Positions 1 through 64,000 of a stretch of 64,000 bases of DNA are shown piece by piece. Numbering within the stretch: the first letter of the stretch is position 1; each line of letters begins with the position of its first letter. The position numbers were made by a program, and so were the translations under genes. The notes under the pieces are model-generated. The model saw nothing but the letters and a program-made list of their open reading frames with translations, had not been told where the DNA came from and did no database searches. Source of the stretch: Synechococcus sp. CC9616 (GTDB lineage Bacteria; Cyanobacteriota; Cyanobacteriia; PCC-6307; Cyanobiaceae). The DNA lies in NCBI RefSeq assembly GCF_000515235.1, contig NZ_KI911558.1, positions 2,083,466 to 2,147,465 of the forward strand, written 5' to 3'.

Positions 1-1
1 A

Positions 2-616
2 CCGATCAGTGCGGTTTATCACGCCAGTAACGGAGGCGTGATGGCAGCCGGCACCGAGGCCTGGGCGATGGATCCCACCCCATATCTCAAGGCTGAGGCC
101 GATGGAGAGTCGGCCTGGCGGAATCGCCATCAACTGCCGTTGACCCAGGCAGCCGCTGTCGATGCCTTGCTTCAAGGCGGGGCAGGAGCCTATGGAACCA
201 ATCACCCCCTGTTTCGCTGGAGGCGCACCCTCACGGCACCGGAGATCAAGCGTTCGCTTGGTGCCGAGGGTATGGGGCTGAGCTTTCCCCTCAACGTTTC
301 CGTTCTGGAGCGAGGAACGAGCGGTCGTGTTCTGGCCCTGAAGATTGCCGGCTCCGGAGATGCGGCCCCCGTGATCCTCAAGCTGGATCGGATTCGGCGG
401 ACCCTCAGGCGGCTGCCCAGCACGCTGTTTGTGATCACCCCTCAGGCCGGTGGCAGCTGGTATGTGCGAGGCGGTGGCTTCGGTCACGGCTCCGGTTTGT
501 CCCAGGCCGGGGCGATTGACCTGGCCTGGCGAGGCTGGTCGACCGAGAAAATCCTGCGTCATTACTACCCGGGGACTGTCTACGGCCCCCTTCCTGCGTC
601 GGTTCAAGCCCCTTAG
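2..616 (+). CDS. SpoIID/LytB-domain protein, 3' part only
   Basis: The reading frame is open to the left edge, so this is the C-terminal part of a longer protein. Visible residues include YHASNGGVMAAGTEAW near the edge, which resembles the conserved histidine/serine-rich segment of SpoIID/LytB domains, and GGGFGHGSGLSQAGAIDLA followed by a HYYPGT segment near the C-terminus, the classic end of this family. SpoIID of Bacillus is a lytic transglycosylase acting on denuded peptidoglycan; the cyanobacterial members are probably cell-wall or secreted proteins of less certain role. The gene ends 23 bases before the glycosyltransferase downstream on the same strand. Family assignment is firm; the substrate is not known. 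Confidence 0.8.
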   Translation, partial: PISAVYHASNGGVMAAGTEAWAMDPTPYLKAEADGESAWRNRHQLPLTQAAAVDALLQGGAGAYGTNHPLFRWRRTLTAPEIKRSLGAEGMGLSFPLNVSVLERGTSGRVLALKIAGSGDAAPVILKLDRIRRTLRRLPSTLFVITPQAGGSWYVRGGGFGHGSGLSQAGAIDLAWRGWSTEKILRHYYPGTVYGPLPASVQAP

Positions 617-639
617 AGTCCTGCGACCTGGTTTGCCGC

Positions 640-1959
640 ATGGCTTCGGTCGCTGCTTCTGGTGATCACCGCAGAGTGAAGTCGGCGGCATTTCTGTTCG
701 CCTGCGGCTGTGCTGGAGCAGCTCCCCACTGGCTCGACCCTGCCCGCTCTCTCTGGCCGGCGATCAGCCTGGCCTTGGTGCTTGGTGGATATGGGTTGAG
801 GTCGGTGATGCGTGCAAGCTTCTTAAAGACTGAACCCGAGTCGCAGAAGCTGGTCGCTGAGCGCTTGCCGACGCTGGATGTCGTGGTGGCGGCCCGTGAT
901 GAAGAAAGTGTCGTCACGCGATTGGTTGAGCGGCTGTCCGCTTTGCGCTACTCCGCCGGACGACTATCCACCTGGGTGATTGATGACGGCAGTGAGGACC
1001 GAACTCCACAGCTTCTCGATGCATTGGCTCAGAAGCATCCTCAGCTTCAGGTGATTCATCGCCAAAGAGATGCCGGTGGCGGAAAATCCGGTGCGTTGAA
1101 TGCAGCGTTGACTCAACTGAAGGGTGAATGGTTGCTGGTGCTTGATGCCGATGCTCAGCTGCAGGAGGATCTGCTGGAGCGCCTCATGCCCTACGCCCTC
1201 GATGGAGGCTGGTCAGCGGTTCAGTTGCGCAAAGCAGTGATCGATGCAGATCGCAACTGGCTCACCCGTGCACAGGCCATGGAAATGGCTCTCGATGCGG
1301 TGCTTCAAAAAGGACGTTTGGAGAGTGGTGGCGTTGCTGAGTTGCGCGGTAACGGGCAGTTGATCCGTCGCGCGGTGCTTCAGGCCAGTGGTGGTTTCAA
1401 CGAAGACACCGTCACCGATGACCTGGATCTGAGCTTCCGACTGCTCACCCATGGAGCTTTGATTGGAATCCTCTGGGATCCGCCGGTCCAGGAGGAGGCG
1501 GTACCGACGCTGTCCGCCCTCTGGAAACAACGTCAGCGCTGGGCAGAAGGTGGCCTACAGCGTTTCTTTGACTACTGGCCCACACTCACGTCTTCGCAAC
1601 TGACCATCTGTCAGCGCTGGGATCTGGCTTGCTTCTTTCTGCTCCAGTACGGCCTCCCGGTGGTGTCGTTCGCTGATTTGAGCGCCAGCCTGGTGAGCCG
1701 CACCATACCGACCTTCTGGCCCCTGTCTGTGGTTGCGTTCAGCGTTTCAGGGATGGCTTATTGGCGCGGCTGCCGTGGTCGCCAAGAAGGTCCGGCCATT
1801 CCCTCGCCAGGCCTTCTGAACCTCCTGGTTGCGATTGCTTATCTGGGTCACTGGTTCGTGGTGATTCCCTGGGTCACGTTGAAGATGGCCGTGCTGCCCA
1901 AACGTTTGGTCTGGGCCAAAACAAGCCATGCAGGAGAGCAGTTGCCCGTTCAGGCCTGA
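640..1959 (+). CDS. Membrane-bound family 2 glycosyltransferase
   Basis: 439 residues. An N-terminal hydrophobic stretch (about residues 10-55) precedes a GT-A domain with VVVAARDEE, VIDDGSEDRT, the LDADAQ metal-binding segment and a QRQRW motif typical of processive family 2 enzymes. Two or more C-terminal hydrophobic segments (about 330-425) suggest anchoring in the cytoplasmic membrane with the active site in the cytoplasm. The architecture is that of BcsA/IcaA-like synthases or lipid glycosyltransferases; the acceptor cannot be told. ATG at 640 is the first start after the upstream stop. It is followed closely by the sialidase-like gene on the same strand. Confidence 0.85.
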   Translation: MASVAASGDHRRVKSAAFLFACGCAGAAPHWLDPARSLWPAISLALVLGGYGLRSVMRASFLKTEPESQKLVAERLPTLDVVVAARDEESVVTRLVERLSALRYSAGRLSTWVIDDGSEDRTPQLLDALAQKHPQLQVIHRQRDAGGGKSGALNAALTQLKGEWLLVLDADAQLQEDLLERLMPYALDGGWSAVQLRKAVIDADRNWLTRAQAMEMALDAVLQKGRLESGGVAELRGNGQLIRRAVLQASGGFNEDTVTDDLDLSFRLLTHGALIGILWDPPVQEEAVPTLSALWKQRQRWAEGGLQRFFDYWPTLTSSQLTICQRWDLACFFLLQYGLPVVSFADLSASLVSRTIPTFWPLSVVAFSVSGMAYWRGCRGRQEGPAIPSPGLLNLLVAIAYLGHWFVVIPWVTLKMAVLPKRLVWAKTSHAGEQLPVQA

Positions 1960-1986
1960 CGGTTTTATCCCATTTACCTTCCTCTC

Positions 1987-3195
1987 TTGTTTTCCCCTTT
2001 CAGAAACGCGATTGATCGACATCAAGATCTGGAGTGGGGTCAAATTCTTCTGACACCTTTTCAGTTGGGTGCTTGGTCGTTGCTTGAGCCCATGGGGGTG
2101 CAAAACCATGCTCCCCAGCTTTGTTGGATTCGAGCCGATGTCTTGGCTTGCGTCTGGATGGCGGGTGATCAAGAAGGAACATCGGGGATGTCCGTTGTTT
2201 TGAGTTTGCTCAGTGCACAGAACAATGCCTGGAGTGAACCGCAATGCATCTCACAAGATGCACAGCGTTCAGAGCAGAATCCGCTTCTCTTTGTGTCTGA
2301 TGGCCGGCTTCATCTAATTCACTCTGCTCAGCGTGTGCGCGATCCGGAGGACACGAGTTGGGCTGATCAGGACAGCAGCTTCTCCATGCAATGGACTGCC
2401 ATGCTTCGCCACCAAAGCCTGGATTTAGAGGATTTTCAGCCCGATGATCCCAACAGTTGGGGTGCTGAAGCATGGAGTAAGGCCAATGATCTGGTCGATT
2501 CAACTGCTTTTTGTCGACACCCTCCTTATCGCCTTAAAGACGGCATATGGTTGCTTCCTATTTATCGCAGCCTTGAGCAAGGGGGAGCGTTTGGTCATGA
2601 CCACACGGAGATCTTGGAGCTAAATGATCAAGGGTTGGCCGTTGGCGCTCCAGTCCCGGTTGCGGAGAGTGTGGGACGGGTGCATGGATCAATCGTGCCC
2701 TCAGCGGATGAAACAACACTCCTCCAGTTCTTTCGGAGTCGATTGGCTGATCATGTGTATCGATCCATCAGCATTGATTCCGGCCAAACCTGGTCGGCTC
2801 CGGAAGCCACGATGCTGCCCAACAACAACAGCTCGATTCAGGCTTGTCGCTTGAGCAGTGGTCGTTTGGCGTTGATTTTCAACCGATTTGGTTTTCCGCC
2901 TGATCTCGATGGCTCGGAGTCGGCTCCTAAGTGGGGGGAAGCTCGTTGGCCCCGAACGCGTTGGCCCCTTTCGATTGCGTTAAGTGATGACGATGGCCTG
3001 ACTTGGCCTTGGATTCGTGATCTCGATACCGGATTTGGCTTTAGCGGAGCTTTGAACTGGACCATTAACGGGCAGCTGGCTTATCCGACTCTTATTGAGG
3101 GACAGCCCGGTGAACTGCATGTGGCCTATTCGTGGGGTGGGCGCCAAGCGATTCGTTATGTCTGCTTGAAGGAGATAGACATTCTTGGTGATTAA
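1987..3195 (+). CDS. Sialidase-like (BNR/Asp-box) protein
   Basis: 402 residues. It carries two Asp-box motifs of beta-propeller sialidases (SIDSGQTW near residue 265 and SDDDGLTW near 335) and an N-terminal NHAPQL ... SEQNPLLF pattern typical of the exo-alpha-sialidase/BNR-repeat family. No signal peptide is evident. The frame opens with TTG at 1987; the first in-frame ATG is about 35 codons in and would cut into the conserved start of the fold, so TTG is preferred but not certain. The family also includes proteins acting on other glycosides, so sialic acid as substrate is not proven. It is likely co-transcribed with the glycosyltransferase upstream (27-base gap). Confidence 0.75.
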   Translation: MFSPFRNAIDRHQDLEWGQILLTPFQLGAWSLLEPMGVQNHAPQLCWIRADVLACVWMAGDQEGTSGMSVVLSLLSAQNNAWSEPQCISQDAQRSEQNPLLFVSDGRLHLIHSAQRVRDPEDTSWADQDSSFSMQWTAMLRHQSLDLEDFQPDDPNSWGAEAWSKANDLVDSTAFCRHPPYRLKDGIWLLPIYRSLEQGGAFGHDHTEILELNDQGLAVGAPVPVAESVGRVHGSIVPSADETTLLQFFRSRLADHVYRSISIDSGQTWSAPEATMLPNNNSSIQACRLSSGRLALIFNRFGFPPDLDGSESAPKWGEARWPRTRWPLSIALSDDDGLTWPWIRDLDTGFGFSGALNWTINGQLAYPTLIEGQPGELHVAYSWGGRQAIRYVCLKEIDILGD

Positions 3196-3213
3196 GCATC
3201 GAACTTCGATGCT
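3195..3213 (+). terminator. Stem-loop at the end of the sialidase-like gene
   Basis: AGCATCGA (3195-3202) and TCGATGCT (3206-3213) form a perfect 8-base-pair stem with a 3-base loop that begins at the last base of the stop codon. The following bases are T-rich only after a few positions (TAGTTTTATT), so it is an imperfect intrinsic terminator or an mRNA-end stabilising hairpin. About 180 bases of AT-rich DNA without a gene follow, up to the end of dnaX on the other strand. Confidence 0.45.
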
Positions 3214-3395
3214 GAAATAGTTTTATTGATTCTGAATTATTGCCAAATTGTCTCTTCAAAATAGAAGAGAAAACTTATTTATATTACTCCATCTATGCTT
3301 CGATTAAATTAATTTGCTTTTTGATCGATCAGTCGTTACTTGTTAAGTTATTGCCGGTCAAAATTGTATTATAAATAGCTGCTAAATGTTGATTT

Positions 3396-5306
3396 TTAGT
3401 CGTCTAAATCTACATCGAGAACTTGGCCATTAAAAAAATCAGCCAGGTTTTTGGCTTGTCGTTCAATGCCTGTTGCCCCTGCATCGGGCTTGGCCATCTG
3501 TTGTGGTGGCGGCACCTGAGGTGTCGGTGGATTTGTTGGTGAAGGTCTTGCTGGTGAGGTTGTTCCTGGTGAGGGTGTTGTTGGTGCTGGATCTTGTTGT
3601 GCAACTTGTACGGCTGGTGTCGTTTTCACGCCCAACTGTGGTGAGGGCGGTTTGGTGCCAATCGGTTGTTGGATTGCTGGTGGTTGTTGGGCGACAACCG
3701 CTGGGCTTACAACCGGAGCTGGAGCTGGGGCCATGGAGCCGCTTTGCGGCTCCAGGATGAGTTGGCGTGAACCCCCCAGCGCTTTGGCGATGGCTTGTTC
3801 CAGCAAGGCAGTGCGGCTTTGCACCATGCCCATCCAATTGCCGGCCACCTGCACCACGGCCCGATTGGCATCGAGTCGAACCAACTGGCCCTGCTGGGAC
3901 AGCAACATTCGCGTTGAGGGCAATTCCAGGCTTCCAAGGATCTGTTGCCACAGCTCCGGCAGGTTGGTGCTGTTGTTTCCGTTGCCGCCGGATAGATCCG
4001 GTAACTCTGGCGTTGCGGCTGGTGTGGAAGTCGTGGCGGCAGCCACTGCATCTGCAGCAGTTGGTTGCGTCGTTGCTTCTGGTTCCCCCTGTGCTGCCTT
4101 AACGGCAGGTGCCGAAGGAGCAACGGGTTTCGCCGCAGGAGATACGGCAGTTGGTGTTGCTGCTTGCGTCTTCATTGGCGTTGCAACCGCGGCTCCAGAT
4201 TGGGCCGGTGTTGCTTCCGCGAGCAGTCCCAGCAACAGCACCTCAAGCCACAGGCGCGGCTGCACGCTCTGGCGCAGCTGCTGTTCCGTTCCCCTTAGCT
4301 GGGCTTGCCACTGCAGCAGCCTTGATCGTCCGATTGTCTTGGCAAGATCTGGAAGTTGATCGCGGAACTGGGGAGAGACGCTGGTTAGTTCAGGGCGATC
4401 CGGTGCGGCGGCCATCAGCACCAGATCCCTCAGGATTCCCGCCAGCCCTTGCAGGACTGCTCCAGGATCGCGGCCGCGATCCAGCAGGTTGCGGGCTGCC
4501 TCCAGCAGCTCCACCGGCTCGGCACTCCTCATCGCGTTCACCAGTTCGAGCAGTTCCTGCTCAGGCACCGCCCCCAGCAGATCCCAGACAGCGCCCGCTT
4601 CGATCGGAGGCGGCAGCAGGCTGAGTTGATCCAGCAGGCTTTCGGCATCGCGTAATCCCCCCTGGGAACGCTGGGCCACCACATGAATGGCCTCTGGCTG
4701 GATCTCGATCGCTTCCTGTTCAGCGATCCAGCTCAGATGCCTGTTGAGGGCATCAAGGGGAATGCGACGGAAATCAAAACGCTGGCAGCGGCTGAGGATC
4801 GTTGGCAGCACCCGTTGTGGATCGGTGGTGGCCAGCACGAACACCACCTGTGGCGGTGGTTCCTCCAGGGTTTTCAACAGGGCGTTGAACGCCGCAGTGG
4901 AGAGCATGTGGCATTCGTCCACCACATACACCTTCCAGCGCGCCTGCACCGGCGCGAAGCGGGAGCGCTCGATCAGCTCGCGGATGTTGTCGACGCCAGT
5001 ATTGGACGCGGCATCGATTTCGATGACATCGAGGGCGGTGCCGCTGGCGATTGTGGTGCAGAGCTCGCAGGTGCCACAGGGTTCCGGTGTGGGCCCGTCG
5101 CTGTTGAGGCAGTTCAGCGAGCGGGCCAGGATCCGGGCGCTTGAGGTTTTGCCAGTCCCTCTTGGACCGCTGAACAGGTAGGCCGGTGCGATCCGGTTGC
5201 TTGTGAGGGCATGGCCAAGGGTGGCGGCGATCGCCTCCTGTCCCACCAGTTGGTCGAAGCGTTGGGGACGGTATTTGTGATGCAGCGGCTGGTAGGCCGT
5301 ACTCAT
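3396..5306 (-). CDS. dnaX: DNA polymerase III subunit gamma/tau
   Basis: 636 residues. The AAA+ clamp-loader module occupies about residues 1-360: the N-terminal YRPQRFDQLVGQ, Walker A GPRGTGKTSSAR, the four-cysteine zinc module (CLNSD... CGTCELC), DEC Walker B box and the SRC sensor of clamp loaders (LSRCQRF). The C-terminal part from about residue 365 to 630 is rich in Pro, Ala, Thr and Gln and looks disordered, apart from a short folded segment around 445-510. The protein loads the sliding clamp at replication forks. ATG at 5306 sits just upstream of the conserved TAYQPLHHKYRP start. It lies downstream of the clpX block on the same strand; no frameshift signal was identified. Confidence 0.95.
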   Translation of the reverse strand: MSTAYQPLHHKYRPQRFDQLVGQEAIAATLGHALTSNRIAPAYLFSGPRGTGKTSSARILARSLNCLNSDGPTPEPCGTCELCTTIASGTALDVIEIDAASNTGVDNIRELIERSRFAPVQARWKVYVVDECHMLSTAAFNALLKTLEEPPPQVVFVLATTDPQRVLPTILSRCQRFDFRRIPLDALNRHLSWIAEQEAIEIQPEAIHVVAQRSQGGLRDAESLLDQLSLLPPPIEAGAVWDLLGAVPEQELLELVNAMRSAEPVELLEAARNLLDRGRDPGAVLQGLAGILRDLVLMAAAPDRPELTSVSPQFRDQLPDLAKTIGRSRLLQWQAQLRGTEQQLRQSVQPRLWLEVLLLGLLAEATPAQSGAAVATPMKTQAATPTAVSPAAKPVAPSAPAVKAAQGEPEATTQPTAADAVAAATTSTPAATPELPDLSGGNGNNSTNLPELWQQILGSLELPSTRMLLSQQGQLVRLDANRAVVQVAGNWMGMVQSRTALLEQAIAKALGGSRQLILEPQSGSMAPAPAPVVSPAVVAQQPPAIQQPIGTKPPSPQLGVKTTPAVQVAQQDPAPTTPSPGTTSPARPSPTNPPTPQVPPPQQMAKPDAGATGIERQAKNLADFFNGQVLDVDLDD

Positions 5307-5329
5307 GCGCCACAGGCGATGTTGCGAGG

Positions 5330-5968
5330 CTACTCAGCCTCGCGGGATCCAGGCAGAGCAGTTGGTTGTTCCAGCAGTGCGTCGATCCTCTGCTTCAGAT
5401 CGTCGATCGCTTCAAGCTCATCCGCGAGGCTCTGGCTGCTGAGCAGCAGGCGGCGGTTGGAGCCGTCTCCGGCTTGCTGCAGCAGGGTCTCCAATTTGCC
5501 GAGCAGCTTCTGGCGCAGCTGCTCCAACTTGGCCACCCCCTCTCGGGCCAAGGCGCGGGCGTTGTCGTCCAGCCAACCGCGCTGCACCAACAGTTCCAGA
5601 CCCCTTATCAGGGCTGAGGGCATTAGGCCACTCCAATGACGGGCTCTTTCGAGAGCCGATTCGATTTGGCCGCTGCGGTGGCGTCCGGTTTTGCACCAGG
5701 TGGCGAAGTGCTCGCAGTTGTTGAACAGCAGGTTGTAGTTCTGCTCGCCGATGCGGCTGATCGCGCGCCGCAAGGTGACTCCAGTGGTGGAGGCAGCATC
5801 GTGCTCAATCACCGTGATCGGTTGCTCCTGGCGGAACGCATCGATCGGGCTGCGCAGGATTTCACGCCCTTCCAGGTAGTGGGCCACGGTGCCATCACCC
5901 AGGTCGATTCCGTGATGGTGGAACAGGCCGTGCTGCCGCGGCACCTGCAGGTGATCAGCCGCCGCCAA
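5330..5968 (-). CDS. LRAT-like / NlpC-P60 superfamily protein
   Basis: 212 residues. The N-terminal half has the papain-like pattern of the lecithin:retinol acyltransferase group: histidine segment LFHHHGIDLGDGTVAHY (about residues 15-31) and the nucleophile segment NNCEHFATWC (about 85). The C-terminal half is helical and charged, with repeated Leu/Glu/Gln segments that could form a coiled coil. Members of this fold are acyltransferases or thiol hydrolases of lipids; the substrate here is unknown. The best start is a TTG at 5968, because no ATG precedes the conserved part. It begins 4 bases after the clpX stop on the same strand, so the two are probably co-transcribed. Confidence 0.7.
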   Translation of the reverse strand: MAAADHLQVPRQHGLFHHHGIDLGDGTVAHYLEGREILRSPIDAFRQEQPITVIEHDAASTTGVTLRRAISRIGEQNYNLLFNNCEHFATWCKTGRHRSGQIESALERARHWSGLMPSALIRGLELLVQRGWLDDNARALAREGVAKLEQLRQKLLGKLETLLQQAGDGSNRRLLLSSQSLADELEAIDDLKQRIDALLEQPTALPGSREAE

Positions 5969-5972
5969 GGCT

Positions 5973-7322
5973 TCAGGCGGTCTTTTGCTGGTCTGTTCCG
6001 GGCAGTGGCAACACCTTGCCCCCCGTGTGCTCCTCCACCATCGCGCGGGTAATCGTGAAGGCCTTCACACTCTTCTGAGAGGGGAGGTCGTACATCAGAT
6101 CCAGCATCAGCTCTTCCACGATGCCGCGCAAAGCGCGGGCGCCGGTTTTGCGCCGGTGGGCTTCCTGAGCGATGGCTTCAACCGCTGCCGGTTCGAAATC
6201 CAGTTGCACGTTGTCCATGCTCAGCAGGGTGCGGAACTGTTTCACCAGTGCATCGCGGGGCTCGGTGAGGATCGACTCCAGAGCATGTTCATCGAGGGGT
6301 TCCAGCACGGCACTCACCGGCATGCGACCAATGAATTCGGGGATCAATCCGTACTTCACAAGGTCGTCAGGCTCGAGGTGGCGAAGCACGTGAGCTGCCT
6401 GTAGATCCCGGTTGCCGCGGCCGCGGCCGCGGCTGTCGCTGGGCACAAAGCCAATGGCGTTGCGGCCTATCCGCTTCTGCACCACGTCTTCGAGGCCAAC
6501 AAAGGCACCGCCGCAGATGAACAGGATCTGGCTGGTGTCGATCTGGATGCAGTCCTGATAAGGATGCTTGCGGCCACCCTGGGGTGGCACGTTGGCGACG
6601 GTGCCCTCCAGCATTTTCAACAGGGCCTGTTGAACGCCCTCGCCGGACACATCACGGGTGATCGAGGGGTTTTCGCTCTTGCGGGCGATCTTGTCGATTT
6701 CGTCGATGTAGATGATGCCCCGCTGCGCTTGATCCACATCCATGTCGGACTTCTGCAGTAATCGCAGCAGGATGTTTTCTACGTCCTCACCGACGTAGCC
6801 GGCTTCCGTGAGGGTGGTGGCATCGGCCACGGCAAACGGCACGTCCAGCATCTCGGCCAATGTCTGGGCGAGCAGGGTCTTGCCGCACCCGGTGGGACCG
6901 ATCAGAAGAATGTTGCTCTTGTGCAGACGGGTTGCGGTCTGCTCGGTTTCGCCGTTGCCGTCGCCTTGCCAGGCCAGTCGTTTGTAATGGTTGTAAACCG
7001 CGACAGACATCACCTTTTTGGCGGCGTCCTGACCGACCACCTGCTGATCAAGGAAGTCCTTGATCTCCTGAGGTTTGGGAATGGAGGCAAGTGTTGGCGC
7101 CGGCTTACCGCTCTTGCGTGTGGCGGGAGCGGCTTTGCGGCTGGCTTCAGGGCCTTGCCGAGCATTCCCCTGACTGTCAACGAGTTCCTCATCAAGGATC
7201 TCGTTGCACAGATCAATGCACTCGTCGCAGATATAAACGCCTGGTCCGGCGATCAGCTTGCGAACCTGGTCCTGGGACTTGCCACAGAACGAGCACTTCA
7301 GATGGGCATCGAACTTGGCCAT
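5973..7322 (-). CDS. clpX: ATP-dependent Clp protease ATP-binding subunit ClpX
   Basis: 449 residues. The N-terminal zinc-binding domain shows CSFCGK and CDECIDLC (about residues 10-40). The AAA+ module has Walker A GPTGCGKT, Walker [12 protein letters not shown], pore loop GYVGED and sensor motifs; IGF in [11 protein letters not shown] is the loop that docks onto ClpP. The hexamer unfolds substrates and feeds them to ClpP in the cytoplasm. Between the zinc domain and AAA+ there is an Ala/Lys/Pro-rich linker (about 55-80). It lies about 90 bases downstream of clpP on the same strand, the usual clpP-clpX pair, and upstream of the LRAT-like gene. Confidence 0.97.
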
Positions 7323-7412
7323 CGAACGCCAGAACCTTCAAACGGGACTTTGCAGAGTGCGACCGGTGCTGGCCTCCCTGAACACCAAGGATCGTGAACC
7401 TGAGCGCTGCTG

Positions 7413-8087
7413 TCAGCCCTCCGTAACGATTCCTCCGTCCCCGGAACTGTCCACCACTCGGTCGATCAGGCCGTATTGAACCGCTTCTGGCGGCGAAAGG
7501 AAGTAGTCGCGGTCAGTGTCTTCGGAGATTTTGTCGAGAGGCTGACCGGTGTGCTCCGCCATCAGGCCGTTGAGGGTTTCCTTTAAAAAAAGGATTTCCT
7601 TCGCCTGGATCTCGATGTCCACCGCCTGTCCCTGGGCTCCGCCAAGGGGCTGGTGGATCATGATCCTCGCGTTCGGGAGAGCAAGGCGTTTGCCCTTGCA
7701 TCCGCCGCTGAGCAGGAAGGCGCCCATGCTTGCTGCCAGCCCATAACAGATGGTCACCACGTCGGGGGCGACCTGCTGCATCGTGTCGTAGATGGCCAAG
7801 CCGGCAGTTACCGAACCACCGGGTGAGTTGATGTAGATCTGAATGTCTTTCTCAGGATCCTCGGCCTCCAGAAAGAGCATCTGAGCCACGAGAGCGTCGG
7901 CAACGGCATCGTCAACGCCTGTGCCCAGGAAGATGATCCGTTCCCGCAGCAACCGGGAATAGATATCGAAGGCGCGATCACCGCGGCCGGATTGCTCCAC
8001 CACGGTGGGCAGGGGCCCTGGCGCGGAGATCGGCATCTCGGAGCGCCAGCGGTTCTGGATGGGGTGGTGACTGCGGGCGTCGATCAC
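7413..8087 (-). CDS. clpP: ATP-dependent Clp protease proteolytic subunit
   Basis: Up to 224 residues. It has the ClpP serine protease core: catalytic serine in [11 protein letters not shown], catalytic histidine in [10 protein letters not shown] and the aspartate in the [10 protein letters not shown] segment; [18 protein letters not shown] forms the oxyanion region. It assembles into a barrel with ClpX or another Clp ATPase. A second in-frame ATG at 8036 (MPISAPGPL) gives a 207-residue protein close to the usual length, so 8036 may be the true start. Gene order tig-clpP-clpX on one strand is the conserved bacterial arrangement for chaperone and protease functions. Confidence 0.96.
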
Positions 8088-8130
8088 GCGCTCGGTGTCC
8101 TGTGGAATGGCATCAATCTATGGGTGATGC

Positions 8131-9552
8131 TCAGCTCTCGGCGTCCGCCTTGGACTTGGACTTCGCTGCAGCTTTCTTGGCCGCTGGTTTTGTCTTGGCC
8201 GCAGGCTTGCTTTCCGTGTCGTCAGCTTTTTCGGTGACGATTTTTTCGGTGACGGTGCTGTTCTCCTCAAGCCAGCTCATCAGCTGATCCTGGATCAGGT
8301 CATCCATCACCGCCTGCCGAAGACGCTCAGGGTCGATTTTTGCGTCGGCTGAGATCTCTTTTTTCACCTCGTCGAGCTTTGCCTCCACGGCCTTGTCGTC
8401 GACTGTGATGCTCTCCTTCTCGGCCAGTGCTGTGAGGGCGAAACTGCGGCGCAGTCGCTCCTCCGCCTCAGGACGGGCGTTCTGCATCAGGTTGCGAACC
8501 AGATCCTGGGTGAACAGTGATTTCACATCCATTCCCTGCTGCGCAAACTGGGCGGCGGTCTGTTCCACCAAATTGCGACTTTCCTGCTGGATCAGTGCTT
8601 CCGGGAGTTCCACCTCCAGCTGATCCACAAGGGCTGCCACCAGGGCATCGCGTCGGTTGCTGGTCTGGCGCCGTTCGGCATCGTCCTTGAGACGTTGTTC
8701 AAGGTCGCTGCGCAACTCCTTCAAGGTGTCCTTTTCGCCGGCCTGTTTGGCGAAAGCGTCATCGAGCGCAGGTAGTTCGCGGGTTTTGAGGTCCTTGAGC
8801 TCAATGTCGAAGTCCGCCTTGCGGCCCCGGGCATCCTCCTTGGGGTAGTCGTCTGGGAACTGGCAGGCCACGGTTGCCTTGTCGCCGATGTTCATGCCGA
8901 TCACCCCCTCGATGAATCCGGGGATCATCCGGCCGTGCTCGAGATCCACATCCATGGATTCAGCACTGCCCCCCTCAATCTCCGTGCCGTCATCGCTGTA
9001 GCTGCCTTTGAAGCCCAGAACCGCAATGTCCCCCTTGGCTGCGGCACGCCCCTCAACTGGAACAACTGTCGCCAGCTGCTTGCGGGAGTCTTCGATCATC
9101 TCTTCCACCTTGGCCTCGTCGTAAGAAACCGGTTCGTATTCGGCCTTCAATCCTTTGGTGCTTTTCAGCTTGGGTGTTGGGGACACATCGGCCTCCAGGG
9201 TGACCGTGAACTCCTCGCCGGGTTTAAAACTGTCGAGCAGCCCATCAAATCCCCCGCTCAATTCAGGCTGGCTGATCGGTTCCAGGGATTCCTGCTGGAT
9301 GGCTTCCCGCCAGGCACCATCCACGAGTGATTCCAATGCGCTGGCCTTGATGCGGACCACACCCAGTTGCTGCACAACCACCGTGCGAGGCACCTTGCCT
9401 TTGCGAAAGCCGGGCAGGTTGATCGTGCGGCTGAGGCTCTTGATGGCGTCCTCGTAACTCGCCTTGCTGCGCTCCGCTGGAACCGTCACTGTGACGGCCA
9501 GCCGGCTGCTGGGGCGGGCTTCGGTGGTCACCTTCAAGGAAGCGGCGCTCAT
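8131..9552 (-). CDS. tig: Trigger factor, ribosome-associated chaperone
   Basis: 473 residues from the ATG at 9552 ([11 protein letters not shown]); the frame extends 25 codons further upstream but without family resemblance. The N-terminal ribosome-binding domain has GFRKGKVP at about residue 50, the loop that contacts the ribosomal protein L23. A central FKBP-like prolyl isomerase domain follows ([18 protein letters not shown]), then the helical C-terminal chaperone domain. The extreme C-terminus is Lys/Ala-rich ([16 protein letters not shown]). It binds nascent chains as they leave the ribosome. It heads the tig-clpP-clpX group and is divergent from asd, with a 165-base region between that should hold both promoters. 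Confidence 0.96.
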
Positions 9553-9717
9553 GGCAGGTGGCGGGGATGTCAGGGCAGCAGCGCAGTTTAAGAAACGAGT
9601 GGTGTCGTGTCCCCGTCTAAGCTGCAACTAGGGAGAGTTTTCGTTGCCACATTCACAGCGTTGAGGCGAAACAGAGCGAGGCTCGAACATCGTTGATAAC
9701 AGCCCACGACAACCTGC

Positions 9718-10740
9718 TTGTATTCGACACTTCCCGATCGTCCACTCAACGTTGCAGTCCTCGGTGCCAGTGGTGCTGTTGGCCAGGAGTTGCTGCTGCT
9801 GCTTCAGGAGCGTCATTTTCCAGTCGCTCAGTTGAAACTGATGGCCTCGTCACGCTCGGCAGGCACCACGCGCCAATGGAGTGGTGAAGCGATCACGGTT
9901 GAGGAAGTCACGGCCCAGTCGTTCAAAGGCGTGGATCTTGTCTTGGCATCCGCTGGTGGTTCCGTCTCACGTCAGTGGAGAGAGGCGATCACCGCCTCCG
10001 GTGCCGTGATGGTGGACAACTCCAGCGCCTTCCGGATGGAGCCTGGTGTTCCTCTGGTGGTCCCGGAAGTCAACCCCAAAGCAGCTCTGGAGCATCGGGG
10101 CGTCATCGCCAATCCCAACTGCACCACGATCCTGCTCACTCTGGCGCTAGCTCCTCTGGCAGCACATCGGGCCCTGCGTCGGGTCGTGGTCAGCACGTAT
10201 CAGTCAGCAAGCGGGGCCGGTGCCCGCGCGATGGAGGAACTCAAGGGCTTGTCCCGTGTGGTGCTGGATGGCGGTACCCCGGTCAGCGAGGTGCTGCCCC
10301 ATCCCCTCGCCTTCAATCTCTTTCTTCACAATTCACCTCTGCAGCCGAACCATTACTGCGAGGAAGAGATGAAAATGGTGAATGAAACGCGCAAGATCAT
10401 GGACCTCCCCGATCTGCGTTTTTCGGCGACCTGTGTCCGGGTTCCGGTGCTGCGAGCCCACTCCGAAGCCGTCAATATCGAATTCAACGAACCGTTTCCA
10501 GTTGAAGAAGCACGCCATCTGCTTGAGCAGGCAGCTGGGGTTGAACTGATTGAAGACCTTGCAGCTAATCGGTTTCCGATGCCAATCGATGTCACTGGCC
10601 GTGATCCCGTTGCTGTGGGACGCATCCGTCAGGACATCAGCGATCCCAATGCCCTTGAGCTCTGGCTGTGTGGCGATCAGATCCGCAAAGGAGCCGCTCT
10701 GAACGCCATTCAGATCGCTGAGCTGTTGATCGCCTCATGA
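9718..10740 (+). CDS. asd: Aspartate-semialdehyde dehydrogenase
   Basis: 340 residues. It converts aspartyl phosphate to aspartate semialdehyde with NADPH, the branch point to lysine, threonine and methionine. Visible are the nucleotide-binding [15 protein letters not shown] at the N-terminus, the catalytic cysteine in NPNCTTI (about residue 135), [13 protein letters not shown] and the histidine-containing [11 protein letters not shown]. In-frame stops at 9694 and 9697 leave TTG at 9718 as the only plausible start before the conserved region, so a TTG start is likely. The stop overlaps the dapA start by ATGA, showing translational coupling with the next lysine-pathway gene. Confidence 0.96.
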
Positions 10741-11645
10741 GTCAGTCCGCTGAGCTCTCTCCAGCACCCTTTGGCCGTGTGATCACGGCGATGGTCACCC
10801 CCTTCGACTCCCAGGGAGCGGTTGATCTCGCCCTCGCCGCTCGCCTGGCGCGTCACCTTGTGGAAACGGGCTCGGATGGTCTGCTGGTCTGCGGCACCAC
10901 CGGAGAGTCGCCCACCCTCAGTTGGCAGGAGCAGCTGCAGCTGCTTGAAACTGTTCGTCAGGCTGTTGGCCCCGGCGTGAAGGTGCTGGCGGGATCCGGC
11001 AGCAACAGCACTGCTGAAGCGGTTGAAGCCACCCGTGAGGCTGCCTCGGCTGGTGCTGATGGTGCACTTGTGGTGGTGCCCTACTACAACAAGCCTCCTC
11101 AAGAGGGCTTGGAGGCCCATTTCCGTTCGATCGCTGCAGCGGCGCCCGAGCTGCCGCTGATGCTTTACAACATTCCCGGCCGTACGGGATGCAGCCTTCA
11201 GCCCAGCACGGTGGTTCGATTGCTGGACTGCCCGAATATCAACAGCTTCAAAGCAGCGAGTGGCACCACTGAGGAAGTTACCCAGTTGAGGTTGCACTGT
11301 GGATCCCGTCTGGCGATCTACAGCGGAGATGATGGCCTGACCTTGCCGATGCTCTCCGTCGGAGCCGTGGGCGTTGTGAGCGTGGCCAGTCATATCGCCG
11401 GATTGCAGATTCGCGCCATGATTGAGGCCTATTTCAACGGCGAGGGTGCAGCGGCACTCGGCCATCACGAACAGCTGCAGCCCCTGTTCAAGGCATTGTT
11501 CGCCACCACCAATCCGATTCCCGTCAAAGCAGCTCTCGAGCTCAGCGGCTTTCCAGTTGGCCCACCCCGTCTTCCTCTTCTCTCCCTGCCTGACCCCATG
11601 CGAGATGCCCTTTCCCAGACCCTTTCTGCCCTGCGCCAGACCTGA
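10737..11645 (+). CDS. dapA: 4-hydroxy-tetrahydrodipicolinate synthase
   Basis: 302 residues. A class I aldolase that condenses pyruvate with aspartate semialdehyde in lysine and diaminopimelate synthesis. Family markers are GTTGESPTL, the tyrosine region [21 protein letters not shown] and the Schiff-base lysine in [11 protein letters not shown], all in order in a TIM barrel of normal length. It overlaps asd by four bases (ATGA) and is followed after about 50 bases by the ribonuclease J gene, an arrangement seen in many cyanobacteria. There is no sign of a lysine riboswitch upstream of the pair. Confidence 0.97.
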
Positions 11646-11698
11646 CGGGTCGGTTCAAAGGCTTCACGAAAAAGCTATTCCTTTATTCGCTTCTTCCC

Positions 11699-13693
11699 AT
11701 GACCAACAGTTCCAGATCGGCCAAAGGCCAGGAGCCCTGCCTAAGGGTGATTCCCCTCGGAGGCCTGCATGAGATCGGTAAGAACACCTGTGTGTTCGAG
11801 TACGGCGATGATCTGATGCTGGTGGATGCCGGTCTGGCCTTCCCCAGTGATGGCATGCACGGGGTGAATGTGGTGTTGCCGGACACCAGCTTCCTGCGCG
11901 AGAACCAGAAGCGGATCCGCGGCATGATCGTCACCCACGGTCATGAAGACCACATCGGTGGGATTTCCCACCACCTCAAGCACTTCAACATCCCTGTGAT
12001 TTACGGGCCGCGGCTGGCCCTGTCCATGCTCACCGGAAAAATGGATGAGGCGGGTGTCACCGACCGCACCACCCTGCAGACCGTCAGTCCCCGTGACGTG
12101 GTGAAGGTTGGGCAGCACTTCTCTGTGGAGTTCATCCGCAACACCCACTCGATGGCGGACAGCTACTCGCTGGCCATCACCACTCCGGTTGGAACAATCA
12201 TCTTCACAGGTGATTTCAAGTTCGATCACACCCCGGTGGATGGGGAGAACTTTGATCTCGCCCGCCTCGCTTATCACGGGGACAAGGGCGTGTTGTGCCT
12301 TTTCAGCGACTCCACCAACGCAGAGGTTCCTGGCTTCTGCCCACCTGAGCGCTCTGTCTTCCCCAACCTCGACCGCCACATCTCCAGCGCCGAGGGTCGG
12401 GTGATCATCACCACCTTCGCCAGTTCAATTCATCGTGTGTCGATGATTCTGGAGCTGGCGATCAAGAACGGCCGCAAGGTGGGTCTGCTCGGACGATCCA
12501 TGCTCAATGTGATCGCCAAGGCCCGAGAGCTTGGCTACATGCGAGCTCCGGACGAGCTGTTTGTGCCGATCAAACAGATCAACGACGTTCCCGATCGCGA
12601 AACGCTGCTGCTGATGACGGGCAGTCAGGGTGAACCGTTGGCGGCTCTGAGCCGGATTTCCCGTGGCGAGCACCCGCAGGTGAGGGTGAAAACCACCGAC
12701 ACGATCATTTTCTCCGCCAGTCCGATTCCGGGTAACACCATCTCAGTCGTCAACACGATCGACAAGTTGATGATGCTGGGAGCAAAGGTGGTGTACGGCA
12801 AGGACAAGGGCATTCACGTGTCCGGCCATGGCTTCCAGGAAGATCAGAAGCTGATGCTGGCCCTCACCAAGCCCAAATTCTTTGTGCCGGTGCACGGCGA
12901 GCACCGGATGCTGGTGCAGCACTCCAGAACCGGTCATTCCATGGGCGTTCCGGTGAACAACACCCTGATCATCGACAACGGTGATGTGGTGGAGCTCACT
13001 CCGGATTCGATCCGCAAGGGGAATCCGGTGAAGGCCGGTATCGAGCTGCTCGATCAGTCCCGCAACGGCATCGTTGATGCTCGCGTGCTGAAGGAGCGCC
13101 AGCAGTTGGCTGAGGATGGGGTCGTTACAATCTTGGCTGCGATCAGCACCGATGGAGCCATGGTTGCTCCGGCGCGGGTGAACCTGCGTGGTGTGGTCAC
13201 CACCGCCGACGCCCGCAAGATGTCGATGTGGACCGAGCGTGAGGTCGGCTGGGTGCTCGAGAATCGCTGGAAGCAGCTCTGCCGCAATACAGGCGGTAAA
13301 GCTCCGGAGGTGGACTGGATGGGCGTTCAGCGTGAGGTGGAAGTGGGCCTCGGCCGGCGGATGCGGCGCGAACTGCAGGTGGAGCCGTTGATTCTCTGCC
13401 TGGTTCAGCCGGCTCCGGCTGGAACGCCGGCTTACAAGTCGAAGGCGATGGAGGAGAAGGACGACCGACCGGCCCCCAGGAATCGGGGAGGTCGCCATGG
13501 CGGAGGCGGGCACTCCGGCCAGGGACGTCGTGAGCCGACACCAGCTCCAGTGAGGACGAACCCCGCCAGAACGGCTGTTGCTGAAAAGGTGGAAGCAAAG
13601 GTTGAAGCCAAAGCGGAAGCCAAAGCTGTATCCGCTCCAGAGCCGGAGATGCCAGCAGGTAGAACGCGCCGTCGCCGTTCAGCGGCGGTTTAA
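11699..13693 (+). CDS. rnj: Ribonuclease J
   Basis: 664 residues. A metallo-beta-lactamase/beta-CASP ribonuclease with 5'-3' exo- and endonuclease activity in RNA turnover. The zinc-binding signature is THGHEDHIGG (about residue 80), with FTGDFKFDHTP, the beta-CASP segment and the histidine region VPVHGEHRML (about 400). The C-terminal 110 residues are low-complexity, with Arg/Gly- and then Ala/Glu/Lys-rich repeats (VEAKVEAKAEAKA), a cyanobacterial-type tail probably involved in protein or RNA contacts. The last 15 bases overlap the end of the convergent gene on the other strand. Confidence 0.95.
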   Translation: MTNSSRSAKGQEPCLRVIPLGGLHEIGKNTCVFEYGDDLMLVDAGLAFPSDGMHGVNVVLPDTSFLRENQKRIRGMIVTHGHEDHIGGISHHLKHFNIPVIYGPRLALSMLTGKMDEAGVTDRTTLQTVSPRDVVKVGQHFSVEFIRNTHSMADSYSLAITTPVGTIIFTGDFKFDHTPVDGENFDLARLAYHGDKGVLCLFSDSTNAEVPGFCPPERSVFPNLDRHISSAEGRVIITTFASSIHRVSMILELAIKNGRKVGLLGRSMLNVIAKARELGYMRAPDELFVPIKQINDVPDRETLLLMTGSQGEPLAALSRISRGEHPQVRVKTTDTIIFSASPIPGNTISVVNTIDKLMMLGAKVVYGKDKGIHVSGHGFQEDQKLMLALTKPKFFVPVHGEHRMLVQHSRTGHSMGVPVNNTLIIDNGDVVELTPDSIRKGNPVKAGIELLDQSRNGIVDARVLKERQQLAEDGVVTILAAISTDGAMVAPARVNLRGVVTTADARKMSMWTEREVGWVLENRWKQLCRNTGGKAPEVDWMGVQREVEVGLGRRMRRELQVEPLILCLVQPAPAGTPAYKSKAMEEKDDRPAPRNRGGRHGGGGHSGQGRREPTPAPVRTNPARTAVAEKVEAKVEAKAEAKAVSAPEPEMPAGRTRRRRSAAV

Positions 13694-14650
13694 GCGTCTC
13701 CACAGGTCCAGCAACTGTTGGGAGATTGATGAGGTCGAGCGATCCTGATCGGCCTCATCAGGATCTGATTTTTCGCTGTAATTGCTGTCCGTCAGTTCGC
13801 TGCTCTTAACGCGCAGCAGGTAATCCCCCAGAACCTCCATCGGATCAGGCTCAGTAGAGGGCGTTGGTACTGGTTCAGAGTCAGTGACAGGCAGTGGATC
13901 TGGGATTGGCTCCGGTTCAGGTTCTGGTTCAGGTGCAGACGTAGATGCCGGTTCGCGAGATGCCGCAGGAGTTGGAGTAGGAGACGGCGTTGGCGATGGA
14001 GTCGGTTGAGGCTCAGCTGATGCCTGGGGCTGAGGTGTCGCTTCAGGTTCGTCTGACGTTTGGGGTGGTGTTTCTTCTGGGGGGGCAGGCTCGAACTTGA
14101 TCTCAGTTGTCAGATCAGAAGTTGGTTCTGGTGCTTGAACTGTGCCGCCACTTGCCGCTAAGTCCTCCAGCCAGGGCATGGCACTTGAGCCAGCAGGAAG
14201 GGAGGATCCTGCGCTGGTCGTCGTTCCTGCCAGAAAGGGATCTTTGAGTAGATCCGGCAGTGGCAGGTTTTGAGTCAGTGCTGCTGGTTCTGGGGACGAT
14301 GGCTGGGATGTTGGTGGTTCTGGCGATTTCTCTGATGTTTGCGGAGCTTCAGCCCAGCTCAGTCCCTGTTGCGCCAGCTCCGCCAGCGTGTCGTGGGGCT
14401 GACTGTCGAGCACCAGTTGAAAGTACTGGGCGGCTGTTTCTGGCTGGCCCAGTCCGTACAGGTCGATGTTGCCCAGCAACAGCGCCACAAAAGCTCTCCA
14501 GCCGATGACCGCGGCCTGCGTTTCAGAGTCTTTAGGAGCCGCATCGAGCTCATTAAGTAGATCTGTGGCGATCTCGTGCGCATCGGCGTGACGCGCTTCT
14601 GCGAAGGCCTGCTCGGCATCCTGATAGCGCTGTTGGAATTCGCCGTCCAC
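13679..14650 (-). CDS. Pro/Glu-rich protein with N-terminal helical repeat region
   Basis: 323 residues; not recognised as a named family. The first 110 residues are helical with a TPR-like spacing (FAEARHADAHEIATDLLNEL, then AAQYFQLVLDSQPHDTLAEL), suggesting a protein-binding scaffold. Residues 115-265 are a low-complexity run rich in Pro, Glu, Ser, Thr and Ala with stretches such as PTPSPTPSPTPTP, likely extended and disordered. The final 50 residues become mixed again and may fold. No signal peptide or membrane segment is seen. It ends inside the last codons of the ribonuclease J gene on the other strand and follows lysC on its own strand by 35 bases. Confidence 0.7.
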   Translation of the reverse strand: MDGEFQQRYQDAEQAFAEARHADAHEIATDLLNELDAAPKDSETQAAVIGWRAFVALLLGNIDLYGLGQPETAAQYFQLVLDSQPHDTLAELAQQGLSWAEAPQTSEKSPEPPTSQPSSPEPAALTQNLPLPDLLKDPFLAGTTTSAGSSLPAGSSAMPWLEDLAASGGTVQAPEPTSDLTTEIKFEPAPPEETPPQTSDEPEATPQPQASAEPQPTPSPTPSPTPTPAASREPASTSAPEPEPEPEPIPDPLPVTDSEPVPTPSTEPDPMEVLGDYLLRVKSSELTDSNYSEKSDPDEADQDRSTSSISQQLLDLWRRLNRR

Positions 14651-14685
14651 GACTTAGGGCTGCCTTGAACCTGTTGTATCGCTCT

Positions 14686-16491
14686 TCAGGGTTTGTCGAG
14701 GGGTGAATTGGACCCCTGTGCTTGATGACGTTCACCACCACCAAGACCAAAGCCGGTATGAACAGCTTGCAGAGCTGCGACGCCGTCCTCTTCCGAGACC
14801 ACGCAGCTCGTGCGGATTTCACTGGTGGCGATCAAGGCGATGTTGATGTCGGCATCCGCAAGGGCCCGGAACATCCGGCCGGCTGTTCCAGCGGTTGCGG
14901 GCATTCCAGCCCCCACAGCGCTGACGCGGGCAATTCCGGAGCTTTCATCGAGAGCAGCTCCGGGCCATTGGGCGAGCAGTGGTGCAAGCACCACATCCGC
15001 ACGTGCCCTGTCGTCCCGCCGCAGGATGAAACTGATGTCTCGGGAGCCATCACCGTGCTGGCGCTCCGATTGCACGATCGCATCGAGGCTGATGCTGGCG
15101 TCAGCAAGGGCTGAACACAGTGCAGCTGCGGTACCAGGTCGATCCGGAACATGGCTCACGCTCAGTTGGGCTTGATCGCGATCCAGAGCCACACCACGAA
15201 CCTCCGGCTCGCCTTCTCCTTCCACGGCTGGATTCAACTGCACCTGGTTGTCTGTTACATCAAAGGCTTCCTGCACGGCTTGAAGTGCATTGCGGCCGGC
15301 ATTAGAGGCGATCACACAGCTCACTTTCACCTCGCTGGTGGCGATTAGGCGCAGGTTGATGCCCTGCTGTGAGAGACAGGAAAACAGCTTGGCTGCGATG
15401 CCTGGGCGGCCCATGATCCCAGCACCGCGGATGCTGAGTTTGGTCATGCCGCCCTCTGCGGCCAGTTCACCGCCGAGATCATCCAGCAGGCTCCCGGATA
15501 CCTTGCGCGCCTGGTCGAGATCTTGTTCTGCGACAGTGAAGGTGATGGCATTGCTGCTGCCGTCGTGAGTGGACTGGATGATCAGATCCACGTTGATATC
15601 AGCAGATGAGAGTGCTTCAAACAGTCGCGCTGCAACACCTGGCTGATCGGGGATGTGCGACAACGCCAGCACGGCTTGTCCATCCACCTGCTCGACACCG
15701 TCCACAGGACTGCACAGCTCCAAGCCATCGCGTCCGATGCTGCGGCTGCTGCGGCTGGTGAGTCGCGTGCCCGGCTCATCGCTCCAGCTGGAGCGCACCA
15801 CCAGATTCACGCCGTAGTTACGTGCGATCTCCACCGCCCGGGGATGCAGTACGGAGGCGCCCAGGCTGGCCAGTTCGAGCATTTCGTCACAGCTGATCGT
15901 TGGCATCAGCTGGGCGTCCACCACTTTGCGGGGGTCGGTGCTGAGTACACCGGGGACATCGGTGTAAATCTCGCAGGCGTCGGCACCGAGGGCTGCCGCC
16001 AGGGCGACGGCGGACGTGTCTGAGCCACCGCGACCGAGGGTGGTGATCTCGGCGATGCCACCGCTGCCGCAGCTGGTTCCCTGGAAACCGGCGACCACCA
16101 CCACCTGCCCTTCACGCAGCCGTGCCATCACCCGGTCTGTTCGGATCTCAAGGATGCGGGCCCGCCCATGGGTGGACTCCGTCACGATTCCTACCTGGGG
16201 TCCGGTCATTGAGGTTGCGCTAACTCCCTCGGCATGGAGAGCCATCGCCAGCAGAGCGATCGACACCTGCTCACCGGAGGCCAGCAGCATGTCCATCTCC
16301 CGTTGGGGAGGTTCGCTGTTGAGACTGGCGGCTAGACCGGTGAGTTCATCGGTGGTGTGCCCCATGGCGGAGACTACGACGACTACCTCGTCGCCGTCCT
16401 CACGACTGCGGGCAATGCGCTGAGCCACAGCTTTGATCCGTTCGCTGCTGCCAACGGAGGTGCCCCCGAATTTCTGCACCAACAGGGCCAT
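14686..16491 (-). CDS. lysC: Aspartate kinase
   Basis: 601 residues from ATG at 16491; the frame runs 11 codons further up but MALLVQKFGGTSVG is the conserved beginning. It phosphorylates aspartate in the first step to lysine, threonine and methionine. The kinase domain (about 1-245) shows KFGGTSVGS, GFQGTSCGSGGIAEITTLGRGGSDTSAVA in pieces and EIYTDVPGV. The C-terminal half contains four ACT-like units arranged as two pairs, each with a conserved LSVSHVPDRPG- or LSHIPDQPG-type opening; such doubled ACT regions are typical of cyanobacterial enzymes, and presumably bind the feedback amino acids. It is followed on the same strand by the Pro/Glu-rich gene and preceded by holA. Confidence 0.96.
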   Translation of the reverse strand: MALLVQKFGGTSVGSSERIKAVAQRIARSREDGDEVVVVVSAMGHTTDELTGLAASLNSEPPQREMDMLLASGEQVSIALLAMALHAEGVSATSMTGPQVGIVTESTHGRARILEIRTDRVMARLREGQVVVVAGFQGTSCGSGGIAEITTLGRGGSDTSAVALAAALGADACEIYTDVPGVLSTDPRKVVDAQLMPTISCDEMLELASLGASVLHPRAVEIARNYGVNLVVRSSWSDEPGTRLTSRSSRSIGRDGLELCSPVDGVEQVDGQAVLALSHIPDQPGVAARLFEALSSADINVDLIIQSTHDGSSNAITFTVAEQDLDQARKVSGSLLDDLGGELAAEGGMTKLSIRGAGIMGRPGIAAKLFSCLSQQGINLRLIATSEVKVSCVIASNAGRNALQAVQEAFDVTDNQVQLNPAVEGEGEPEVRGVALDRDQAQLSVSHVPDRPGTAAALCSALADASISLDAIVQSERQHGDGSRDISFILRRDDRARADVVLAPLLAQWPGAALDESSGIARVSAVGAGMPATAGTAGRMFRALADADINIALIATSEIRTSCVVSEEDGVAALQAVHTGFGLGGGERHQAQGSNSPLDKP

Positions 16492-16567
16492 GCGCCGCGC
16501 TTCACCAACGCTGGATTTTCTCATCAGTTGGCGGTTTGCAGCTCAACATCTGCCAGCCCAACATCCT

Positions 16568-17542
16568 TCAGCCCAACAACCCATCGCGGAAGGCATCGCT
16601 TGCCAGAGCTCCCCGCTTCAAACGGGCCTCCACCTCGAGCAAACGCCCCAGCAGCGACAGGAACCGTTTCGGAGGACGACCCTGCAACTGCTTGCGCATC
16701 ACGTAAATGCGCTTGGGGTTGCCGATACCGGCCGCTTTGGCAATCACCGCCACATCCCGCTCTCCCTGCTGCTCCAGCAGGCTCACCCAGAGCCAGCCTC
16801 GGATTTGCCCGGTGAGGGTGGCCACGATCCGCAAGGCCGGTTCGCCGGCGTCGATCAGGGCGTCCCAGCGGGCGATGGCGTCACCGGGCTTGCCCTCCAG
16901 CAAGGCGTCGCCCACCTGCAAGGCGTTGGTGGCCAGGCCGCCCACCAGCTCCTGCACAAGCTTCAAGGTCACCAGGCCGCTGTCATCAGCTCGCAGCGAC
17001 AACTTGCGTAGTTCGGATTCAAGGCGAGCACTGTCATTGCCGATGGCCTCCACGAGCGCATCGATGGCATCGGGCTCGAGCGTCAGCCCAATGGCGATGG
17101 CGGTGCGCTCCACCAACTGGCGCTGACCAGCACCATCCCAGACGGCAGGCAGCACAAAACTCTGCTCGTGATCCAGGCCCTTTTTGATCCTTTTCTGCAG
17201 TGTCTTGGTGGTGCGCAGTCGCCCATCCGGTTTGGCTGGGTTCACCAGCACCAGGTGCGTGTTGTCGGGAATCAGTTCAAGGGCGGCCTCGAATTGGTCA
17301 GCCAGCTCTGTTGGGCAGGCATTGCAGAACGGACTCCGCTGCAGCAGCACCAGGCGGTCACCGCCACCGAACGGAGGTGTGCGGGCTTCTTCCAATGCCT
17401 GAGACGCTTGCCCGGTTTCAGCGCCATCAAGACGACTGAGGTTGATGCTGCTCCAGCTGGGATCGACGACCTGTTCGGTCAGACCCTGAAGGGCTCGGTC
17501 TCGCGCTGCCGCGTCATCACCCCAGAACAGATGGATGGGCAT
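16568..17542 (-). CDS. holA: DNA polymerase III subunit delta
   Basis: 324 residues, normal length for HolA. It opens with the clamp-loader-like MPIHLFWGDDAAARDRAL, followed by a central region of AAA+-like fold without Walker motifs and a C-terminal helical collar domain (about 210-324). It binds the beta clamp and opens it as part of the clamp-loader complex with the dnaX product, encoded 12 kb away on the same strand. It precedes lysC with a 76-base gap. Identification rests on the overall pattern and N-terminal segment, because HolA diverges quickly. Confidence 0.85.
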   Translation of the reverse strand: MPIHLFWGDDAAARDRALQGLTEQVVDPSWSSINLSRLDGAETGQASQALEEARTPPFGGGDRLVLLQRSPFCNACPTELADQFEAALELIPDNTHLVLVNPAKPDGRLRTTKTLQKRIKKGLDHEQSFVLPAVWDGAGQRQLVERTAIAIGLTLEPDAIDALVEAIGNDSARLESELRKLSLRADDSGLVTLKLVQELVGGLATNALQVGDALLEGKPGDAIARWDALIDAGEPALRIVATLTGQIRGWLWVSLLEQQGERDVAVIAKAAGIGNPKRIYVMRKQLQGRPPKRFLSLLGRLLEVEARLKRGALASDAFRDGLLG

Positions 17543-17592
17543 GTACTGATGATGGCAGCGATGGTCAGTTGTGGATGCAGGGTCGTGCTGGG

Positions 17593-19602
17593 TCAGGCCA
17601 GGAAGTCCTGGTTGGTCCAGAAGGAGGCCAGTTCCTGGTTCTGATCCAGGGCATGTGCCCGACGGATGGCCCCCTCAGCGTTGACCAGTCCGAAACCATG
17701 GGTGGTGTCGAAACCGCTTTGTCCCAGATCCATGGCGCTGCCGATCATGATTTCACGCAGTTCACCGCCATCGAGAGCCCCGTTTTCACTCCACACCAGT
17801 GCAGCGACGCCTGCCAGGTTGGGATTTGCACAGGACGTGCCACCGAAGCTGCGAACAAGGCCACCACTGTTCAGGATCGAATCGCTGTTGGTTGGCGCGA
17901 CCAGCGTCAGGTTGTCGCCGCGGTTGGAGTAGCTGGCCAGTTCGGTGTCTGTGGCATTGCGATGCCCGCTTTCAAATTCAAAGCCCGTGGCGCGCAGGGC
18001 GCCGACGCTGGCGATGTGGTCATAGCTGGTGCTCGCTTTGGCAATTCCGGAAACGCTGGTGAGGTAGTTCGGATCCTGGAACGTCGTTCCGCCACCGTTT
18101 CCAGCAGCAATGGAGAAGAAGCTGAAGTCGCCGCTGCTGTTGAACAAGCCGTTCATCTCGTTTTCCGTGCCGCCGTTGGTCCACCAGGACTCCCCTTGTA
18201 CGCCTCCCTGGAAGACCAGCTTTTGGTCGGGGTTGCGGTTCGCGATCGCATCGGAGATGGCGTCTTGCAGCTCGACCCCACCGGCATAAACGTTGTATCC
18301 CCATAGCCCGGCATCGGGAGCAACACCGGCCACTTCGCTGTCGTCATGGGTGGCAGCCATTACGCTCATCGCTTGATGGCCGTGATCGGACTGCGAATTC
18401 ATGGTGTTGACAGCGGTTTGATAGGTCACATGACCGAGATCTCCGTGGACATCTGGGTTGCCGGTGCCGTTCGCATCGAATCCGGCGTCCAGGGACACCA
18501 GAACCACGTCTTCGGAGCCTGTGTTGAAGCGCCAAGCGCCATTGACATCCATCACCTGCGTGTTCCATTGGTCGTCGCTGCGGGCGTCCTGATCGGGTGT
18601 GAGATCGATGGCGATGTCATCGAACTGCAACCGTTCCACCCCCTGCAGATACAGCTCGTCGCCATTGCTTAAACCAAGCGAATCGAACACGGTGCCGCCG
18701 TAAAAGCTCTGATTGCCAAGCTCAGATGCCGACTGAGCATCGATGCTGTGGCTTCCATTGAAGAAGGACACATCGCTGCTATCGACACCATCGAGATGAA
18801 GCGTGTCTGTGCCACCGCGGCCCTGGAAGATGCGTGCCGATCCAAATGCAGATCCAAGATCCCGATAGGTGAAATCGTTGCTTGTTTCATCGCCCAGATG
18901 ATTGCTGCCGAACTGCATTGGCTTGATCATCGTGATGGTTTCTTGGAATGATTCGATCACGTTGCGTTGTTGTCCGCTGCCGGTGAATTTGGTGACAGAA
19001 ACGGAGTATCGATCTCGCAGGCTGCCACCGGAGACGGCATTGATCTTGTCCTTGAGATCAACCAGAAGGGACGATTGGCCCCGATTGATTGATTGCGTGC
19101 CCAGATCGATGACGTCGCCGGTTTCGAGGTCCTTTGCTGTGATGCTCACTTGCACAGGGGCGCCCTGGATGTTGATCTCGTCATGACGGCCAACCTGGAT
19201 CGTCCGAAAGGGATTGCGCCTTGATGCGTCAAGATTAATTTTGAGTGCGCCGTTTTCAAATACTTCAGCGAGGCTGCCATCACTGGAAGCATCGATGATT
19301 CTGCGTGTCTTGAGTGGTTTGAATTCTGTGAGTGGGCTGTCTTTGCCCAGGTCAAACCAATCCGGTTTGACCTTCTGGATTTCGAAATCAGTGGTCTGCT
19401 GAAGGATTGCTACAGGGGACTGATCAAAGTTAAAACGTTCGCCGATATTTTTGCTGACAACATCGATTTTTTGATCGGTTCCGATGTTGCCATTAAGCAT
19501 CAGCATTGATGATTCTTCGTCGCTGCTGTTTGAGACAATTGTGTCCTGTTTCGCGCTGATTCTGTTTGATTTGCGGAGCTTCTTTGAGAGTTGGAAGGCC
19601 AT
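17593..19602 (-). CDS. Subtilisin-like (S8) serine protease
   Basis: 669 residues. The catalytic S8 domain is C-terminal: Asp 372 in VSLDAGFD, His 407 in SDHGHQAMS, oxyanion Asn 502 in AAGNGGG and Ser 590 in FGGTSCANPN. The first 340 residues hold no recognised signal peptide but include beta-rich stretches with GRGGTDTLHL at about 261-270, reminiscent of repeats found in type I-secreted proteins. Secretion by such a route is possible because no Sec signal is seen. The chain begins MAFQLSKKLRKSNRI, a basic start. It is divergent from cobH; a palindromic region lies just upstream. Confidence 0.9.
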   Translation of the reverse strand: MAFQLSKKLRKSNRISAKQDTIVSNSSDEESSMLMLNGNIGTDQKIDVVSKNIGERFNFDQSPVAILQQTTDFEIQKVKPDWFDLGKDSPLTEFKPLKTRRIIDASSDGSLAEVFENGALKINLDASRRNPFRTIQVGRHDEINIQGAPVQVSITAKDLETGDVIDLGTQSINRGQSSLLVDLKDKINAVSGGSLRDRYSVSVTKFTGSGQQRNVIESFQETITMIKPMQFGSNHLGDETSNDFTYRDLGSAFGSARIFQGRGGTDTLHLDGVDSSDVSFFNGSHSIDAQSASELGNQSFYGGTVFDSLGLSNGDELYLQGVERLQFDDIAIDLTPDQDARSDDQWNTQVMDVNGAWRFNTGSEDVVLVSLDAGFDANGTGNPDVHGDLGHVTYQTAVNTMNSQSDHGHQAMSVMAATHDDSEVAGVAPDAGLWGYNVYAGGVELQDAISDAIANRNPDQKLVFQGGVQGESWWTNGGTENEMNGLFNSSGDFSFFSIAAGNGGGTTFQDPNYLTSVSGIAKASTSYDHIASVGALRATGFEFESGHRNATDTELASYSNRGDNLTLVAPTNSDSILNSGGLVRSFGGTSCANPNLAGVAALVWSENGALDGGELREIMIGSAMDLGQSGFDTTHGFGLVNAEGAIRRAHALDQNQELASFWTNQDFLA

Positions 19603-19610
19603 GATTTTGA

Positions 19611-19651
19611 GTGGAGGTTGTGACCTCTTGGGTCGTGAATCAACCCTCCAC
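19611..19651. promoter_or_regulatory. Imperfect inverted repeat upstream of the protease gene
   Basis: GTGGAGG-TTG (19611-19620) and CAACCCTCCAC (19641-19651) are complementary with one extra base, spanning the divergent space between the S8 protease and cobH. It could be an operator or a 5'-leader hairpin of the protease mRNA. No known regulator site is recognised. Confidence 0.3.
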
Positions 19652-19747
19652 GTTTTCGATCATCTGTTCAGTGATCTCGTCTGGCTGGGGCGGTGATGTT
19701 GCGCTCGATTGCCTGTGATCGCGCTCACATCGTTGATGATGTCAGTC

Positions 19748-20386
19748 ATGGCGACGGATCATCCAATCTTCACGGAAAGCATCCGTCGGATTCGGGCATT
19801 GCTGGGAGAGACCGGCCTGGATCCGCTTCAGCAACAGGTGCTGGAACGGATCGTGCACAGCAGTGGCGATCCCTCACTGGCCTCATTGCTGCAGTTCAGT
19901 GATCGGGCTTGTGACCGTGGCGTCACAGCGCTTCAGCAAGGTGCCGCGATCGTCACCGATACGGCGATGGCCGCAGCAGCAGTTGCGCCCATGGCCTCCC
20001 GCACCCTTGGAACGGATGTCCATTGCCTGTTGGACTGGGCTCCGACCCAGGCTCCGCCAGGGACCACCCGTTCTGCTCTGGGGATGTCCCGTGCCTGGGC
20101 AGAACTGGCCACCACGGTGCCCACGCCACTGGTGTTGATCGGTAGTGCTCCCACTGCGCTTGAGGTGCTGCTGGATCAGGTGGCGCTTGGTGGATCGGTT
20201 CCAAGCTTGGTGATCGGCATGCCGGTGGGTTTTGTTGGTGTTGCTGAAAGCAAGCGGCGATTGGCGGCCAGCGCGCTGAATCAGATCCGGCTTGAGGGCA
20301 GCCGTGGTGGTGCTGGTTTGGTGGCCGCGACGGTCAATGCTCTTCTGCGGGTGGCTGCAGCGTCAGGGCATCGCCCTGCCAGCTAA
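19748..20386 (+). CDS. cobH: Precorrin-8X methylmutase
   Basis: 212 residues from ATG at 19748; in-frame ATGs at 19736 and 19739 and a TTG at 19709 are alternatives. It moves a methyl group to give hydrogenobyrinate/cobyrinate in cobalamin synthesis. The active-site histidine lies in VLERIVHSSGD, followed by FSDRACDRGVTALQQGAAIVTDTAMAAA split over the family pattern, and NPTALEVL-type region SAPTALEVLLDQV; the end VAATVNALLRVAA is the usual C-terminus. Length fits CobH/CbiC. The 3' end overlaps by 53 bases the 3' end of tilS on the other strand. Confidence 0.93.
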   Translation: MATDHPIFTESIRRIRALLGETGLDPLQQQVLERIVHSSGDPSLASLLQFSDRACDRGVTALQQGAAIVTDTAMAAAAVAPMASRTLGTDVHCLLDWAPTQAPPGTTRSALGMSRAWAELATTVPTPLVLIGSAPTALEVLLDQVALGGSVPSLVIGMPVGFVGVAESKRRLAASALNQIRLEGSRGGAGLVAATVNALLRVAAASGHRPAS

Positions 20387-21335
20387 GTCGCCAGCCGCCA
20401 GGGAGGTCGCTCTGTCCCCCTGGCTCTCCAAGTTCCAGTCGACCGCTGAGTTGCTCCAACTGCATGGCATCGAGTGGAGGCACTCCTTGCTGCTCCAGCC
20501 AGAGAGCCAGCAGCACTCGGCGTGTCTTACTGCTTAAGGCGCCGATCTGGCGGCGTTGGAGCACTCCGTCGCACTCGAGTTGTTGGAGCACCAGTTCGGC
20601 GAGCTCTGCCTGTATGTCCCGCACATGGGACAGTCGCTCTGCCAGTCCAGCCATGCGCAGACTGCTACCTGGATGGAGCTTTTCCAGCACGGGCACCACG
20701 TCATGGCGGATGCAATTGCGAGCCAGGCTTCGATCGTCGTTACTGGGATCCAGCCAGATCGGCACGTTCAGCTCTGTGCAGATGCTCAGGGTTTCGGCGC
20801 GGCTGAAACTCAGCAGTGGCCGGCGCAGCCATGGGCCCTCAGGGACGTTCTGCCGTAGGGGCCGGGCTGGCCTCAGGCTGCTGAGTCCTTTGAGATCAGT
20901 ACCGCGCGCCAGATGCAGCAATAGGGTTTCTGCCCGATCGCTGGCGGTGTGGCCGCTCACCACATCTCGCTGCTCCTGATGAGCTAACCGTTCCAAAGCG
21001 TCGTAACGCCAGTTTCGGGCGCTTGCCTCGCAGCTCACGGCTTCAGGATCTGCCCGTTCCACGTGCATCCGGATGGAGTTGGCCTCACACCATCTCCCCA
21101 GCTCAGAGGCGATGGCAGCGGAGCGGGCATGCCAGCCGTGATCGCCATGCCACACCATCACATTCCAATGGTGCAGACGCGATAAATCAATCAACAGCGC
21201 GAGAAGCGCCGTGGAGTCCTGCCCGCCGGAGACAGCCAGCAACAGCGGCGCTCCATCCGGCAGCAACTCAGGCGATCTGAGCAGGGTCCGATGCAATCGA
21301 TCGTGCCATTGGGTCCAGGGGTGTTCCGCCGGCAC
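20334..21335 (-). CDS. tilS: tRNA(Ile)-lysidine synthetase
   Basis: 333 residues. An ATP-dependent PP-loop enzyme (AVSGGQDSTALLALL, about residues 32-46) that modifies the CAU anticodon of tRNA-Ile to lysidine, changing both decoding and aminoacylation. The VVSGHTASDRAETLLLHLARGT segment (read in parts) and the ARNCIRHDVVP segment are family hallmarks. The C-terminal domain is short compared with E. coli TilS, as in many cyanobacteria. Its end overlaps the end of cobH by 53 bases; the start is divergent from the ycf23 gene. Confidence 0.93.
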   Translation of the reverse strand: MPAEHPWTQWHDRLHRTLLRSPELLPDGAPLLLAVSGGQDSTALLALLIDLSRLHHWNVMVWHGDHGWHARSAAIASELGRWCEANSIRMHVERADPEAVSCEASARNWRYDALERLAHQEQRDVVSGHTASDRAETLLLHLARGTDLKGLSSLRPARPLRQNVPEGPWLRRPLLSFSRAETLSICTELNVPIWLDPSNDDRSLARNCIRHDVVPVLEKLHPGSSLRMAGLAERLSHVRDIQAELAELVLQQLECDGVLQRRQIGALSSKTRRVLLALWLEQQGVPPLDAMQLEQLSGRLELGEPGGQSDLPGGWRLSWQGDALTLQPPAEEH

Positions 21336-21416
21336 GGAGATTCTGGAAATTGTTTTGATTCTCTCTTGGGGTGCGCGTTGCCCGGTGTGAGAATCAAGTC
21401 ATCTGAACGCGCTTCG

Positions 21417-22175
21417 ATGACCCGTCTTCAGCAGCTGCCCGTCGCTTTATGCCGCAGCTTGGAACAGCGCAGCACCCTGAAGGTGATTGCTGGTCTGATG
21501 AATTTTGATGCCGCCAGCGTGGCTCGGGTGGCTCGGGCTGCAGGCCATGGCGGTGCTGATCTGATTGATGTGGCCTGTGATCCTGAGCTGGTGGCCTTGG
21601 CCATCAACGAATCCGGCGGCGTGCCGGTGTGTGTGTCGTCGGTGGAGCCTGAGCTCTTCCCAGCAGCAATTGCTGCTGGCGCGGTGATGGTGGAAATTGG
21701 CAATTACGACGCCTTTTATCCCCAGGGTCGAGTCTTCGGCGCCGAGGAAGTGCTTGCGCTTACCCGCCAGACCCGTGCGTTGCTGCCCGAGATCGTGCTG
21801 AGCGTCACTGTTCCCCATGTGCTGCGGATGGATCAGCAGGAGCAGCTGGCGATCGATCTGGTGGCCGCTGGTGCCGATCTGATCCAGACAGAGGGCGGTA
21901 CGAGCGCCAAGCCGTTCAGCGCCGGCAGCCTTGGCCTGATTGAGAAAGCCGCTCCCACCCTGGCTGCAGCCCACAGCATCAGTCGCGTCGTGGATGTCCC
22001 GGTGCTGTGCGCCTCAGGTCTGTCTGCAGTCACCTTGCCGATGGCGATTGCCGCAGGGGCCTCCGGTGTGGGTGTGGGTTCTGCTGTAAACCGTCTCAAC
22101 GACGAGCTGGCGATGGTGGCTGTTGTGCGTGGCCTTCGGGATGCCCTTGCCAGATCTGTTGTTACTCGCGTCTAA
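21417..22175 (+). CDS. ycf23: DUF561 / Ycf23-like protein
   Basis: 252 residues from ATG at 21417 (MTRLQQLPVA). The frame is open 42 codons further upstream but that part has no resemblance to the family. A TIM-barrel-like protein conserved in cyanobacteria and some plastids, with VIAGLMNFD, ADLIDVACDPELV, VPVCVSSVEPELF, GADLIQTEGGTS and an end resembling phosphate-binding GAVGVGVGSAVN. Function is not established; resemblance is to phosphate-binding barrels. It is followed by a stem-loop that contains the stop codon. Confidence 0.88.
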   Translation: MTRLQQLPVALCRSLEQRSTLKVIAGLMNFDAASVARVARAAGHGGADLIDVACDPELVALAINESGGVPVCVSSVEPELFPAAIAAGAVMVEIGNYDAFYPQGRVFGAEEVLALTRQTRALLPEIVLSVTVPHVLRMDQQEQLAIDLVAAGADLIQTEGGTSAKPFSAGSLGLIEKAAPTLAAAHSISRVVDVPVLCASGLSAVTLPMAIAAGASGVGVGSAVNRLNDELAMVAVVRGLRDALARSVVTRV

Positions 22176-22378
22176 GGCCTAGCCTTAGATCCAGTGCCAG
22201 GTGATGCCATAACTGCTCTGCACGCTGGCAAAGGTATGCCAGTTGCTTGTCTAGATTGCCGTCTCGGGCGCCGAACAGATTGGCCTGTTGCGCCGTTAGG
22301 GGACTGAGTGGGACGCGCTCCAGTGCATCGGCTGATCTGATGAATCCGGACCATACCGGTCCTGACAGGATTGAAATG
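22166..22378 (-). pseudogene. Possible decayed reading frame after the GNAT gene
   Basis: Downstream of the GNAT stop a frame on the minus strand stays open for about 70 codons and reads like protein (SADALERVPLSPLTAQQANL, then QLAYLCQRAEQLWHHLALDL), but it has no ATG, GTG or TTG in frame. It ends inside the last codons of ycf23. It could be the 3' remnant of a gene whose beginning was lost or a chance open frame. No family is recognised. Confidence 0.3.
22171..22189. terminator. Stem-loop spanning the ycf23 stop codon
   Basis: TCTAAGGC (22171-22178) and GCCTTAGA (22182-22189) form a perfect 8-base-pair stem with a 3-base loop; the stop codon TAA at 22173-22175 lies in it. No T-tract follows, so it may be an mRNA-end hairpin rather than a classic terminator. 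The same placement is seen at the end of the sialidase-like gene. Confidence 0.4.
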
Positions 22379-22380
22379 CA

Positions 22381-22851
22381 TTAGCGGCGCAGCACCATTA
22401 ACTGTTGGGGATTCGCATCCTGGAAGCCCAGTTGCCGGTAGAAGTCGGCGCTGTAGGTAGTCATTAGGTAGACCCGTTCAACGCCCACCACGGGCGGAGA
22501 ATGCAGCAGTTCTTCGATCACCCGGCGGCCCAATCCATGGCCCTGGAGATCTCCAGCTACCACAATGTCCCAGAGCACGGCACGGCTGAAACCATCGGAG
22601 GTGGCCCGCCCGAAGCCCACTAGCCGCTTGCCCCTCCATAGGCTCACTACAGCATTGCTGCCGGCCAGCAGGTGCCGCAGCTGGGCAAAGCTGCGGCCGC
22701 GGGCCCAGAAAGCATGGCGATCGAACAGTCGCTGCAACTTGATTAGCGCCCGGCTGGGGCGAAGATCTGGTCCGAGACCGAGCAAGCGCAGCCCGGGAGC
22801 ACCGGGGGCATGGTGAACCAGCCGGATCGGGGTCACTGGTCTGGAGGCCAC
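22381..22851 (-). CDS. GNAT family N-acetyltransferase
   Basis: 156 residues, starting with GTG at 22851. The acetyl-CoA-binding signature is in VVAGDLQGHGLGRRVIEELL (residues around 95-115, Q-G-x-G-x-G), followed by YLMTTYSADFYRQLGF, the usual end of GNAT enzymes. Such proteins move acetyl groups to amines; the substrate is unknown. It marks the left border of the polysaccharide island. A decayed copy of this same gene lies at 47,420-47,840, in the same orientation, at the right border. Confidence 0.85.
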   Translation of the reverse strand: MASRPVTPIRLVHHAPGAPGLRLLGLGPDLRPSRALIKLQRLFDRHAFWARGRSFAQLRHLLAGSNAVVSLWRGKRLVGFGRATSDGFSRAVLWDIVVAGDLQGHGLGRRVIEELLHSPPVVGVERVYLMTTYSADFYRQLGFQDANPQQLMVLRR

Positions 22852-22871
22852 AACAATTCATCTTGCTCCCC
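22815..22871 (+). repeat. Left copy of direct repeat flanking the polysaccharide island
   Basis: The 22 bases 22815-22836 are identical to 47784-47805, and 15 bases 22857-22871 are identical to 47826-47840, with the intervening bases mostly alike. Both copies are in the same orientation, at the 5' end of the intact and the decayed GNAT gene. They enclose about 25 kb. Confidence 0.85.
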
Positions 22872-23151
22872 TGCGACAGTGGTTGCCCGATTCTTTGTAC
22901 CGCTGCTCGAGCTCCAGTCAGCTTGATTGGCGCAGGGAAGTTCATCATCGAGAATGAAAGGTGCAGTTGCGGTTACCTAGTAAGTCAAAAAGGATTTTGA
23001 TATTTATTTGTAAGTGAGCTCAGGGTTACATCATTCATTGCTGAGGACTGATTTCAAATTCCTATAGCTCACTGAGTTCCCAATGGAGGACTTGACGGAT
23101 CAACGTTTTAGGCAGATGATAAAATACCACTTTTGCCTTGGTCGATTTAAT
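22852..23151. promoter_or_regulatory. Leader region of the polysaccharide gene run
   Basis: About 300 bases without a gene between GNAT and rfbF, where base composition turns AT-rich at about 22980. It should carry the promoter for the left biosynthetic operon. AGTGAGCT (23013-23020) and AGCTCACT (23066-23073) are inverted repeats 45 bases apart; their meaning is unknown. No JUMPstart-like element was recognised. Confidence 0.35.
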
Positions 23152-23922
23152 TTGAAAGCTGTCATTCTTGCCGGAGGGTTGGGTACAAGGTTAAGTGAAG
23201 AAACTCACTTAAAACCTAAGCCAATGGTGGAGGTGGGTGGAAAACCGATTCTTTGGCATATTCTCAAGATTTATAGCAGTTTTGGAATTGATGAATTTAT
23301 AATTTGCTGTGGCTATAAGGGGTATTTAATTAAGGAATTTTTTGCAAATTATTTTATGTATACTTGTGATGTCACCTTCCATTTGGATGAGGATAATCGC
23401 ATGGAGGTGCATCACCGTAAGAATGAACCGTGGAAGGTTACTTTGGTAGATACTGGTGAAGAGTCGATGACTGGTGGGCGCCTAGGTCGGGTTCGCGATT
23501 ATCTCGGTGAAGATTCTTTTTGTTTTACTTATGGTGATGGCGTTGCTGATGTTGATATTCACGCCAGCATTGATCATCATAGGCGTTTAGGAAAATTGGC
23601 AACCCTCACCGCAGTTCAGCCACCTGGCCGCTACGGCGCTTTGAATCTTGACGATGATATTGTGCGGCAATTTCAAGAAAAGCCTGATGGCGATAACGCT
23701 TGGATCAATGGCGGATTTTTTGTGCTCCAGCCTGATGTCATCAACTGGATTGAAGGCGATAAAACTAGCTTTGAGGCGGATGTGTTACCCCGTTTGGCAG
23801 CAGCTGGTGAGCTCACTGCATATAAACACCAGGGCTTTTGGCAGCCGATGGATACCCTGCGCGACAAAGTACGTTTAGAAACGCTCTGGGAGACGGGTCA
23901 AGCCCCCTGGAAAGTGTGGTGA
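23152..23922 (+). CDS. rfbF: Glucose-1-phosphate cytidylyltransferase
   Basis: 256 residues from TTG at 23152, which gives the usual LKAVILAGG start; an ATG at 23083 in the same frame would add 23 unrelated residues. It makes CDP-glucose from glucose 1-phosphate and CTP. Motifs are the nucleotidyltransferase [35 protein letters not shown] and WINGGFFVL. It acts in the cytoplasm as the first step to CDP-6-deoxyhexoses. Its stop overlaps the start of rfbG by one base, and the following genes are also tightly packed. Confidence 0.95.
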
Positions 23923-25028
23923 TGCTTAGTAAGGATTTTTGGCGAGGTTGCCGTGTGCTGTTGACGGGACATACGGGTTTCAAAGGTAGTTGGCTCACAC
24001 TCTGGCTGCTCTCTTTAGGGGCCGAGGTTTGGGGTTACTCCTTAGAGCCGGAGGGAGCTCCTAATTTGTTTCAGACCCTGGTGCTTGACAAGCCCAGCTT
24101 CGGTCAGTTCCCCGGTTCTTTGCATCATCGGATTGGTGATCTCCACGACCTTCCTGCCTTGCAGCAGCTTGTTTCTGAATCCAGGCCGCAGGTGGTTCTG
24201 CATCTGGCGGCCCAACCACTGGTGCGCCTAAGTTATCACCAGCCGTTGCTCACTTGGTCTACCAATGTGCAGGGTTGCCTGCATCTTTTGGAGGCGATAA
24301 AGCCGCTGCGGCATCCCTGTTCTGTGGTGATGGTTACCACTGACAAAGTTTATGAGAACCGGGAGTGGGATCACGGATACCGGGAAATGGATCGATTGGG
24401 TGGACTGGACCCATACAGCGCTAGTAAGGCTGCTGCTGAATTAGCAATTGCTAGTTGGCGAGCCAGTTTCTGTGGCTTGGCTGCTCATCAGACGAGCCAT
24501 CTGGCTATTTCCACAGCGCGAGCAGGCAATGTGATCGGGGGTGGCGACTGGGCTGCGGACCGTTTGCTACCCGATGCTATGCGCGCTGTTGCCGCTGGTG
24601 AGCCCGTGATTGTGCGTTCACCTGAGGCCACCAGGCCATGGCAGCACGTGTTGGAGCCACTCGGTGGGTATTTGTTGTTGGCCCAGAGGTTGAGTGAGAA
24701 CCCATCCGATCTCTCCAATGCCTTCAATTTCGGACCATTGCTGGAGGCCAATCGCAGTGTGAGCCAGTTGCTGGAGGCGGTGTTTCAGTACTGGCCCGGC
24801 GAATGGGTTGATCGTTCAGATCCTGAGGCACCCCATGAGGCTGGGCGCTTGCACTTGCAGATTGATTCCGCTTATCACGAACTGGGGTGGCGCCCATGCT
24901 GGCCTTTTCAGAAAACGGTGGAGCGCAGTGTGAACTGGTATCGCCGTGTGGCCCAGGGGCAGAATCCCCTGGATTGCTGTCTGGAGGACCTCAAGGCCTA
25001 TCAAGAGGCTATGGGTTGTGGCCGCTGA
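23922..25028 (+). CDS. rfbG: CDP-glucose 4,6-dehydratase
   Basis: 368 residues from ATG at 23922, next to the rfbF stop. It converts CDP-glucose to CDP-4-keto-6-deoxyglucose with bound NAD. The SDR nucleotide-binding motif is LLTGHTGFKGSWL and the catalytic tyrosine/lysine pair lies in DPYSASKAAAEL, with TDKVYEN before it. GNVIGGGDWA and RPWQHVLEPL are typical for this enzyme. It is overlapped at the 3' end by the start of the epimerase-like gene, indicating one operon. Confidence 0.95.
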   Translation: MLSKDFWRGCRVLLTGHTGFKGSWLTLWLLSLGAEVWGYSLEPEGAPNLFQTLVLDKPSFGQFPGSLHHRIGDLHDLPALQQLVSESRPQVVLHLAAQPLVRLSYHQPLLTWSTNVQGCLHLLEAIKPLRHPCSVVMVTTDKVYENREWDHGYREMDRLGGLDPYSASKAAAELAIASWRASFCGLAAHQTSHLAISTARAGNVIGGGDWAADRLLPDAMRAVAAGEPVIVRSPEATRPWQHVLEPLGGYLLLAQRLSENPSDLSNAFNFGPLLEANRSVSQLLEAVFQYWPGEWVDRSDPEAPHEAGRLHLQIDSAYHELGWRPCWPFQKTVERSVNWYRRVAQGQNPLDCCLEDLKAYQEAMGCGR

Positions 25029-25566
25029 ATTGTTCAGCACACCCCTGGAGGGTGTATGGGAGCTTCGGTCCCAACCTTTCCAGGATCACCGTGGCGCTTT
25101 TTTGAATGCGTTTCGGCTTCAGGACCCGCTGTTTCAACAGGTGTGGCGAGATCGACCGATTGCCCAGGTGAATTTAAGTTGCACGGAAGCGGTGGGCACC
25201 GTGCGTGGCTTGCATTTGCAGGCCTTTCCCCATGCAGAGGCCAAGCTAGTGAGAGCTTTGCGCGGCCGTGTTTGGGATGTCGTGGTTGATTTGCGCGAGT
25301 CCTCCTTCACCTTCGGACGCTGGCATGCAGTGGAGCTGAGCCCAGAGCAGGGCAATGCCCTGCTGATCCCTGAGGGCTGTGGCCATGGTTTTCAGGTTTT
25401 GGAACCCTCTAGTGAACTGTTGTACTTGCACTCAGGCGCCTGGATTCCTGAGGCTGAAGGTGGGATTCGATGGGATGATGAAACATTGGCGATTGATTGG
25501 CCAAAGCCTGTGTCTGCCCTTAGCGAGCGAGATCAGTTGTTGCCTCGCCTGGAGTTGAAACCATGA
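25018..25566 (+). CDS. dTDP-4-dehydrorhamnose 3,5-epimerase-like protein
   Basis: 182 residues from GTG at 25018, which overlaps the rfbG end; the frame is open further upstream inside rfbG. The cupin fold of RmlC-type epimerases is visible: TPLEGVWELRSQPFQDHRGA, VRGLHLQAFPHAEAKLVRAL, GRVWDVVVDLR and IPEGCGHGFQVLEP. The catalytic histidine of RmlC lies in RGLHLQ; the C-terminal GIRWDDETLAIDWP is also typical. It probably epimerises C3 and/or C5 of the CDP-4-keto-6-deoxy sugar, shifting to the L series. Substrate not proven. Confidence 0.85.
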   Translation: MAAELFSTPLEGVWELRSQPFQDHRGAFLNAFRLQDPLFQQVWRDRPIAQVNLSCTEAVGTVRGLHLQAFPHAEAKLVRALRGRVWDVVVDLRESSFTFGRWHAVELSPEQGNALLIPEGCGHGFQVLEPSSELLYLHSGAWIPEAEGGIRWDDETLAIDWPKPVSALSERDQLLPRLELKP

Positions 25567-26765
25567 GTCATTGCTGTCGCCATTGCGGTTCCCCTCTCGC
25601 TCATGAGGTGATTGATCTGGGCCATCAACCCCCCAGTAATGCTTATCTCACTGCGGATCAGCTGACTCTGCCTGAGATCACCTATCCCCTGAAGGTTTTT
25701 GTTTGCACCAACTGCTGGTTGATGCAATTGCCAGCTCACGCTGCAGCTGATCAATTATTCACATCTGATTATGCTTATTTGTCCAGTACATCTAGTAGTT
25801 GGTGTGCCCATGCCAAAGCGTTTGTATCTCAGGCAATTGATCGCTTGGGATTAGATGAAAAGAGCATTGTTGTGGAGCTTGCATCTAATGACGGCTATCT
25901 CCTTCAGTATGTAAAGCAGCAGGGTATTTCCTGTTTAGGAATTGAGCCAACCCATGCTACTGCTGAGGCTGCTCGAGCCAAAGGGATCGAAACCATCGAA
26001 GAGTTTTTTGGAATTGCTTTGGCAGAGAAGCTAGCAAAGGCGGATCTGGTTGTTGCTAATAATGTGTTGGCGCATGTTCCCGATATCAATGATTTTGTCG
26101 CGGGTATTGGGTGTTTGTTGAAGCCTGATGGCCAGGCCTCTGTTGAATTTCCCCACTTGCTGAATTTGCTCCAAGGTAATCAGTTTGATACTATTTATCA
26201 CGAACATTACAGCTATATCAGTCTGAAGGCTGTTCAGCGGATTGTCCAAGCCGTTGGATTGCAGGTGGTTGATGTTGAGCAGCTTCAAACCCATGGCGGC
26301 AGTTTGCGCATCTGGTTAGCCCATCAAGGGCAGGTGGATGTAGCCGATTCGGTTGCCGAAGTGATAGCGCTTGAAGACGCTGCTGGCCTTGAAACCTGTG
26401 AAGCCTACGCTGGCTTTCAGAAGCGTGCAGAAGCAGCAAAATTTGACTTATTAGATTTTTTATTGGCCGCTAAGAAAGATGGCGCGCGTGTTATAGGTTA
26501 TGGTGCTGCGGCCAAGGGAAATACATTGCTAAATTATGTAGGTGTTTGTTCTGATTTGCTGCCTATGGTGGCTGACCGGGCGCTCAGTAAGCAAGGAAAA
26601 TATTTGCCTGGGAGCCATATCCCTGTGATCACCCCTCAAATGTTGAATGATTGTCAGCCAGACTTAGTTCTAGTGCTTCCTTGGAATCTTATAACTGAGC
26701 TTAGCGAAGAAATGCCCGACTACAAATTGCTAACGGCAATACCTTGCCTCAAGGTGATTGAGTAA
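25563..26765 (+). CDS. Sugar C-methyltransferase with N-terminal zinc domain
   Basis: 400 residues. Three parts: a Cys4 zinc domain (CRHCG at residues 5-8 and CTNCW at 50-53), an AdoMet-binding Rossmann domain (VVELASNDGYLLQYV, then ADLVVANNVLAHVPD) and a C-terminal domain with a second Rossmann-like region ending in LPWNLITELSEE. This is the order found in TylC3/NovU/EryBIII-type enzymes that put a methyl group on C3 or C5 of a 4-keto sugar nucleotide. The start overlaps the upstream stop by ATGA. The position between rfbG/epimerase and the aminotransferase suggests a branched-chain CDP sugar. Confidence 0.88.
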   Translation: MSHCCRHCGSPLAHEVIDLGHQPPSNAYLTADQLTLPEITYPLKVFVCTNCWLMQLPAHAAADQLFTSDYAYLSSTSSSWCAHAKAFVSQAIDRLGLDEKSIVVELASNDGYLLQYVKQQGISCLGIEPTHATAEAARAKGIETIEEFFGIALAEKLAKADLVVANNVLAHVPDINDFVAGIGCLLKPDGQASVEFPHLLNLLQGNQFDTIYHEHYSYISLKAVQRIVQAVGLQVVDVEQLQTHGGSLRIWLAHQGQVDVADSVAEVIALEDAAGLETCEAYAGFQKRAEAAKFDLLDFLLAAKKDGARVIGYGAAAKGNTLLNYVGVCSDLLPMVADRALSKQGKYLPGSHIPVITPQMLNDCQPDLVLVLPWNLITELSEEMPDYKLLTAIPCLKVIE

Positions 26766-26778
26766 TTGTGATGCTGAT

Positions 26779-27906
26779 ATGACACGTCACGTGCGTAAGA
26801 TTCCATACACCAAGCCTTCGATTACGGAGCTTGAGGTTGAGTATGCGACTGATGCGGCTAGAAATGGTTGGGGAGATCATTGTTATGATTATATATATCG
26901 CTTTGAAAATGCTTTTAAGCAGTATTTAGGCGTCAAGTATGCCATAGCTACCAGTAGCTGTACTGGTGCGCTGCATATGGGCATGCATGCCTTGGGTATT
27001 GGTCCAGGTGATGAAGTCATCATGGCCGACACAAATTGGATAGCCACAGCTTCGCCAATTGTGCATTTGGGCGCAACACCTGTATTTGTGGATATTTTGC
27101 CTGATAGCTGGTGTGTGGATCCAGAGCAAGTTGAAGCTGCAATCACCTCTAAAACAAAGGCAATTGTTGCTGTTCATCTCTATGGAAACCTTTGCGAGAT
27201 GGACAAGTTGCTTGCCATCGGAGAGCACCATGGTATTCCCGTGATTGAAGATGCGGCAGAAGCTATTGGTTCAATTTATTATGGTAAGGGTGCTGGAAGC
27301 ATGGGTCGATTTGGCGCCTTCTCCTTCCATGGAACAAAAACAATTACAACTGGCGAGGGTGGCATGTTTGTAACTAATGATCCCGACCTCTATGAGTATG
27401 TACTAACGCTCTCCAATCATGGTCGGATGCGTGGGCAGCTCAAACAATTTTGGCCTGACATGGTTGGGTTTAAGTATAAAATGAGCAATATTCAAGCTGC
27501 AATTGGATGTGCTCAAATAGAGCGAATTCAGTTGCTCACTGACTTGAAAAGGGCTATCTTTTTAAATTACTATAAATATTTGAGTGGGCTTCCAATTCGC
27601 ATGAATCCTGAGCCTAAGGGCTGTACCAACAGTTATTGGATGCCTACGTTTGTTGTTAATGATGGGATTTCGTTAAAGCGTGATGAGTTGATTGAAGCAC
27701 TAAAAAGTAAAGGAGTTGATGCTAGAGTATTCTTTTGGCCTTTGAGCTCAACATCAGTAGGTGGGCGAAAAGCTTTTGAAAAGAACTATCTCTCTGAATC
27801 GATTCATTTACGTGCTCTGAATCTCCCTTCACACCATGAACTTTGTCGTAAGGATTCAAGCTTTGTTTCTTCTATTGTTAGATCGTGGATCGAACGACAT
27901 AATTAG
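26779..27906 (+). CDS. DegT/DnrJ/EryC1/StrS sugar aminotransferase
   Basis: 375 residues from ATG at 26779; an in-frame TTG at 26758 would add seven residues. A PLP enzyme that aminates a keto sugar nucleotide. The PLP lysine is Lys 187 in FSFHGTKTITTGEGG; Asp/Glu-rich VIEDAAEAIG precedes it, and TSSCTGALHMGMHALG binds the cofactor phosphate. Later segments (LSNHGRMRGQ and KMSNIQAAIG) are typical of sugar aminotransferases. The formyltransferase downstream suggests that the new amine is N-formylated. Confidence 0.93.
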   Translation: MTRHVRKIPYTKPSITELEVEYATDAARNGWGDHCYDYIYRFENAFKQYLGVKYAIATSSCTGALHMGMHALGIGPGDEVIMADTNWIATASPIVHLGATPVFVDILPDSWCVDPEQVEAAITSKTKAIVAVHLYGNLCEMDKLLAIGEHHGIPVIEDAAEAIGSIYYGKGAGSMGRFGAFSFHGTKTITTGEGGMFVTNDPDLYEYVLTLSNHGRMRGQLKQFWPDMVGFKYKMSNIQAAIGCAQIERIQLLTDLKRAIFLNYYKYLSGLPIRMNPEPKGCTNSYWMPTFVVNDGISLKRDELIEALKSKGVDARVFFWPLSSTSVGGRKAFEKNYLSESIHLRALNLPSHHELCRKDSSFVSSIVRSWIERHN

Positions 27907-27930
27907 TCAAAGACCTTATTTATAGTGCTC

Positions 27931-28677
27931 ATGTCTCCATCGATAGTTGTGTTTGCAGACGCTGAAGTTGGGTTTTGCTGTACACAGTGGTTGATCGACA
28001 ATTACAAGTCAGATTTGACTATGGTAGTCACTACTTCTCAAAATCAGATTTTTGACCTAGCGAAGAATAATGGTGTTTCTTCGCATGTATTCCAGGATGA
28101 TATTTCATATTTGCGGTCTTTCAATGTAGAAGAAACTTTGTGCGATATTGGTTTGTTGCTGTGGTGGCCAAGTATTATAAGCCCTTCTATTATAAACTCT
28201 GCTAGGCATGGGTTCGTCAATACTCATCCAAGTTTCCTTCCGTTTAATCGAGGAAAAAATTATAATTTTTGGGCGCTTGTAGAAGAATGCACCTTTGGAG
28301 TAAGTATTCATACGGTTGAAGAAGGCATTGATTGTGGAGACATTATTTCACAAAAAAAAATTAATTATACTTGGGAGGATACGGGTGAAACTCTTTATTT
28401 CAAGGCAATCGCAGGGATGAAAGAATTGGTTTTTGATACTTATCCGCTCCTTCGACAGTTAAGGTTTCCTAGGAAGAAGCAAGATTTATCAAAAGGCTCT
28501 TTTCATTTTTCATCTGAACTTGAACCCGCATCCATCATCGCTTTGGATCAGCCCACAACTCCTAGACAGTTGTTTAATGTTTTGAGAGCGAGAACCTTTC
28601 AGGGATACCCGGCATGCAGATTTTTAGACAATGGCGTAGAATACGAGGTTAGAATTGACATCACTGAAAGAGAATGA
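27931..28677 (+). CDS. Formyltransferase-family protein, probable sugar N-formyltransferase
   Basis: 248 residues from ATG at 27931 (a GTG at 27925 is a close alternative). The tetrahydrofolate-dependent formyltransferase core has the catalytic triad Asn 97, His 99 and Asp 134 in VNTHPSFLPFNRG and GIDCGDII. The chain is short compared with methionyl-tRNA formyltransferase and the C-terminal part lacks its tRNA-binding region, resembling sugar N-formyltransferases. Placed after the aminotransferase, it most likely formylates the amino sugar. Its stop overlaps the next start (ATGA). Confidence 0.8.
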   Translation: MSPSIVVFADAEVGFCCTQWLIDNYKSDLTMVVTTSQNQIFDLAKNNGVSSHVFQDDISYLRSFNVEETLCDIGLLLWWPSIISPSIINSARHGFVNTHPSFLPFNRGKNYNFWALVEECTFGVSIHTVEEGIDCGDIISQKKINYTWEDTGETLYFKAIAGMKELVFDTYPLLRQLRFPRKKQDLSKGSFHFSSELEPASIIALDQPTTPRQLFNVLRARTFQGYPACRFLDNGVEYEVRIDITERE

Positions 28678-29432
28678 AATATTCTGAATTTAAGAAAAAC
28701 TGTATAGACCAAATCCATGCACAGGGAGTGGACAAAGATCTTTCTGCTGTTACAAGTAAATGGTTTTCATTGGCTAATGGTTATGGATATTCATATCATT
28801 TTGAATGCCTTGGGAGACCTTTAATTCAATATCCTCAAGATATAGTTCAATTTCAAGAGCTGATTTCTCAGGTCTCCCCTGATCTTATTGTTGAAACTGG
28901 AATTGCGCATGGCGGCTCACTTGTCCTTTCTGCTTCAATGCTTTGCCTTTTGGATGTTATGGATGGGCTAGATCCTAGGCAATCTCCTCGGAAAGTTGTA
29001 GGAGTGGACATTGATATTCGGCCACACAACCGCAAGGCTCTTGATGAACATCCCCTGCGCTTCAAGATGGAGCTGATTGAGGGATCATCAATTGATCCTG
29101 AGATTATTCAACAGGTTCGTAGTCATGCCCAGAGATTCGATCGGGTACTAATAGCTTTGGATTCTAATCATACCCATCAGCATGTGCTTGCTGAGCTGAA
29201 TGCTTATGCTGATTTGGTATCTGTAGATAGTTATTGTATCGTTTTTGATACTGTGATTGAAGATTTGCCAAGCGGATCGTTCCCAGATCGCCCTTGGGAT
29301 GTTGGGAATAACCCTAAAACAGCTGTTCGTGAATGGTTAAAGTTTCACGATGAATTTGAAATTGATAGAAGCATCGATAGCAAGTTGCTAATTAGTGTTG
29401 CTCCTGATGGCTACTTACGTCGTGTGTCGTGA
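28674..29432 (+). CDS. CmcI-family methyltransferase-like protein
   Basis: 252 residues. It resembles the cephalosporin hydroxylase / rhamnosyl O-methyltransferase (CmcI) family: an AdoMet-type Rossmann start VSPDLIVETGIAHGGSLVLS, acidic VVGVDIDIR, LIEGSSIDPEII, ALDSNHTHQHVLAEL and SVDSYCIVFDT in this order. Family members methylate hydroxyls of sugars or antibiotics. In this operon it probably O-methylates the sugar made by the neighbours. It overlaps the formyltransferase stop by four bases and is the last gene of this tight run; 170 bases of AT-rich DNA without a gene follow. Confidence 0.75.
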   Translation: MKYSEFKKNCIDQIHAQGVDKDLSAVTSKWFSLANGYGYSYHFECLGRPLIQYPQDIVQFQELISQVSPDLIVETGIAHGGSLVLSASMLCLLDVMDGLDPRQSPRKVVGVDIDIRPHNRKALDEHPLRFKMELIEGSSIDPEIIQQVRSHAQRFDRVLIALDSNHTHQHVLAELNAYADLVSVDSYCIVFDTVIEDLPSGSFPDRPWDVGNNPKTAVREWLKFHDEFEIDRSIDSKLLISVAPDGYLRRVS

Positions 29433-29602
29433 TTGCGTATGATTCTGCAGTTTATATTGCATAGTTTTCGGAATTTAATTATAATCTTGTATTTTAGTAT
29501 GGATTTATTATTCGGAATTCGTCAATTCATTTGATCTTCTGCTGACTGATTAATTATTCTATAATACTTTATGTTAATATAGCAGTACCCTCTGTGTAGC
29601 TA

Positions 29603-30712
29603 ATGCATGAATTTGTAACTATATTTATTCCGACTCACAATCGTCATGGATTGTTGATGAGAAATCTTGTTTGGTTAGAGCAATCTGGATGTCAGATTGT
29701 AATCGCTGATAGCTCGAATACTTCTTTTGAATTAGAAGTTGATAGATTAAATTCTGGCTCGGGCCATAAGGGTAATATATTATATTTTCATATGAATAAT
29801 ATTGATTATTACACAAAGATTGTTTCTGCATTAAAGGCTATTAAAACAACTTTCACTATTATGTGCCCAGATGATGATTTTATAATATGGAAAAATATTA
29901 AATATCTTGTTGCAGAAGCTGTGAAGTCAAATGCTCAAACAGTTGTTGCGAGAGATTTAAGTTTAAAAGAATGTAAAAATGGTTTTGATATTGAAGAATC
30001 ATCAGAATATAGAAAATTTGGGATAAAAAGTCAAGATAATCTTTTACTGCATTTGAAATCAGCGATGTCTCCAATTGTTTGTACATATTACCAACTTCAT
30101 AAGACTTCAATGCTTCTAGACTTATGGTCTCACATGGAAAAGAATAAGAGTCTGATGCCTGGTAATAAGTTGGCTGAGATTGTTTTTCGCTCAGGCTGCT
30201 TTATTAATGGTCCTGTTGTTTTTTGTGATAAAATATTTAGAGTATTGGGTTATGAACCACCTTTAAGGTCATACGATAAGAGTAAAGCCATTCAAAGGTA
30301 TATACTTAACTTCTCAGAGGAAGTAAGGTATCTTCAAGATAATGGTATTTTCAAGGATTTTGTCAACATAATTGCTTCATATATAAATAAGCATCATCCT
30401 GGCTTGTCACATAAGAGTAATGAGATAGCCTTGAATTTCATCATTAATCCTATGTTTCGAAGGATGAAATCAAAGCATGAAATTTTATGGAAATCGCGTT
30501 ATTCATTAGGATTTGACTTTTCTAGTGACAAGGATATGTTTGTTCGCTCTAATGAATCGTTAAAGTACGTTTTTGGTATTAGTAATGATTCGTATCGCCT
30601 TCCCGAGTATTTCATGAATCTTGAATCATACTTTTTGTCTGATGAGAGTGAGTGGAATAACTTAATTAGACTATTATCCTTCCTGAATAAACACAAATTA
30701 GAACCTCTATAA
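29603..30712 (+). CDS. Family 2-like glycosyltransferase
   Basis: 369 residues. N-terminal GT-A signature FVTIFIPTHNRHGLL and the acidic metal-binding segment IMCPDDDFIIW (about residue 95). The rest (110-369) is helical and less conserved; the C-terminus is rich in aromatic, serine and lysine residues. Acceptor and donor are unknown. It may transfer one of the island's activated sugars. It follows a 170-base spacer after the CDP-sugar operon and stands alone before a convergent gene. Confidence 0.7.
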   Translation: MHEFVTIFIPTHNRHGLLMRNLVWLEQSGCQIVIADSSNTSFELEVDRLNSGSGHKGNILYFHMNNIDYYTKIVSALKAIKTTFTIMCPDDDFIIWKNIKYLVAEAVKSNAQTVVARDLSLKECKNGFDIEESSEYRKFGIKSQDNLLLHLKSAMSPIVCTYYQLHKTSMLLDLWSHMEKNKSLMPGNKLAEIVFRSGCFINGPVVFCDKIFRVLGYEPPLRSYDKSKAIQRYILNFSEEVRYLQDNGIFKDFVNIIASYINKHHPGLSHKSNEIALNFIINPMFRRMKSKHEILWKSRYSLGFDFSSDKDMFVRSNESLKYVFGISNDSYRLPEYFMNLESYFLSDESEWNNLIRLLSFLNKHKLEPL

Positions 30713-30800
30713 AAATTTACTACTCGCATGATCATCCGATTGTCAGAATTAAAAGTTTATAAGAGTCAAATAAAAATATATCTCCAGGTATCAAGCTGTC

Positions 30801-31733
30801 TCAGTCCCAATAGTGCCCTAATTTGCTATATTTTTCTTTATTTAGTATATCCACTTGCCTCAATCTTTGGGAGTTTATCAGGTTAAGAGTTCTTTTGCTC
30901 TCTTCTATCTTAGATTTTGCAACAATAGTTTTCCTGTTGACTGGACCGAGTTTTTCTAATGATTCTACCCATTGCCTTGCAATACTATATGAATCATCAA
31001 AGCTTTTAGTTATATTAAGCAATAGCTCAAACCAAATCTGCTGATTTTTGAATAAGCTATTAACGTTTATGATGAATGTATCTGATATACTAGTATTGAG
31101 CTCTTCAATAATTTTTGCAAGATAATAGTTCTCAATTATGATCGGTCTTTTACCTCCAGCTGTAAATAATGATTCTATTGAATATCCTTCTTTATAAGCA
31201 TCCTTGAATGTCTCAAAAATTACTTCGTTGATCGAATAAGCATAACCTTCAACTTCTAGATGTTGAAGGCATCCATGAGAGTATCCGCTTATAACCATAG
31301 GTATAATATCTCTTATTGAGAAAAGATATATAAGTTTAAGCCCACTACATGATTTTTTCACTAAATGAATTAATTTTGACACTTGCTCAGGGCTTGTTGG
31401 TAATAATTCATTGGACAGACAAGCGATATGATTCGTTTTACCATTAAATAACTGACTTATTTTTTCAACAAGTATATCCGGTTCGTAGATATGGTTAAAA
31501 AGTGTCTGTTTTATCTCAATCGGCTTAAAATTGATAATATTTAGTGACGAGTCTACCAATAGCTTATAGTGCCTACCTTCGTAGGTATAATTTTTCAATG
31601 GTAAAAAAGGAAGGACCATCGATTGAAGACTTGTGGAGCCACATTTTCCGAATCCAAAGTTAAGAATCAATGTATTTTGCTCTCCTCGAAGCTTTTCCAG
31701 ATTATTGATATTTTTTATTGTTGAAATGTTCAT
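30801..31733 (-). CDS. Sulfotransferase-like protein
   Basis: 310 residues. The N-terminal segment LNFGFGKCGSTSLQSMV (about residues 24-40) matches the 5'-phosphosulfate-binding loop of PAPS-dependent sulfotransferases; a serine-containing FSIRDIIPMVISGYSHG follows at about 137, the place of the 3'-phosphate loop. The remainder is diverged. It could transfer sulfate to a polysaccharide, but the conserved arginine-serine pattern is only partial, so activity is uncertain. It is AT-rich and on the strand opposite to its neighbours. Confidence 0.55.
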   Translation of the reverse strand: MNISTIKNINNLEKLRGEQNTLILNFGFGKCGSTSLQSMVLPFLPLKNYTYEGRHYKLLVDSSLNIINFKPIEIKQTLFNHIYEPDILVEKISQLFNGKTNHIACLSNELLPTSPEQVSKLIHLVKKSCSGLKLIYLFSIRDIIPMVISGYSHGCLQHLEVEGYAYSINEVIFETFKDAYKEGYSIESLFTAGGKRPIIIENYYLAKIIEELNTSISDTFIINVNSLFKNQQIWFELLLNITKSFDDSYSIARQWVESLEKLGPVNRKTIVAKSKIEESKRTLNLINSQRLRQVDILNKEKYSKLGHYWD

Positions 31734-32213
31734 TTAATTTTCTGTCTGATATTATTTACATTCTATACTATCATGATTTAAAATTCAACAACCAATATTA
31801 GTTGGTCATGATGACCAGATATGGATATTATTTAAAATATAAATCGTAAATAATCTGTCTTGGTAACAAACTTTTGACCATGACTCCTCTTCTCTGCACT
31901 TTTTATCTCATATTATTCTGTTTTATTTATTTTCTTCTGTTATATTTGCTTCTTCTTGTGATTTTTGAAATGACTACATATTTATTGTGCGCTTGTTTCC
32001 TTGTAAACTGCTGGGGAGGCTCAGGAAAAACTAATACATCATTTAGCTGATCGTGTCTGCAGTTTAAGGATCGTTTGGCCTTATACCTGCTACCACCAAA
32101 GGAGAAGGAAACAAATATATGTCTCTGCCTTGACAGCGCTTCACGAACATGATTTATGATAATTACTTAAAGCGTTCTACTTTAAAGTTCACCCTCCTTA
32201 TTTTATTGATAGC
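31734..32213. other. AT-rich intergenic region with a short hydrophobic frame
   Basis: About 480 bases between divergent genes. On the plus strand 31880-32050 is an ATG frame of 56 codons rich in Leu, Phe, Ile and Tyr, one membrane-like stretch, without a clear ribosome-binding site. It probably is chance in AT-rich DNA. The region should hold the promoters of the two divergent genes. Confidence 0.4.
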
Positions 32214-33485
32214 ATGAAATTAGTTTGTTTTCCATGTGAAATTCAGCACCGAGAATTTGACTCCAAGTTATTGTTAGCAATGCGTATCGTCTCCAAAACT
32301 AAAGGAGATTGTGCTGTATTAATTGGTTATGATAAATACTTTTCATCAATTCTAAAAAATACTAAAAGCGTATTTTTGCTAGATAAAAGCATGAGTACTA
32401 TAATGTATAATGCTAGAATAAAGCCCTGCAAACTTAATGACGGCATTGTTTTTATTAATGATGAAGAAGGTGTTAATGATCTTGATGAAACCCCTGAGGC
32501 TTTGGATATTAGGCTTGATCCAAATTCAATTAGTTATATTGACAAGTATTTGGCCTGGGGAGAGGATGATGCAAACTTTTTTGCTAGCAGAAAATCAGGG
32601 TTATCTTCAAAAATAGTCATCACAGGGAGTCATAGGTACGATCTCCTAAATCATATTGGAAGACAAATATATCAGGAAGATATAGCTGCCATAAAATCCT
32701 TATTCGGTTCATTCATATTGTTTAATGACAATCTGATGGTCGATCAATATGATAAAACCTATGTTCCACCAACTAATCAATTTGCTGCTGATGCTAAATC
32801 ACAAGCTAGAGCTGAACGAGAATGGGATAATATTGTTAGCGAGCATGTACAGAGACGCACAAAAGTCCGGGATTTTCTTCTTAAATTGTCTAAAAATAAT
32901 TTTAACGTTGTAGTAAGACCACACCCAGTTCACGACCCAATTTACTGGCATGAAAATTTTCGTTTAAATTCTAGAATACATACTTTATATCAAGGACCTG
33001 TAGAACCTTGGATCCATTCAGCAGATGCTGTTATAACAACTGGTTGTACTACTGGTTTACAAGCTGCTTTGGCTAACAAGCCAAGTTTTGAGCTACCTGT
33101 GACGGCAAAATCAAAGGCCTTTAGTTCTAAAGTTCTACCTAAATGTCATACAATTACAGATTTCAAAAATCTCACCTCAGCAAATCTCTCTGATCATTTT
33201 TCTAGCCGCCAATCTGAAATTAAGAAAAGATGGTTTACTTCTGAGTCTTCCACAAAACAAATGTCTGAATTAATTATCACTCACCTCCACTCTTTAAAGT
33301 CGCACGGCTCCTTGAATTGGCTTAATAATATTTCACGTCTTCAACCTTTACCTCCTAAGTGGAGAAACATAACTACTGATCTTGTCCTCAGAAGAGCTAC
33401 ATCGATCAATAAAATACTTGGCACTGAGGACAAAGTTAAAATATCAAAAGTAAATAACAGTCTATATCTTGTCCATCGAAAATAG
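32214..33485 (+). CDS. Surface carbohydrate biosynthesis protein
   Basis: 423 residues. The C-terminal half has the nucleotide-sugar or CDP-alcohol-type pattern VVVRPHPVHDP ... VEPWIHSADAVITTGCTTGLQAALANKPSFELP, like GT-B enzymes and the surf_polysacc group (surface carbohydrate biosynthesis protein). The N-terminus (MKLVCFPCEIQHREFDSKL) also matches that group. Function in the family is unknown; a glycosyl- or glycerophosphotransferase role is a guess. It ends two bases before the end of the convergent HisF-WbpG fusion gene. Confidence 0.7.
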   Translation: MKLVCFPCEIQHREFDSKLLLAMRIVSKTKGDCAVLIGYDKYFSSILKNTKSVFLLDKSMSTIMYNARIKPCKLNDGIVFINDEEGVNDLDETPEALDIRLDPNSISYIDKYLAWGEDDANFFASRKSGLSSKIVITGSHRYDLLNHIGRQIYQEDIAAIKSLFGSFILFNDNLMVDQYDKTYVPPTNQFAADAKSQARAEREWDNIVSEHVQRRTKVRDFLLKLSKNNFNVVVRPHPVHDPIYWHENFRLNSRIHTLYQGPVEPWIHSADAVITTGCTTGLQAALANKPSFELPVTAKSKAFSSKVLPKCHTITDFKNLTSANLSDHFSSRQSEIKKRWFTSESSTKQMSELIITHLHSLKSHGSLNWLNNISRLQPLPPKWRNITTDLVLRRATSINKILGTEDKVKISKVNNSLYLVHRK

Positions 33486-33487
33486 TC

Positions 33488-35527
33488 TTAATAAGATTTA
33501 CTCCATCCTGTGTCTTCCTTCCAAGACCATACTCGTGGATCGCGAAAATGGTCTGCAATCCGATCAAAATCCCGTTCACTCATTCCAACATAATTAAGCC
33601 ACCTCGCTAAATCCTTTGGTTTAATATGATCCATTTTTTCTACAAGTTTGATGCCTTCTGTTCTGCTCAAAATTCCTGCACGAATATCCTTTGACGCGTG
33701 ATCTGTGCATCGACCATAGCCGAATTTAATAAATTTTAGATAGTCATGAATACCATTTTCGTGCATATCATCTAAATTAGATCCTTTTCTGTAAGTCCTC
33801 TCAAAAGGAGTATCACTTACCTCGAAACCATATTTCTCTACTACTAATTCCAAATGAGTATTCGACTCCCATGGTATGTAGTGACCCAGAAATATTTGTC
33901 TTAGACCAATATTGCTTATGTCTTTGTCACTTGGATATTTCCAAGGTGTCATATCCTTATCGGTGATTCCATCGATTCCTACGAAGAAATTCCAATCAAA
34001 ACCTCTTCCATCATGTTCAGTGCGTTCTCTATAGTTCATTTCTGGAAAGTCACTCATAGAAAACTGCCCACATAAATCAGCGTAACCATGCTCACCCCAG
34101 AATATTAAGGGGATTTTTTGTTGCACCGCAATTCGAGGAGCTGTCGTGTAGATGCCGACGTGTGAATGCCAATTCATATCTCCCATGACTATGAAAGCTA
34201 TTTTGTTCAGTTTCTTCAATGTTTTGACTGATGGACTAATAACTAAATGATCACAATCAAAAGCATTTCTCATATTCCATAAGTTTTTCCAGCCAATATC
34301 TGTATAATTATTTCCATTGTATGTTACAAGAAGAGGATTTAATCCCATTACCTCTTTTATATAGTGGGTTTGATAATACGAATCTTTTCCTCCGCTAACA
34401 GATACAATACAATCATAGCTTTTCGATAAATTTTTTGAATTAATTATTTTGGATAAATACTCCTTTAGCTGATCATACCTTTTGTTTGTTTGTGAAAGTT
34501 TTACTTTCGATATTTTGCACCCCATGCACTCACCATCTTCAGCAAATTGCATAGGAGCTGCGCTAATAGATGTGTATAAGCATGATGTACATTGGCGAAT
34601 TTTTGTCAGCTTAGAACCATCATATTTGTCTTTATGAAATGTGGAGTTTTCACGCGCTTTTTCCATTAATAAATTTTTTTCTGTCTGTGAATATTCTGGT
34701 TCTCGTTTAATGAAGGGAGAATCAATTGATGGATATCTAACGTTTTTACAGCCACTTTCTACCAACTCTTTCTTAATATTAAAGTACGAAAGTTCGGTGA
34801 AATAAAATACATTAGAAGCTGCTACTGCTGAAACATTCTTGCTGTTCAATCCATGCATAAAATGCGAATTTGTTGTGGCCCCGCTATTAATGATAATTGG
34901 AATATTGATTACCATTTTTTCGATTACTTCTATTATATGTTTATCATATCCAAGGGTTGAACCGTCATTATTTATAGAGCTGATGATTAGTTCACCTACT
35001 CCCAATTCTGTTGCGTATTCGATTGCCCTATCAAGAGTAAAGCCTGTATTTATCTTTCCTTTCGCTTTCCACACTGAACTCCCTGTAGAATCATGTCTAA
35101 TATCAATTGATCCTGTAATTGCCTGTTTTCCATATCTTAAAGACGATTTTCTGATTAAGTCCGGGTTATCAAACAGAGAGCTATTAATTACCACTTTGTC
35201 TGCACCAGCTTGAAATAGTTCATCAATTTGCGATGAGCTCCGAATTCCACCACCAATTGTTAACGGACAGTGGCAAAACTTTGCCGCTTTTTCTACAAGT
35301 TCAATAAATGAACCTTTTCCAATATTGTGATATTTGTCTTCTCGTCTAGAATCCATTATGTCTGTATCACTTATATTGTTAAGAATGATCTCATCTGCAT
35401 TCCAGTCTGAGAGTCTTTTGATGGTTGGTATTGGATCGCCAATCGCTTGAAAATATTTGAAGAGTTGACTTCTTACAAGAAGTCCCTCTTTTACCAAAAT
35501 AATGGGTATGAGTCTTTTGAGTGTCAT
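33488..35527 (-). CDS. HisF-like / N-acetyl sugar amidotransferase fusion
   Basis: 679 residues. Residues 1-255 resemble HisF, the (beta-alpha)8 barrel that passes ammonia from HisH: LTIGGGIRSSSQ, ADKVVINSSLF and SINNDGSTLGYD. The first catalytic aspartate of HisF (in CLDVKDG) is replaced here (IILVKEG), so imidazole ring synthesis is unlikely. Residues from about 310 resemble WbpG/PseA-type N-acetyl sugar amidotransferases: Cys pairs CTSC and CMGC, and PP-loop VSVSGGKDSYY, which activates an acetamido group with ATP. The two parts are normally separate genes (hisF2 and wbpG). The upstream hisH gene abuts it (TAA directly followed by ATG). Confidence 0.88.
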   Translation of the reverse strand: MTLKRLIPIILVKEGLLVRSQLFKYFQAIGDPIPTIKRLSDWNADEIILNNISDTDIMDSRREDKYHNIGKGSFIELVEKAAKFCHCPLTIGGGIRSSSQIDELFQAGADKVVINSSLFDNPDLIRKSSLRYGKQAITGSIDIRHDSTGSSVWKAKGKINTGFTLDRAIEYATELGVGELIISSINNDGSTLGYDKHIIEVIEKMVINIPIIINSGATTNSHFMHGLNSKNVSAVAASNVFYFTELSYFNIKKELVESGCKNVRYPSIDSPFIKREPEYSQTEKNLLMEKARENSTFHKDKYDGSKLTKIRQCTSCLYTSISAAPMQFAEDGECMGCKISKVKLSQTNKRYDQLKEYLSKIINSKNLSKSYDCIVSVSGGKDSYYQTHYIKEVMGLNPLLVTYNGNNYTDIGWKNLWNMRNAFDCDHLVISPSVKTLKKLNKIAFIVMGDMNWHSHVGIYTTAPRIAVQQKIPLIFWGEHGYADLCGQFSMSDFPEMNYRERTEHDGRGFDWNFFVGIDGITDKDMTPWKYPSDKDISNIGLRQIFLGHYIPWESNTHLELVVEKYGFEVSDTPFERTYRKGSNLDDMHENGIHDYLKFIKFGYGRCTDHASKDIRAGILSRTEGIKLVEKMDHIKPKDLARWLNYVGMSERDFDRIADHFRDPRVWSWKEDTGWSKSY

Positions 35528-36166
35528 TTACATACCTCCAAAGAAGTTTTTAATCAAGCTTAAACCTTGATATTGTGATTTTTCAGGATGGAACTGTACT
35601 CCCAATAGAGAATTCTTTTCAATTGCTGCTGTGACTTCTGAATCTCCATGTTTATAGCATGCCACCCGATTATTAATGTCCCAGCATTTTACATAGTAAG
35701 AGTGTAGGTAGTAGAAGTCACCATTTAGTAGCTCTAGGTTTTTATTTCCAACCGCGCAGCTTTGGTACGTAGAATTCCAACCAATTGATGGTACAGGAGC
35801 CTTACTATTATCTAAGAATTTTACACTCGCATCAAAGTATCCAAGGCCTGTCTCATTTTTTGAGCTTTCCTCACTTTGTTTGCATAAAAGTTGCATACCT
35901 AAGCATATACCTAAACCCGGAACGTCGCTCTTTACCAGTTTCTCTATTACACGATCAAGCTTTTTCCCCCTGATATTTTTCATCCCTTCGTCAAATGTAC
36001 CTACTCCAGGCAATATAAAGCCGCATTGATTTTGGCTCTGTTTGAAATTATCTTCATGATCAACAGGCATTGCATCAAAATTTAAGAAGTTCAATGCATT
36101 TACGAGTGAACCAATATTTCCTACACCGTGGTCAATGATCAAAATCTTACTTGTTCTTTTTTTCAT
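35528..36166 (-). CDS. Glutamine amidotransferase, HisH-type
   Basis: 212 residues. Class I glutaminase with DHGVGNIGSLVNAL, catalytic cysteine in GLGICLGMQLL and histidine/glutamate in GVQFHPEKSQ. HisH supplies ammonia in histidine synthesis; here it is next to the HisF-WbpG fusion, not to his genes, so it probably feeds ammonia for acetamidino-sugar formation as in LPS clusters such as that of Pseudomonas O5. Its stop touches the start of the fusion gene. It is divergent from the RmlD-like gene, with only 40 bases between. Confidence 0.9.
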   Translation of the reverse strand: MKKRTSKILIIDHGVGNIGSLVNALNFLNFDAMPVDHEDNFKQSQNQCGFILPGVGTFDEGMKNIRGKKLDRVIEKLVKSDVPGLGICLGMQLLCKQSEESSKNETGLGYFDASVKFLDNSKAPVPSIGWNSTYQSCAVGNKNLELLNGDFYYLHSYYVKCWDINNRVACYKHGDSEVTAAIEKNSLLGVQFHPEKSQYQGLSLIKNFFGGM

Positions 36167-36206
36167 CAGTGTTAAAGTCTATAATCAGATTATTTTATTT
36201 TATTGA

Positions 36207-37082
36207 ATGTTCCGAAAAATAATTGTCTTAGGTGCCAGAGGCATGGCTGGCCAGGCATTCTATAAATACTTCAAGGAGCGCGATCTTGATGTATTGGGCG
36301 TATCGCGTAATGGTCCTGATCTTAATCTTAATCTTGTCACTGAATACGATTTCTTAGAGGATATTTTTTGTTCTTTTAAGCCATGTATTGTTGTTAACTG
36401 TGTAGCCCTAGTATCATTACAAGCTTGTGAAGATAACCCAATTCTTTCCTACCAAGTTAATTCTTTGTTGCCTTCTAAGTTGGCTTCTTCATCTAGGCGT
36501 CATAATTTTTTGTTCCTTCATATCTCTACAGATCACTATTATTTGTTGGATGATGTCCCCTCTCTTCACTCCGAAATTGATCCTATTATTCTAATAAATA
36601 GTTATGCCAAGTCAAAGTATCTTGGCGAGTTATATGCTTCCTTGTGCGACAGAAGTTTAATTATCAGGACAAATATTACTGGTTTCCGCAATTCTGTTCA
36701 TCGTCCGACATTTATTGAATGGATGATTGATTCGCTTCAAACTTCCGCTTCGATTCAGCTTTTTACAGATTTTTACACATCTACTATTGATGTATCCACG
36801 TTCTGTTGCTTTGTTTATTCGTTGGCTCAGATAGGTTGTTCTGGTTTATTTAATATTGCATCTTCACGGTCAATATCAAAATTCAAATTTGCTTCCTTAC
36901 TGGCAAAAGAAATGAAGGTAGACTTGTCCGGTGCTTCTGAAGCCAGTGTTCAAGGACTACATCCTGCGAGAGCCTCAGATCTTGGATTAGATTGTTGCAA
37001 AGCAGAAGCAATACTCGGTTTAGTTATGCCATCGCCAGAGGAAGTCGTATGTTCTCTTTGGCGTCAATACGACCTATTATAA
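36207..37082 (+). CDS. RmlD-like sugar nucleotide reductase/epimerase
   Basis: 291 residues. An SDR of the RmlD substrate-binding type: IIVLGARGMAGQAFYKY binds NAD(P), VVNCVALVSLQACEDNP and INSYAKSKYLGE (tyrosine-lysine pair at about residue 135) are catalytic. RmlD reduces the 4-keto group in dTDP-L-rhamnose synthesis; the true substrate here is uncertain and a role with the adjacent sialic-acid-like sugar genes is possible. Its stop lies 16 bases before the NeuB-family start, so they are likely one operon. Confidence 0.8.
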   Translation: MFRKIIVLGARGMAGQAFYKYFKERDLDVLGVSRNGPDLNLNLVTEYDFLEDIFCSFKPCIVVNCVALVSLQACEDNPILSYQVNSLLPSKLASSSRRHNFLFLHISTDHYYLLDDVPSLHSEIDPIILINSYAKSKYLGELYASLCDRSLIIRTNITGFRNSVHRPTFIEWMIDSLQTSASIQLFTDFYTSTIDVSTFCCFVYSLAQIGCSGLFNIASSRSISKFKFASLLAKEMKVDLSGASEASVQGLHPARASDLGLDCCKAEAILGLVMPSPEEVVCSLWRQYDLL

Positions 37083-37098
37083 ATAATGTGTTATAGTC

Positions 37099-38187
37099 AT
37101 GATTCTTTTATTGCTTAATTGTTCTATGCATATTGGTACCTCTGAAATATCCTACAATGCTCCTAGTTATTTTATTGCAGATATTGCGGCAAATCATGAC
37201 GGTAGTCTATCTCGCGCAATTGATCTGATAAATCTCTGTGCTGAGGCAGGTGCTAATGCTGCTAAATTTCAAAACTTTTTTGCTGATAGTATTGTTTCCA
37301 AATTGGGTTTTAGTAAGCTGAAAGATCTTGATTCTCATCAGTCTTCTTGGGAATCTAGTGTTTATGAAACATATGATCGTGCGTCGATTTCTTTGGATTG
37401 GTCAAGCCATTTAAAGAAGGCTTGTGATAGTGCTGGTATTGATTATTTGACTGCGCCTTACGATTTATCTATCTTAGATTTTTTAGATTCATATGTATGT
37501 GCCTGGAAAGTCGGATCCGGAGATATCACCTGGTTAGAAATGATTGAAAATCTTGCAATACGTGGCAAGCCTTTGTTATTAGCAACAGGGGCTTCATCTT
37601 TTGACGAGGTTAAAATCGCCTTTGATTGCGCAAAAAGATTAACCTCTGAAATTGTTCTTATGCAATGCAATACTAACTACACAGGGTCATTATCCAACTT
37701 GCGACATGTAAATTTATCTGTGCTTAAGACATATGCTAGATATTTCCCTGAAGCAATTCTTGGTCTTTCAGACCATACACCAGGTCACTCAAGCGTCTTA
37801 GGCGCAATTACTTTGGGGGCTCGAGTCATAGAAAAGCACTTCACGGATGACACATCACGTCCAGGTCCTGATCATCCCTTTTCTATGGATTCCACATCAT
37901 GGACTGAGATGGTCGTAAGGTCACGAGAGCTTGAGGCCGCCCTAGGCGATGGCGTGAAACGTGTTGAGGCGAATGAGATTGAGACAAACATCCTTCAGAG
38001 ACGCTCCTTACGGGCTGCATGTGATATCCCAGCCAAGACGGTTCTTGATAGCTCGCTTGTTTCCGCACTTCGCCCTTGTCCTCCTGACGGTTTACCACCC
38101 TCTCACCTTCAACGCATTGTTGGAAAAACCACTATTGATGCAATAGCAAAAGGGGATCTAGTTCTTTTGGGTAACCTTTATGCCTGA
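37099..38187 (+). CDS. N-acetylneuraminate synthase family protein (NeuB/SpsE-like)
   Basis: 362 residues. It condenses a 6-carbon amino sugar with phosphoenolpyruvate to give a nine-carbon sialic-acid-like sugar. The barrel shows FIADIAANHDG, AGANAAKFQNF, YLTAPYDLSIL, WKVGSGDITWLEM, LLATGAS and GLSDHTPG. A C-terminal SAF antifreeze-like domain follows (LRAACDIPAKTVLDSSLVS and VGKTTIDAIAKGD). ATG at 37099 is the first start; ATG at 37126 is an alternative. The stop overlaps the next start by one base. Confidence 0.92.
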   Translation: MILLLLNCSMHIGTSEISYNAPSYFIADIAANHDGSLSRAIDLINLCAEAGANAAKFQNFFADSIVSKLGFSKLKDLDSHQSSWESSVYETYDRASISLDWSSHLKKACDSAGIDYLTAPYDLSILDFLDSYVCAWKVGSGDITWLEMIENLAIRGKPLLLATGASSFDEVKIAFDCAKRLTSEIVLMQCNTNYTGSLSNLRHVNLSVLKTYARYFPEAILGLSDHTPGHSSVLGAITLGARVIEKHFTDDTSRPGPDHPFSMDSTSWTEMVVRSRELEAALGDGVKRVEANEIETNILQRRSLRAACDIPAKTVLDSSLVSALRPCPPDGLPPSHLQRIVGKTTIDAIAKGDLVLLGNLYA

Positions 38188-38861
38188 TGCGAGCTATCGT
38201 TATACCTGCTTTTAACGAAGAAGCAACGCTAGACGAAATCTTACTTTCTGTATATGATTTTTGTGATCTTGTTGTGGTTGTCAACGATTGCAGCACAGAT
38301 GCGACTTTAGAAATTTGTAGTCGTTATGATTATGTTCAGACAATTACCAATAGCATCAATCGCGGATATGAATATAGTGTGTTAAAAGGATTGTACCATT
38401 CTTTAAAATTAAATGCATCGTCAATTTTAACTATTGATGCGGATGGTCAACATCCAATTCATGAGATCCCGAAACTTTTTGATTTTATCGAAAACCATGG
38501 TTATTCAATTTCAATAGGTTCTCGCTCGAAGTTACCTAGGATATCTGAATACATCTTCTCAATTTATAGTTACATCTTTTTCGGTGTATGGGATATAACT
38601 TCTGGCTTTAAATGCTATAGGTCAAGTGTAATTAGCAATAATGTGTTTCCAGACTACCCCTCTGTAGGCACATATTTTACAATCAAATGTTTACTTGATG
38701 GCTTCAGAGTTAAATCATCTTATATTATTACTCACGATAGAATCGAAGGAGTTTCAAGATTTGGCTTGAGTATTACTGCTGAATTTAAAATTCTAGTAGC
38801 TTTTTTTAATGCAATTATCCTTCATCTTCAAAGGTTTTTACTAATACTTCGTCTTCGATAA
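38187..38861 (+). CDS. Small family 2 glycosyltransferase
   Basis: 224 residues. GT-A fold with the N-terminus IVIPAFNEEATLDEIL, DDC-type segment VNDCSTDATLEI and DADGQH, resembling dolichol-phosphate mannose synthase-like enzymes. Only the catalytic domain and a short hydrophobic tail are present. It probably transfers an island sugar to a lipid carrier or chain. The last 47 bases overlap the end of the convergent carbamoyltransferase gene; both reading frames look intact there. Confidence 0.8.
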   Translation: MRAIVIPAFNEEATLDEILLSVYDFCDLVVVVNDCSTDATLEICSRYDYVQTITNSINRGYEYSVLKGLYHSLKLNASSILTIDADGQHPIHEIPKLFDFIENHGYSISIGSRSKLPRISEYIFSIYSYIFFGVWDITSGFKCYRSSVISNNVFPDYPSVGTYFTIKCLLDGFRVKSSYIITHDRIEGVSRFGLSITAEFKILVAFFNAIILHLQRFLLILRLR

Positions 38862-40662
38862 TTAAGACATCAATTTCTGTTTTAAGAAATACATCGTAAG
38901 CATCCTTTGAGTTGCTTACTATTGGTTCTCCATGTAGATTAAAAGATGTATTTAGCAGACCATAACAACCTGTTCTTAGTCCAAATGCTTCTATAAGATC
39001 ATAGTATTGTACATTTGTTTTTCGATCTACTATTTGGGGTCTGCAAGTTTCATCATATGGATGAATCGCTGCTTCTAGCAGTTTTTTGCCAGCTTTTGTA
39101 GTCTCACAGCACATTGTCATATATCTGTAGCTATTAATATCGGTGTCTAGATTAAAGTACTCTTCAGCATATTCTTCAATAACCGAACAAGCAAACGGCA
39201 TCCAAAAATCACGATTTTTAATCTTTTCATTGATAATCTTTTTTATTTTGTTGCTTCTGGGATCTGCCAAGATCGATCTGTTTCCTAGAGCTCTTGCACC
39301 AAATTCTTCTCTACCAGAGCATCTTGCTACGATTAATCCATTGCATAACATTGATGCTACATCATCTTGATTATATCTTATTTTTCGAATTGTAATTTCT
39401 CGATCTTTGTTCCAGATTAGTTGACTACTTAATGTTTTATCTTCTTGTGTTACTGCGTTTTGGCCCAAATACGGCGTGAATGTTGTCATACTATCAATAT
39501 GCTTTTTTTCTTTGAATAGATAAGATAATACACAGCCCATTGATTGTGATGAATCATCTGGAGATGGTGGTACAAATAAGTTTTTAACACTAGTTTTTTT
39601 TGCTATTAACATATTATTCTTGACGTTCATGCATACACCCCCAGCCATAACCAAATTGTTAATTTTCAAATTTTCAGTAAGGTTGCTTATCCACTTTCCA
39701 ACTAGATACTCTGTATATCTCTGAATAGCACCACTTATTGAATCAAATCGCTCACCATCTAGCATTTCTTTAATAGCAAAATATAAATCTTTTGGTTTAT
39801 TTTTAAAGACAAAATTAAATTTCTCTACATCTTGTAAATCTTTGAATTTATTTACTATATGCTCAGAGTATTCCTCTTTGCAGTATGGTGCCATACCCAT
39901 GACTTTGTATTCATGTTCGTTCGGTTTTAAACCAAGAATAAGAGTGACATATCTGTATAGTCTACCAATAATAAAGCTATCACCAGAGCATATTTTTTCT
40001 ATTTTTAATTTTCCTTCCTCTCTCTTGTAAACATATGCTGTATAATTAAGATTATCACCAAAAGCATCTAATGTACAAACTATACAGTCATCCGCATGAT
40101 AAATTTTCGGAGCCATAAAGTAAGCATAGTTTGCATGGCTCCTAGAGTGATCCATGAACACTATGTCATCAACACTAATTCCTAGATGATGAGATACAAC
40201 GTCCTTTCTAATATTTGCAAATCTGAGTACCTGTTTAGAAGATACGTGGCCTGAGTCACCGTGCATTTCATTAATTATTTCGTTCCAGAATTTTTTACCT
40301 GGAAACTGCTCTACATCTAATTTATCCCTAAAAACTTCTAATTGACTGATCTCTGCTTTTTCGTACAGGCGAGGCTTCCATACCTCTCTTTGTTCTCTTA
40401 TATAGTCTTGAATTGTGAATTTTGTATAGTGTCTAGTCAAAATATACCCTGGACTCCACATTGTCGATACAAATACTACTTTGTCAATATCTTTCCTCTT
40501 TAAGTTATTCTTTTTTAGTAAAAAATTAATTGCTTGAATCGGATATCGCTCATCATTTTTGACTCTTGATAACCTTTCTTCGGATAATGTCCCAATTAGT
40601 TTTCCCTCTATCCAAAGACTTACAGTAGAATTTTGTTCCCAGTTAATGCCTACTACTTTCAT
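38815..40662 (-). CDS. Carbamoyltransferase (NodU/TobZ family)
   Basis: 615 residues. The N-terminal ASKHA-like domain begins VVGINWEQNSTVSLWIEG and has DHSRSHANYAYFMAP (His/Asp metal site); the C-terminal YrdC-like domain shows REEFGARALGNRSILADPRS. Such enzymes attach a carbamoyl group from carbamoyl phosphate to sugar hydroxyls. Its AT-rich codon use equals that of the other minus-strand genes up to 45,267, suggesting joint origin. It is the last gene of that block and overlaps the glycosyltransferase on the other strand. Confidence 0.9.
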   Translation of the reverse strand: MKVVGINWEQNSTVSLWIEGKLIGTLSEERLSRVKNDERYPIQAINFLLKKNNLKRKDIDKVVFVSTMWSPGYILTRHYTKFTIQDYIREQREVWKPRLYEKAEISQLEVFRDKLDVEQFPGKKFWNEIINEMHGDSGHVSSKQVLRFANIRKDVVSHHLGISVDDIVFMDHSRSHANYAYFMAPKIYHADDCIVCTLDAFGDNLNYTAYVYKREEGKLKIEKICSGDSFIIGRLYRYVTLILGLKPNEHEYKVMGMAPYCKEEYSEHIVNKFKDLQDVEKFNFVFKNKPKDLYFAIKEMLDGERFDSISGAIQRYTEYLVGKWISNLTENLKINNLVMAGGVCMNVKNNMLIAKKTSVKNLFVPPSPDDSSQSMGCVLSYLFKEKKHIDSMTTFTPYLGQNAVTQEDKTLSSQLIWNKDREITIRKIRYNQDDVASMLCNGLIVARCSGREEFGARALGNRSILADPRSNKIKKIINEKIKNRDFWMPFACSVIEEYAEEYFNLDTDINSYRYMTMCCETTKAGKKLLEAAIHPYDETCRPQIVDRKTNVQYYDLIEAFGLRTGCYGLLNTSFNLHGEPIVSNSKDAYDVFLKTEIDVLIIEDEVLVKTFEDEG

Positions 40663-40710
40663 TGATTCAACTTATTTTCAAAATTTTAGCACGCCACTTG
40701 TGTTCTCTGC

Positions 40711-42738
40711 TTAGTTTAATCTCTCAAATCCGGAGTGGCACAATGGGCCGTCAATCAACTTCAAAAGGTCATCATTACTTTTGCAGTTTGAAAGCATTTG
40801 GATTACTTTTTTGAATTCTTCTAAATATTTTTTTATTATATCAGAGCTGTGACTTGTCGATGCGTAGAAATTTGTCCCTGATAAATAACCTGCTTTTAGC
40901 ATTTCTTGAGTTATTAATGTTTTACATGCTATTGAGTCTCTGTTCTTGACCACAAAGCCTGCCAATGATGCGATGCCAGTAATACTATATTCTATGTCAT
41001 TTTCTGTGAATATTTCTTTCCAGCTTTCTTTTACCTTATTTCCAAGCTGTGTAATATATTCCCAGCTTTTTTCCCGTTCCATTATTTCCAGTGTTTTGAG
41101 AGCTGCTGTAGGCCCAATCCGTTCAGTCCAGAAAGTGCTACTAATAAAGGTATTTTGCGCTTCATCCATATATTCTTCTTTCCCTATTACTGCTGTGATT
41201 GCGTAACCATTCCCTAGTGCTTTCCCAAATATACAAATATCTGGCGTGACCTTATATTTTTTATGCAGTCCCCCAAAGGTTTCTCTAAATCCAGATGTGC
41301 ATTCATCAAATATAAGTACAACTCCTTTCTCGGTGCATAGTTTTCTTACATTATCTAAGTAACCTGATGTTGGCTCAGTATTTCTTTCTACTTCCATTTT
41401 CACTACACCTATTTCACGATTTTCAAGTATTAGTTTTAACGCCTCCAAGTCATTGTAATTAAATGGATAAACTGTGTCTTGAAGAGCTTTTGGTACCCCT
41501 TTTGGTTTAAGACCTGTTAGCAGGTGTTCATCAAGTCCCTCACCGTTTCTCAGATTTGTGGCTAAATACCAGTCGTGCCATCCATGGTATCCGCATATTG
41601 CCACTCCATCTTTCCCAGTTGCCGCTCTAGCGATTCGAATCGCGATAGCATTGGCCTCACCACCTGTTCGTGCAAAACGTACTCTGTTTGCCCATGGGTG
41701 TATCTTGACTAACTTCTCAGCTAGATAAACTTCTTCTGGGCAATTAAGTGTCGACATATTGCTTCTCCCAATTACTTCTTTCACTGCTTCGTCTATTTCT
41801 TCTCTTGCATATCCTAGAGTGTTAGTGCCTATTCCCATCATTGACATATCTATGAATACTCGACCATCCAAATCTTTTACTCTGCATCCATATGCGCTGT
41901 CGTAATACGTTGGCCAGTTGTTTGGTAAAAATATTTCTGCTCTTTTCGAGAGTAACATATTACCGCCCGGAATAACTTTTTTGGCCCTTCCCCATAGTTT
42001 CTCTCCCGTTGACTTTTTCATGCCTTCGTTACGTTTGTGCATCAAATTACTATCAAAAATATTAGGATTAAGTTCTTTCAACTTCAGAACCTCTTTCCAT
42101 CCTGCCCCGATGCTGTCGTTCAGGTGTTGATCAATTCTTCTTAATAAGTCTATGTCCTCTTTCTCATCTACTGTCCATCTTAGATAAGAATAATCCTCCG
42201 CATTTTTTATACAGTGTCTTTTGACTTGGTCAGTATTTTTCATCCAAGGTGTCACATGCTCTCTTTCTTCGTTGCTATTTGCCTTTTCATATGCACTTTG
42301 TAGTACTTCCATTGAAAAGACCTCTATATCCAATCCGTCAGGATATGTTGGAGGGTTGCAGTTACTTATGTAATCAACTTTCTTATTCCTGAAGGTTCTT
42401 ATTGCATCATCTATTAGGTTTGGATCAGCTAATGGACAGTCTCCTGTAATTCTTACAATTATATCTCCTACGTATAATTTGGCTGCATGATAAAATCTAC
42501 TAAGCACATCTATTTCCTCTCCCCTATAGCATTTAATACCATTTTGCACAGCCAACTTGCAGAGCTCATCGTCGCTAGTTTTTTTTGTTGTCGCCAGTAT
42601 TATTTCGTGTGTTTCTTCGGAACGTTTGAGTCTGCTTATTAATAGCTCTAATAAACTAATCTTCCCTACTTTCATCATGACTTTGCCCGGCAAGCGTGTT
42701 GAATTGTATCTTGCTTGTATAACTATGATTGTTTTCAT
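40711..42738 (-). CDS. Cytidylyltransferase - class III aminotransferase fusion
   Basis: 675 residues. Residues 1-240 resemble SpsF/NeuA-type CTP transferases (IIVIQARYNSTRLPGKVM, ITGDCPLADPNLID). From about 248 onwards it resembles glutamate-1-semialdehyde aminomutase-type PLP enzymes: KKVIPGGNMLLSKR, VRFARTGGEANAIAIR, CGYHGWHDWYL, VLIFDECTSGFR and the PLP lysine in DICIFGKALGNGY. The two activities may make and activate a nonulosonic or related amino sugar. The start touches the preceding methyltransferase gene by one base. Confidence 0.9.
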   Translation of the reverse strand: MKTIIVIQARYNSTRLPGKVMMKVGKISLLELLISRLKRSEETHEIILATTKKTSDDELCKLAVQNGIKCYRGEEIDVLSRFYHAAKLYVGDIIVRITGDCPLADPNLIDDAIRTFRNKKVDYISNCNPPTYPDGLDIEVFSMEVLQSAYEKANSNEEREHVTPWMKNTDQVKRHCIKNAEDYSYLRWTVDEKEDIDLLRRIDQHLNDSIGAGWKEVLKLKELNPNIFDSNLMHKRNEGMKKSTGEKLWGRAKKVIPGGNMLLSKRAEIFLPNNWPTYYDSAYGCRVKDLDGRVFIDMSMMGIGTNTLGYAREEIDEAVKEVIGRSNMSTLNCPEEVYLAEKLVKIHPWANRVRFARTGGEANAIAIRIARAATGKDGVAICGYHGWHDWYLATNLRNGEGLDEHLLTGLKPKGVPKALQDTVYPFNYNDLEALKLILENREIGVVKMEVERNTEPTSGYLDNVRKLCTEKGVVLIFDECTSGFRETFGGLHKKYKVTPDICIFGKALGNGYAITAVIGKEEYMDEAQNTFISSTFWTERIGPTAALKTLEIMEREKSWEYITQLGNKVKESWKEIFTENDIEYSITGIASLAGFVVKNRDSIACKTLITQEMLKAGYLSGTNFYASTSHSSDIIKKYLEEFKKVIQMLSNCKSNDDLLKLIDGPLCHSGFERLN

Positions 42739-43388
42739 TATTCGATTACTGAATTTTTCCTTATTATAGAGGTTTTGACCCAGTTGTTACGTTCGTCAGT
42801 ATATTTGCCTGTCGATATATCTCTTACACTAGAGTCCATAATTGTATAGTGTGTGTGCCATAAAAACATTTCTTCCGGCTTTGTTTTGTAGCTCTTTATA
42901 CCCCCTTTATGATGATATTTGTTGCTCATGTCAGCCTTTGACCAAAAGTCGTGGATGATTATCCAACTTTTATTTTTTGTGACTCTATTTCCTTCCGCAC
43001 TTATTGAAAACAATTCTTCTCTATCACATAAGTACAAGCAGAATCCGTAGATCAGTATATCAATACTGTTAGTTTTAACTGGTAGGCTTTCTGCACTTCC
43101 TTTTCGTATATTTATTCCATGTGTCTTACCTGTTTCTATTGCTGCTGTACTAGGCTCTATACCTAGATATTCCCAATCATAATTCTCCCTTAGAGCTTTT
43201 AGTCTTCTCCCATCACTACAACCTATTTCTAGTAAACTAACCCTGTTATCAAGATGTTCTGCAATTTCTTTTATATATTTACATATGGGATCATATTTTA
43301 AAAATTGGTTCTTATCATAGTTCTTATTTCTTTTATACCATTCGTCCCCTTCGGTGTTCATAAAGACTTCTCTTTGTTTGTCCGCCAT
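42738..43388 (-). CDS. Class I SAM-dependent methyltransferase
   Basis: 216 residues. The AdoMet-binding motif is LLEIGCSDGRRLKAL (about residue 52), with EYLGIEPS, GSAESLP and IDILIYGFCLYLC as later motifs. The second half is shorter than in typical sugar methyltransferases and contains an Asp/His-rich IIIHDFWSK segment. Substrate unknown; it may methylate the sugar or a hydroxyl/carboxyl of the glycan. Its start lies inside the last 31 bases of the aldo/keto reductase gene, another sign of tight packing. Confidence 0.85.
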   Translation of the reverse strand: MADKQREVFMNTEGDEWYKRNKNYDKNQFLKYDPICKYIKEIAEHLDNRVSLLEIGCSDGRRLKALRENYDWEYLGIEPSTAAIETGKTHGINIRKGSAESLPVKTNSIDILIYGFCLYLCDREELFSISAEGNRVTKNKSWIIIHDFWSKADMSNKYHHKGGIKSYKTKPEEMFLWHTHYTIMDSSVRDISTGKYTDERNNWVKTSIIRKNSVIE

Positions 43389-44266
43389 TTCCTTGGATCA
43401 ATATCTTCTATTTTAGCCCAATTCCATCCTAAATAGTCTGATGTGCTGCACTCTTTAATTCTTCTTTTTTCTATTTGCAATATTTGGATTAAATGTTCCG
43501 CGCTCTCTACACCAATTGTTATAGCTTCTAAGCTTTCAATACTACTTACAAAATTTATACATTCTTCCAGCTGTGTCAGATTTTTTTCTTTTAGGGATGC
43601 TTTCCATCTTTGATGGTGCTTTATCATCTCCTTACTTAGCTTATACCCTGTTAGATTCTTACTAAGTAGTATTCCCTGCATAAAAATACTTCTTGCGAAT
43701 ATTTTTACCCCATTATCTTTCAGCCACTTTATCCCACCATTTCTAATTATTCTCTGATCAAATACCGATATAGGTAGTTGAACAATGTCAATATTTTTAA
43801 TCTTTACTTCGCTGATCTCATTTTTTTCATATATCGATATTCCTATGTTGTCTATTTGCCCATCTTCTTTTTTTTCTTTCATCCAATTTAATAGACATTC
43901 GCCTTCGTTTGTTCCTAATATACTTGGAGTGTGAACAAGAAGCCCTTCTAATTTGCAAACTCTGAGTTTTTTAAAGCTTCCCTGTAATGCTCTTTCAGCT
44001 TTCGTTGTCGAGAATATGCCATTTTGAGTTACATCCTCTATGGCGATTTTCGTGATTATTTTAAATTTTGAATTATTTTTTATACACTTTCCCAGGTTTT
44101 TTTCTGAACTTCCATAATTCATTGCAGTGTCAATATATTTAATTCCGTAGTTTTCACATAGATTGATTATTTTACGCATTTCTCCAATTCTTGTCCTACC
44201 TTTTTTGTTTGTAATTCCATATTTCATTCCGAATTGTGCTGTGCCTATGCAAAATTTTGTTTTCAT
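43358..44266 (-). CDS. Aldo/keto reductase
   Basis: 302 residues, (beta-alpha)8 NADPH-dependent fold: FCIGTAQFGMKYGITNK, KYIDTAMNYGSSEKNLG (Asp and Tyr of the catalytic tetrad), the lysine in KFKIITKIA and the segment LEGLLVHTPSIL containing the histidine. Typical substrates are aldehydes and ketones; in this cluster a keto sugar or the linear form of a nucleotide sugar is plausible. It overlaps the PseB-like gene by four bases (ATGA) and the methyltransferase by 31 bases. Confidence 0.85.
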   Translation of the reverse strand: MKTKFCIGTAQFGMKYGITNKKGRTRIGEMRKIINLCENYGIKYIDTAMNYGSSEKNLGKCIKNNSKFKIITKIAIEDVTQNGIFSTTKAERALQGSFKKLRVCKLEGLLVHTPSILGTNEGECLLNWMKEKKEDGQIDNIGISIYEKNEISEVKIKNIDIVQLPISVFDQRIIRNGGIKWLKDNGVKIFARSIFMQGILLSKNLTGYKLSKEMIKHHQRWKASLKEKNLTQLEECINFVSSIESLEAITIGVESAEHLIQILQIEKRRIKECSTSDYLGWNWAKIEDIDPRKWRTNKEKSL

Positions 44267-45267
44267 ACAGGCTTAAACTTGTCGTCTACATTGTTAGTTA
44301 TTAATCGCCTTATTTCGGAGATTGTCAGGAAGTCTGGATTTTCACCGGAATTATATTTAAAGCCTTTGACCACCTTCTTTAGCTCTAGCCCACTTTCTAT
44401 GTATTTCTTTTCGACACTTCCATCTGCGGGCATTATAACATATTTATTACCAAAGTCATACGTACTTTCACTATCTGCTTCTGTGATCATCTCTTCATGG
44501 ATCTTTTCTCCTGGCCTTATACCTATTATATTTTTCTTACAGCTCGGACCAATCGCCTCGGCAACATCCATGACTTTGTAACTTGGGATCTTTGGCACGT
44601 ATATTTCCCCACCTTTATTTTCCTCCAATGTCTTTATAACCATTTGCACCCCTTCTTGTAATGTTATGTTGAACCTTGTCATGTCTTGATGTGTAATTGG
44701 CAATACTCCCTCCTTCGCTTTATTAATAAAAAATGGTATGACGGAACCGCGTGATCCCATAACATTTCCATATCTTACGACCGAGAATCTTAAATCTCGA
44801 AATCCCACCATGTTGTTTGCAGCAACAAATAACTTGTCTGAACATAGTTTACTTGCTCCATATAGATTTATCGGCGCTGCTGCTTTATCTGTACTCAAAG
44901 CTATTACATTCTTTACTTTGCTTTGGAGGCATGCTTTTATGAGATTATCTGCACCGATTACATTCGTTTTTATAAATTCCATTGGATTATATTCTGCTGC
45001 TGGCACCTGCTTTAGTGCTGCTGCATGTACAACAACATCTATTCGCTCTAATGCCAATAACAACCTTTCGTGATCTCTCATATCTCCCAAGAAGAATCTA
45101 ATTTGAGGAAACTTATCTTGTGTGTATGTTTGCTGCATTTCCCACTGTTTTAGTTCGTCTCTGCTGTACACAACAAGCCTTTCTACACCAAAGTCTGAAC
45201 CTAAAATTTGTTTTATAAAGGCCTTTCCAAAACTTCCCGTACCCCCGGTTAGCAAAATTCTCATCAA
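44263..45267 (-). CDS. PseB-like UDP-N-acetylglucosamine 4,6-dehydratase
   Basis: 334 residues. An extended SDR: RILLTGGTGSFGKAFIKQI, YSRDELKQWEMQ, FLGDMRDHERLLLAL, AAALKQVPAAEYNPMEFIKT (the lysine, in place of tyrosine, marks inverting PseB enzymes), TDKAAAPINLYGASKLCSDK and VRYGNVMGSRGSVIPFF. It makes UDP-2-acetamido-2,6-dideoxy-4-keto-hexose for pseudaminic-acid-like sugars. It is the first gene of the minus-strand block 38,815-45,267, and its product is the probable source for the later enzymes. ATG at 45267 or the next codon is the start. Confidence 0.93.
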   Translation of the reverse strand: MMRILLTGGTGSFGKAFIKQILGSDFGVERLVVYSRDELKQWEMQQTYTQDKFPQIRFFLGDMRDHERLLLALERIDVVVHAAALKQVPAAEYNPMEFIKTNVIGADNLIKACLQSKVKNVIALSTDKAAAPINLYGASKLCSDKLFVAANNMVGFRDLRFSVVRYGNVMGSRGSVIPFFINKAKEGVLPITHQDMTRFNITLQEGVQMVIKTLEENKGGEIYVPKIPSYKVMDVAEAIGPSCKKNIIGIRPGEKIHEEMITEADSESTYDFGNKYVIMPADGSVEKKYIESGLELKKVVKGFKYNSGENPDFLTISEIRRLITNNVDDKFKPV

Positions 45268-45371
45268 GCTTTATTTGCTCTTTTGATCCTAACATGTTGC
45301 CAATTTCCATTTTTTTCCCATCTTTTTGCTTGTTATGCTTCTGCTAACCTTTAAGTCTATAATTTTCGTTC

Positions 45372-46457
45372 ATGAAGCTCTTACTTAGTCCGCGCAAGCC
45401 TGCCCTTTCGAAGCGATCGCTCCCTTTGTGCACCTTTCGCACCAGTAAAAACTATTTGTGGTGTTTAATCCGTGACCGGCTATTGGAATATTCCTTCAGC
45501 TCTACCCCCAATATCCTAGATGCTGCATGTCATGCATCATTAACTCGTACTATGTTTCCTCATTCATGTCAATACTTTGGTCTTGATATCTCATTGTCTA
45601 GACTATCTGAGGCTAAAAAGGTATCGTCCCCAGGTGATGTCTTTTTTCACGCAGACTTAATTCGCCCTATTCCTATTTCAGACTTTTTCCACCTAATTGT
45701 TTGTTGTAATACTATATCGCATATCCCCTCGGAATTCCACCCTTTGGCTCTTGCTAATTTATGCCAAATGTTAATGCCAGGGCATGACTTGTTGCTCAAT
45801 TGTTCTCTTGATGGAAGTCATACGACGATTTCTCAGTATCTACTGAATAGTTTTTTGACAGTCGAATGTATCTATTATGATTCTGTGTACTCTGCTGAAG
45901 TTGAGGATAAATCGTCCTTAAGTTCTTCAAATATTGTTTCAGAAACTATTAGGTGTGAATCCTCTGTTCCTAATGATGCCTGTATGCACAAGCAGCTTTT
46001 CTTGCACGCTAGATCCCTAATACTACCTCCCTGTGGCGTTACCAATTTTGAACCAAATTCTGATTCTGTCATCAGTCTTAATGCAGTGCCTAAAGTCAAG
46101 AGTCTTGTTTTTTCTGATGATCTCGACCTTGTAGCTCATTTATCTTCTAACAATGGTTGTTCAGCTGTATTTATTACATCCAAGTTTTTTTCTACAGATA
46201 TCGGTCGAAAATTTTGTCTAGCACTTGAGTCAATTTCTGTACCCTTTTATGTTCTTAGTACTGGACTCGCTATCCCCTCCCATCTGTATAATTTTTATTA
46301 TGTAGGTTTGGAACAGGGTTGGTCTTGGGATTTAGCTCAGGATCGTTTAGCCATTAATCAGTTGCGTCAACGACAAGATTCAGCAAATCATATTGTTTTT
46401 GTTAAAGAACGTGGCGATAGTGTCTGTCGTCCTTCTGTAGTGAGTTTGGATTTTTGA
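45372..46457 (+). CDS. Unrecognised protein with a degenerate methyltransferase-like domain
   Basis: 361 residues. The first half shows the outline of a type-11 methyltransferase: PNILDAACHASLTRTMF, YFGLDISLSRLSEAK, FFHADLIRP and LIVCCNTISHIPSE in the right order, but the glycine-rich AdoMet motif (D-x-G-x-G) is replaced by DAACHASL, so activity is doubtful. The second half is unknown and Ser/Leu-rich. Strong preference for T-ending codons matches the following dioxygenase gene. It is probably co-transcribed with it. No function proposed beyond that. Confidence 0.6.
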   Translation: MKLLLSPRKPALSKRSLPLCTFRTSKNYLWCLIRDRLLEYSFSSTPNILDAACHASLTRTMFPHSCQYFGLDISLSRLSEAKKVSSPGDVFFHADLIRPIPISDFFHLIVCCNTISHIPSEFHPLALANLCQMLMPGHDLLLNCSLDGSHTTISQYLLNSFLTVECIYYDSVYSAEVEDKSSLSSSNIVSETIRCESSVPNDACMHKQLFLHARSLILPPCGVTNFEPNSDSVISLNAVPKVKSLVFSDDLDLVAHLSSNNGCSAVFITSKFFSTDIGRKFCLALESISVPFYVLSTGLAIPSHLYNFYYVGLEQGWSWDLAQDRLAINQLRQRQDSANHIVFVKERGDSVCRPSVVSLDF

Positions 46458-46459
46458 TT

Positions 46460-47290
46460 ATGAGTAATCCGTTCTTCTCTGAATTATGTAGGGATTTCTA
46501 TCGCTTATTGCTTAAATCAGACTTAACCTTGGAAGAAAGGTATCGTATAGGTAATTTGGTCTCCCAGATCTCAGCAAAGAATCAGCTAGATCGCTGGAAA
46601 ACCATTACTAAAGCTAGAGTTGAATTTTCTTCCCAACTTAATTCTCTTGTCTATAATGGTTTTCTTCGTTTAAACATACCCTTCTCATCTCTGATCATTG
46701 ATGAGATTTCCTCGCTCCCATGCCAGGGCCATGGTAAATATTCAGATGGAAATCGTGTTGAGACAGAATATCTTCATAATGTTTCCAGTCTTTCTTCAGT
46801 TCGACGTCTCTGCAGTGATTCTCAACTAAATACACTTGTATCCTTGTATCTTGGTGCACCTGCTTATCTTTATGAGTGTGAGGCTTGGTGGCAATATCCT
46901 CAAGGCAATTCTCATAGACCAAGTAATGCTCAGCTCTGGCATCGTGATAGAGATGACTTCCATGAACTTAAATTATTCTTCTATGTTACTGACGTTGATC
47001 AAGAATGTGGTCCTCATGCCTTCATACCGCATAGCCATAATCCTTCAACCATCTCTATTGCTTTTGATGATGTAGATTATCCACTAGTGTCAGGACGTTC
47101 GTCCTCATTTATCGATGATGATCATCTTCAGCATCTTGGTCTGTTGGTCTCACCTAAGGTTTGGCTTGGTAAAGCTGGAACCTGCTTCCTAGAGGATCCT
47201 CGCGGATACCATCGCGCTTATCTGCCCACTCTCAAACCACGTTTAATGTTCAGTCTTGTATGGACTGTAGGTCCTGGTTTTAACCATTAA
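46460..47290 (+). CDS. PhyH-type Fe(II)/2-oxoglutarate dioxygenase-like protein
   Basis: 276 residues from ATG at 46460 (a TTG at 46454 is in frame). The iron-binding triad is suggested by NAQLWHRDRDDFHE (His-x-Asp, about residue 158) and GYHRAYLPT (second His near 251), with the GPHAFIPHSHNP segment between, as in phytanoyl-CoA dioxygenase-family proteins. Such enzymes hydroxylate small molecules or lipids; the substrate here is unknown, and sugar-modifying roles occur in glycan clusters. It is the last gene of the island before the decayed GNAT copy. Confidence 0.7.
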   Translation: MSNPFFSELCRDFYRLLLKSDLTLEERYRIGNLVSQISAKNQLDRWKTITKARVEFSSQLNSLVYNGFLRLNIPFSSLIIDEISSLPCQGHGKYSDGNRVETEYLHNVSSLSSVRRLCSDSQLNTLVSLYLGAPAYLYECEAWWQYPQGNSHRPSNAQLWHRDRDDFHELKLFFYVTDVDQECGPHAFIPHSHNPSTISIAFDDVDYPLVSGRSSSFIDDDHLQHLGLLVSPKVWLGKAGTCFLEDPRGYHRAYLPTLKPRLMFSLVWTVGPGFNH

Positions 47291-47421
47291 GTTTATAATT
47301 TTTTGTCAGATTATCTTTCTATAATTGTATAACTATTTCCTCCTGCCTTCATTCTGCTGTTATTTATTATCTAGAACTAATAATTACAGTTGGTTTCCTC
47401 CTGGATTGCTATTTATTCATT
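47291..47421. other. AT-rich spacer after the dioxygenase gene
   Basis: T-rich DNA with no supportable gene; base composition changes to GC-rich at about 47420 where the GNAT pseudogene begins. This change is the apparent right edge of the AT-rich island. Confidence 0.5.
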
Positions 47422-47840
47422 GCTGCCGGCAATTTTGGTGGGTATCAGATACACCTGTTCCACTAACACCGCTACTGGGGTGTGGAGCAGTTCTTCAATT
47501 ACCCTGGGGCCCATGTCGCTGCTCTTCAGATGGTCAGCTCAAGCTATGTCCTTCACACGGCCCGGCTGATGCTGTTGGAGGTTGGCCAGCCGAAGCTCGC
47601 TAACCGTTTGCTGTGCCTGTGGCTCACTACGGCATCGTTTTAGGACAGCACAACTTCAGCCGGCCAAAACTGCTTCCACGGGGCCGAGAATGCATGGCGA
47701 TCGAAGAGCTGCTGCTGTTTTAGTCCCTTGGCTGGGCGTCAGAACTTTCCCGAGGTCAAGCTAGTGCTGGCTGGAGGCATAGCGAACCAGCCGGATCGGG
47801 GTCACGCGTCTGGAAGCCGCAGCACTTCATCTTGCTCCCC
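47422..47840 (-). pseudogene. Decayed copy of the GNAT acetyltransferase gene
   Basis: The minus-strand sequence aligns with the gene at 22381-22851 over most of its length: shared stretches around GAGCAGTTCTTC (47484 region), CATGGCGATCGAA and the 22-base segment 47784-47805. The copy has many substitutions, insertions and deletions and in-frame stops such as TTTTAGTCCC, so no protein of useful length remains. It lies in the same orientation as the intact copy and just upstream of uvrB. It marks the right border of the polysaccharide island. Confidence 0.85.
47784..47840 (+). repeat. Right copy of direct repeat flanking the polysaccharide island
   Basis: Counterpart of 22815-22871: the bases 47784-47805 and 47826-47840 are identical to the left copy, those between mostly so. 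It is located at the 5' end of the GNAT pseudogene, 40 bases before uvrB. Confidence 0.85.
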
Positions 47841-47879
47841 GGCGATAATTGTCTTCTGCTGTCTGGCCCCGTAGCACCC

Positions 47880-49913
47880 ATGCCCGCCTACGACCTCACG
47901 GCTCCTTATTCGCCGAAGGGCGATCAGCCAACCGCGATTGACCAGCTGGTGAAGGGGGTGAACGGTGGTGAGCGTTATCAGACTCTTTTGGGGGCGACTG
48001 GAACGGGCAAGACCTTCACGATGGCCAACGTCATCGCCCAGACCGGCCGACCGGCGCTGGTGCTGGCCCACAACAAGACCCTGGCGGCGCAGCTGTGCAA
48101 CGAACTGCGGGAGTTTTTCCCCGAGAACGCCGTTGAGTACTTCATCTCCTATTACGACTACTACCAGCCGGAGGCCTACGTTCCGGTCAGCGATACCTAC
48201 ATCGCCAAGACGGCGTCGATCAATGAGGAGATCGACATGCTGCGCCACTCGGCGACGCGCTCGCTGTTCGAGCGGCGCGATGTGATCGTGGTGGCCTCGA
48301 TCAGCTGCATCTACGGCCTGGGGATTCCCAGCGAATACCTCAAGGCGGCGGTGAAGTTCGAGGTGGGGGAGACCCTCAACATCCGTGGTCAGCTGCGGGA
48401 GCTGGTGAACAACCAGTACAGCCGCAACGACACCGAAATCGCCCGCGGTCGTTTTCGGATGAAGGGGGATGTGCTCGAGATCGGCCCCGCTTACGAAGAC
48501 CGGTTGGTGCGGATCGAACTGTTCGGTGACGAGGTGGAGGCGATTCGCTATGTCGATCCCACCACCGGCGAGATTTTGCAGAGCCTGGATGCGGTGAACA
48601 TCTACCCGGCCAAGCACTTCGTGACGCCCAAAGACCGGCTCGACACCGCCATCCGTGAGATCCGCCAGGAATTGCGGGATCGGCTCGACTTTCTCAACAC
48701 TGAGGGCAAGTTGCTGGAGGCCCAGCGGCTGGAGCAGCGCACCAAATACGACCTGGAAATGCTGGACCAGGTGGGCTACTGCAATGGCGTGGAGAACTAC
48801 GCCCGCCATCTGGCTGGCCGCCAAGAGGGCACCCCGCCGGAGTGCCTGATCGATTATTTCCCCGACGACTGGCTGCTGATTGTGGATGAGAGCCATGTCA
48901 CCTGCTCGCAGCTGCAGGCGATGTACAACGGCGACCAGGCCCGCAAAAAGGTGCTGATTGAGCATGGTTTCCGCCTGCCCAGCGCGGCGGACAACCGGCC
49001 GCTGAAGGGAGAAGAGTTTTGGGAAAAAGCGCGTCAGACGGTGTTCGTCTCAGCGACGCCGGGCAACTGGGAGATGGAGGTGAGCAGCGGTGAGGTGGCC
49101 GAGCAGGTGATCCGCCCGACGGGGGTGCTCGATCCGGTGGTGGAGGTGCGGCCTACCACGGGCCAGGTGGACGATCTGCTGGGGGAGATCCGCGACCGTG
49201 CCAGCAAAAATCAGCGGGTGTTGGTGACCACCCTCACCAAGCGCATGGCGGAAGATCTCACCGACTATCTGGCCGAGAACAAGGTGCGGGTGCGTTATCT
49301 GCACTCGGAGATCCACTCGATCGAGCGGATCGAAATCATTCAGGATCTGCGCCTTGGTGAATACGACGTGCTGGTAGGGGTGAACTTGCTGCGGGAGGGC
49401 TTGGATCTACCGGAGGTGAGCCTGGTGGCGATCCTTGATGCCGATAAGGAGGGATTTCTGCGGGCCGAGCGCTCGCTGATCCAAACAATCGGCCGAGCAG
49501 CCCGCCATGTGGAAGGGAAGGCAATGCTTTATGCCGACAACATGACCGACTCAATGGCCAAGGCCATCTCTGAAACCGAGCGCCGGCGGGCCATTCAGCA
49601 GGCATACAACGAGAAGCACGGCGTCGTGCCCACGGCAGCCGGAAAGAAGGCAAGCAACTCGATCCTTAGTTTCCTTGAGCTGAGCAGGAAGTTGAAACAG
49701 GACGGCCCTGATGCCGATTTGGTGCAGGTTGCAGGTAAAGCAGCGAAAGCCTTGGTGAGCGATCCTGACGCAGGTATGGCTCTTGAGGCACTCCCGGAAC
49801 TGATTGATCAGCTGGAATCGAAAATGAAAGAAGCGGCCAAGAAGCTAGATTTCGAGGAGGCGGCGAACCTGCGCGATCGGGTCAAGCAGCTGCGCCAGAA
49901 GATGACGGGCTAA
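47880..49913 (+). CDS. uvrB: UvrABC excision nuclease subunit B
   Basis: 677 residues from ATG at 47880 ([17 protein letters not shown]), preferred over an in-frame upstream start at 47832 that lies in the GNAT remnant. The DNA helicase-like damage-verifying subunit of nucleotide excision repair. Motifs: Walker [17 protein letters not shown], beta-hairpin [12 protein letters not shown] that inserts between DNA strands, VDESHV Walker B, SATPGNWE, and TIGRAARH. The C-terminal UVR domain ([18 protein letters not shown]) binds UvrC. Its stop overlaps the next gene by one base. Confidence 0.97.
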
Positions 49914-50797
49914 TGGGTCAACCAACCTTTCTTTGCATTGGCGGACAGCGTTGCGGAACAACAAGACTGCACCTGATCCTGTCTGCTCATCCTCAGGTGT
50001 TGATGACCGATTCAGGAGTGGATGCCTTTAACAAGGAAATTCATTATTTCGACGAGCATGTGCTGAATCAACCATTGTCATGGTATGAGGCTCACTTCGC
50101 GGATTCAGGAATAACTGGTGAAATTACACCTGCATATTCTGCTTTGAGTCAACAGGCTGTTCTAGAGATTGCTCGCTATCTACCCGATCTGAAGATAATT
50201 TTTGTTGTCCGTCATCCCCTTCACCGGATCTGGTCTCAAATCAGCATGATGCGATCGGCATGGGGAAAAAATGACCTTTCATCTGCAGAATTGGCCAAGC
50301 TAATTACGATCGCTGAATCTCCAGCTGTCGTTCATCGGTCTGACTATTTCCGCACAATAAGCAACTGGAGTGCTGCGTTTCCTCCTGATCAATTGCTCAT
50401 CATCACGTTCGATCAATTGCTTCAGCCGGCTGGACTTAGTCGTCTGTTGCATCACATCGGGGTAAATTTAATTCGGTTACCCCTTAAATCATATTCAGAA
50501 AAGGTGTTGGCGGCTCCGAAACTGGCGATGCCTGAGGAGCTGAGATGGTGGATTGCTTTGCGCTGGCTAAAGATGCTACGCGACTTGCAAGAATGGGGGG
50601 TCAATGTTGATGCTTGGATTGACGACTTAAATCAGCTTTATCAGGAAATTCCCCTTTCATTTCAGAGCCAGTTTGGGAGTCTTTTGGATCATGCACATTC
50701 CGCAAACCAAGACAAGTGGATGAAAGCCCATCAACGAGATCAGGCTTTGATTCGCAGCATTCGTGATCGACTGCAAAACGTTCAGGCCGCCAGCTGA
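49913..50797 (+). CDS. PAPS-dependent sulfotransferase family protein
   Basis: 294 residues. The 5'-phosphosulfate loop is [18 protein letters not shown] (residues 6-23) and the 3'-phosphate site is [19 protein letters not shown] (about residues 98-116) with Arg and Ser in the usual place. [11 protein letters not shown] and GEITPAYS are typical of heparan-sulfate- and bacterial polysaccharide-type sulfotransferases. It probably sulfates an exopolysaccharide or lipid; acceptor unknown. It starts at the uvrB stop and its final 16 bases overlap the mutS end on the other strand. Confidence 0.85.
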
Positions 50798-53520
50798 TCC
50801 AGCACCTGACGGGCGCGCAACACCACGGGTGACGGAACGCCGGCGAGGCGAGCCGCTTCGATGCCGTAGCTGCGGCTGGCGCCGCCGGATTGCACTTGAT
50901 GCAGGAACACCAGATCGTCTCCGGTTTCCTCCACCAATACCTGGAAGTTGGCTACGTTATTCCACTCGGCAGCGAGGTTGTTGAGCTCGTGGTAGTGAGT
51001 GGCGAACACGCTGCGACTACCCAGATCACCCGCTAGGTGCTCGCTCACCGCCCAGGCGATGGAGAGGCCATCAAAGGTCGCTGTGCCGCGTCCGATCTCA
51101 TCGAGGAGCACAAGCGAACGGTCCGTGGCGTGGTGAAGGATGTTGGCGGTTTCGGCCATTTCCACCATGAAGGTGGACTGTCCCGCTGAGAGATCATCCA
51201 CAGCTCCCACCCGGGTAAAGATGCGATCGGCGATGCCGATCCGGGCGGTTGTGGCGGGCACCCAGCTGCCGATTTGGGCTAGCAACTGAATCAGGCCAAT
51301 CTGGCGCAGATAGCAGCTTTTGCCGCTGGCATTGGGCCCCGTGAGCACCACCAGGTCCGTGCCCTCCCCCAAGTGCACATCGTTGGCGGTGAAGCTTTTC
51401 TCCACTAGCAGTTGCTCCACCACTGGATGGCGGGCGCCCGTAAGTCGTAGTTCCCGACCGTTTAGAACGTTGGGTGGGCAGTAGCCCTCGGTGGCAGCCA
51501 CATCGGCCAGGCCGCAGAGAGCATCCAATCCGGCCACCGCCCGGGCGGCTTCCCGGATAGGCGCCGCCATGGTTCCCACTTGTTCACGTATCTGGCAGAA
51601 CAGTTCGTATTCCCGCTGGCAGGCCCGCGCGCGCAGTTGAAAGATGCGCCCTTCCCTTTCCTTCAGCTCCGGCGTAATGAAGCGCTCCTCATTGGCCAGG
51701 GTCTGGCGGCGGATCCAGTGATCCGGCACCGCGCTGGCCTTGGCTTTGCTGACGGCGAGGAAGTACCCAAAGGTGCGATGGTGCTGCAGCCGCAGGTTGC
51801 TGTTGCCGCTCAACCGGCGTTCCTGCTGCTCCTGTTGGGACAGCCAGGCGTCCTGGTCGTCCAGCTGGTTACGCAGACCATCCAGCAGGGGATCCATACC
51901 GTCGTGGATCAGCCCTCCTTCAGAGAGAGACAGTGGAGGCGCCTCCACCAGGGCATGACGGATGGCAGCGGCTAACGCCAGCAGCTGATCCTGCCGCTGC
52001 ACCAGCGCCACCAACCAATCGGGTTCTGAAGCGATGGCACCGTTCAGCCGTTCTGCTAGCTGAGGCAAGCGTTCGAGTCCGTCAGCGATGGCCACCAGAT
52101 CTCGGGCCCCGGCATGGCCGGCGCCTGCACGGCCCGCTAGCCGTTCGAGATCCCCCATCGGCCTGAGCAGACGACGCAGGGCCAGGCGCAGGGAGCGTTG
52201 CTCCACCAGGGCACTCACCACCACCTGACGCTCCTGGATCAGGGAGCAGTCCATCAAGGGTGCTTCGATCCAGCGGCGCAGGCAGCGACCCCCCATGGCG
52301 GTGAGGGTGCGGTCGATCGCCCAGAGCAGCGAACCCTGCAGTTGGTTGTCGCGTTGGGTGGCGGTGAGTTCCAGGTTGCGGCGCGTCTGAGCGTCCAGAA
52401 CCAGGGCATCGCCGTTGTGAACGATGCATGGCACCTCGAGGGGCACGCGGGCGTCGGCTTCGAGCGGTTGTGTGTCCCGCAGGTAGGCCAGCAGGCCGCC
52501 GGCGGCTCGCAGGGCGAGGGGAAGCTCCGGTAGCCCGAGGCCATCGAGGCTGCTGAGGCGGTAGTGGTTGAGCAGGGCTTGTTCGGCCTCTGGGGCACTG
52601 AAGGCTGTGCTGCTCAAGGGGGTAAGCCGCAAACGTTCCGGGCACCAGGAGGGTGTGGTTTCACGGTCCTTTCTGTCACTAGCCCTTGCAGCCCAGAGCA
52701 GTTCCGAGGCCTCCAGCTGGGCCAGCTGTTGATGCAGCTCACTGGCTCCACGGCGCTGCATCACCTGCACCTCACCGGTGCTCACGTCGGCCTGAACGAG
52801 GCCCCATGGCAAGGCGTTGTCGTTGCGGTCTGGCTCCACCACAACAGCCGCTAGCCAGTTGTTGCGGCGGGCGCTGAGCATGCCCTCCTCCAGCACCGTC
52901 CCGGGGGTGAGAACCCGGGTGATGTCCCGCTTCAACAAGGATCCCTTGGTGGGGCTGGTTTCGAGTTGATCGCAGAGGGCGACGGAATAGCCGCGACGAA
53001 TCAGTTCGGCGCAGTAGCGCTCAGCGGCGTGGTGGGGGATGCCGGCCATCGGCACCCGGCCGATGGCCTTGCCCCCCTCCTTGCCGGTGAGGGTGAGCTC
53101 CAGTACCCGCGAGAGCTCGATCGCGTCTTCAAAGAAGCATTCGAAGAAATCCCCCAGCCGGTAAAGCAGTACACGCTCTGGGTGGGCCGTCTTGAGCTCC
53201 ACGTAATGCCGCAGCATCGGCGTGAGCTGGGCGGCCTTCACCTGGCCGTGGTGGGCCCAGGCGGGTTGATCATCGGAATCGTCCGGCGTCGCAACGTCTT
53301 CAGCGACTGATTCGCTGGCGTTGGTCTTGCGTTTGTTCGCCTCCTGCCTCTGACGCGGCCGGGCTGCGGCATCGGCATTGAGCTTGGCGTCCGTTAGTTC
53401 GTTCAGCTCGGGTGCAGCCGTGTTGCCCTGCAGGCTGGTGCTTGTTTTGGGGGGTTCCGGTTCGCCGAACAGGCTGCCCTGCAGGGCGAGGGAGTCCTGC
53501 TGTGCCACCGAGCCAAACAT
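50782..53520 (-). CDS. mutS: DNA mismatch repair protein MutS
   Basis: 912 residues. MutS1-type: an N-terminal mismatch-binding domain (FYELK analogue FFECFFEDA and [10 protein letters not shown]), connector and lever domains, and the ATPase with Walker [16 protein letters not shown], Walker [15 protein letters not shown] and FATHYHEL. About 110 Ala/Asn/Glu-rich residues precede the mismatch-binding domain, an N-terminal extension of variable sequence. It recognises mismatches in newly replicated DNA. It ends inside the sulfotransferase gene by 16 bases and is divergent from the GT8 gene. Confidence 0.96.
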
Positions 53521-53563
53521 CGTTGGACCGAGGATACGAGGGTTGTCGCGTTTCGGGTTGGCG

Positions 53564-54409
53564 ATGCATCTGCTGATGGCACTGGATCAGGGCTTCGAGT
53601 CCTTGGCGGCGGTAGCGCTCACGTCGTTTTTGCTCCATCAACGCTTTGAGTCGCTGGTGCTGGTGAGCCCTGCGGAGGAGACGTTTCCGCAACTCGACGC
53701 TTTGGCGGCTGCATTTGCCGTGCCGCTGCGTCATCAAGCCATCGGCGATGCCGCGGCTCTGCATCAACTGCCGGCTTCGGTGCGCCCGTATTTCTTCTGC
53801 ATCGAAGCGCTGCAGCAGTCAGATCCCGGCCGTTACCTCTACGTCGATGCCGATACCTTGTGCGTGTCCAATCTCGAGGCACTTACCGACTTGCCCCTCA
53901 GCGAGGAGAGGCCTATGGCTGCCGCCTCCCATGGCCGGCCTATGCCCGATCGGGCCCTGCTGCTTGGCCTGGAGACCCAATACCACTACTTCAATGCCGG
54001 CGTGCTGCTTTTCGACAGCAGCTGCCTGGCTGCGCTGCTGACGCCCCCTGATGTGGTGCAGTATTTCCTGCAGAACCGTGCCCTCTGCCGCTTTCGCGAG
54101 CAGTGCGCGCTCAATGCCTTGCTGCGGGGCAGGTTGCAGTACCTACCTGGTCAGTTCAACCTGCTCAGCTGGATGCGCCCGCGCCAACAAGACAATCCCT
54201 GGCATGAACTTGCCTGCAATCCGATGGCCTATTGCCTGCCGGATGTGCGCGACAACGCCGCCATCGTGCATCTCTCAGCTGGAGCGCTGCCGAACCGCCT
54301 GCCGGCGGAGCGCTTGGAGCGTTTTGACCTTTATTGGTTGATGCTGCAGCAAGGCCTTCAGCAGCCGCAGGTGGCACCACAGTTGCCCCGTTATGCCGAG
54401 CGGTGGTGA
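53564..54409 (+). CDS. Family 8-like glycosyltransferase
   Basis: 281 residues from ATG at 53564; the frame is open further upstream but overlaps mutS in antisense. GT8 outline: [19 protein letters not shown], the metal-binding [12 protein letters not shown] (about residue 96), [12 protein letters not shown] and [10 protein letters not shown]. Donor and acceptor are unknown; family members use UDP-glucose or -galactose. The last 19 bases overlap the convergent sulfotransferase. With that gene and the GT2 it forms a small glycan-modifying group outside the main island. Confidence 0.8.
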
Positions 54410-55023
54410 TGGGGGAACCGGCGTTGTTGGATGGCGAAATGAGGAGCCAGGAAGCGGTTCAGTCGCTTCACCGGGGTTTCGCTGATGTGAAACAGCAACA
54501 GCTGCTTGGGCGCTTCAGTGCTGAAGTACTGCAGCACCTCGCTGTGATGTTGATACCAGTCCAGCAGCCAGCGCTGCTTGAGTTGGCGGCGGTTGCGGAT
54601 GCCGTCGGGGCGAAGGGCGTCCAAGTAGGCCTGCGCGAAGCGGCCCTGGTCATGCTTCAGGCGTGAACGGATCCAGTCGAACGGATTACGGGTGTTGAGC
54701 ACGAACAAGGCATCGGGATAGTCCCGGTGCAACGCTTTGAAGTAGCGGGACCCCTCGATCAGGGGCTGGTCATCGCTGTTGCTGCCTCCCCAGGGCGTGC
54801 CTGGGATGCAGATCATGTCCGTATAGGCGGTCCAGCGATCGATCCCTTGCAGCAGTGGTTGGCCTGCCAGATGGTTTTGATGCAGCGCCATGGCTAGGGT
54901 GTTGGCGCGCCAGTGCACCGAACTGATGCCGTTGGCCTTGAAATAGTCGTGGAACGACGTGGTGCCGCATTTGTTGAAGCCGATCAGAAAGATCGGCGGT
55001 GTTGTCTGGCTGGCGGTTCTCAT
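54391..55023 (-). CDS. Sulfotransferase family protein
   Basis: 210 residues. The 5'-phosphosulfate-binding loop FLIGFNKCGTTSFHDYF occupies residues 12-28; NTRNPFDWIRSRL (about 115) corresponds to the 3'-phosphate site. The chain is short compared with larger sulfotransferases but complete at both ends. It presumably transfers sulfate from PAPS to a glycan. It overlaps the preceding glycosyltransferase gene on its strand by ATGA and the convergent GT8 gene by 19 bases. Confidence 0.8.
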   Translation of the reverse strand: MRTASQTTPPIFLIGFNKCGTTSFHDYFKANGISSVHWRANTLAMALHQNHLAGQPLLQGIDRWTAYTDMICIPGTPWGGSNSDDQPLIEGSRYFKALHRDYPDALFVLNTRNPFDWIRSRLKHDQGRFAQAYLDALRPDGIRNRRQLKQRWLLDWYQHHSEVLQYFSTEAPKQLLLFHISETPVKRLNRFLAPHFAIQQRRFPHHHRSA

Positions 55024-55829
55024 GGCATCCAGCGGTCATCGCGCCATAGCGCTCGCTGCTCTGGGTTCTCCAGCACGTTGCGGCACAGCTCCGGCAGAGC
55101 ATGGGCCCGGATAGCCTCCAATGGAAAAGGCGCCACGGCATTGAGTTCGCGCACCTGCATCACCGCGGCATGTAGGGAATCGGCTTGGCCAGCGGTCACA
55201 GCCCCTGCATGCTTGCGGTAGCTCACGTGGATGCGGTCAACACCGAGAATCGACACTCCAGCCCTGGCCATGCGCAGGTACTGGTCGTAATCGGTAGCAA
55301 GGGATAGACGACGGTTGTACATCCCGCCCGCTGCTCCATAAGCCGCGCGATTGAAGGCTGTTCCGGGGTTCGTGATGAAGTTCATCATCTCCAGCAGCGG
55401 TGCACTGAAGGGCTGAAACACGGGTTTGGCATGGCCCCGCGGGTTGCTGCTGCTGAACAGATTTACGCGGGTGTAGATCAGGCGAGGGCTTTCGCTGCTG
55501 AGCAGCTCCAGGCAATCGGCAGCCCGGTGGGGGTGGTTGAGATCGTCGCTGTCCAGGGTGATCAGGATGTTGCTGCGGGCTGCGGCGATGGCCCGCTCCC
55601 GGCCAGCCGCTTCGCCGCTGGATCCAGGCTCTTGCTTGATGTAGCGGATGCGTGGATCGCCAAGACCTTTCACAAGAGTCTTCAGGTCCGCCTGATCGCT
55701 GTGGTCGTCCACGACCACGGCTTCCCAGTCCTCAAGGCTTTGGCAAAGACAGCTGGCCAGAGCTGCCCGCAGTTCCAGCGGTCTGTTGTGCGCTGGGGTG
55801 ATGAAGCTGACCTGCGGTAGGCGGCTCAT
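55020..55829 (-). CDS. Family 2 glycosyltransferase
   Basis: 269 residues. VSFITPAHNRPLELRAAL at the N-terminus, VVVDDHSDQADLKTL and the metal-binding segment LITLDSDDLNHPHRA are typical of GT2 enzymes with GT-A fold. It lacks membrane segments. It is translationally coupled to the sulfotransferase, which suggests that a glycosylated and sulfated product is made by the pair. Start at ATG 55829. Confidence 0.88.
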   Translation of the reverse strand: MSRLPQVSFITPAHNRPLELRAALASCLCQSLEDWEAVVVDDHSDQADLKTLVKGLGDPRIRYIKQEPGSSGEAAGRERAIAAARSNILITLDSDDLNHPHRAADCLELLSSESPRLIYTRVNLFSSSNPRGHAKPVFQPFSAPLLEMMNFITNPGTAFNRAAYGAAGGMYNRRLSLATDYDQYLRMARAGVSILGVDRIHVSYRKHAGAVTAGQADSLHAAVMQVRELNAVAPFPLEAIRAHALPELCRNVLENPEQRALWRDDRWMP

Positions 55830-55913
55830 GGCACGGCGCGTGTGACGGCTGGTCTCCGATCCAGCGGTATGCAGGATCTCACGTGTGACAATGTCCTAAC
55901 GATCCGCGTTTCC

Positions 55914-56102
55914 ATGCAGTTCCTTAACACGCTCACCGTTCTGGCCCTGGTGGTGATGTCCTTCGCTTTGATCGTCGCCGTTCCAGTGCTCTATGCCTCC
56001 AGTGAGGACAGCGGCCGCTCGAACCGTTTGATCTTGCTGGGCAGTGGTGTTTGGGTGGCTCTGGTTCTGCTCAACTGGGGTGTGAGTTTCTTCGTCGTCT
56101 GA
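55914..56102 (+). CDS. psbZ: Photosystem II reaction center protein Z
   Basis: 62 residues from ATG at 55914 ([13 protein letters not shown]). A two-helix thylakoid membrane protein of Photosystem II: the first helix is [19 protein letters not shown] and the second [19 protein letters not shown], with [12 protein letters not shown] between. Length and sequence are as in other cyanobacteria. It stabilises the outer part of the complex. The frame is open upstream to 55842 but psbZ starts here by homology. It is followed after 7 bases by ribH on the same strand. Confidence 0.97.
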
Positions 56103-56109
56103 GTTCGCC

Positions 56110-56598
56110 ATGGCCACCTTCGAGGGACGGTTCACGGACACGTCTGGATTGCGCATCGCTGTGGTGGTGGCTCGTTTCAATGATTTGGTCACCGGCAAGT
56201 TGCTGAGCGGTTGCCTGGATTGCCTGGCGCGTCATGGCATCGATACCAGCTCCAGCAGTAATCAACTGGATGTGGCCTGGGTGCCTGGCTCGTTTGAATT
56301 GCCGATCGTTAGCCAGCAACTGGCCCGCAGTGGTCGTTACCAGGTGCTGATCACTCTCGGAGCCGTCATCCGTGGCGACACGCCCCATTTCGATGTGGTG
56401 GTTGCTGAGTCCAGCAAGGGGATTGCCTCTGTGGCCAGGGAGACTGGCGTGCCAGTGATCTTTGGGGTGCTGACCACAGACACCATGCAGCAGGCGCTTG
56501 AACGGGCTGGAATCAAGAGCAACCTGGGCTGGTCCTATGGACTTCAGGCTTTGGAGATGGGCTCCCTGATGGCGGCATTGCCACCAGTTGAGGCCTAA
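56110..56598 (+). CDS. ribH: 6,7-dimethyl-8-ribityllumazine synthase
   Basis: 162 residues, normal length. It condenses a ribityl-aminouracil with dihydroxybutanone phosphate in riboflavin synthesis; the enzyme forms large icosahedral or pentameric particles. [20 protein letters not shown], the substrate pocket [15 protein letters not shown] and [15 protein letters not shown] with the catalytic histidine, followed by FGVLTTDT, are diagnostic. It is likely co-transcribed with psbZ. Its start lies 7 bases after psbZ. Confidence 0.97.
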
Positions 56599-56677
56599 TG
56601 CGTTGCGGATTGACCTTGAGCCCCTCCGTGGTGCATGATCATCTCGTCGCAGGGAATACATCTCGCGCCAGCGACCT

Positions 56678-56749
56678 GCGGATGTAGCTCAGTGGTAGAG
56701 CATCTCCTTGCCAAGGAGAGGGTCGAGAGTTCGAATCTCTTCATCCGCT
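56678..56749 (+). tRNA. tRNA-Gly (GCC anticodon)
   Basis: 72 bases without encoded CCA. Acceptor stem GCGGATG pairs with CATCCGC; D arm GCTCAGTGGTAGAGC; anticodon stem-loop CTCCTTGCCAAGGAG with anticodon GCC; T arm GAGAGTTCGAATCTC. It sits at the junction between backbone and the AT-rich secretion block, a usual location for integration of foreign DNA. No second copy of its 3' end was seen in the window. Confidence 0.95.
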
Positions 56750-57245
56750 TTTGAAGTTAAATGTCATTAAGTCATGTTCACAAGTATTTACAAATCTAAT
56801 TTGCTCACAAAAGCCTGAAGATTTAATATTCAACGAATGTTTTTTCAGTTTTTGAATACAAGAAGAATAAAACAACTATTAAATTGTTTGACGTCATAAC
56901 CCCTTTCTTTATAAGTTTCCTCTTATAGTAATATCCAAAAGTACGGCGCGATAACGATCGGCTGAATGAACTCTACCGAAATTAACAAGTCGTTTACCTC
57001 TCCAAAGTGTTACTGCGATACTGCTATTCATAAACATATAACTATTTTAGCAATCGATCGGTCAGAAGCCTAAAAAGGATAGTTGTCAGGAGTCTTTGTA
57101 GTTTAAGGATTCCGCAAGATGGTTTTAGATTTGGACCAAGCCCTAACAATCAGAGCCCGAATGATCCTGGTGCGTGCAAAACAATTAAGTGTTGAGCCAT
57201 CTCGGAAGAATCTGTCGCATTTTTCTGGTTTGCACTACAATCGAA
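56750..57245. other. AT-rich region between tRNA-Gly and the secretion genes
   Basis: About 500 bases with no convincing gene. A frame of 55 codons (57119-57286, ATG) overlaps the adaptor gene start and is probably chance. No integrase remnant was recognised. The region should contain the promoter of the secretion operon. Confidence 0.4.
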
Positions 57246-58472
57246 ATGCCAACACCCCTAAAACCACTGAAAGAGACCAAGAGTGAGGAAAGTTCATCTG
57301 AAAATAGAGATGAACAAGTCAAATTATCTCTCACAACCAAACAAAGGCTCGGTGACGCTACGAACCAGTGGTTAGCTCGAAACCGTTCAATGGTTCTTCG
57401 CCAAACGCCAGTTTGGGCGCAGACACTAGCTTTTTTAATGATAAGCCTCAGTACCATCGCAGTAATAGCTGGCATTTTCTTTCGAATTGACGAGGTTGTA
57501 ACTGTTCAAGGACAGTTGAAGTCAATTGGTGGAACCGTTGAAGTGGAAACGCCTGTGGGTGGCCAGATATCAGGAGTGTTTTTTACGGATGGTGAAAAGG
57601 TCATAAAAGGTCAGCTCTTAGTTCGTTTTGACACTCGCCAAGCTTTGGAGCGTAAAACAACATTGACAAAATTAATTGAAATAGAGCAAAAAGAGTTGCA
57701 AAACCAGTTGAAAACCTTTGAAAGTCAATTATCTTCTTTGCAATCACGTGAAGAAGTCCTGGAGCAACGATTAGTTACCAAAAAGCTAATCACTTCTGAA
57801 ATGGGTGAATTAGTTGAGCAAGGAGGTTTTCAGCGACTTCAACATCTTGAACAATTAGATCAAGTATTTGAAATGCAAAAGCAAATTACAGAGTTAAAGG
57901 AGCAGAAAAGTCGTTTGCAATTACAATCCGATCAAACAAAACTAGAATCAATTAAATCTTTAGATCAGATGAAAAATCAGCTGAAAGAAATTAATCTTCA
58001 ATTACAATATCAAAATGTACATGCTCCAGCTACAGGAGTCGTGTTTGACCCTGCTGCACGTTCAAAGGGAGTTTTACAGTCTGGTGAAAGAATCTTATCT
58101 ATAGTGCCACAAGAAGGTCTATATGCTGAGGTGTTTGTTCCTAACCAAGATATTGGATTTGTACGCAGTGGACAACAAGCAAAAGTAAGAGTTGATGCGT
58201 TTCCATTTACTAGGTACGGAGAAATCTCTGCAAATGTTAGCCAAATTGGTGCAGATGTTCTTCCACCAGATAGTGCAATGACCTTTTATCGGTTTCCTGT
58301 AAAGTTGGAGCTAAATAAATTTTATTTAGAAAGTCGAGGGATACAAATACCTCTAAAGTCTGGCATGGCAATTACCACAAATCTTAAACTACGCGAAAAA
58401 CGACTCATAAGCCTCTTGAGCGATCTTTTGGTCGATCAAACAGATAGTATACGGAGTATTCGGCAACAATGA
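57246..58472 (+). CDS. HlyD-family membrane fusion protein of type I secretion
   Basis: 408 residues from ATG at 57246; an in-frame GTG at 57189 is less likely. A single membrane helix (about residues 57-79) is followed by a periplasmic part: lipoyl-like half VQGQLKSIGGTVEVETPVGG and VFFTDGEKVIKGQLL, long coiled coil (about 125-255) and second lipoyl half VHAPATGVVFDP. The fold links the inner-membrane ABC exporter to an outer-membrane channel. It is followed by two coupled genes for a parvulin-like protein and the ABC exporter. Low GC differs from backbone genes. Confidence 0.93.
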   Translation: MPTPLKPLKETKSEESSSENRDEQVKLSLTTKQRLGDATNQWLARNRSMVLRQTPVWAQTLAFLMISLSTIAVIAGIFFRIDEVVTVQGQLKSIGGTVEVETPVGGQISGVFFTDGEKVIKGQLLVRFDTRQALERKTTLTKLIEIEQKELQNQLKTFESQLSSLQSREEVLEQRLVTKKLITSEMGELVEQGGFQRLQHLEQLDQVFEMQKQITELKEQKSRLQLQSDQTKLESIKSLDQMKNQLKEINLQLQYQNVHAPATGVVFDPAARSKGVLQSGERILSIVPQEGLYAEVFVPNQDIGFVRSGQQAKVRVDAFPFTRYGEISANVSQIGADVLPPDSAMTFYRFPVKLELNKFYLESRGIQIPLKSGMAITTNLKLREKRLISLLSDLLVDQTDSIRSIRQQ

Positions 58473-59149
58473 ATAAAGATAGTGTAGTGCTTAATTCAGT
58501 ATTGGATCCAAATCCGGATGAGTGGTTATCGATTAAAAGAATTAACCATTTACATCAATATATTTCTCCAATCTCAAAATTACTTAAAGAAGCCAATTTA
58601 CTGGACCAAGTATTGGATGCTTGGATCAAGCATGAATTGCGTGTAGAAGCTTCATTGTCTGACGATGGTTTGTCAAACTCTGATAATGCTGAATTGAAGT
58701 GGGCTAGGAATCATTGGGGCCATCGTTTAGAGTCTATTTACTTACGTCATAAATCTATGCTTGATTTAGTTAGCTATAAACTTTTGCGTGTAGCCAAGCG
58801 TGACTTTGCTTATGAATTATATCATAGACTAAAAGCACATGAAAATACATTTGAGAAATTGTGCTTCGAGTTTTCAACTGGTAATGAAAAATGGCGAGGA
58901 GGTTTGTTTGAAGATCAATCTCTTGCTTTATTTCCTGTAGCAATGCAAAAGTTTATTTCGTCAATGCACAGCGGAGATATACATCCTCCAGTTAAATACG
59001 GAGAAGAATATGCGATTTTTAAGCTAATAAAATATACATCTGCTGCATTAGATGATGATGGTGAAGAGCGTTTGCTAAAACTAGAATTGAATAATTGGCT
59101 TGAAGGAACGCGTCAAGCGTCCTACCATCACTTATTATCTGAGTGTTAG
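58469..59149 (+). CDS. Parvulin-like (PpiC-type) protein of the secretion operon
   Basis: 226 residues. The C-terminal 90 residues have a parvulin-type prolyl isomerase outline: KLCFEFSTGN..WRGGLFEDQSLALFPVAM, then SSMHSGDIHPPVKYGEEYAIFKLIKY (read in parts), the pattern of GGxLG and PV..YxIxKL in PpiC/SurA. The N-terminal part is helical as in SurA-type chaperones. No signal peptide is evident. Cyanobacterial type I secretion and bacteriocin-export operons often include such a gene between HlyD and ABC. Start overlaps the HlyD stop by ATGA. Confidence 0.65.
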   Translation: MNKDSVVLNSVLDPNPDEWLSIKRINHLHQYISPISKLLKEANLLDQVLDAWIKHELRVEASLSDDGLSNSDNAELKWARNHWGHRLESIYLRHKSMLDLVSYKLLRVAKRDFAYELYHRLKAHENTFEKLCFEFSTGNEKWRGGLFEDQSLALFPVAMQKFISSMHSGDIHPPVKYGEEYAIFKLIKYTSAALDDDGEERLLKLELNNWLEGTRQASYHHLLSEC

Positions 59150-59161
59150 AGACTATTTCGC

Positions 59162-62125
59162 TTGGCAGCCACCGATCAATTCGACTCATTGTTCAGCCAA
59201 ATCTCTGGACAACTTCCTTACTCACACCTCACAAGAGATCAATTTCAAAATTTGACTTCTGGATCAAAAATCCTAAGTTTTGATCCAGGCCAGCTGATTT
59301 TGAGGCCTGACGAGATACCCCGCAGATTGTTCTTGGTTTTCCAAGGATCTGTTCGACTTCTAGCAAAGCGACCTGATAACAGGGAAGCGATCACTTTGTG
59401 TAGACGTGGACCTGGTCAATTATTGGGGTGGGTGAGTTTATTGCGGGGATCACCTTGCGAGTGGGTCACCGCTTCAGAGTCATCTATGGTGATCACGTTA
59501 TCATCAGAAGCATTCATAGAGGCATATAAAAAAAATCAAGAATTTGCGATTTCGTTCCAAAAATTAAATCACCCTCAAGAAGCTTACGCTGTATTATCTG
59601 CCTCTGTACAAGATAAAACAGTATGTGATAAAAATTGGGCAGAATCTCTCCTTAAGTTGAGTCAAAATAGTGCGACATTAACTTTTCCTCATGACCAAGT
59701 ATTTGAACCGAATGATCACAATGCAGCTTCAGATTGGTTAATCAGCACAGATGGTTTTACGGGTGTTCCCGTTGGATCACTTCTTACTGCTGGTAGTCAG
59801 TTACCAGATCGTCCTGGATATCAGCTTGATGTTCGTTGTGTGCGTACTCTTCAAGAAAACAAACAACAATATAATCAGGCCATAGATAAATTCAAAAATC
59901 TTGCCGAAGAGGCACAAGATTTACCAGGCATGTCTCTTCGTGAATTGGGAATTCTTGAAGATGATTTCCTTGAAGATGAGCAGAGGTTTCCTGTCGTCTG
60001 CGGACGGGGTCCTATTAAGGAAGCTCTTGCTGTTTGTGAAATGATTGCATTACATCAATCTGCACCTTTTCGCAAAGATATTATTGAAAAAATTCTTGAG
60101 GACCAATTCCGGCGAAATAAAAGTCTTTCATTAGAGCTTGTAGCTCGTTTGTGTGAGCTTTTGGGCCTTAATTGTCAAATTGCTGCAGTTGACTCTGAAT
60201 TTATTAATAGTGTAGAGTTACCAGCTATATTAATGATTGAAAGTGTACCCGTTGTAATATATGCATTGAAGAAATCTTCTGTCATTATTGCTCATCCGCA
60301 CAGAGGAATTTGTCGTTATTCTTATAAAGAATTTAAAAGCTACTTAGGCAAAAGATTCTATTTTGCTCTTCCAAGGCGAGTAGGTAGCACACCCACAAGT
60401 CGTTTTGGATGGAATTGGTTCACACCATTAATTAGTAAATATAAAAAGTCATTGATCTTAGTTTTTGTAGCATCTTTGTTGGCCCAATTATTCGGCATAG
60501 CTATACCTTTAATGATACAGCAAATTATCGATAAAGTACTCGCCCAAGGAAATTTAAGCAGTTTAAATGTGTTAGGTAGCGCAATGGTTATATTGGCATT
60601 ATTTCAAGGTATTCTTACTGCCCTCCGTACCTACATATTCGTTGATACGACTGATCGAATGGATTTGACTTTAGGGACCGCTGTAATTGATCGTTTATTA
60701 GCACTTCCTCTTGATTTTTTTGAAAAGCGTCCTGTAGGTGAACTAAGTCAACGTTTAGGAGAACTTAATACTATACGAGGGTTTTTAACAGGAACAGCGC
60801 TAATGAGTGGACTAAATCTTATTTTTGCTTCGTTGTATTTAATAGTTATGATTATCTACTCTCCGCTTTTGACAGCTGTTGCTTTAAGTATTTTGCCAAT
60901 CTATTTCCTTTTGATTTTTGGTATATCACCCATCTATAAATGGCTAATAAGACGTCGGGCAGTTGCACAAGCTAAAACACAAAGTCACTTGGTTGAAATT
61001 TTGGGTGGCATTCAAACAGTTAAAGCGCAACATTTTGAATTAACTGCAAGATGGAAATGGCAAGATCGTTATAAAGAATATGTTAATCAGGGTTTTCGCA
61101 GCACTGCACTCGGTACAGCCTCAAGTGTTGTCGGGAGTTTTCTGACACAATTAAGTGGGCTTCTTGTACTTTGGGTTGGTATGTGGTTGGTTCTTAATGG
61201 AGAACTTACTCTTGGTATGTTAATTGCCTTCAGAATAATCAGTGGAAATGTTACAGGACCATTATTGCAATTATCAACATTATACCAAGGATTTCAAGGA
61301 GTACAAATATCAATGGAGCGACTTTCGGATATCATAGATCAAAATCCCGAGCTTTCTAATACAGATGACTTAAACCAAATTCCAATACCACTTATAGATG
61401 GTAATATTCGCTTTGAAAATGTTTCCTTTCGTTTCAAAGATAGCGGTCCGAATCAAGTTGATGATGTTAACTTAGAAATAAATTCTGGTAATTTTGTAGG
61501 CATAGTTGGACAAAGTGGTAGTGGCAAAAGTACACTCATGAAGTTATTGCCACGTCTTTATAAAATCAACCATGGCCGAATATTCATTGACGACTACGAT
61601 ATTTCTAAAGTAAATCTTTCGAGTTTGCGAAGACAAATTGGTATTGTCCCACAGGATTCATTGCTATTTGAAGGGACAATATCTGAAAATATTGCCCTTA
61701 ATGATCCGCAAGCTACTACTGAATCAATTATCGAAGCGTCAAAAATAGCTTGTGCTCACGATTTTATAATGAGCTTAGGACAAGGTTATGCAACAAAAAT
61801 AGCAGAGCGCGGAAGTAATTTAAGTGGAGGTCAACGACAACGGATAGCAATTGCTCGAACTATACTGGCTAACCCTCAATTGTTAATTATGGATGAAGCT
61901 ACAAGTGCTCTAGATTACAATACAGAACGCCAGCTTTGTCAAAATTTGCAAGTTTGGGCTGAAAATCGCACTGTTTTATTCATAACCCACCGTTTAAGTT
62001 CTATAAAAGATAGTGACCTCATTGTTGTAATGCATGACGGTCAGCTAGTGGAGAAAGGAACGCATCCCCAGCTAATTTCAAATTGTCAAAGGTATGCTGC
62101 ATTGTACGAACAGCAAGGCGAATAA
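59162..62125 (+). CDS. Type I secretion ABC exporter with CNBD and C39-like domains
   Basis: 987 residues. In order: a cyclic-nucleotide-binding-like domain (about 20-130; FDPGQLILRPDEIP and GSVRLLAKRP), a linker, a C39-peptidase-like domain (about 280-410) that lacks the catalytic cysteine, a six-helix transmembrane region (about 425-715), and the ABC ATPase with Walker A GIVGQSGSGKSTLMKL, signature LSGGQRQRIAIAR and Walker B LLIMDEATSALD. The inactive C39-like domain may recognise RTX-type substrates, as in HlyB. The frame starts with TTG at 59162; no better start exists. It is the probable exporter of the secreted protein at the right edge. Confidence 0.92.
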   Translation: MAATDQFDSLFSQISGQLPYSHLTRDQFQNLTSGSKILSFDPGQLILRPDEIPRRLFLVFQGSVRLLAKRPDNREAITLCRRGPGQLLGWVSLLRGSPCEWVTASESSMVITLSSEAFIEAYKKNQEFAISFQKLNHPQEAYAVLSASVQDKTVCDKNWAESLLKLSQNSATLTFPHDQVFEPNDHNAASDWLISTDGFTGVPVGSLLTAGSQLPDRPGYQLDVRCVRTLQENKQQYNQAIDKFKNLAEEAQDLPGMSLRELGILEDDFLEDEQRFPVVCGRGPIKEALAVCEMIALHQSAPFRKDIIEKILEDQFRRNKSLSLELVARLCELLGLNCQIAAVDSEFINSVELPAILMIESVPVVIYALKKSSVIIAHPHRGICRYSYKEFKSYLGKRFYFALPRRVGSTPTSRFGWNWFTPLISKYKKSLILVFVASLLAQLFGIAIPLMIQQIIDKVLAQGNLSSLNVLGSAMVILALFQGILTALRTYIFVDTTDRMDLTLGTAVIDRLLALPLDFFEKRPVGELSQRLGELNTIRGFLTGTALMSGLNLIFASLYLIVMIIYSPLLTAVALSILPIYFLLIFGISPIYKWLIRRRAVAQAKTQSHLVEILGGIQTVKAQHFELTARWKWQDRYKEYVNQGFRSTALGTASSVVGSFLTQLSGLLVLWVGMWLVLNGELTLGMLIAFRIISGNVTGPLLQLSTLYQGFQGVQISMERLSDIIDQNPELSNTDDLNQIPIPLIDGNIRFENVSFRFKDSGPNQVDDVNLEINSGNFVGIVGQSGSGKSTLMKLLPRLYKINHGRIFIDDYDISKVNLSSLRRQIGIVPQDSLLFEGTISENIALNDPQATTESIIEASKIACAHDFIMSLGQGYATKIAERGSNLSGGQRQRIAIARTILANPQLLIMDEATSALDYNTERQLCQNLQVWAENRTVLFITHRLSSIKDSDLIVVMHDGQLVEKGTHPQLISNCQRYAALYEQQGE

Positions 62126-63095
62126 GTAAGATTTGTTTTAAGCGCTATAATCTCGTTAGATAATATTTTAAAATTTTAAGCATATTTATCTTATAATGGC
62201 TTGTAAAGACTTAATTAAAAGATTTATTGCACAAAGATTTAATTGCTTATTTCGTTGATATTTGAAATATTGACAACTGGTTGTAAAATATAAGCTTTGT
62301 ATTTATTATGCTGCAGATCTACTATTGTGTCTAAGCGAATTGGATTCCTCATTGATAATGCTTTAGTTCTTCATTGTGGACAAGTTTCTACTATAGATAA
62401 TATTTTTATAATTAATTGTAGGAACCCACTATTCTCGTAGAGGCTTCAGCTGTTTTAGAAGCTGCTTATATACTACTAATTGGTTTGACATTAAGCAGTG
62501 TATAGATATTACCATTACACTTATCAAAGCTTTAAAAGTCCATCACTCTAGTTGCCCATTAAGCACAGCCTTCATATAAAGATTTTAGTGGGGCCTGTAG
62601 ACTGTCGACTAACTTGTCTGCTGAGCTACTTTATTTTGAAGCACTAAACTCTGGTAATCTCAGCACAAACTGGGGTTGCAGATCAATACAAAATCTTTAT
62701 TTTCTAAAATACGACAGTATTAGCTATTTTATTTGTAAACTAATATCTAAGAAAAATGCACACTGTAAACGAAATCTGGCTTCAACTTTCGTACTTGAGT
62801 CAGCTCTGGTGATTTTATCACTTCTTAAGTTTTTGCGGCTTCGCCGTATTACTTAATTTAATTGGTACCACTTAACAGATAACTAATTAATCTAGCTGGA
62901 AAATTATTAATGAGACCCTTTCGTTTATACCTTCTCTATGGAATAAATTTAGATTAATATATAGAAAATAAGTGATGCATTTTGTTGAAAGGATCTAGTC
63001 ATATATTTATCGTAAAAGGCTCTCGAATGAGGAGCTGGAAATGCTTGTTGAAGCAAATAATATCAGAAACTTAAATTGAAATTCCCCGAGAATGC
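62126..63095. other. AT-rich region without recognised genes
   Basis: About 970 bases between the exporter and the decayed repeat. An 80-codon frame at 62614-62856 has no resemblance to a known family and lacks a ribosome-binding site; it is likely chance. No RNA gene was recognised. Composition is similar to the secretion block, so it may be eroded DNA. Confidence 0.4.
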
Positions 63096-63375
63096 GGCTA
63101 AAAGTCTAATGGTTCAAGCAGAATTGGATGGCGGGTAAATTTGGGCATCAAATTTGTCGCTCCATCTTAAACGAAGAGGTAAGCAGCAGATCCACTCTTG
63201 GTTTTGAAGTCATCGGCTTCACCAGTAACAGTCGGTGAATCTATGGTAGGTATGCCCTCTGCTAGAAATGAGTTATCACTAGCGGATTGCATGAACCCAT
63301 TGCTACTCAACGAAATGCATACTTGGATCCGGCATAACGCCGCTAGCTGGTTTGGCATTATGTAACAGGTAATTG
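63096..63375 (-). pseudogene. Decayed duplicate of the C-terminal coding region at the right edge
   Basis: The minus-strand sequence from 63375 to about 63096 aligns with 63769-63484 at about 75-80% by eye, including VSLSSNGF-like and TKSGSAAYLFV segments. The copy carries substitutions and indels, and a stop directly after AAYLFV, so it does not encode the end of a protein. It lies downstream of the intact end and of its terminator. This shows duplication of the 3' end of the secreted-protein gene followed by decay. Confidence 0.75.
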
Positions 63376-63400
63376 TTGCCAGCTGAATATTTTATTGCAT

Positions 63401-63424
63401 AAAAAAGCCCCTCAAAAGAGGGGC
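63401..63424 (-). terminator. Intrinsic terminator of the secreted-protein gene
   Basis: GCCCCTC (63407-63413), loop AAAA and GAGGGGC (63418-63424) form a perfect 7-base-pair GC-rich stem; on the minus strand six T residues follow (63401-63406). It lies 26 bases beyond the stop at 63450. Confidence 0.9.
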
Positions 63425-63449
63425 AGGAAAATGAGTGACTAATCGAAAT

Positions 63450-64000
63450 TTAGAGGAATTCCATTTTGAAGTCACCTGATGCTGCAGCTGAAAGTCCAAT
63501 AGTTCCAGCAGAGTTAGTTGTTGGGTCAAATTTGACAACCAAATCGGTCGCTCCACCTTGAACGAAGAGGTAAGCAGCAGATCCACTCTTGGTTTTGAAG
63601 ACACCAGCTTCGCCAGTAACAGTCAAACTGTCCATCGCAGAAAGACGTTCTGCTACAGATGAGTTGTCACCAGCGGATTGCAGGAATCCGTTACTACTCA
63701 ACGAAACGTCACCCTTGGATGCAGCATTCGTGCCGCTAGCTGGTTCGACATGGAGTAGTTGGTAGACGTCGCCTGCGGACTTATCAAAGTTGACGACATC
63801 CATTGCTCCAGTTGTCGAGTCGGCAACTGAGCTCCAACCAATAATTCCAGCGAAACCTGCGGTTCCATCTGCCAGACCACCCTGGTTAGATGCACTGAAA
63901 GTGATGCTGTCTGCTCCAGCTTGACCGTAGATGGAACCAAATCCTCCACCTGCAGAGAATGCAGCATCTCCAGCAGTCTTATCAGCAACGTTGTAACTGA
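63450..64000 (-). CDS. C-terminal part of a probable type I-secreted protein, partial
   Basis: The frame is open to the right edge; 183 residues are visible. The sequence is rich in Gly, Ala, Ser, Asp and Asn with no cysteine (GGGFGSIYGQAGADSITFS, ASGTNAASKGDVSLSSNGF, TGEAGVFKTKSGSAAYLFV, DPTTNSAGTIGLS), an acidic beta-rich composition seen in RTX-like and other proteins secreted by type I systems, ending KMEFL. The segment GADSIT resembles the nonapeptide units of hemolysin-type repeats but no full repeat array is visible. The nearby exporter is the likely partner. Function cannot be told from this part. Confidence 0.7.
   Translation of the reverse strand, partial: SYNVADKTAGDAAFSAGGGFGSIYGQAGADSITFSASNQGGLADGTAGFAGIIGWSSVADSTTGAMDVVNFDKSAGDVYQLLHVEPASGTNAASKGDVSLSSNGFLQSAGDNSSVAERLSAMDSLTVTGEAGVFKTKSGSAAYLFVQGGATDLVVKFDPTTNSAGTIGLSAAASGDFKMEFL

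Follow-up and report, generated by a model that had tools for sequence, protein, structure and literature searches.

Background

Acetamidino sugars are known from the synthesis of nonulosonic (pseudaminic) acid. The closest described counterparts of the genes considered here are HisH2-HisF2-WbpG of Pseudomonas aeruginosa O5, WbuX-WbuZ of E. coli and PseA/PtmG of Campylobacter, and to our knowledge what ties HisF2/HisH2 to WbpG/PseA is mostly evidence from gene neighbourhood and from genetics. PtmG converts CMP-Leg5Ac7Ac to CMP-Leg5Am7Ac, and an acetamidino NulO is present in the non-Sg1 LPS of Legionella pneumophila (PMC3766260). The O-antigen cluster of L. pneumophila Sg6/Sg12 encodes PseG, a glutamate-1-semialdehyde aminomutase-like protein, a cytidylyltransferase, HisF4 and HisH2, and further an LPS biosynthesis protein, an aldo/keto reductase, DegT, CapD and NeuB (PMC3694923). 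The sole N-acetyl sugar amidotransferase (NASAT) of solved structure, LpNASAT, has an open pocket and was solved without a partner (PMC10607449).

The gene pair and its layout

The window, i.e., the whole stretch of 64,000 nucleotides from Synechococcus sp. CC9616 that was analysed, encodes a HisH-type glutaminase and, directly behind it, a single chain in which a HisF-like barrel is joined to a PP-loop amidotransferase. The features of this pair are as follows.

33488..35527, (-), HisF2(WbuZ)-WbuX fusion, 679 aa, one uninterrupted ORF with 26 fused homologues
35528..36166, (-), HisH-type glutaminase, 212 aa (TIGR01855 176.8 bits, cut-off 105.4), Cys-His-Glu triad intact, 0 bp upstream of the fusion start
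34742..35527, (-), HisF2/WbuZ-like (beta/alpha)8 barrel, residues 1 to ~262 (TIGR03572 198.7 bits over residues 1-243; VIA-align Z 32-34 to HisF structures)
35495..35497, (-), Leu11 codon, replacing the catalytic Asp11 of HisF in the alignment to HisF
34598..34741, (-), linker, residues 263-310 (~48 aa), with a REPxY motif; modelled as ordered, with a helix at 281-292
33491..34597, (-), WbuX/WbpG/PseA-type N-acetyl sugar amidotransferase domain, residues 311-679 (TIGR03573 282.4 bits over residues 311-658, above the cut-off of 203.2; 8wex_A Z 36.5, rmsd 2.9 A, 349 aa)
34517..34591, (-), tetracysteine motif C313/C316/C334/C337, equivalent of the LpNASAT Zn site (PMC10607449)
34379..34396, (-), PP-loop SGGKDS, residues 378-383 (sequence motif)

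The TAA stop of HisH is followed immediately by the ATG of the fusion (ggaggtatgTAAATG), and the two genes share one frame. Canonical HisF, HisA and HisH genes are present elsewhere in this genome (one contig, 2.65 Mb), so the HisH and fusion genes form an additional set. A sequence-only reading had placed a HisF part and a PP-loop amidotransferase with zinc cysteines in one chain beside HisH, and each element of that description is borne out by the family match to each half, by the four cysteines with SGGKDS and by the abutting glutaminase gene.

Barrel residues and family assignment

Barrel residues were aligned and numbered by reference to HisF-LUCA, in which numbering the fusion N-terminus (RLIPIILVKEG) has Leu as residue 11. 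The substitution of a catalytic aspartate by leucine, as claimed in the sequence-only reading, is confirmed by this alignment but is not special to the present chain. At position 11, every fusion that extends over it (26) has Leu and every canonical HisF row (also 26) has Asp; among 30 separate HisF2 proteins (a set that takes in five WbuZ-like rows binned by script as canonical, and in which some rows are near-duplicates) the residue is Leu in 19, Asp in 7, Phe in 2, Gln in 1 and Arg in 1, i.e., Asp11 is absent from 23. On these alignments, loss of Asp11 is the rule across the HisF2/WbuZ family and no distinguishing trait of the fusion.

The ammonia-receiving features that had been thought to remain are indeed there: the gate residues R5, E46, K99 (fusion K111) and E167 (fusion E179) are all found in the window's fusion, along with D98 (fusion D110), and these five together with Q123 are invariant among the fusions wherever they can be read (26-27 rows). 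Alignment of the D130- and D176-equivalent segments with HisF likewise finds both aspartates (fusion D142 and D188), and they are present in 27 of 27 fused rows, as are G177 and G203, with N103 in 24 of the 27, over six phyla. Other barrel positions are less uniform, with Arg at position 82 of the GGGI loop in 22/27 fusions, Ser in place of G202 in the window's group, and Asn in place of D51 in the window's fusion and two close relatives only. The PP-loop and the tetracysteine motif occur in every fused row (27/27), and the HisH triad is intact in all 54 aligned rows.

WbuZ (TIGR03572) is the model nearest to the fusion barrel despite a score below its curated equivalog cut-off (198.7 vs 299.7 bits); that of AglZ-HisF2 (NF038364, 168.4 vs 310) is missed too. 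Most cyanobacterial HisF2 proteins that adjoin WbuX likewise fall short of the WbuZ cut-off. The HisF cyclase model TIGR00735 gives the fusion 156.9 bits against a cut-off of 294.6, and with Leu in place of Asp11, Asp130 being retained, the chain does not classify as a cyclase.

Distribution and origin of the fusion

A fused-alignment search yielded 28 loci, which, with loci from cyanobacterial genomes added and duplicates removed, gave 27 fused rows including the window's. The fusion sought in other genomes was thus found as 26 further homologues, the rows being spread over Cyanobacteriota, Pseudomonadota, Thermodesulfobacteriota, Myxococcota, Actinomycetota and Verrucomicrobiota. Isolates among the carriers include Desulfovibrio sp. 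A2, Rhabdaerophilum calidifontis, Magnetospirillum aberrantis and Leptolyngbya sp. PCC 6406, and many others are MAGs. Within the Cyanobacteria the distribution is patchy, with the fusion in 5 of the 37 sampled genomes above the WbuX cut-off. HisH is a nearly constant neighbour: of the 26 fused loci that have it, 23 show its end -4 to +44 nt upstream from where the fusion starts, two have it ~860 nt upstream and one has it directly downstream; no separate HisF2 was found at any fused locus. A REPxY-like linker motif occurs in most fused homologues and is absent from the separate HisF2 proteins examined.

In the amidotransferase (WbuX) tree the fusions make up one side of one branch (91/99), and nearest to them are the unfused proteins of L079, L027, L009, L081 and L080, where HisF and WbuX are neighbouring genes. 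In the HisF tree the fusions and their unfused sisters group with HisF2 proteins, apart from canonical HisF (split 97, SH-aLRT); the fusions fall there into two groups with long branches, and a single fused clade is not rejected (p-AU 0.36). By these trees the fusion apparently had a single origin. No relative of the single fused protein was found in viral contigs, nor any full-length match in phage records; plasmid records contain related trios, as separate genes.

Several long open frames were rejected as fusions of this kind: G027 (open-frame length 702), in which a stop and a 78-bp gap lie between the genes; G200 and G394, whose ORFs are of another type and contain a weak WbuX-like domain; and 1824-aa frames that are NRPS-like. 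The last (L047:4167-9641 and L053:3270-8744) have an SGGKDS PP-loop and a WbuX-like stretch, and condensation, AMP-binding and carrier domains were found in that of L047. Other ways of joining such parts also came to light. L022:2788-4086 and L023:2778-4091 encode HisF2-HisH fusions (432 and 437 aa within the sequence examined) with a separate WbuX alongside, an alternative way of joining the trio, and WbuX-like domains are contained in ORFs of 657 aa (L045:6620-8593) and 611 aa (L044:4612-6447), the former with an N-terminal class-II glutamine amidotransferase domain, i.e., a different ammonia source in one chain.

Structure predictions

The AlphaFold2 model of the fusion alone (pLDDT 87.7, pTM 0.88) suggests, by its pTM, that barrel and amidotransferase have a defined mutual orientation. 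The complex with HisH, whose prediction had been proposed as a check, was modelled as a single chain in which the HisH stop was read as Gly (pLDDT 87.5, pTM 0.81). Residues 2-485 of this joined model overlay yeast HisHF (1jvn_A) with Z 39.6 over 447 residues at an rmsd of 2.5 A, an overlay that spans both domains, so in the model HisH and barrel are arranged as in imidazole glycerol phosphate (IGP) synthase; residues 519-892 overlay LpNASAT (8wex_A) with Z 36.5 over 349 residues at 2.9 A. The short artificial link may favour contact between HisH and barrel, and known HisH-HisF complexes were part of AlphaFold2 training, for which reasons the model supports, and does not prove, docking of HisH on the fusion barrel in the manner of IGP synthase.

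Genetic setting and probable product

The pair lies in a low-G+C island with further genes of a nonulosonic acid type, listed below.

26001..48000, unstranded, low-G+C island holding the cluster (32-45% G+C vs ~60% in most flanking DNA)
26758..27906, (+), DegT aminotransferase of LegC/PseC type (LegC 286.9, PseC 246.6 bits, neither reaching its cut-off)
37099..38187, (+), NeuB/PseI-family nonulosonic acid synthase (Pfam NeuB; NeuB 241, PseI 209 bits, neither reaching its cut-off)
40711..42738, (-), single ORF combining an SpsF-type cytidylyltransferase with a class-III aminotransferase (family matches)
43358..44266, (-), aldo/keto reductase (family match)
44263..45267, (-), PseB, UDP-GlcNAc 4,6-dehydratase (inverting) (TIGR03589 496.2 bits, cut-off 407.8)

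The low G+C of the cluster fits horizontal acquisition, and the island is likely an acquired surface-glycan island. The G+C of the window drops again from ~56 kb onward. The cluster also encodes a carbamoyltransferase. Among the window genes scanned for Pse pathway equivalogs, PseB is above its cut-off, and the PseC-like and NeuB/PseI-like proteins are below the Pse and Leg cut-offs. Related fusions adjoin PseB and PseC (L040) or PseG, PseI and PseF (L054), all above curated cut-offs, and because of this company an acetamidino nonulosonic acid is the likely product.

A second setting was seen at about ten fused loci (L042, L057, L058, L060, L061, L063, L069, L070, L072 and L076). Its genes, which vary in combination from locus to locus, code for a DUF4910 protein, an AsnB-like protein and a number of methyltransferases, and no nonulosonate genes are present within the sequence examined around these fusions. 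With such fused relatives in a different gene context, nonulosonic acids may not be the substrate of every fusion. An extra stand-alone WbuX is encoded near some fusions (L060:3-491, L070:1215-2345, L072:664-1782, L074:352-1827, L076:617-1735 and L078:3184-4638), and all of these but that of L060, which is too short, branch in the tree with the stand-alone WbuX of G188 and G315. Where an extra WbuX accompanies the fusion, this suggests two amidotransferase steps within one cluster.

Mechanism and alternative explanations

We think it likely, with good though not full confidence, that the protein is a covalently joined HisF2-NASAT enzyme which, partnered by the adjacent HisH, channels ammonia to an acetamidino-forming domain. 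HisH would hydrolyse glutamine to release ammonia, which would pass into the HisF2 barrel from below by way of its conserved gate (R5/E46/K99/E167) and cross this barrel, devoid of cyclase chemistry, to reach the attached PP-loop domain. There, a nonulosonic acid, either free or as its CMP form, would have its N-acetyl carbonyl activated with ATP, and ammonia would displace AMP to leave an acetamidino group; the ATP step follows a proposal in PMC10607449. The scheme builds on what is shown here, namely the fusion, the intact glutaminase triad, the kept gate, the lost Asp11 and the NulO gene context. As for an IGP synthase-type channel, the gate is present in the chain, and HisH docking at the barrel is seen in the predicted model only; passage of ammonia into the NASAT pocket, the ATP chemistry and the exact substrate are presumed.

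The barrel might be more than a pipe, which we regard as possible but on balance doubtful: its phosphate loops and D130/D176 would bind a phosphate-bearing ligand (e.g., a nucleotide sugar) that switches HisH on in the manner of PRFAR in IGP synthase, with the fusion coupling substrate sensing to ammonia release. There is room for such a role because D130, D176 and the phosphate loops, needless for a mere conduit, are kept over six phyla despite the loss of Asp11, but the Arg at position 82 in most fusions and the Ser at 202 in the window's group speak against it, and the residues may be retained for the fold. We give somewhat less credence to the wider proposal that the fusion clade is a separate enzyme class, a ligand-gated ammonia relay. 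Its ex-cyclase face (D130/D176 and phosphate loops) would sense the substrate of the attached amidotransferase or dock with it, and other phyla would have recruited the relay to a second pathway outside nonulosonate synthesis (DUF4910, AsnB-like, methyltransferases). That separate PP-loop amidotransferases exist, some of them without HisF in the sequence examined (e.g., L052), would suit a fused barrel that serves purely as a structural scaffold or for dimerisation, the PP-loop domain taking free ammonia; this is improbable, however, with HisH kept beside the fusion almost everywhere, its triad intact and the gate residues kept.

Retention of D130 and D176 is also what a protein still making imidazole glycerol phosphate for histidine synthesis would display, but Leu11, the low score to the hisF model and the canonical HisF and HisH genes elsewhere in the genome make that role barely credible. 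Nor do we see any real chance that an assembly or frame error has joined two separate genes. Such an error could be imagined from the unfused HisF-WbuX order of sister loci such as L046, with its stop and 78-bp gap, but the genome is a single contig and the 26 further fused homologues, with their conserved linker motif, exclude chance joining and refute the idea, which the sequence-only reading had itself named as fatal to its case.

Comparison with known systems

The separate parts and their association were already known, and the conserved barrel-amidotransferase fusion is apparently a widespread, undescribed variant; no account of it as an entity was found in the open-access literature searched. 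That such a fusion occurs naturally and has been kept across six phyla argues strongly, and independently, for barrel and amidotransferase acting as one ammonia-delivering complex, and HisH with the fusion offers a two-protein system for testing the ammonia route and the acetamidine chemistry, and for structure.

Compared with yeast HisHF (1jvn, 1ox5), the HisH-on-barrel arrangement and the gate residues are alike and ammonia transfer is presumably alike, whereas the fusion is without the cyclase Asp11 and ammonia is thought to exit to a third, attached domain. Its C-terminal half shares fold, PP-loop and tetracysteine Zn site with LpNASAT (PDB 8WEX), which, in the available part of PMC10607449, is a stand-alone protein with an unusually open pocket, discussed without a HisF or HisH partner. 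With Campylobacter PseA/PtmG, of the acetamidino pseudaminic/legionaminic acid pathways, the kind of reaction is the same by family, and relatives of the fusion stand in the same pathway context (PseB, PseC, PseG, PseI, PseF); PseA and PtmG are named as stand-alone genes, whereas the fusion has a barrel attached. The window's cluster resembles the L. pneumophila Sg6/Sg12 O-antigen cluster, in which the trio consists of separate proteins (PMC3694923). The closest likeness is to HisH2-HisF2-WbpG and WbuX-WbuZ (TIGR03573, TIGR03572, NF038364), with the same three activities by family, i.e., glutaminase, HisF-like barrel and PP-loop N-acetyl sugar amidotransferase, and a separate HisF2 that commonly is without Asp11 too. 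Here, in contrast, barrel and amidotransferase form one chain with a linker between them, and the barrel scores below the curated WbuZ and AglZ/HisF2 cut-offs. The protein is most aptly classed with the known HisH2-HisF2-WbpG/PseA system, of which it is a fused variant.
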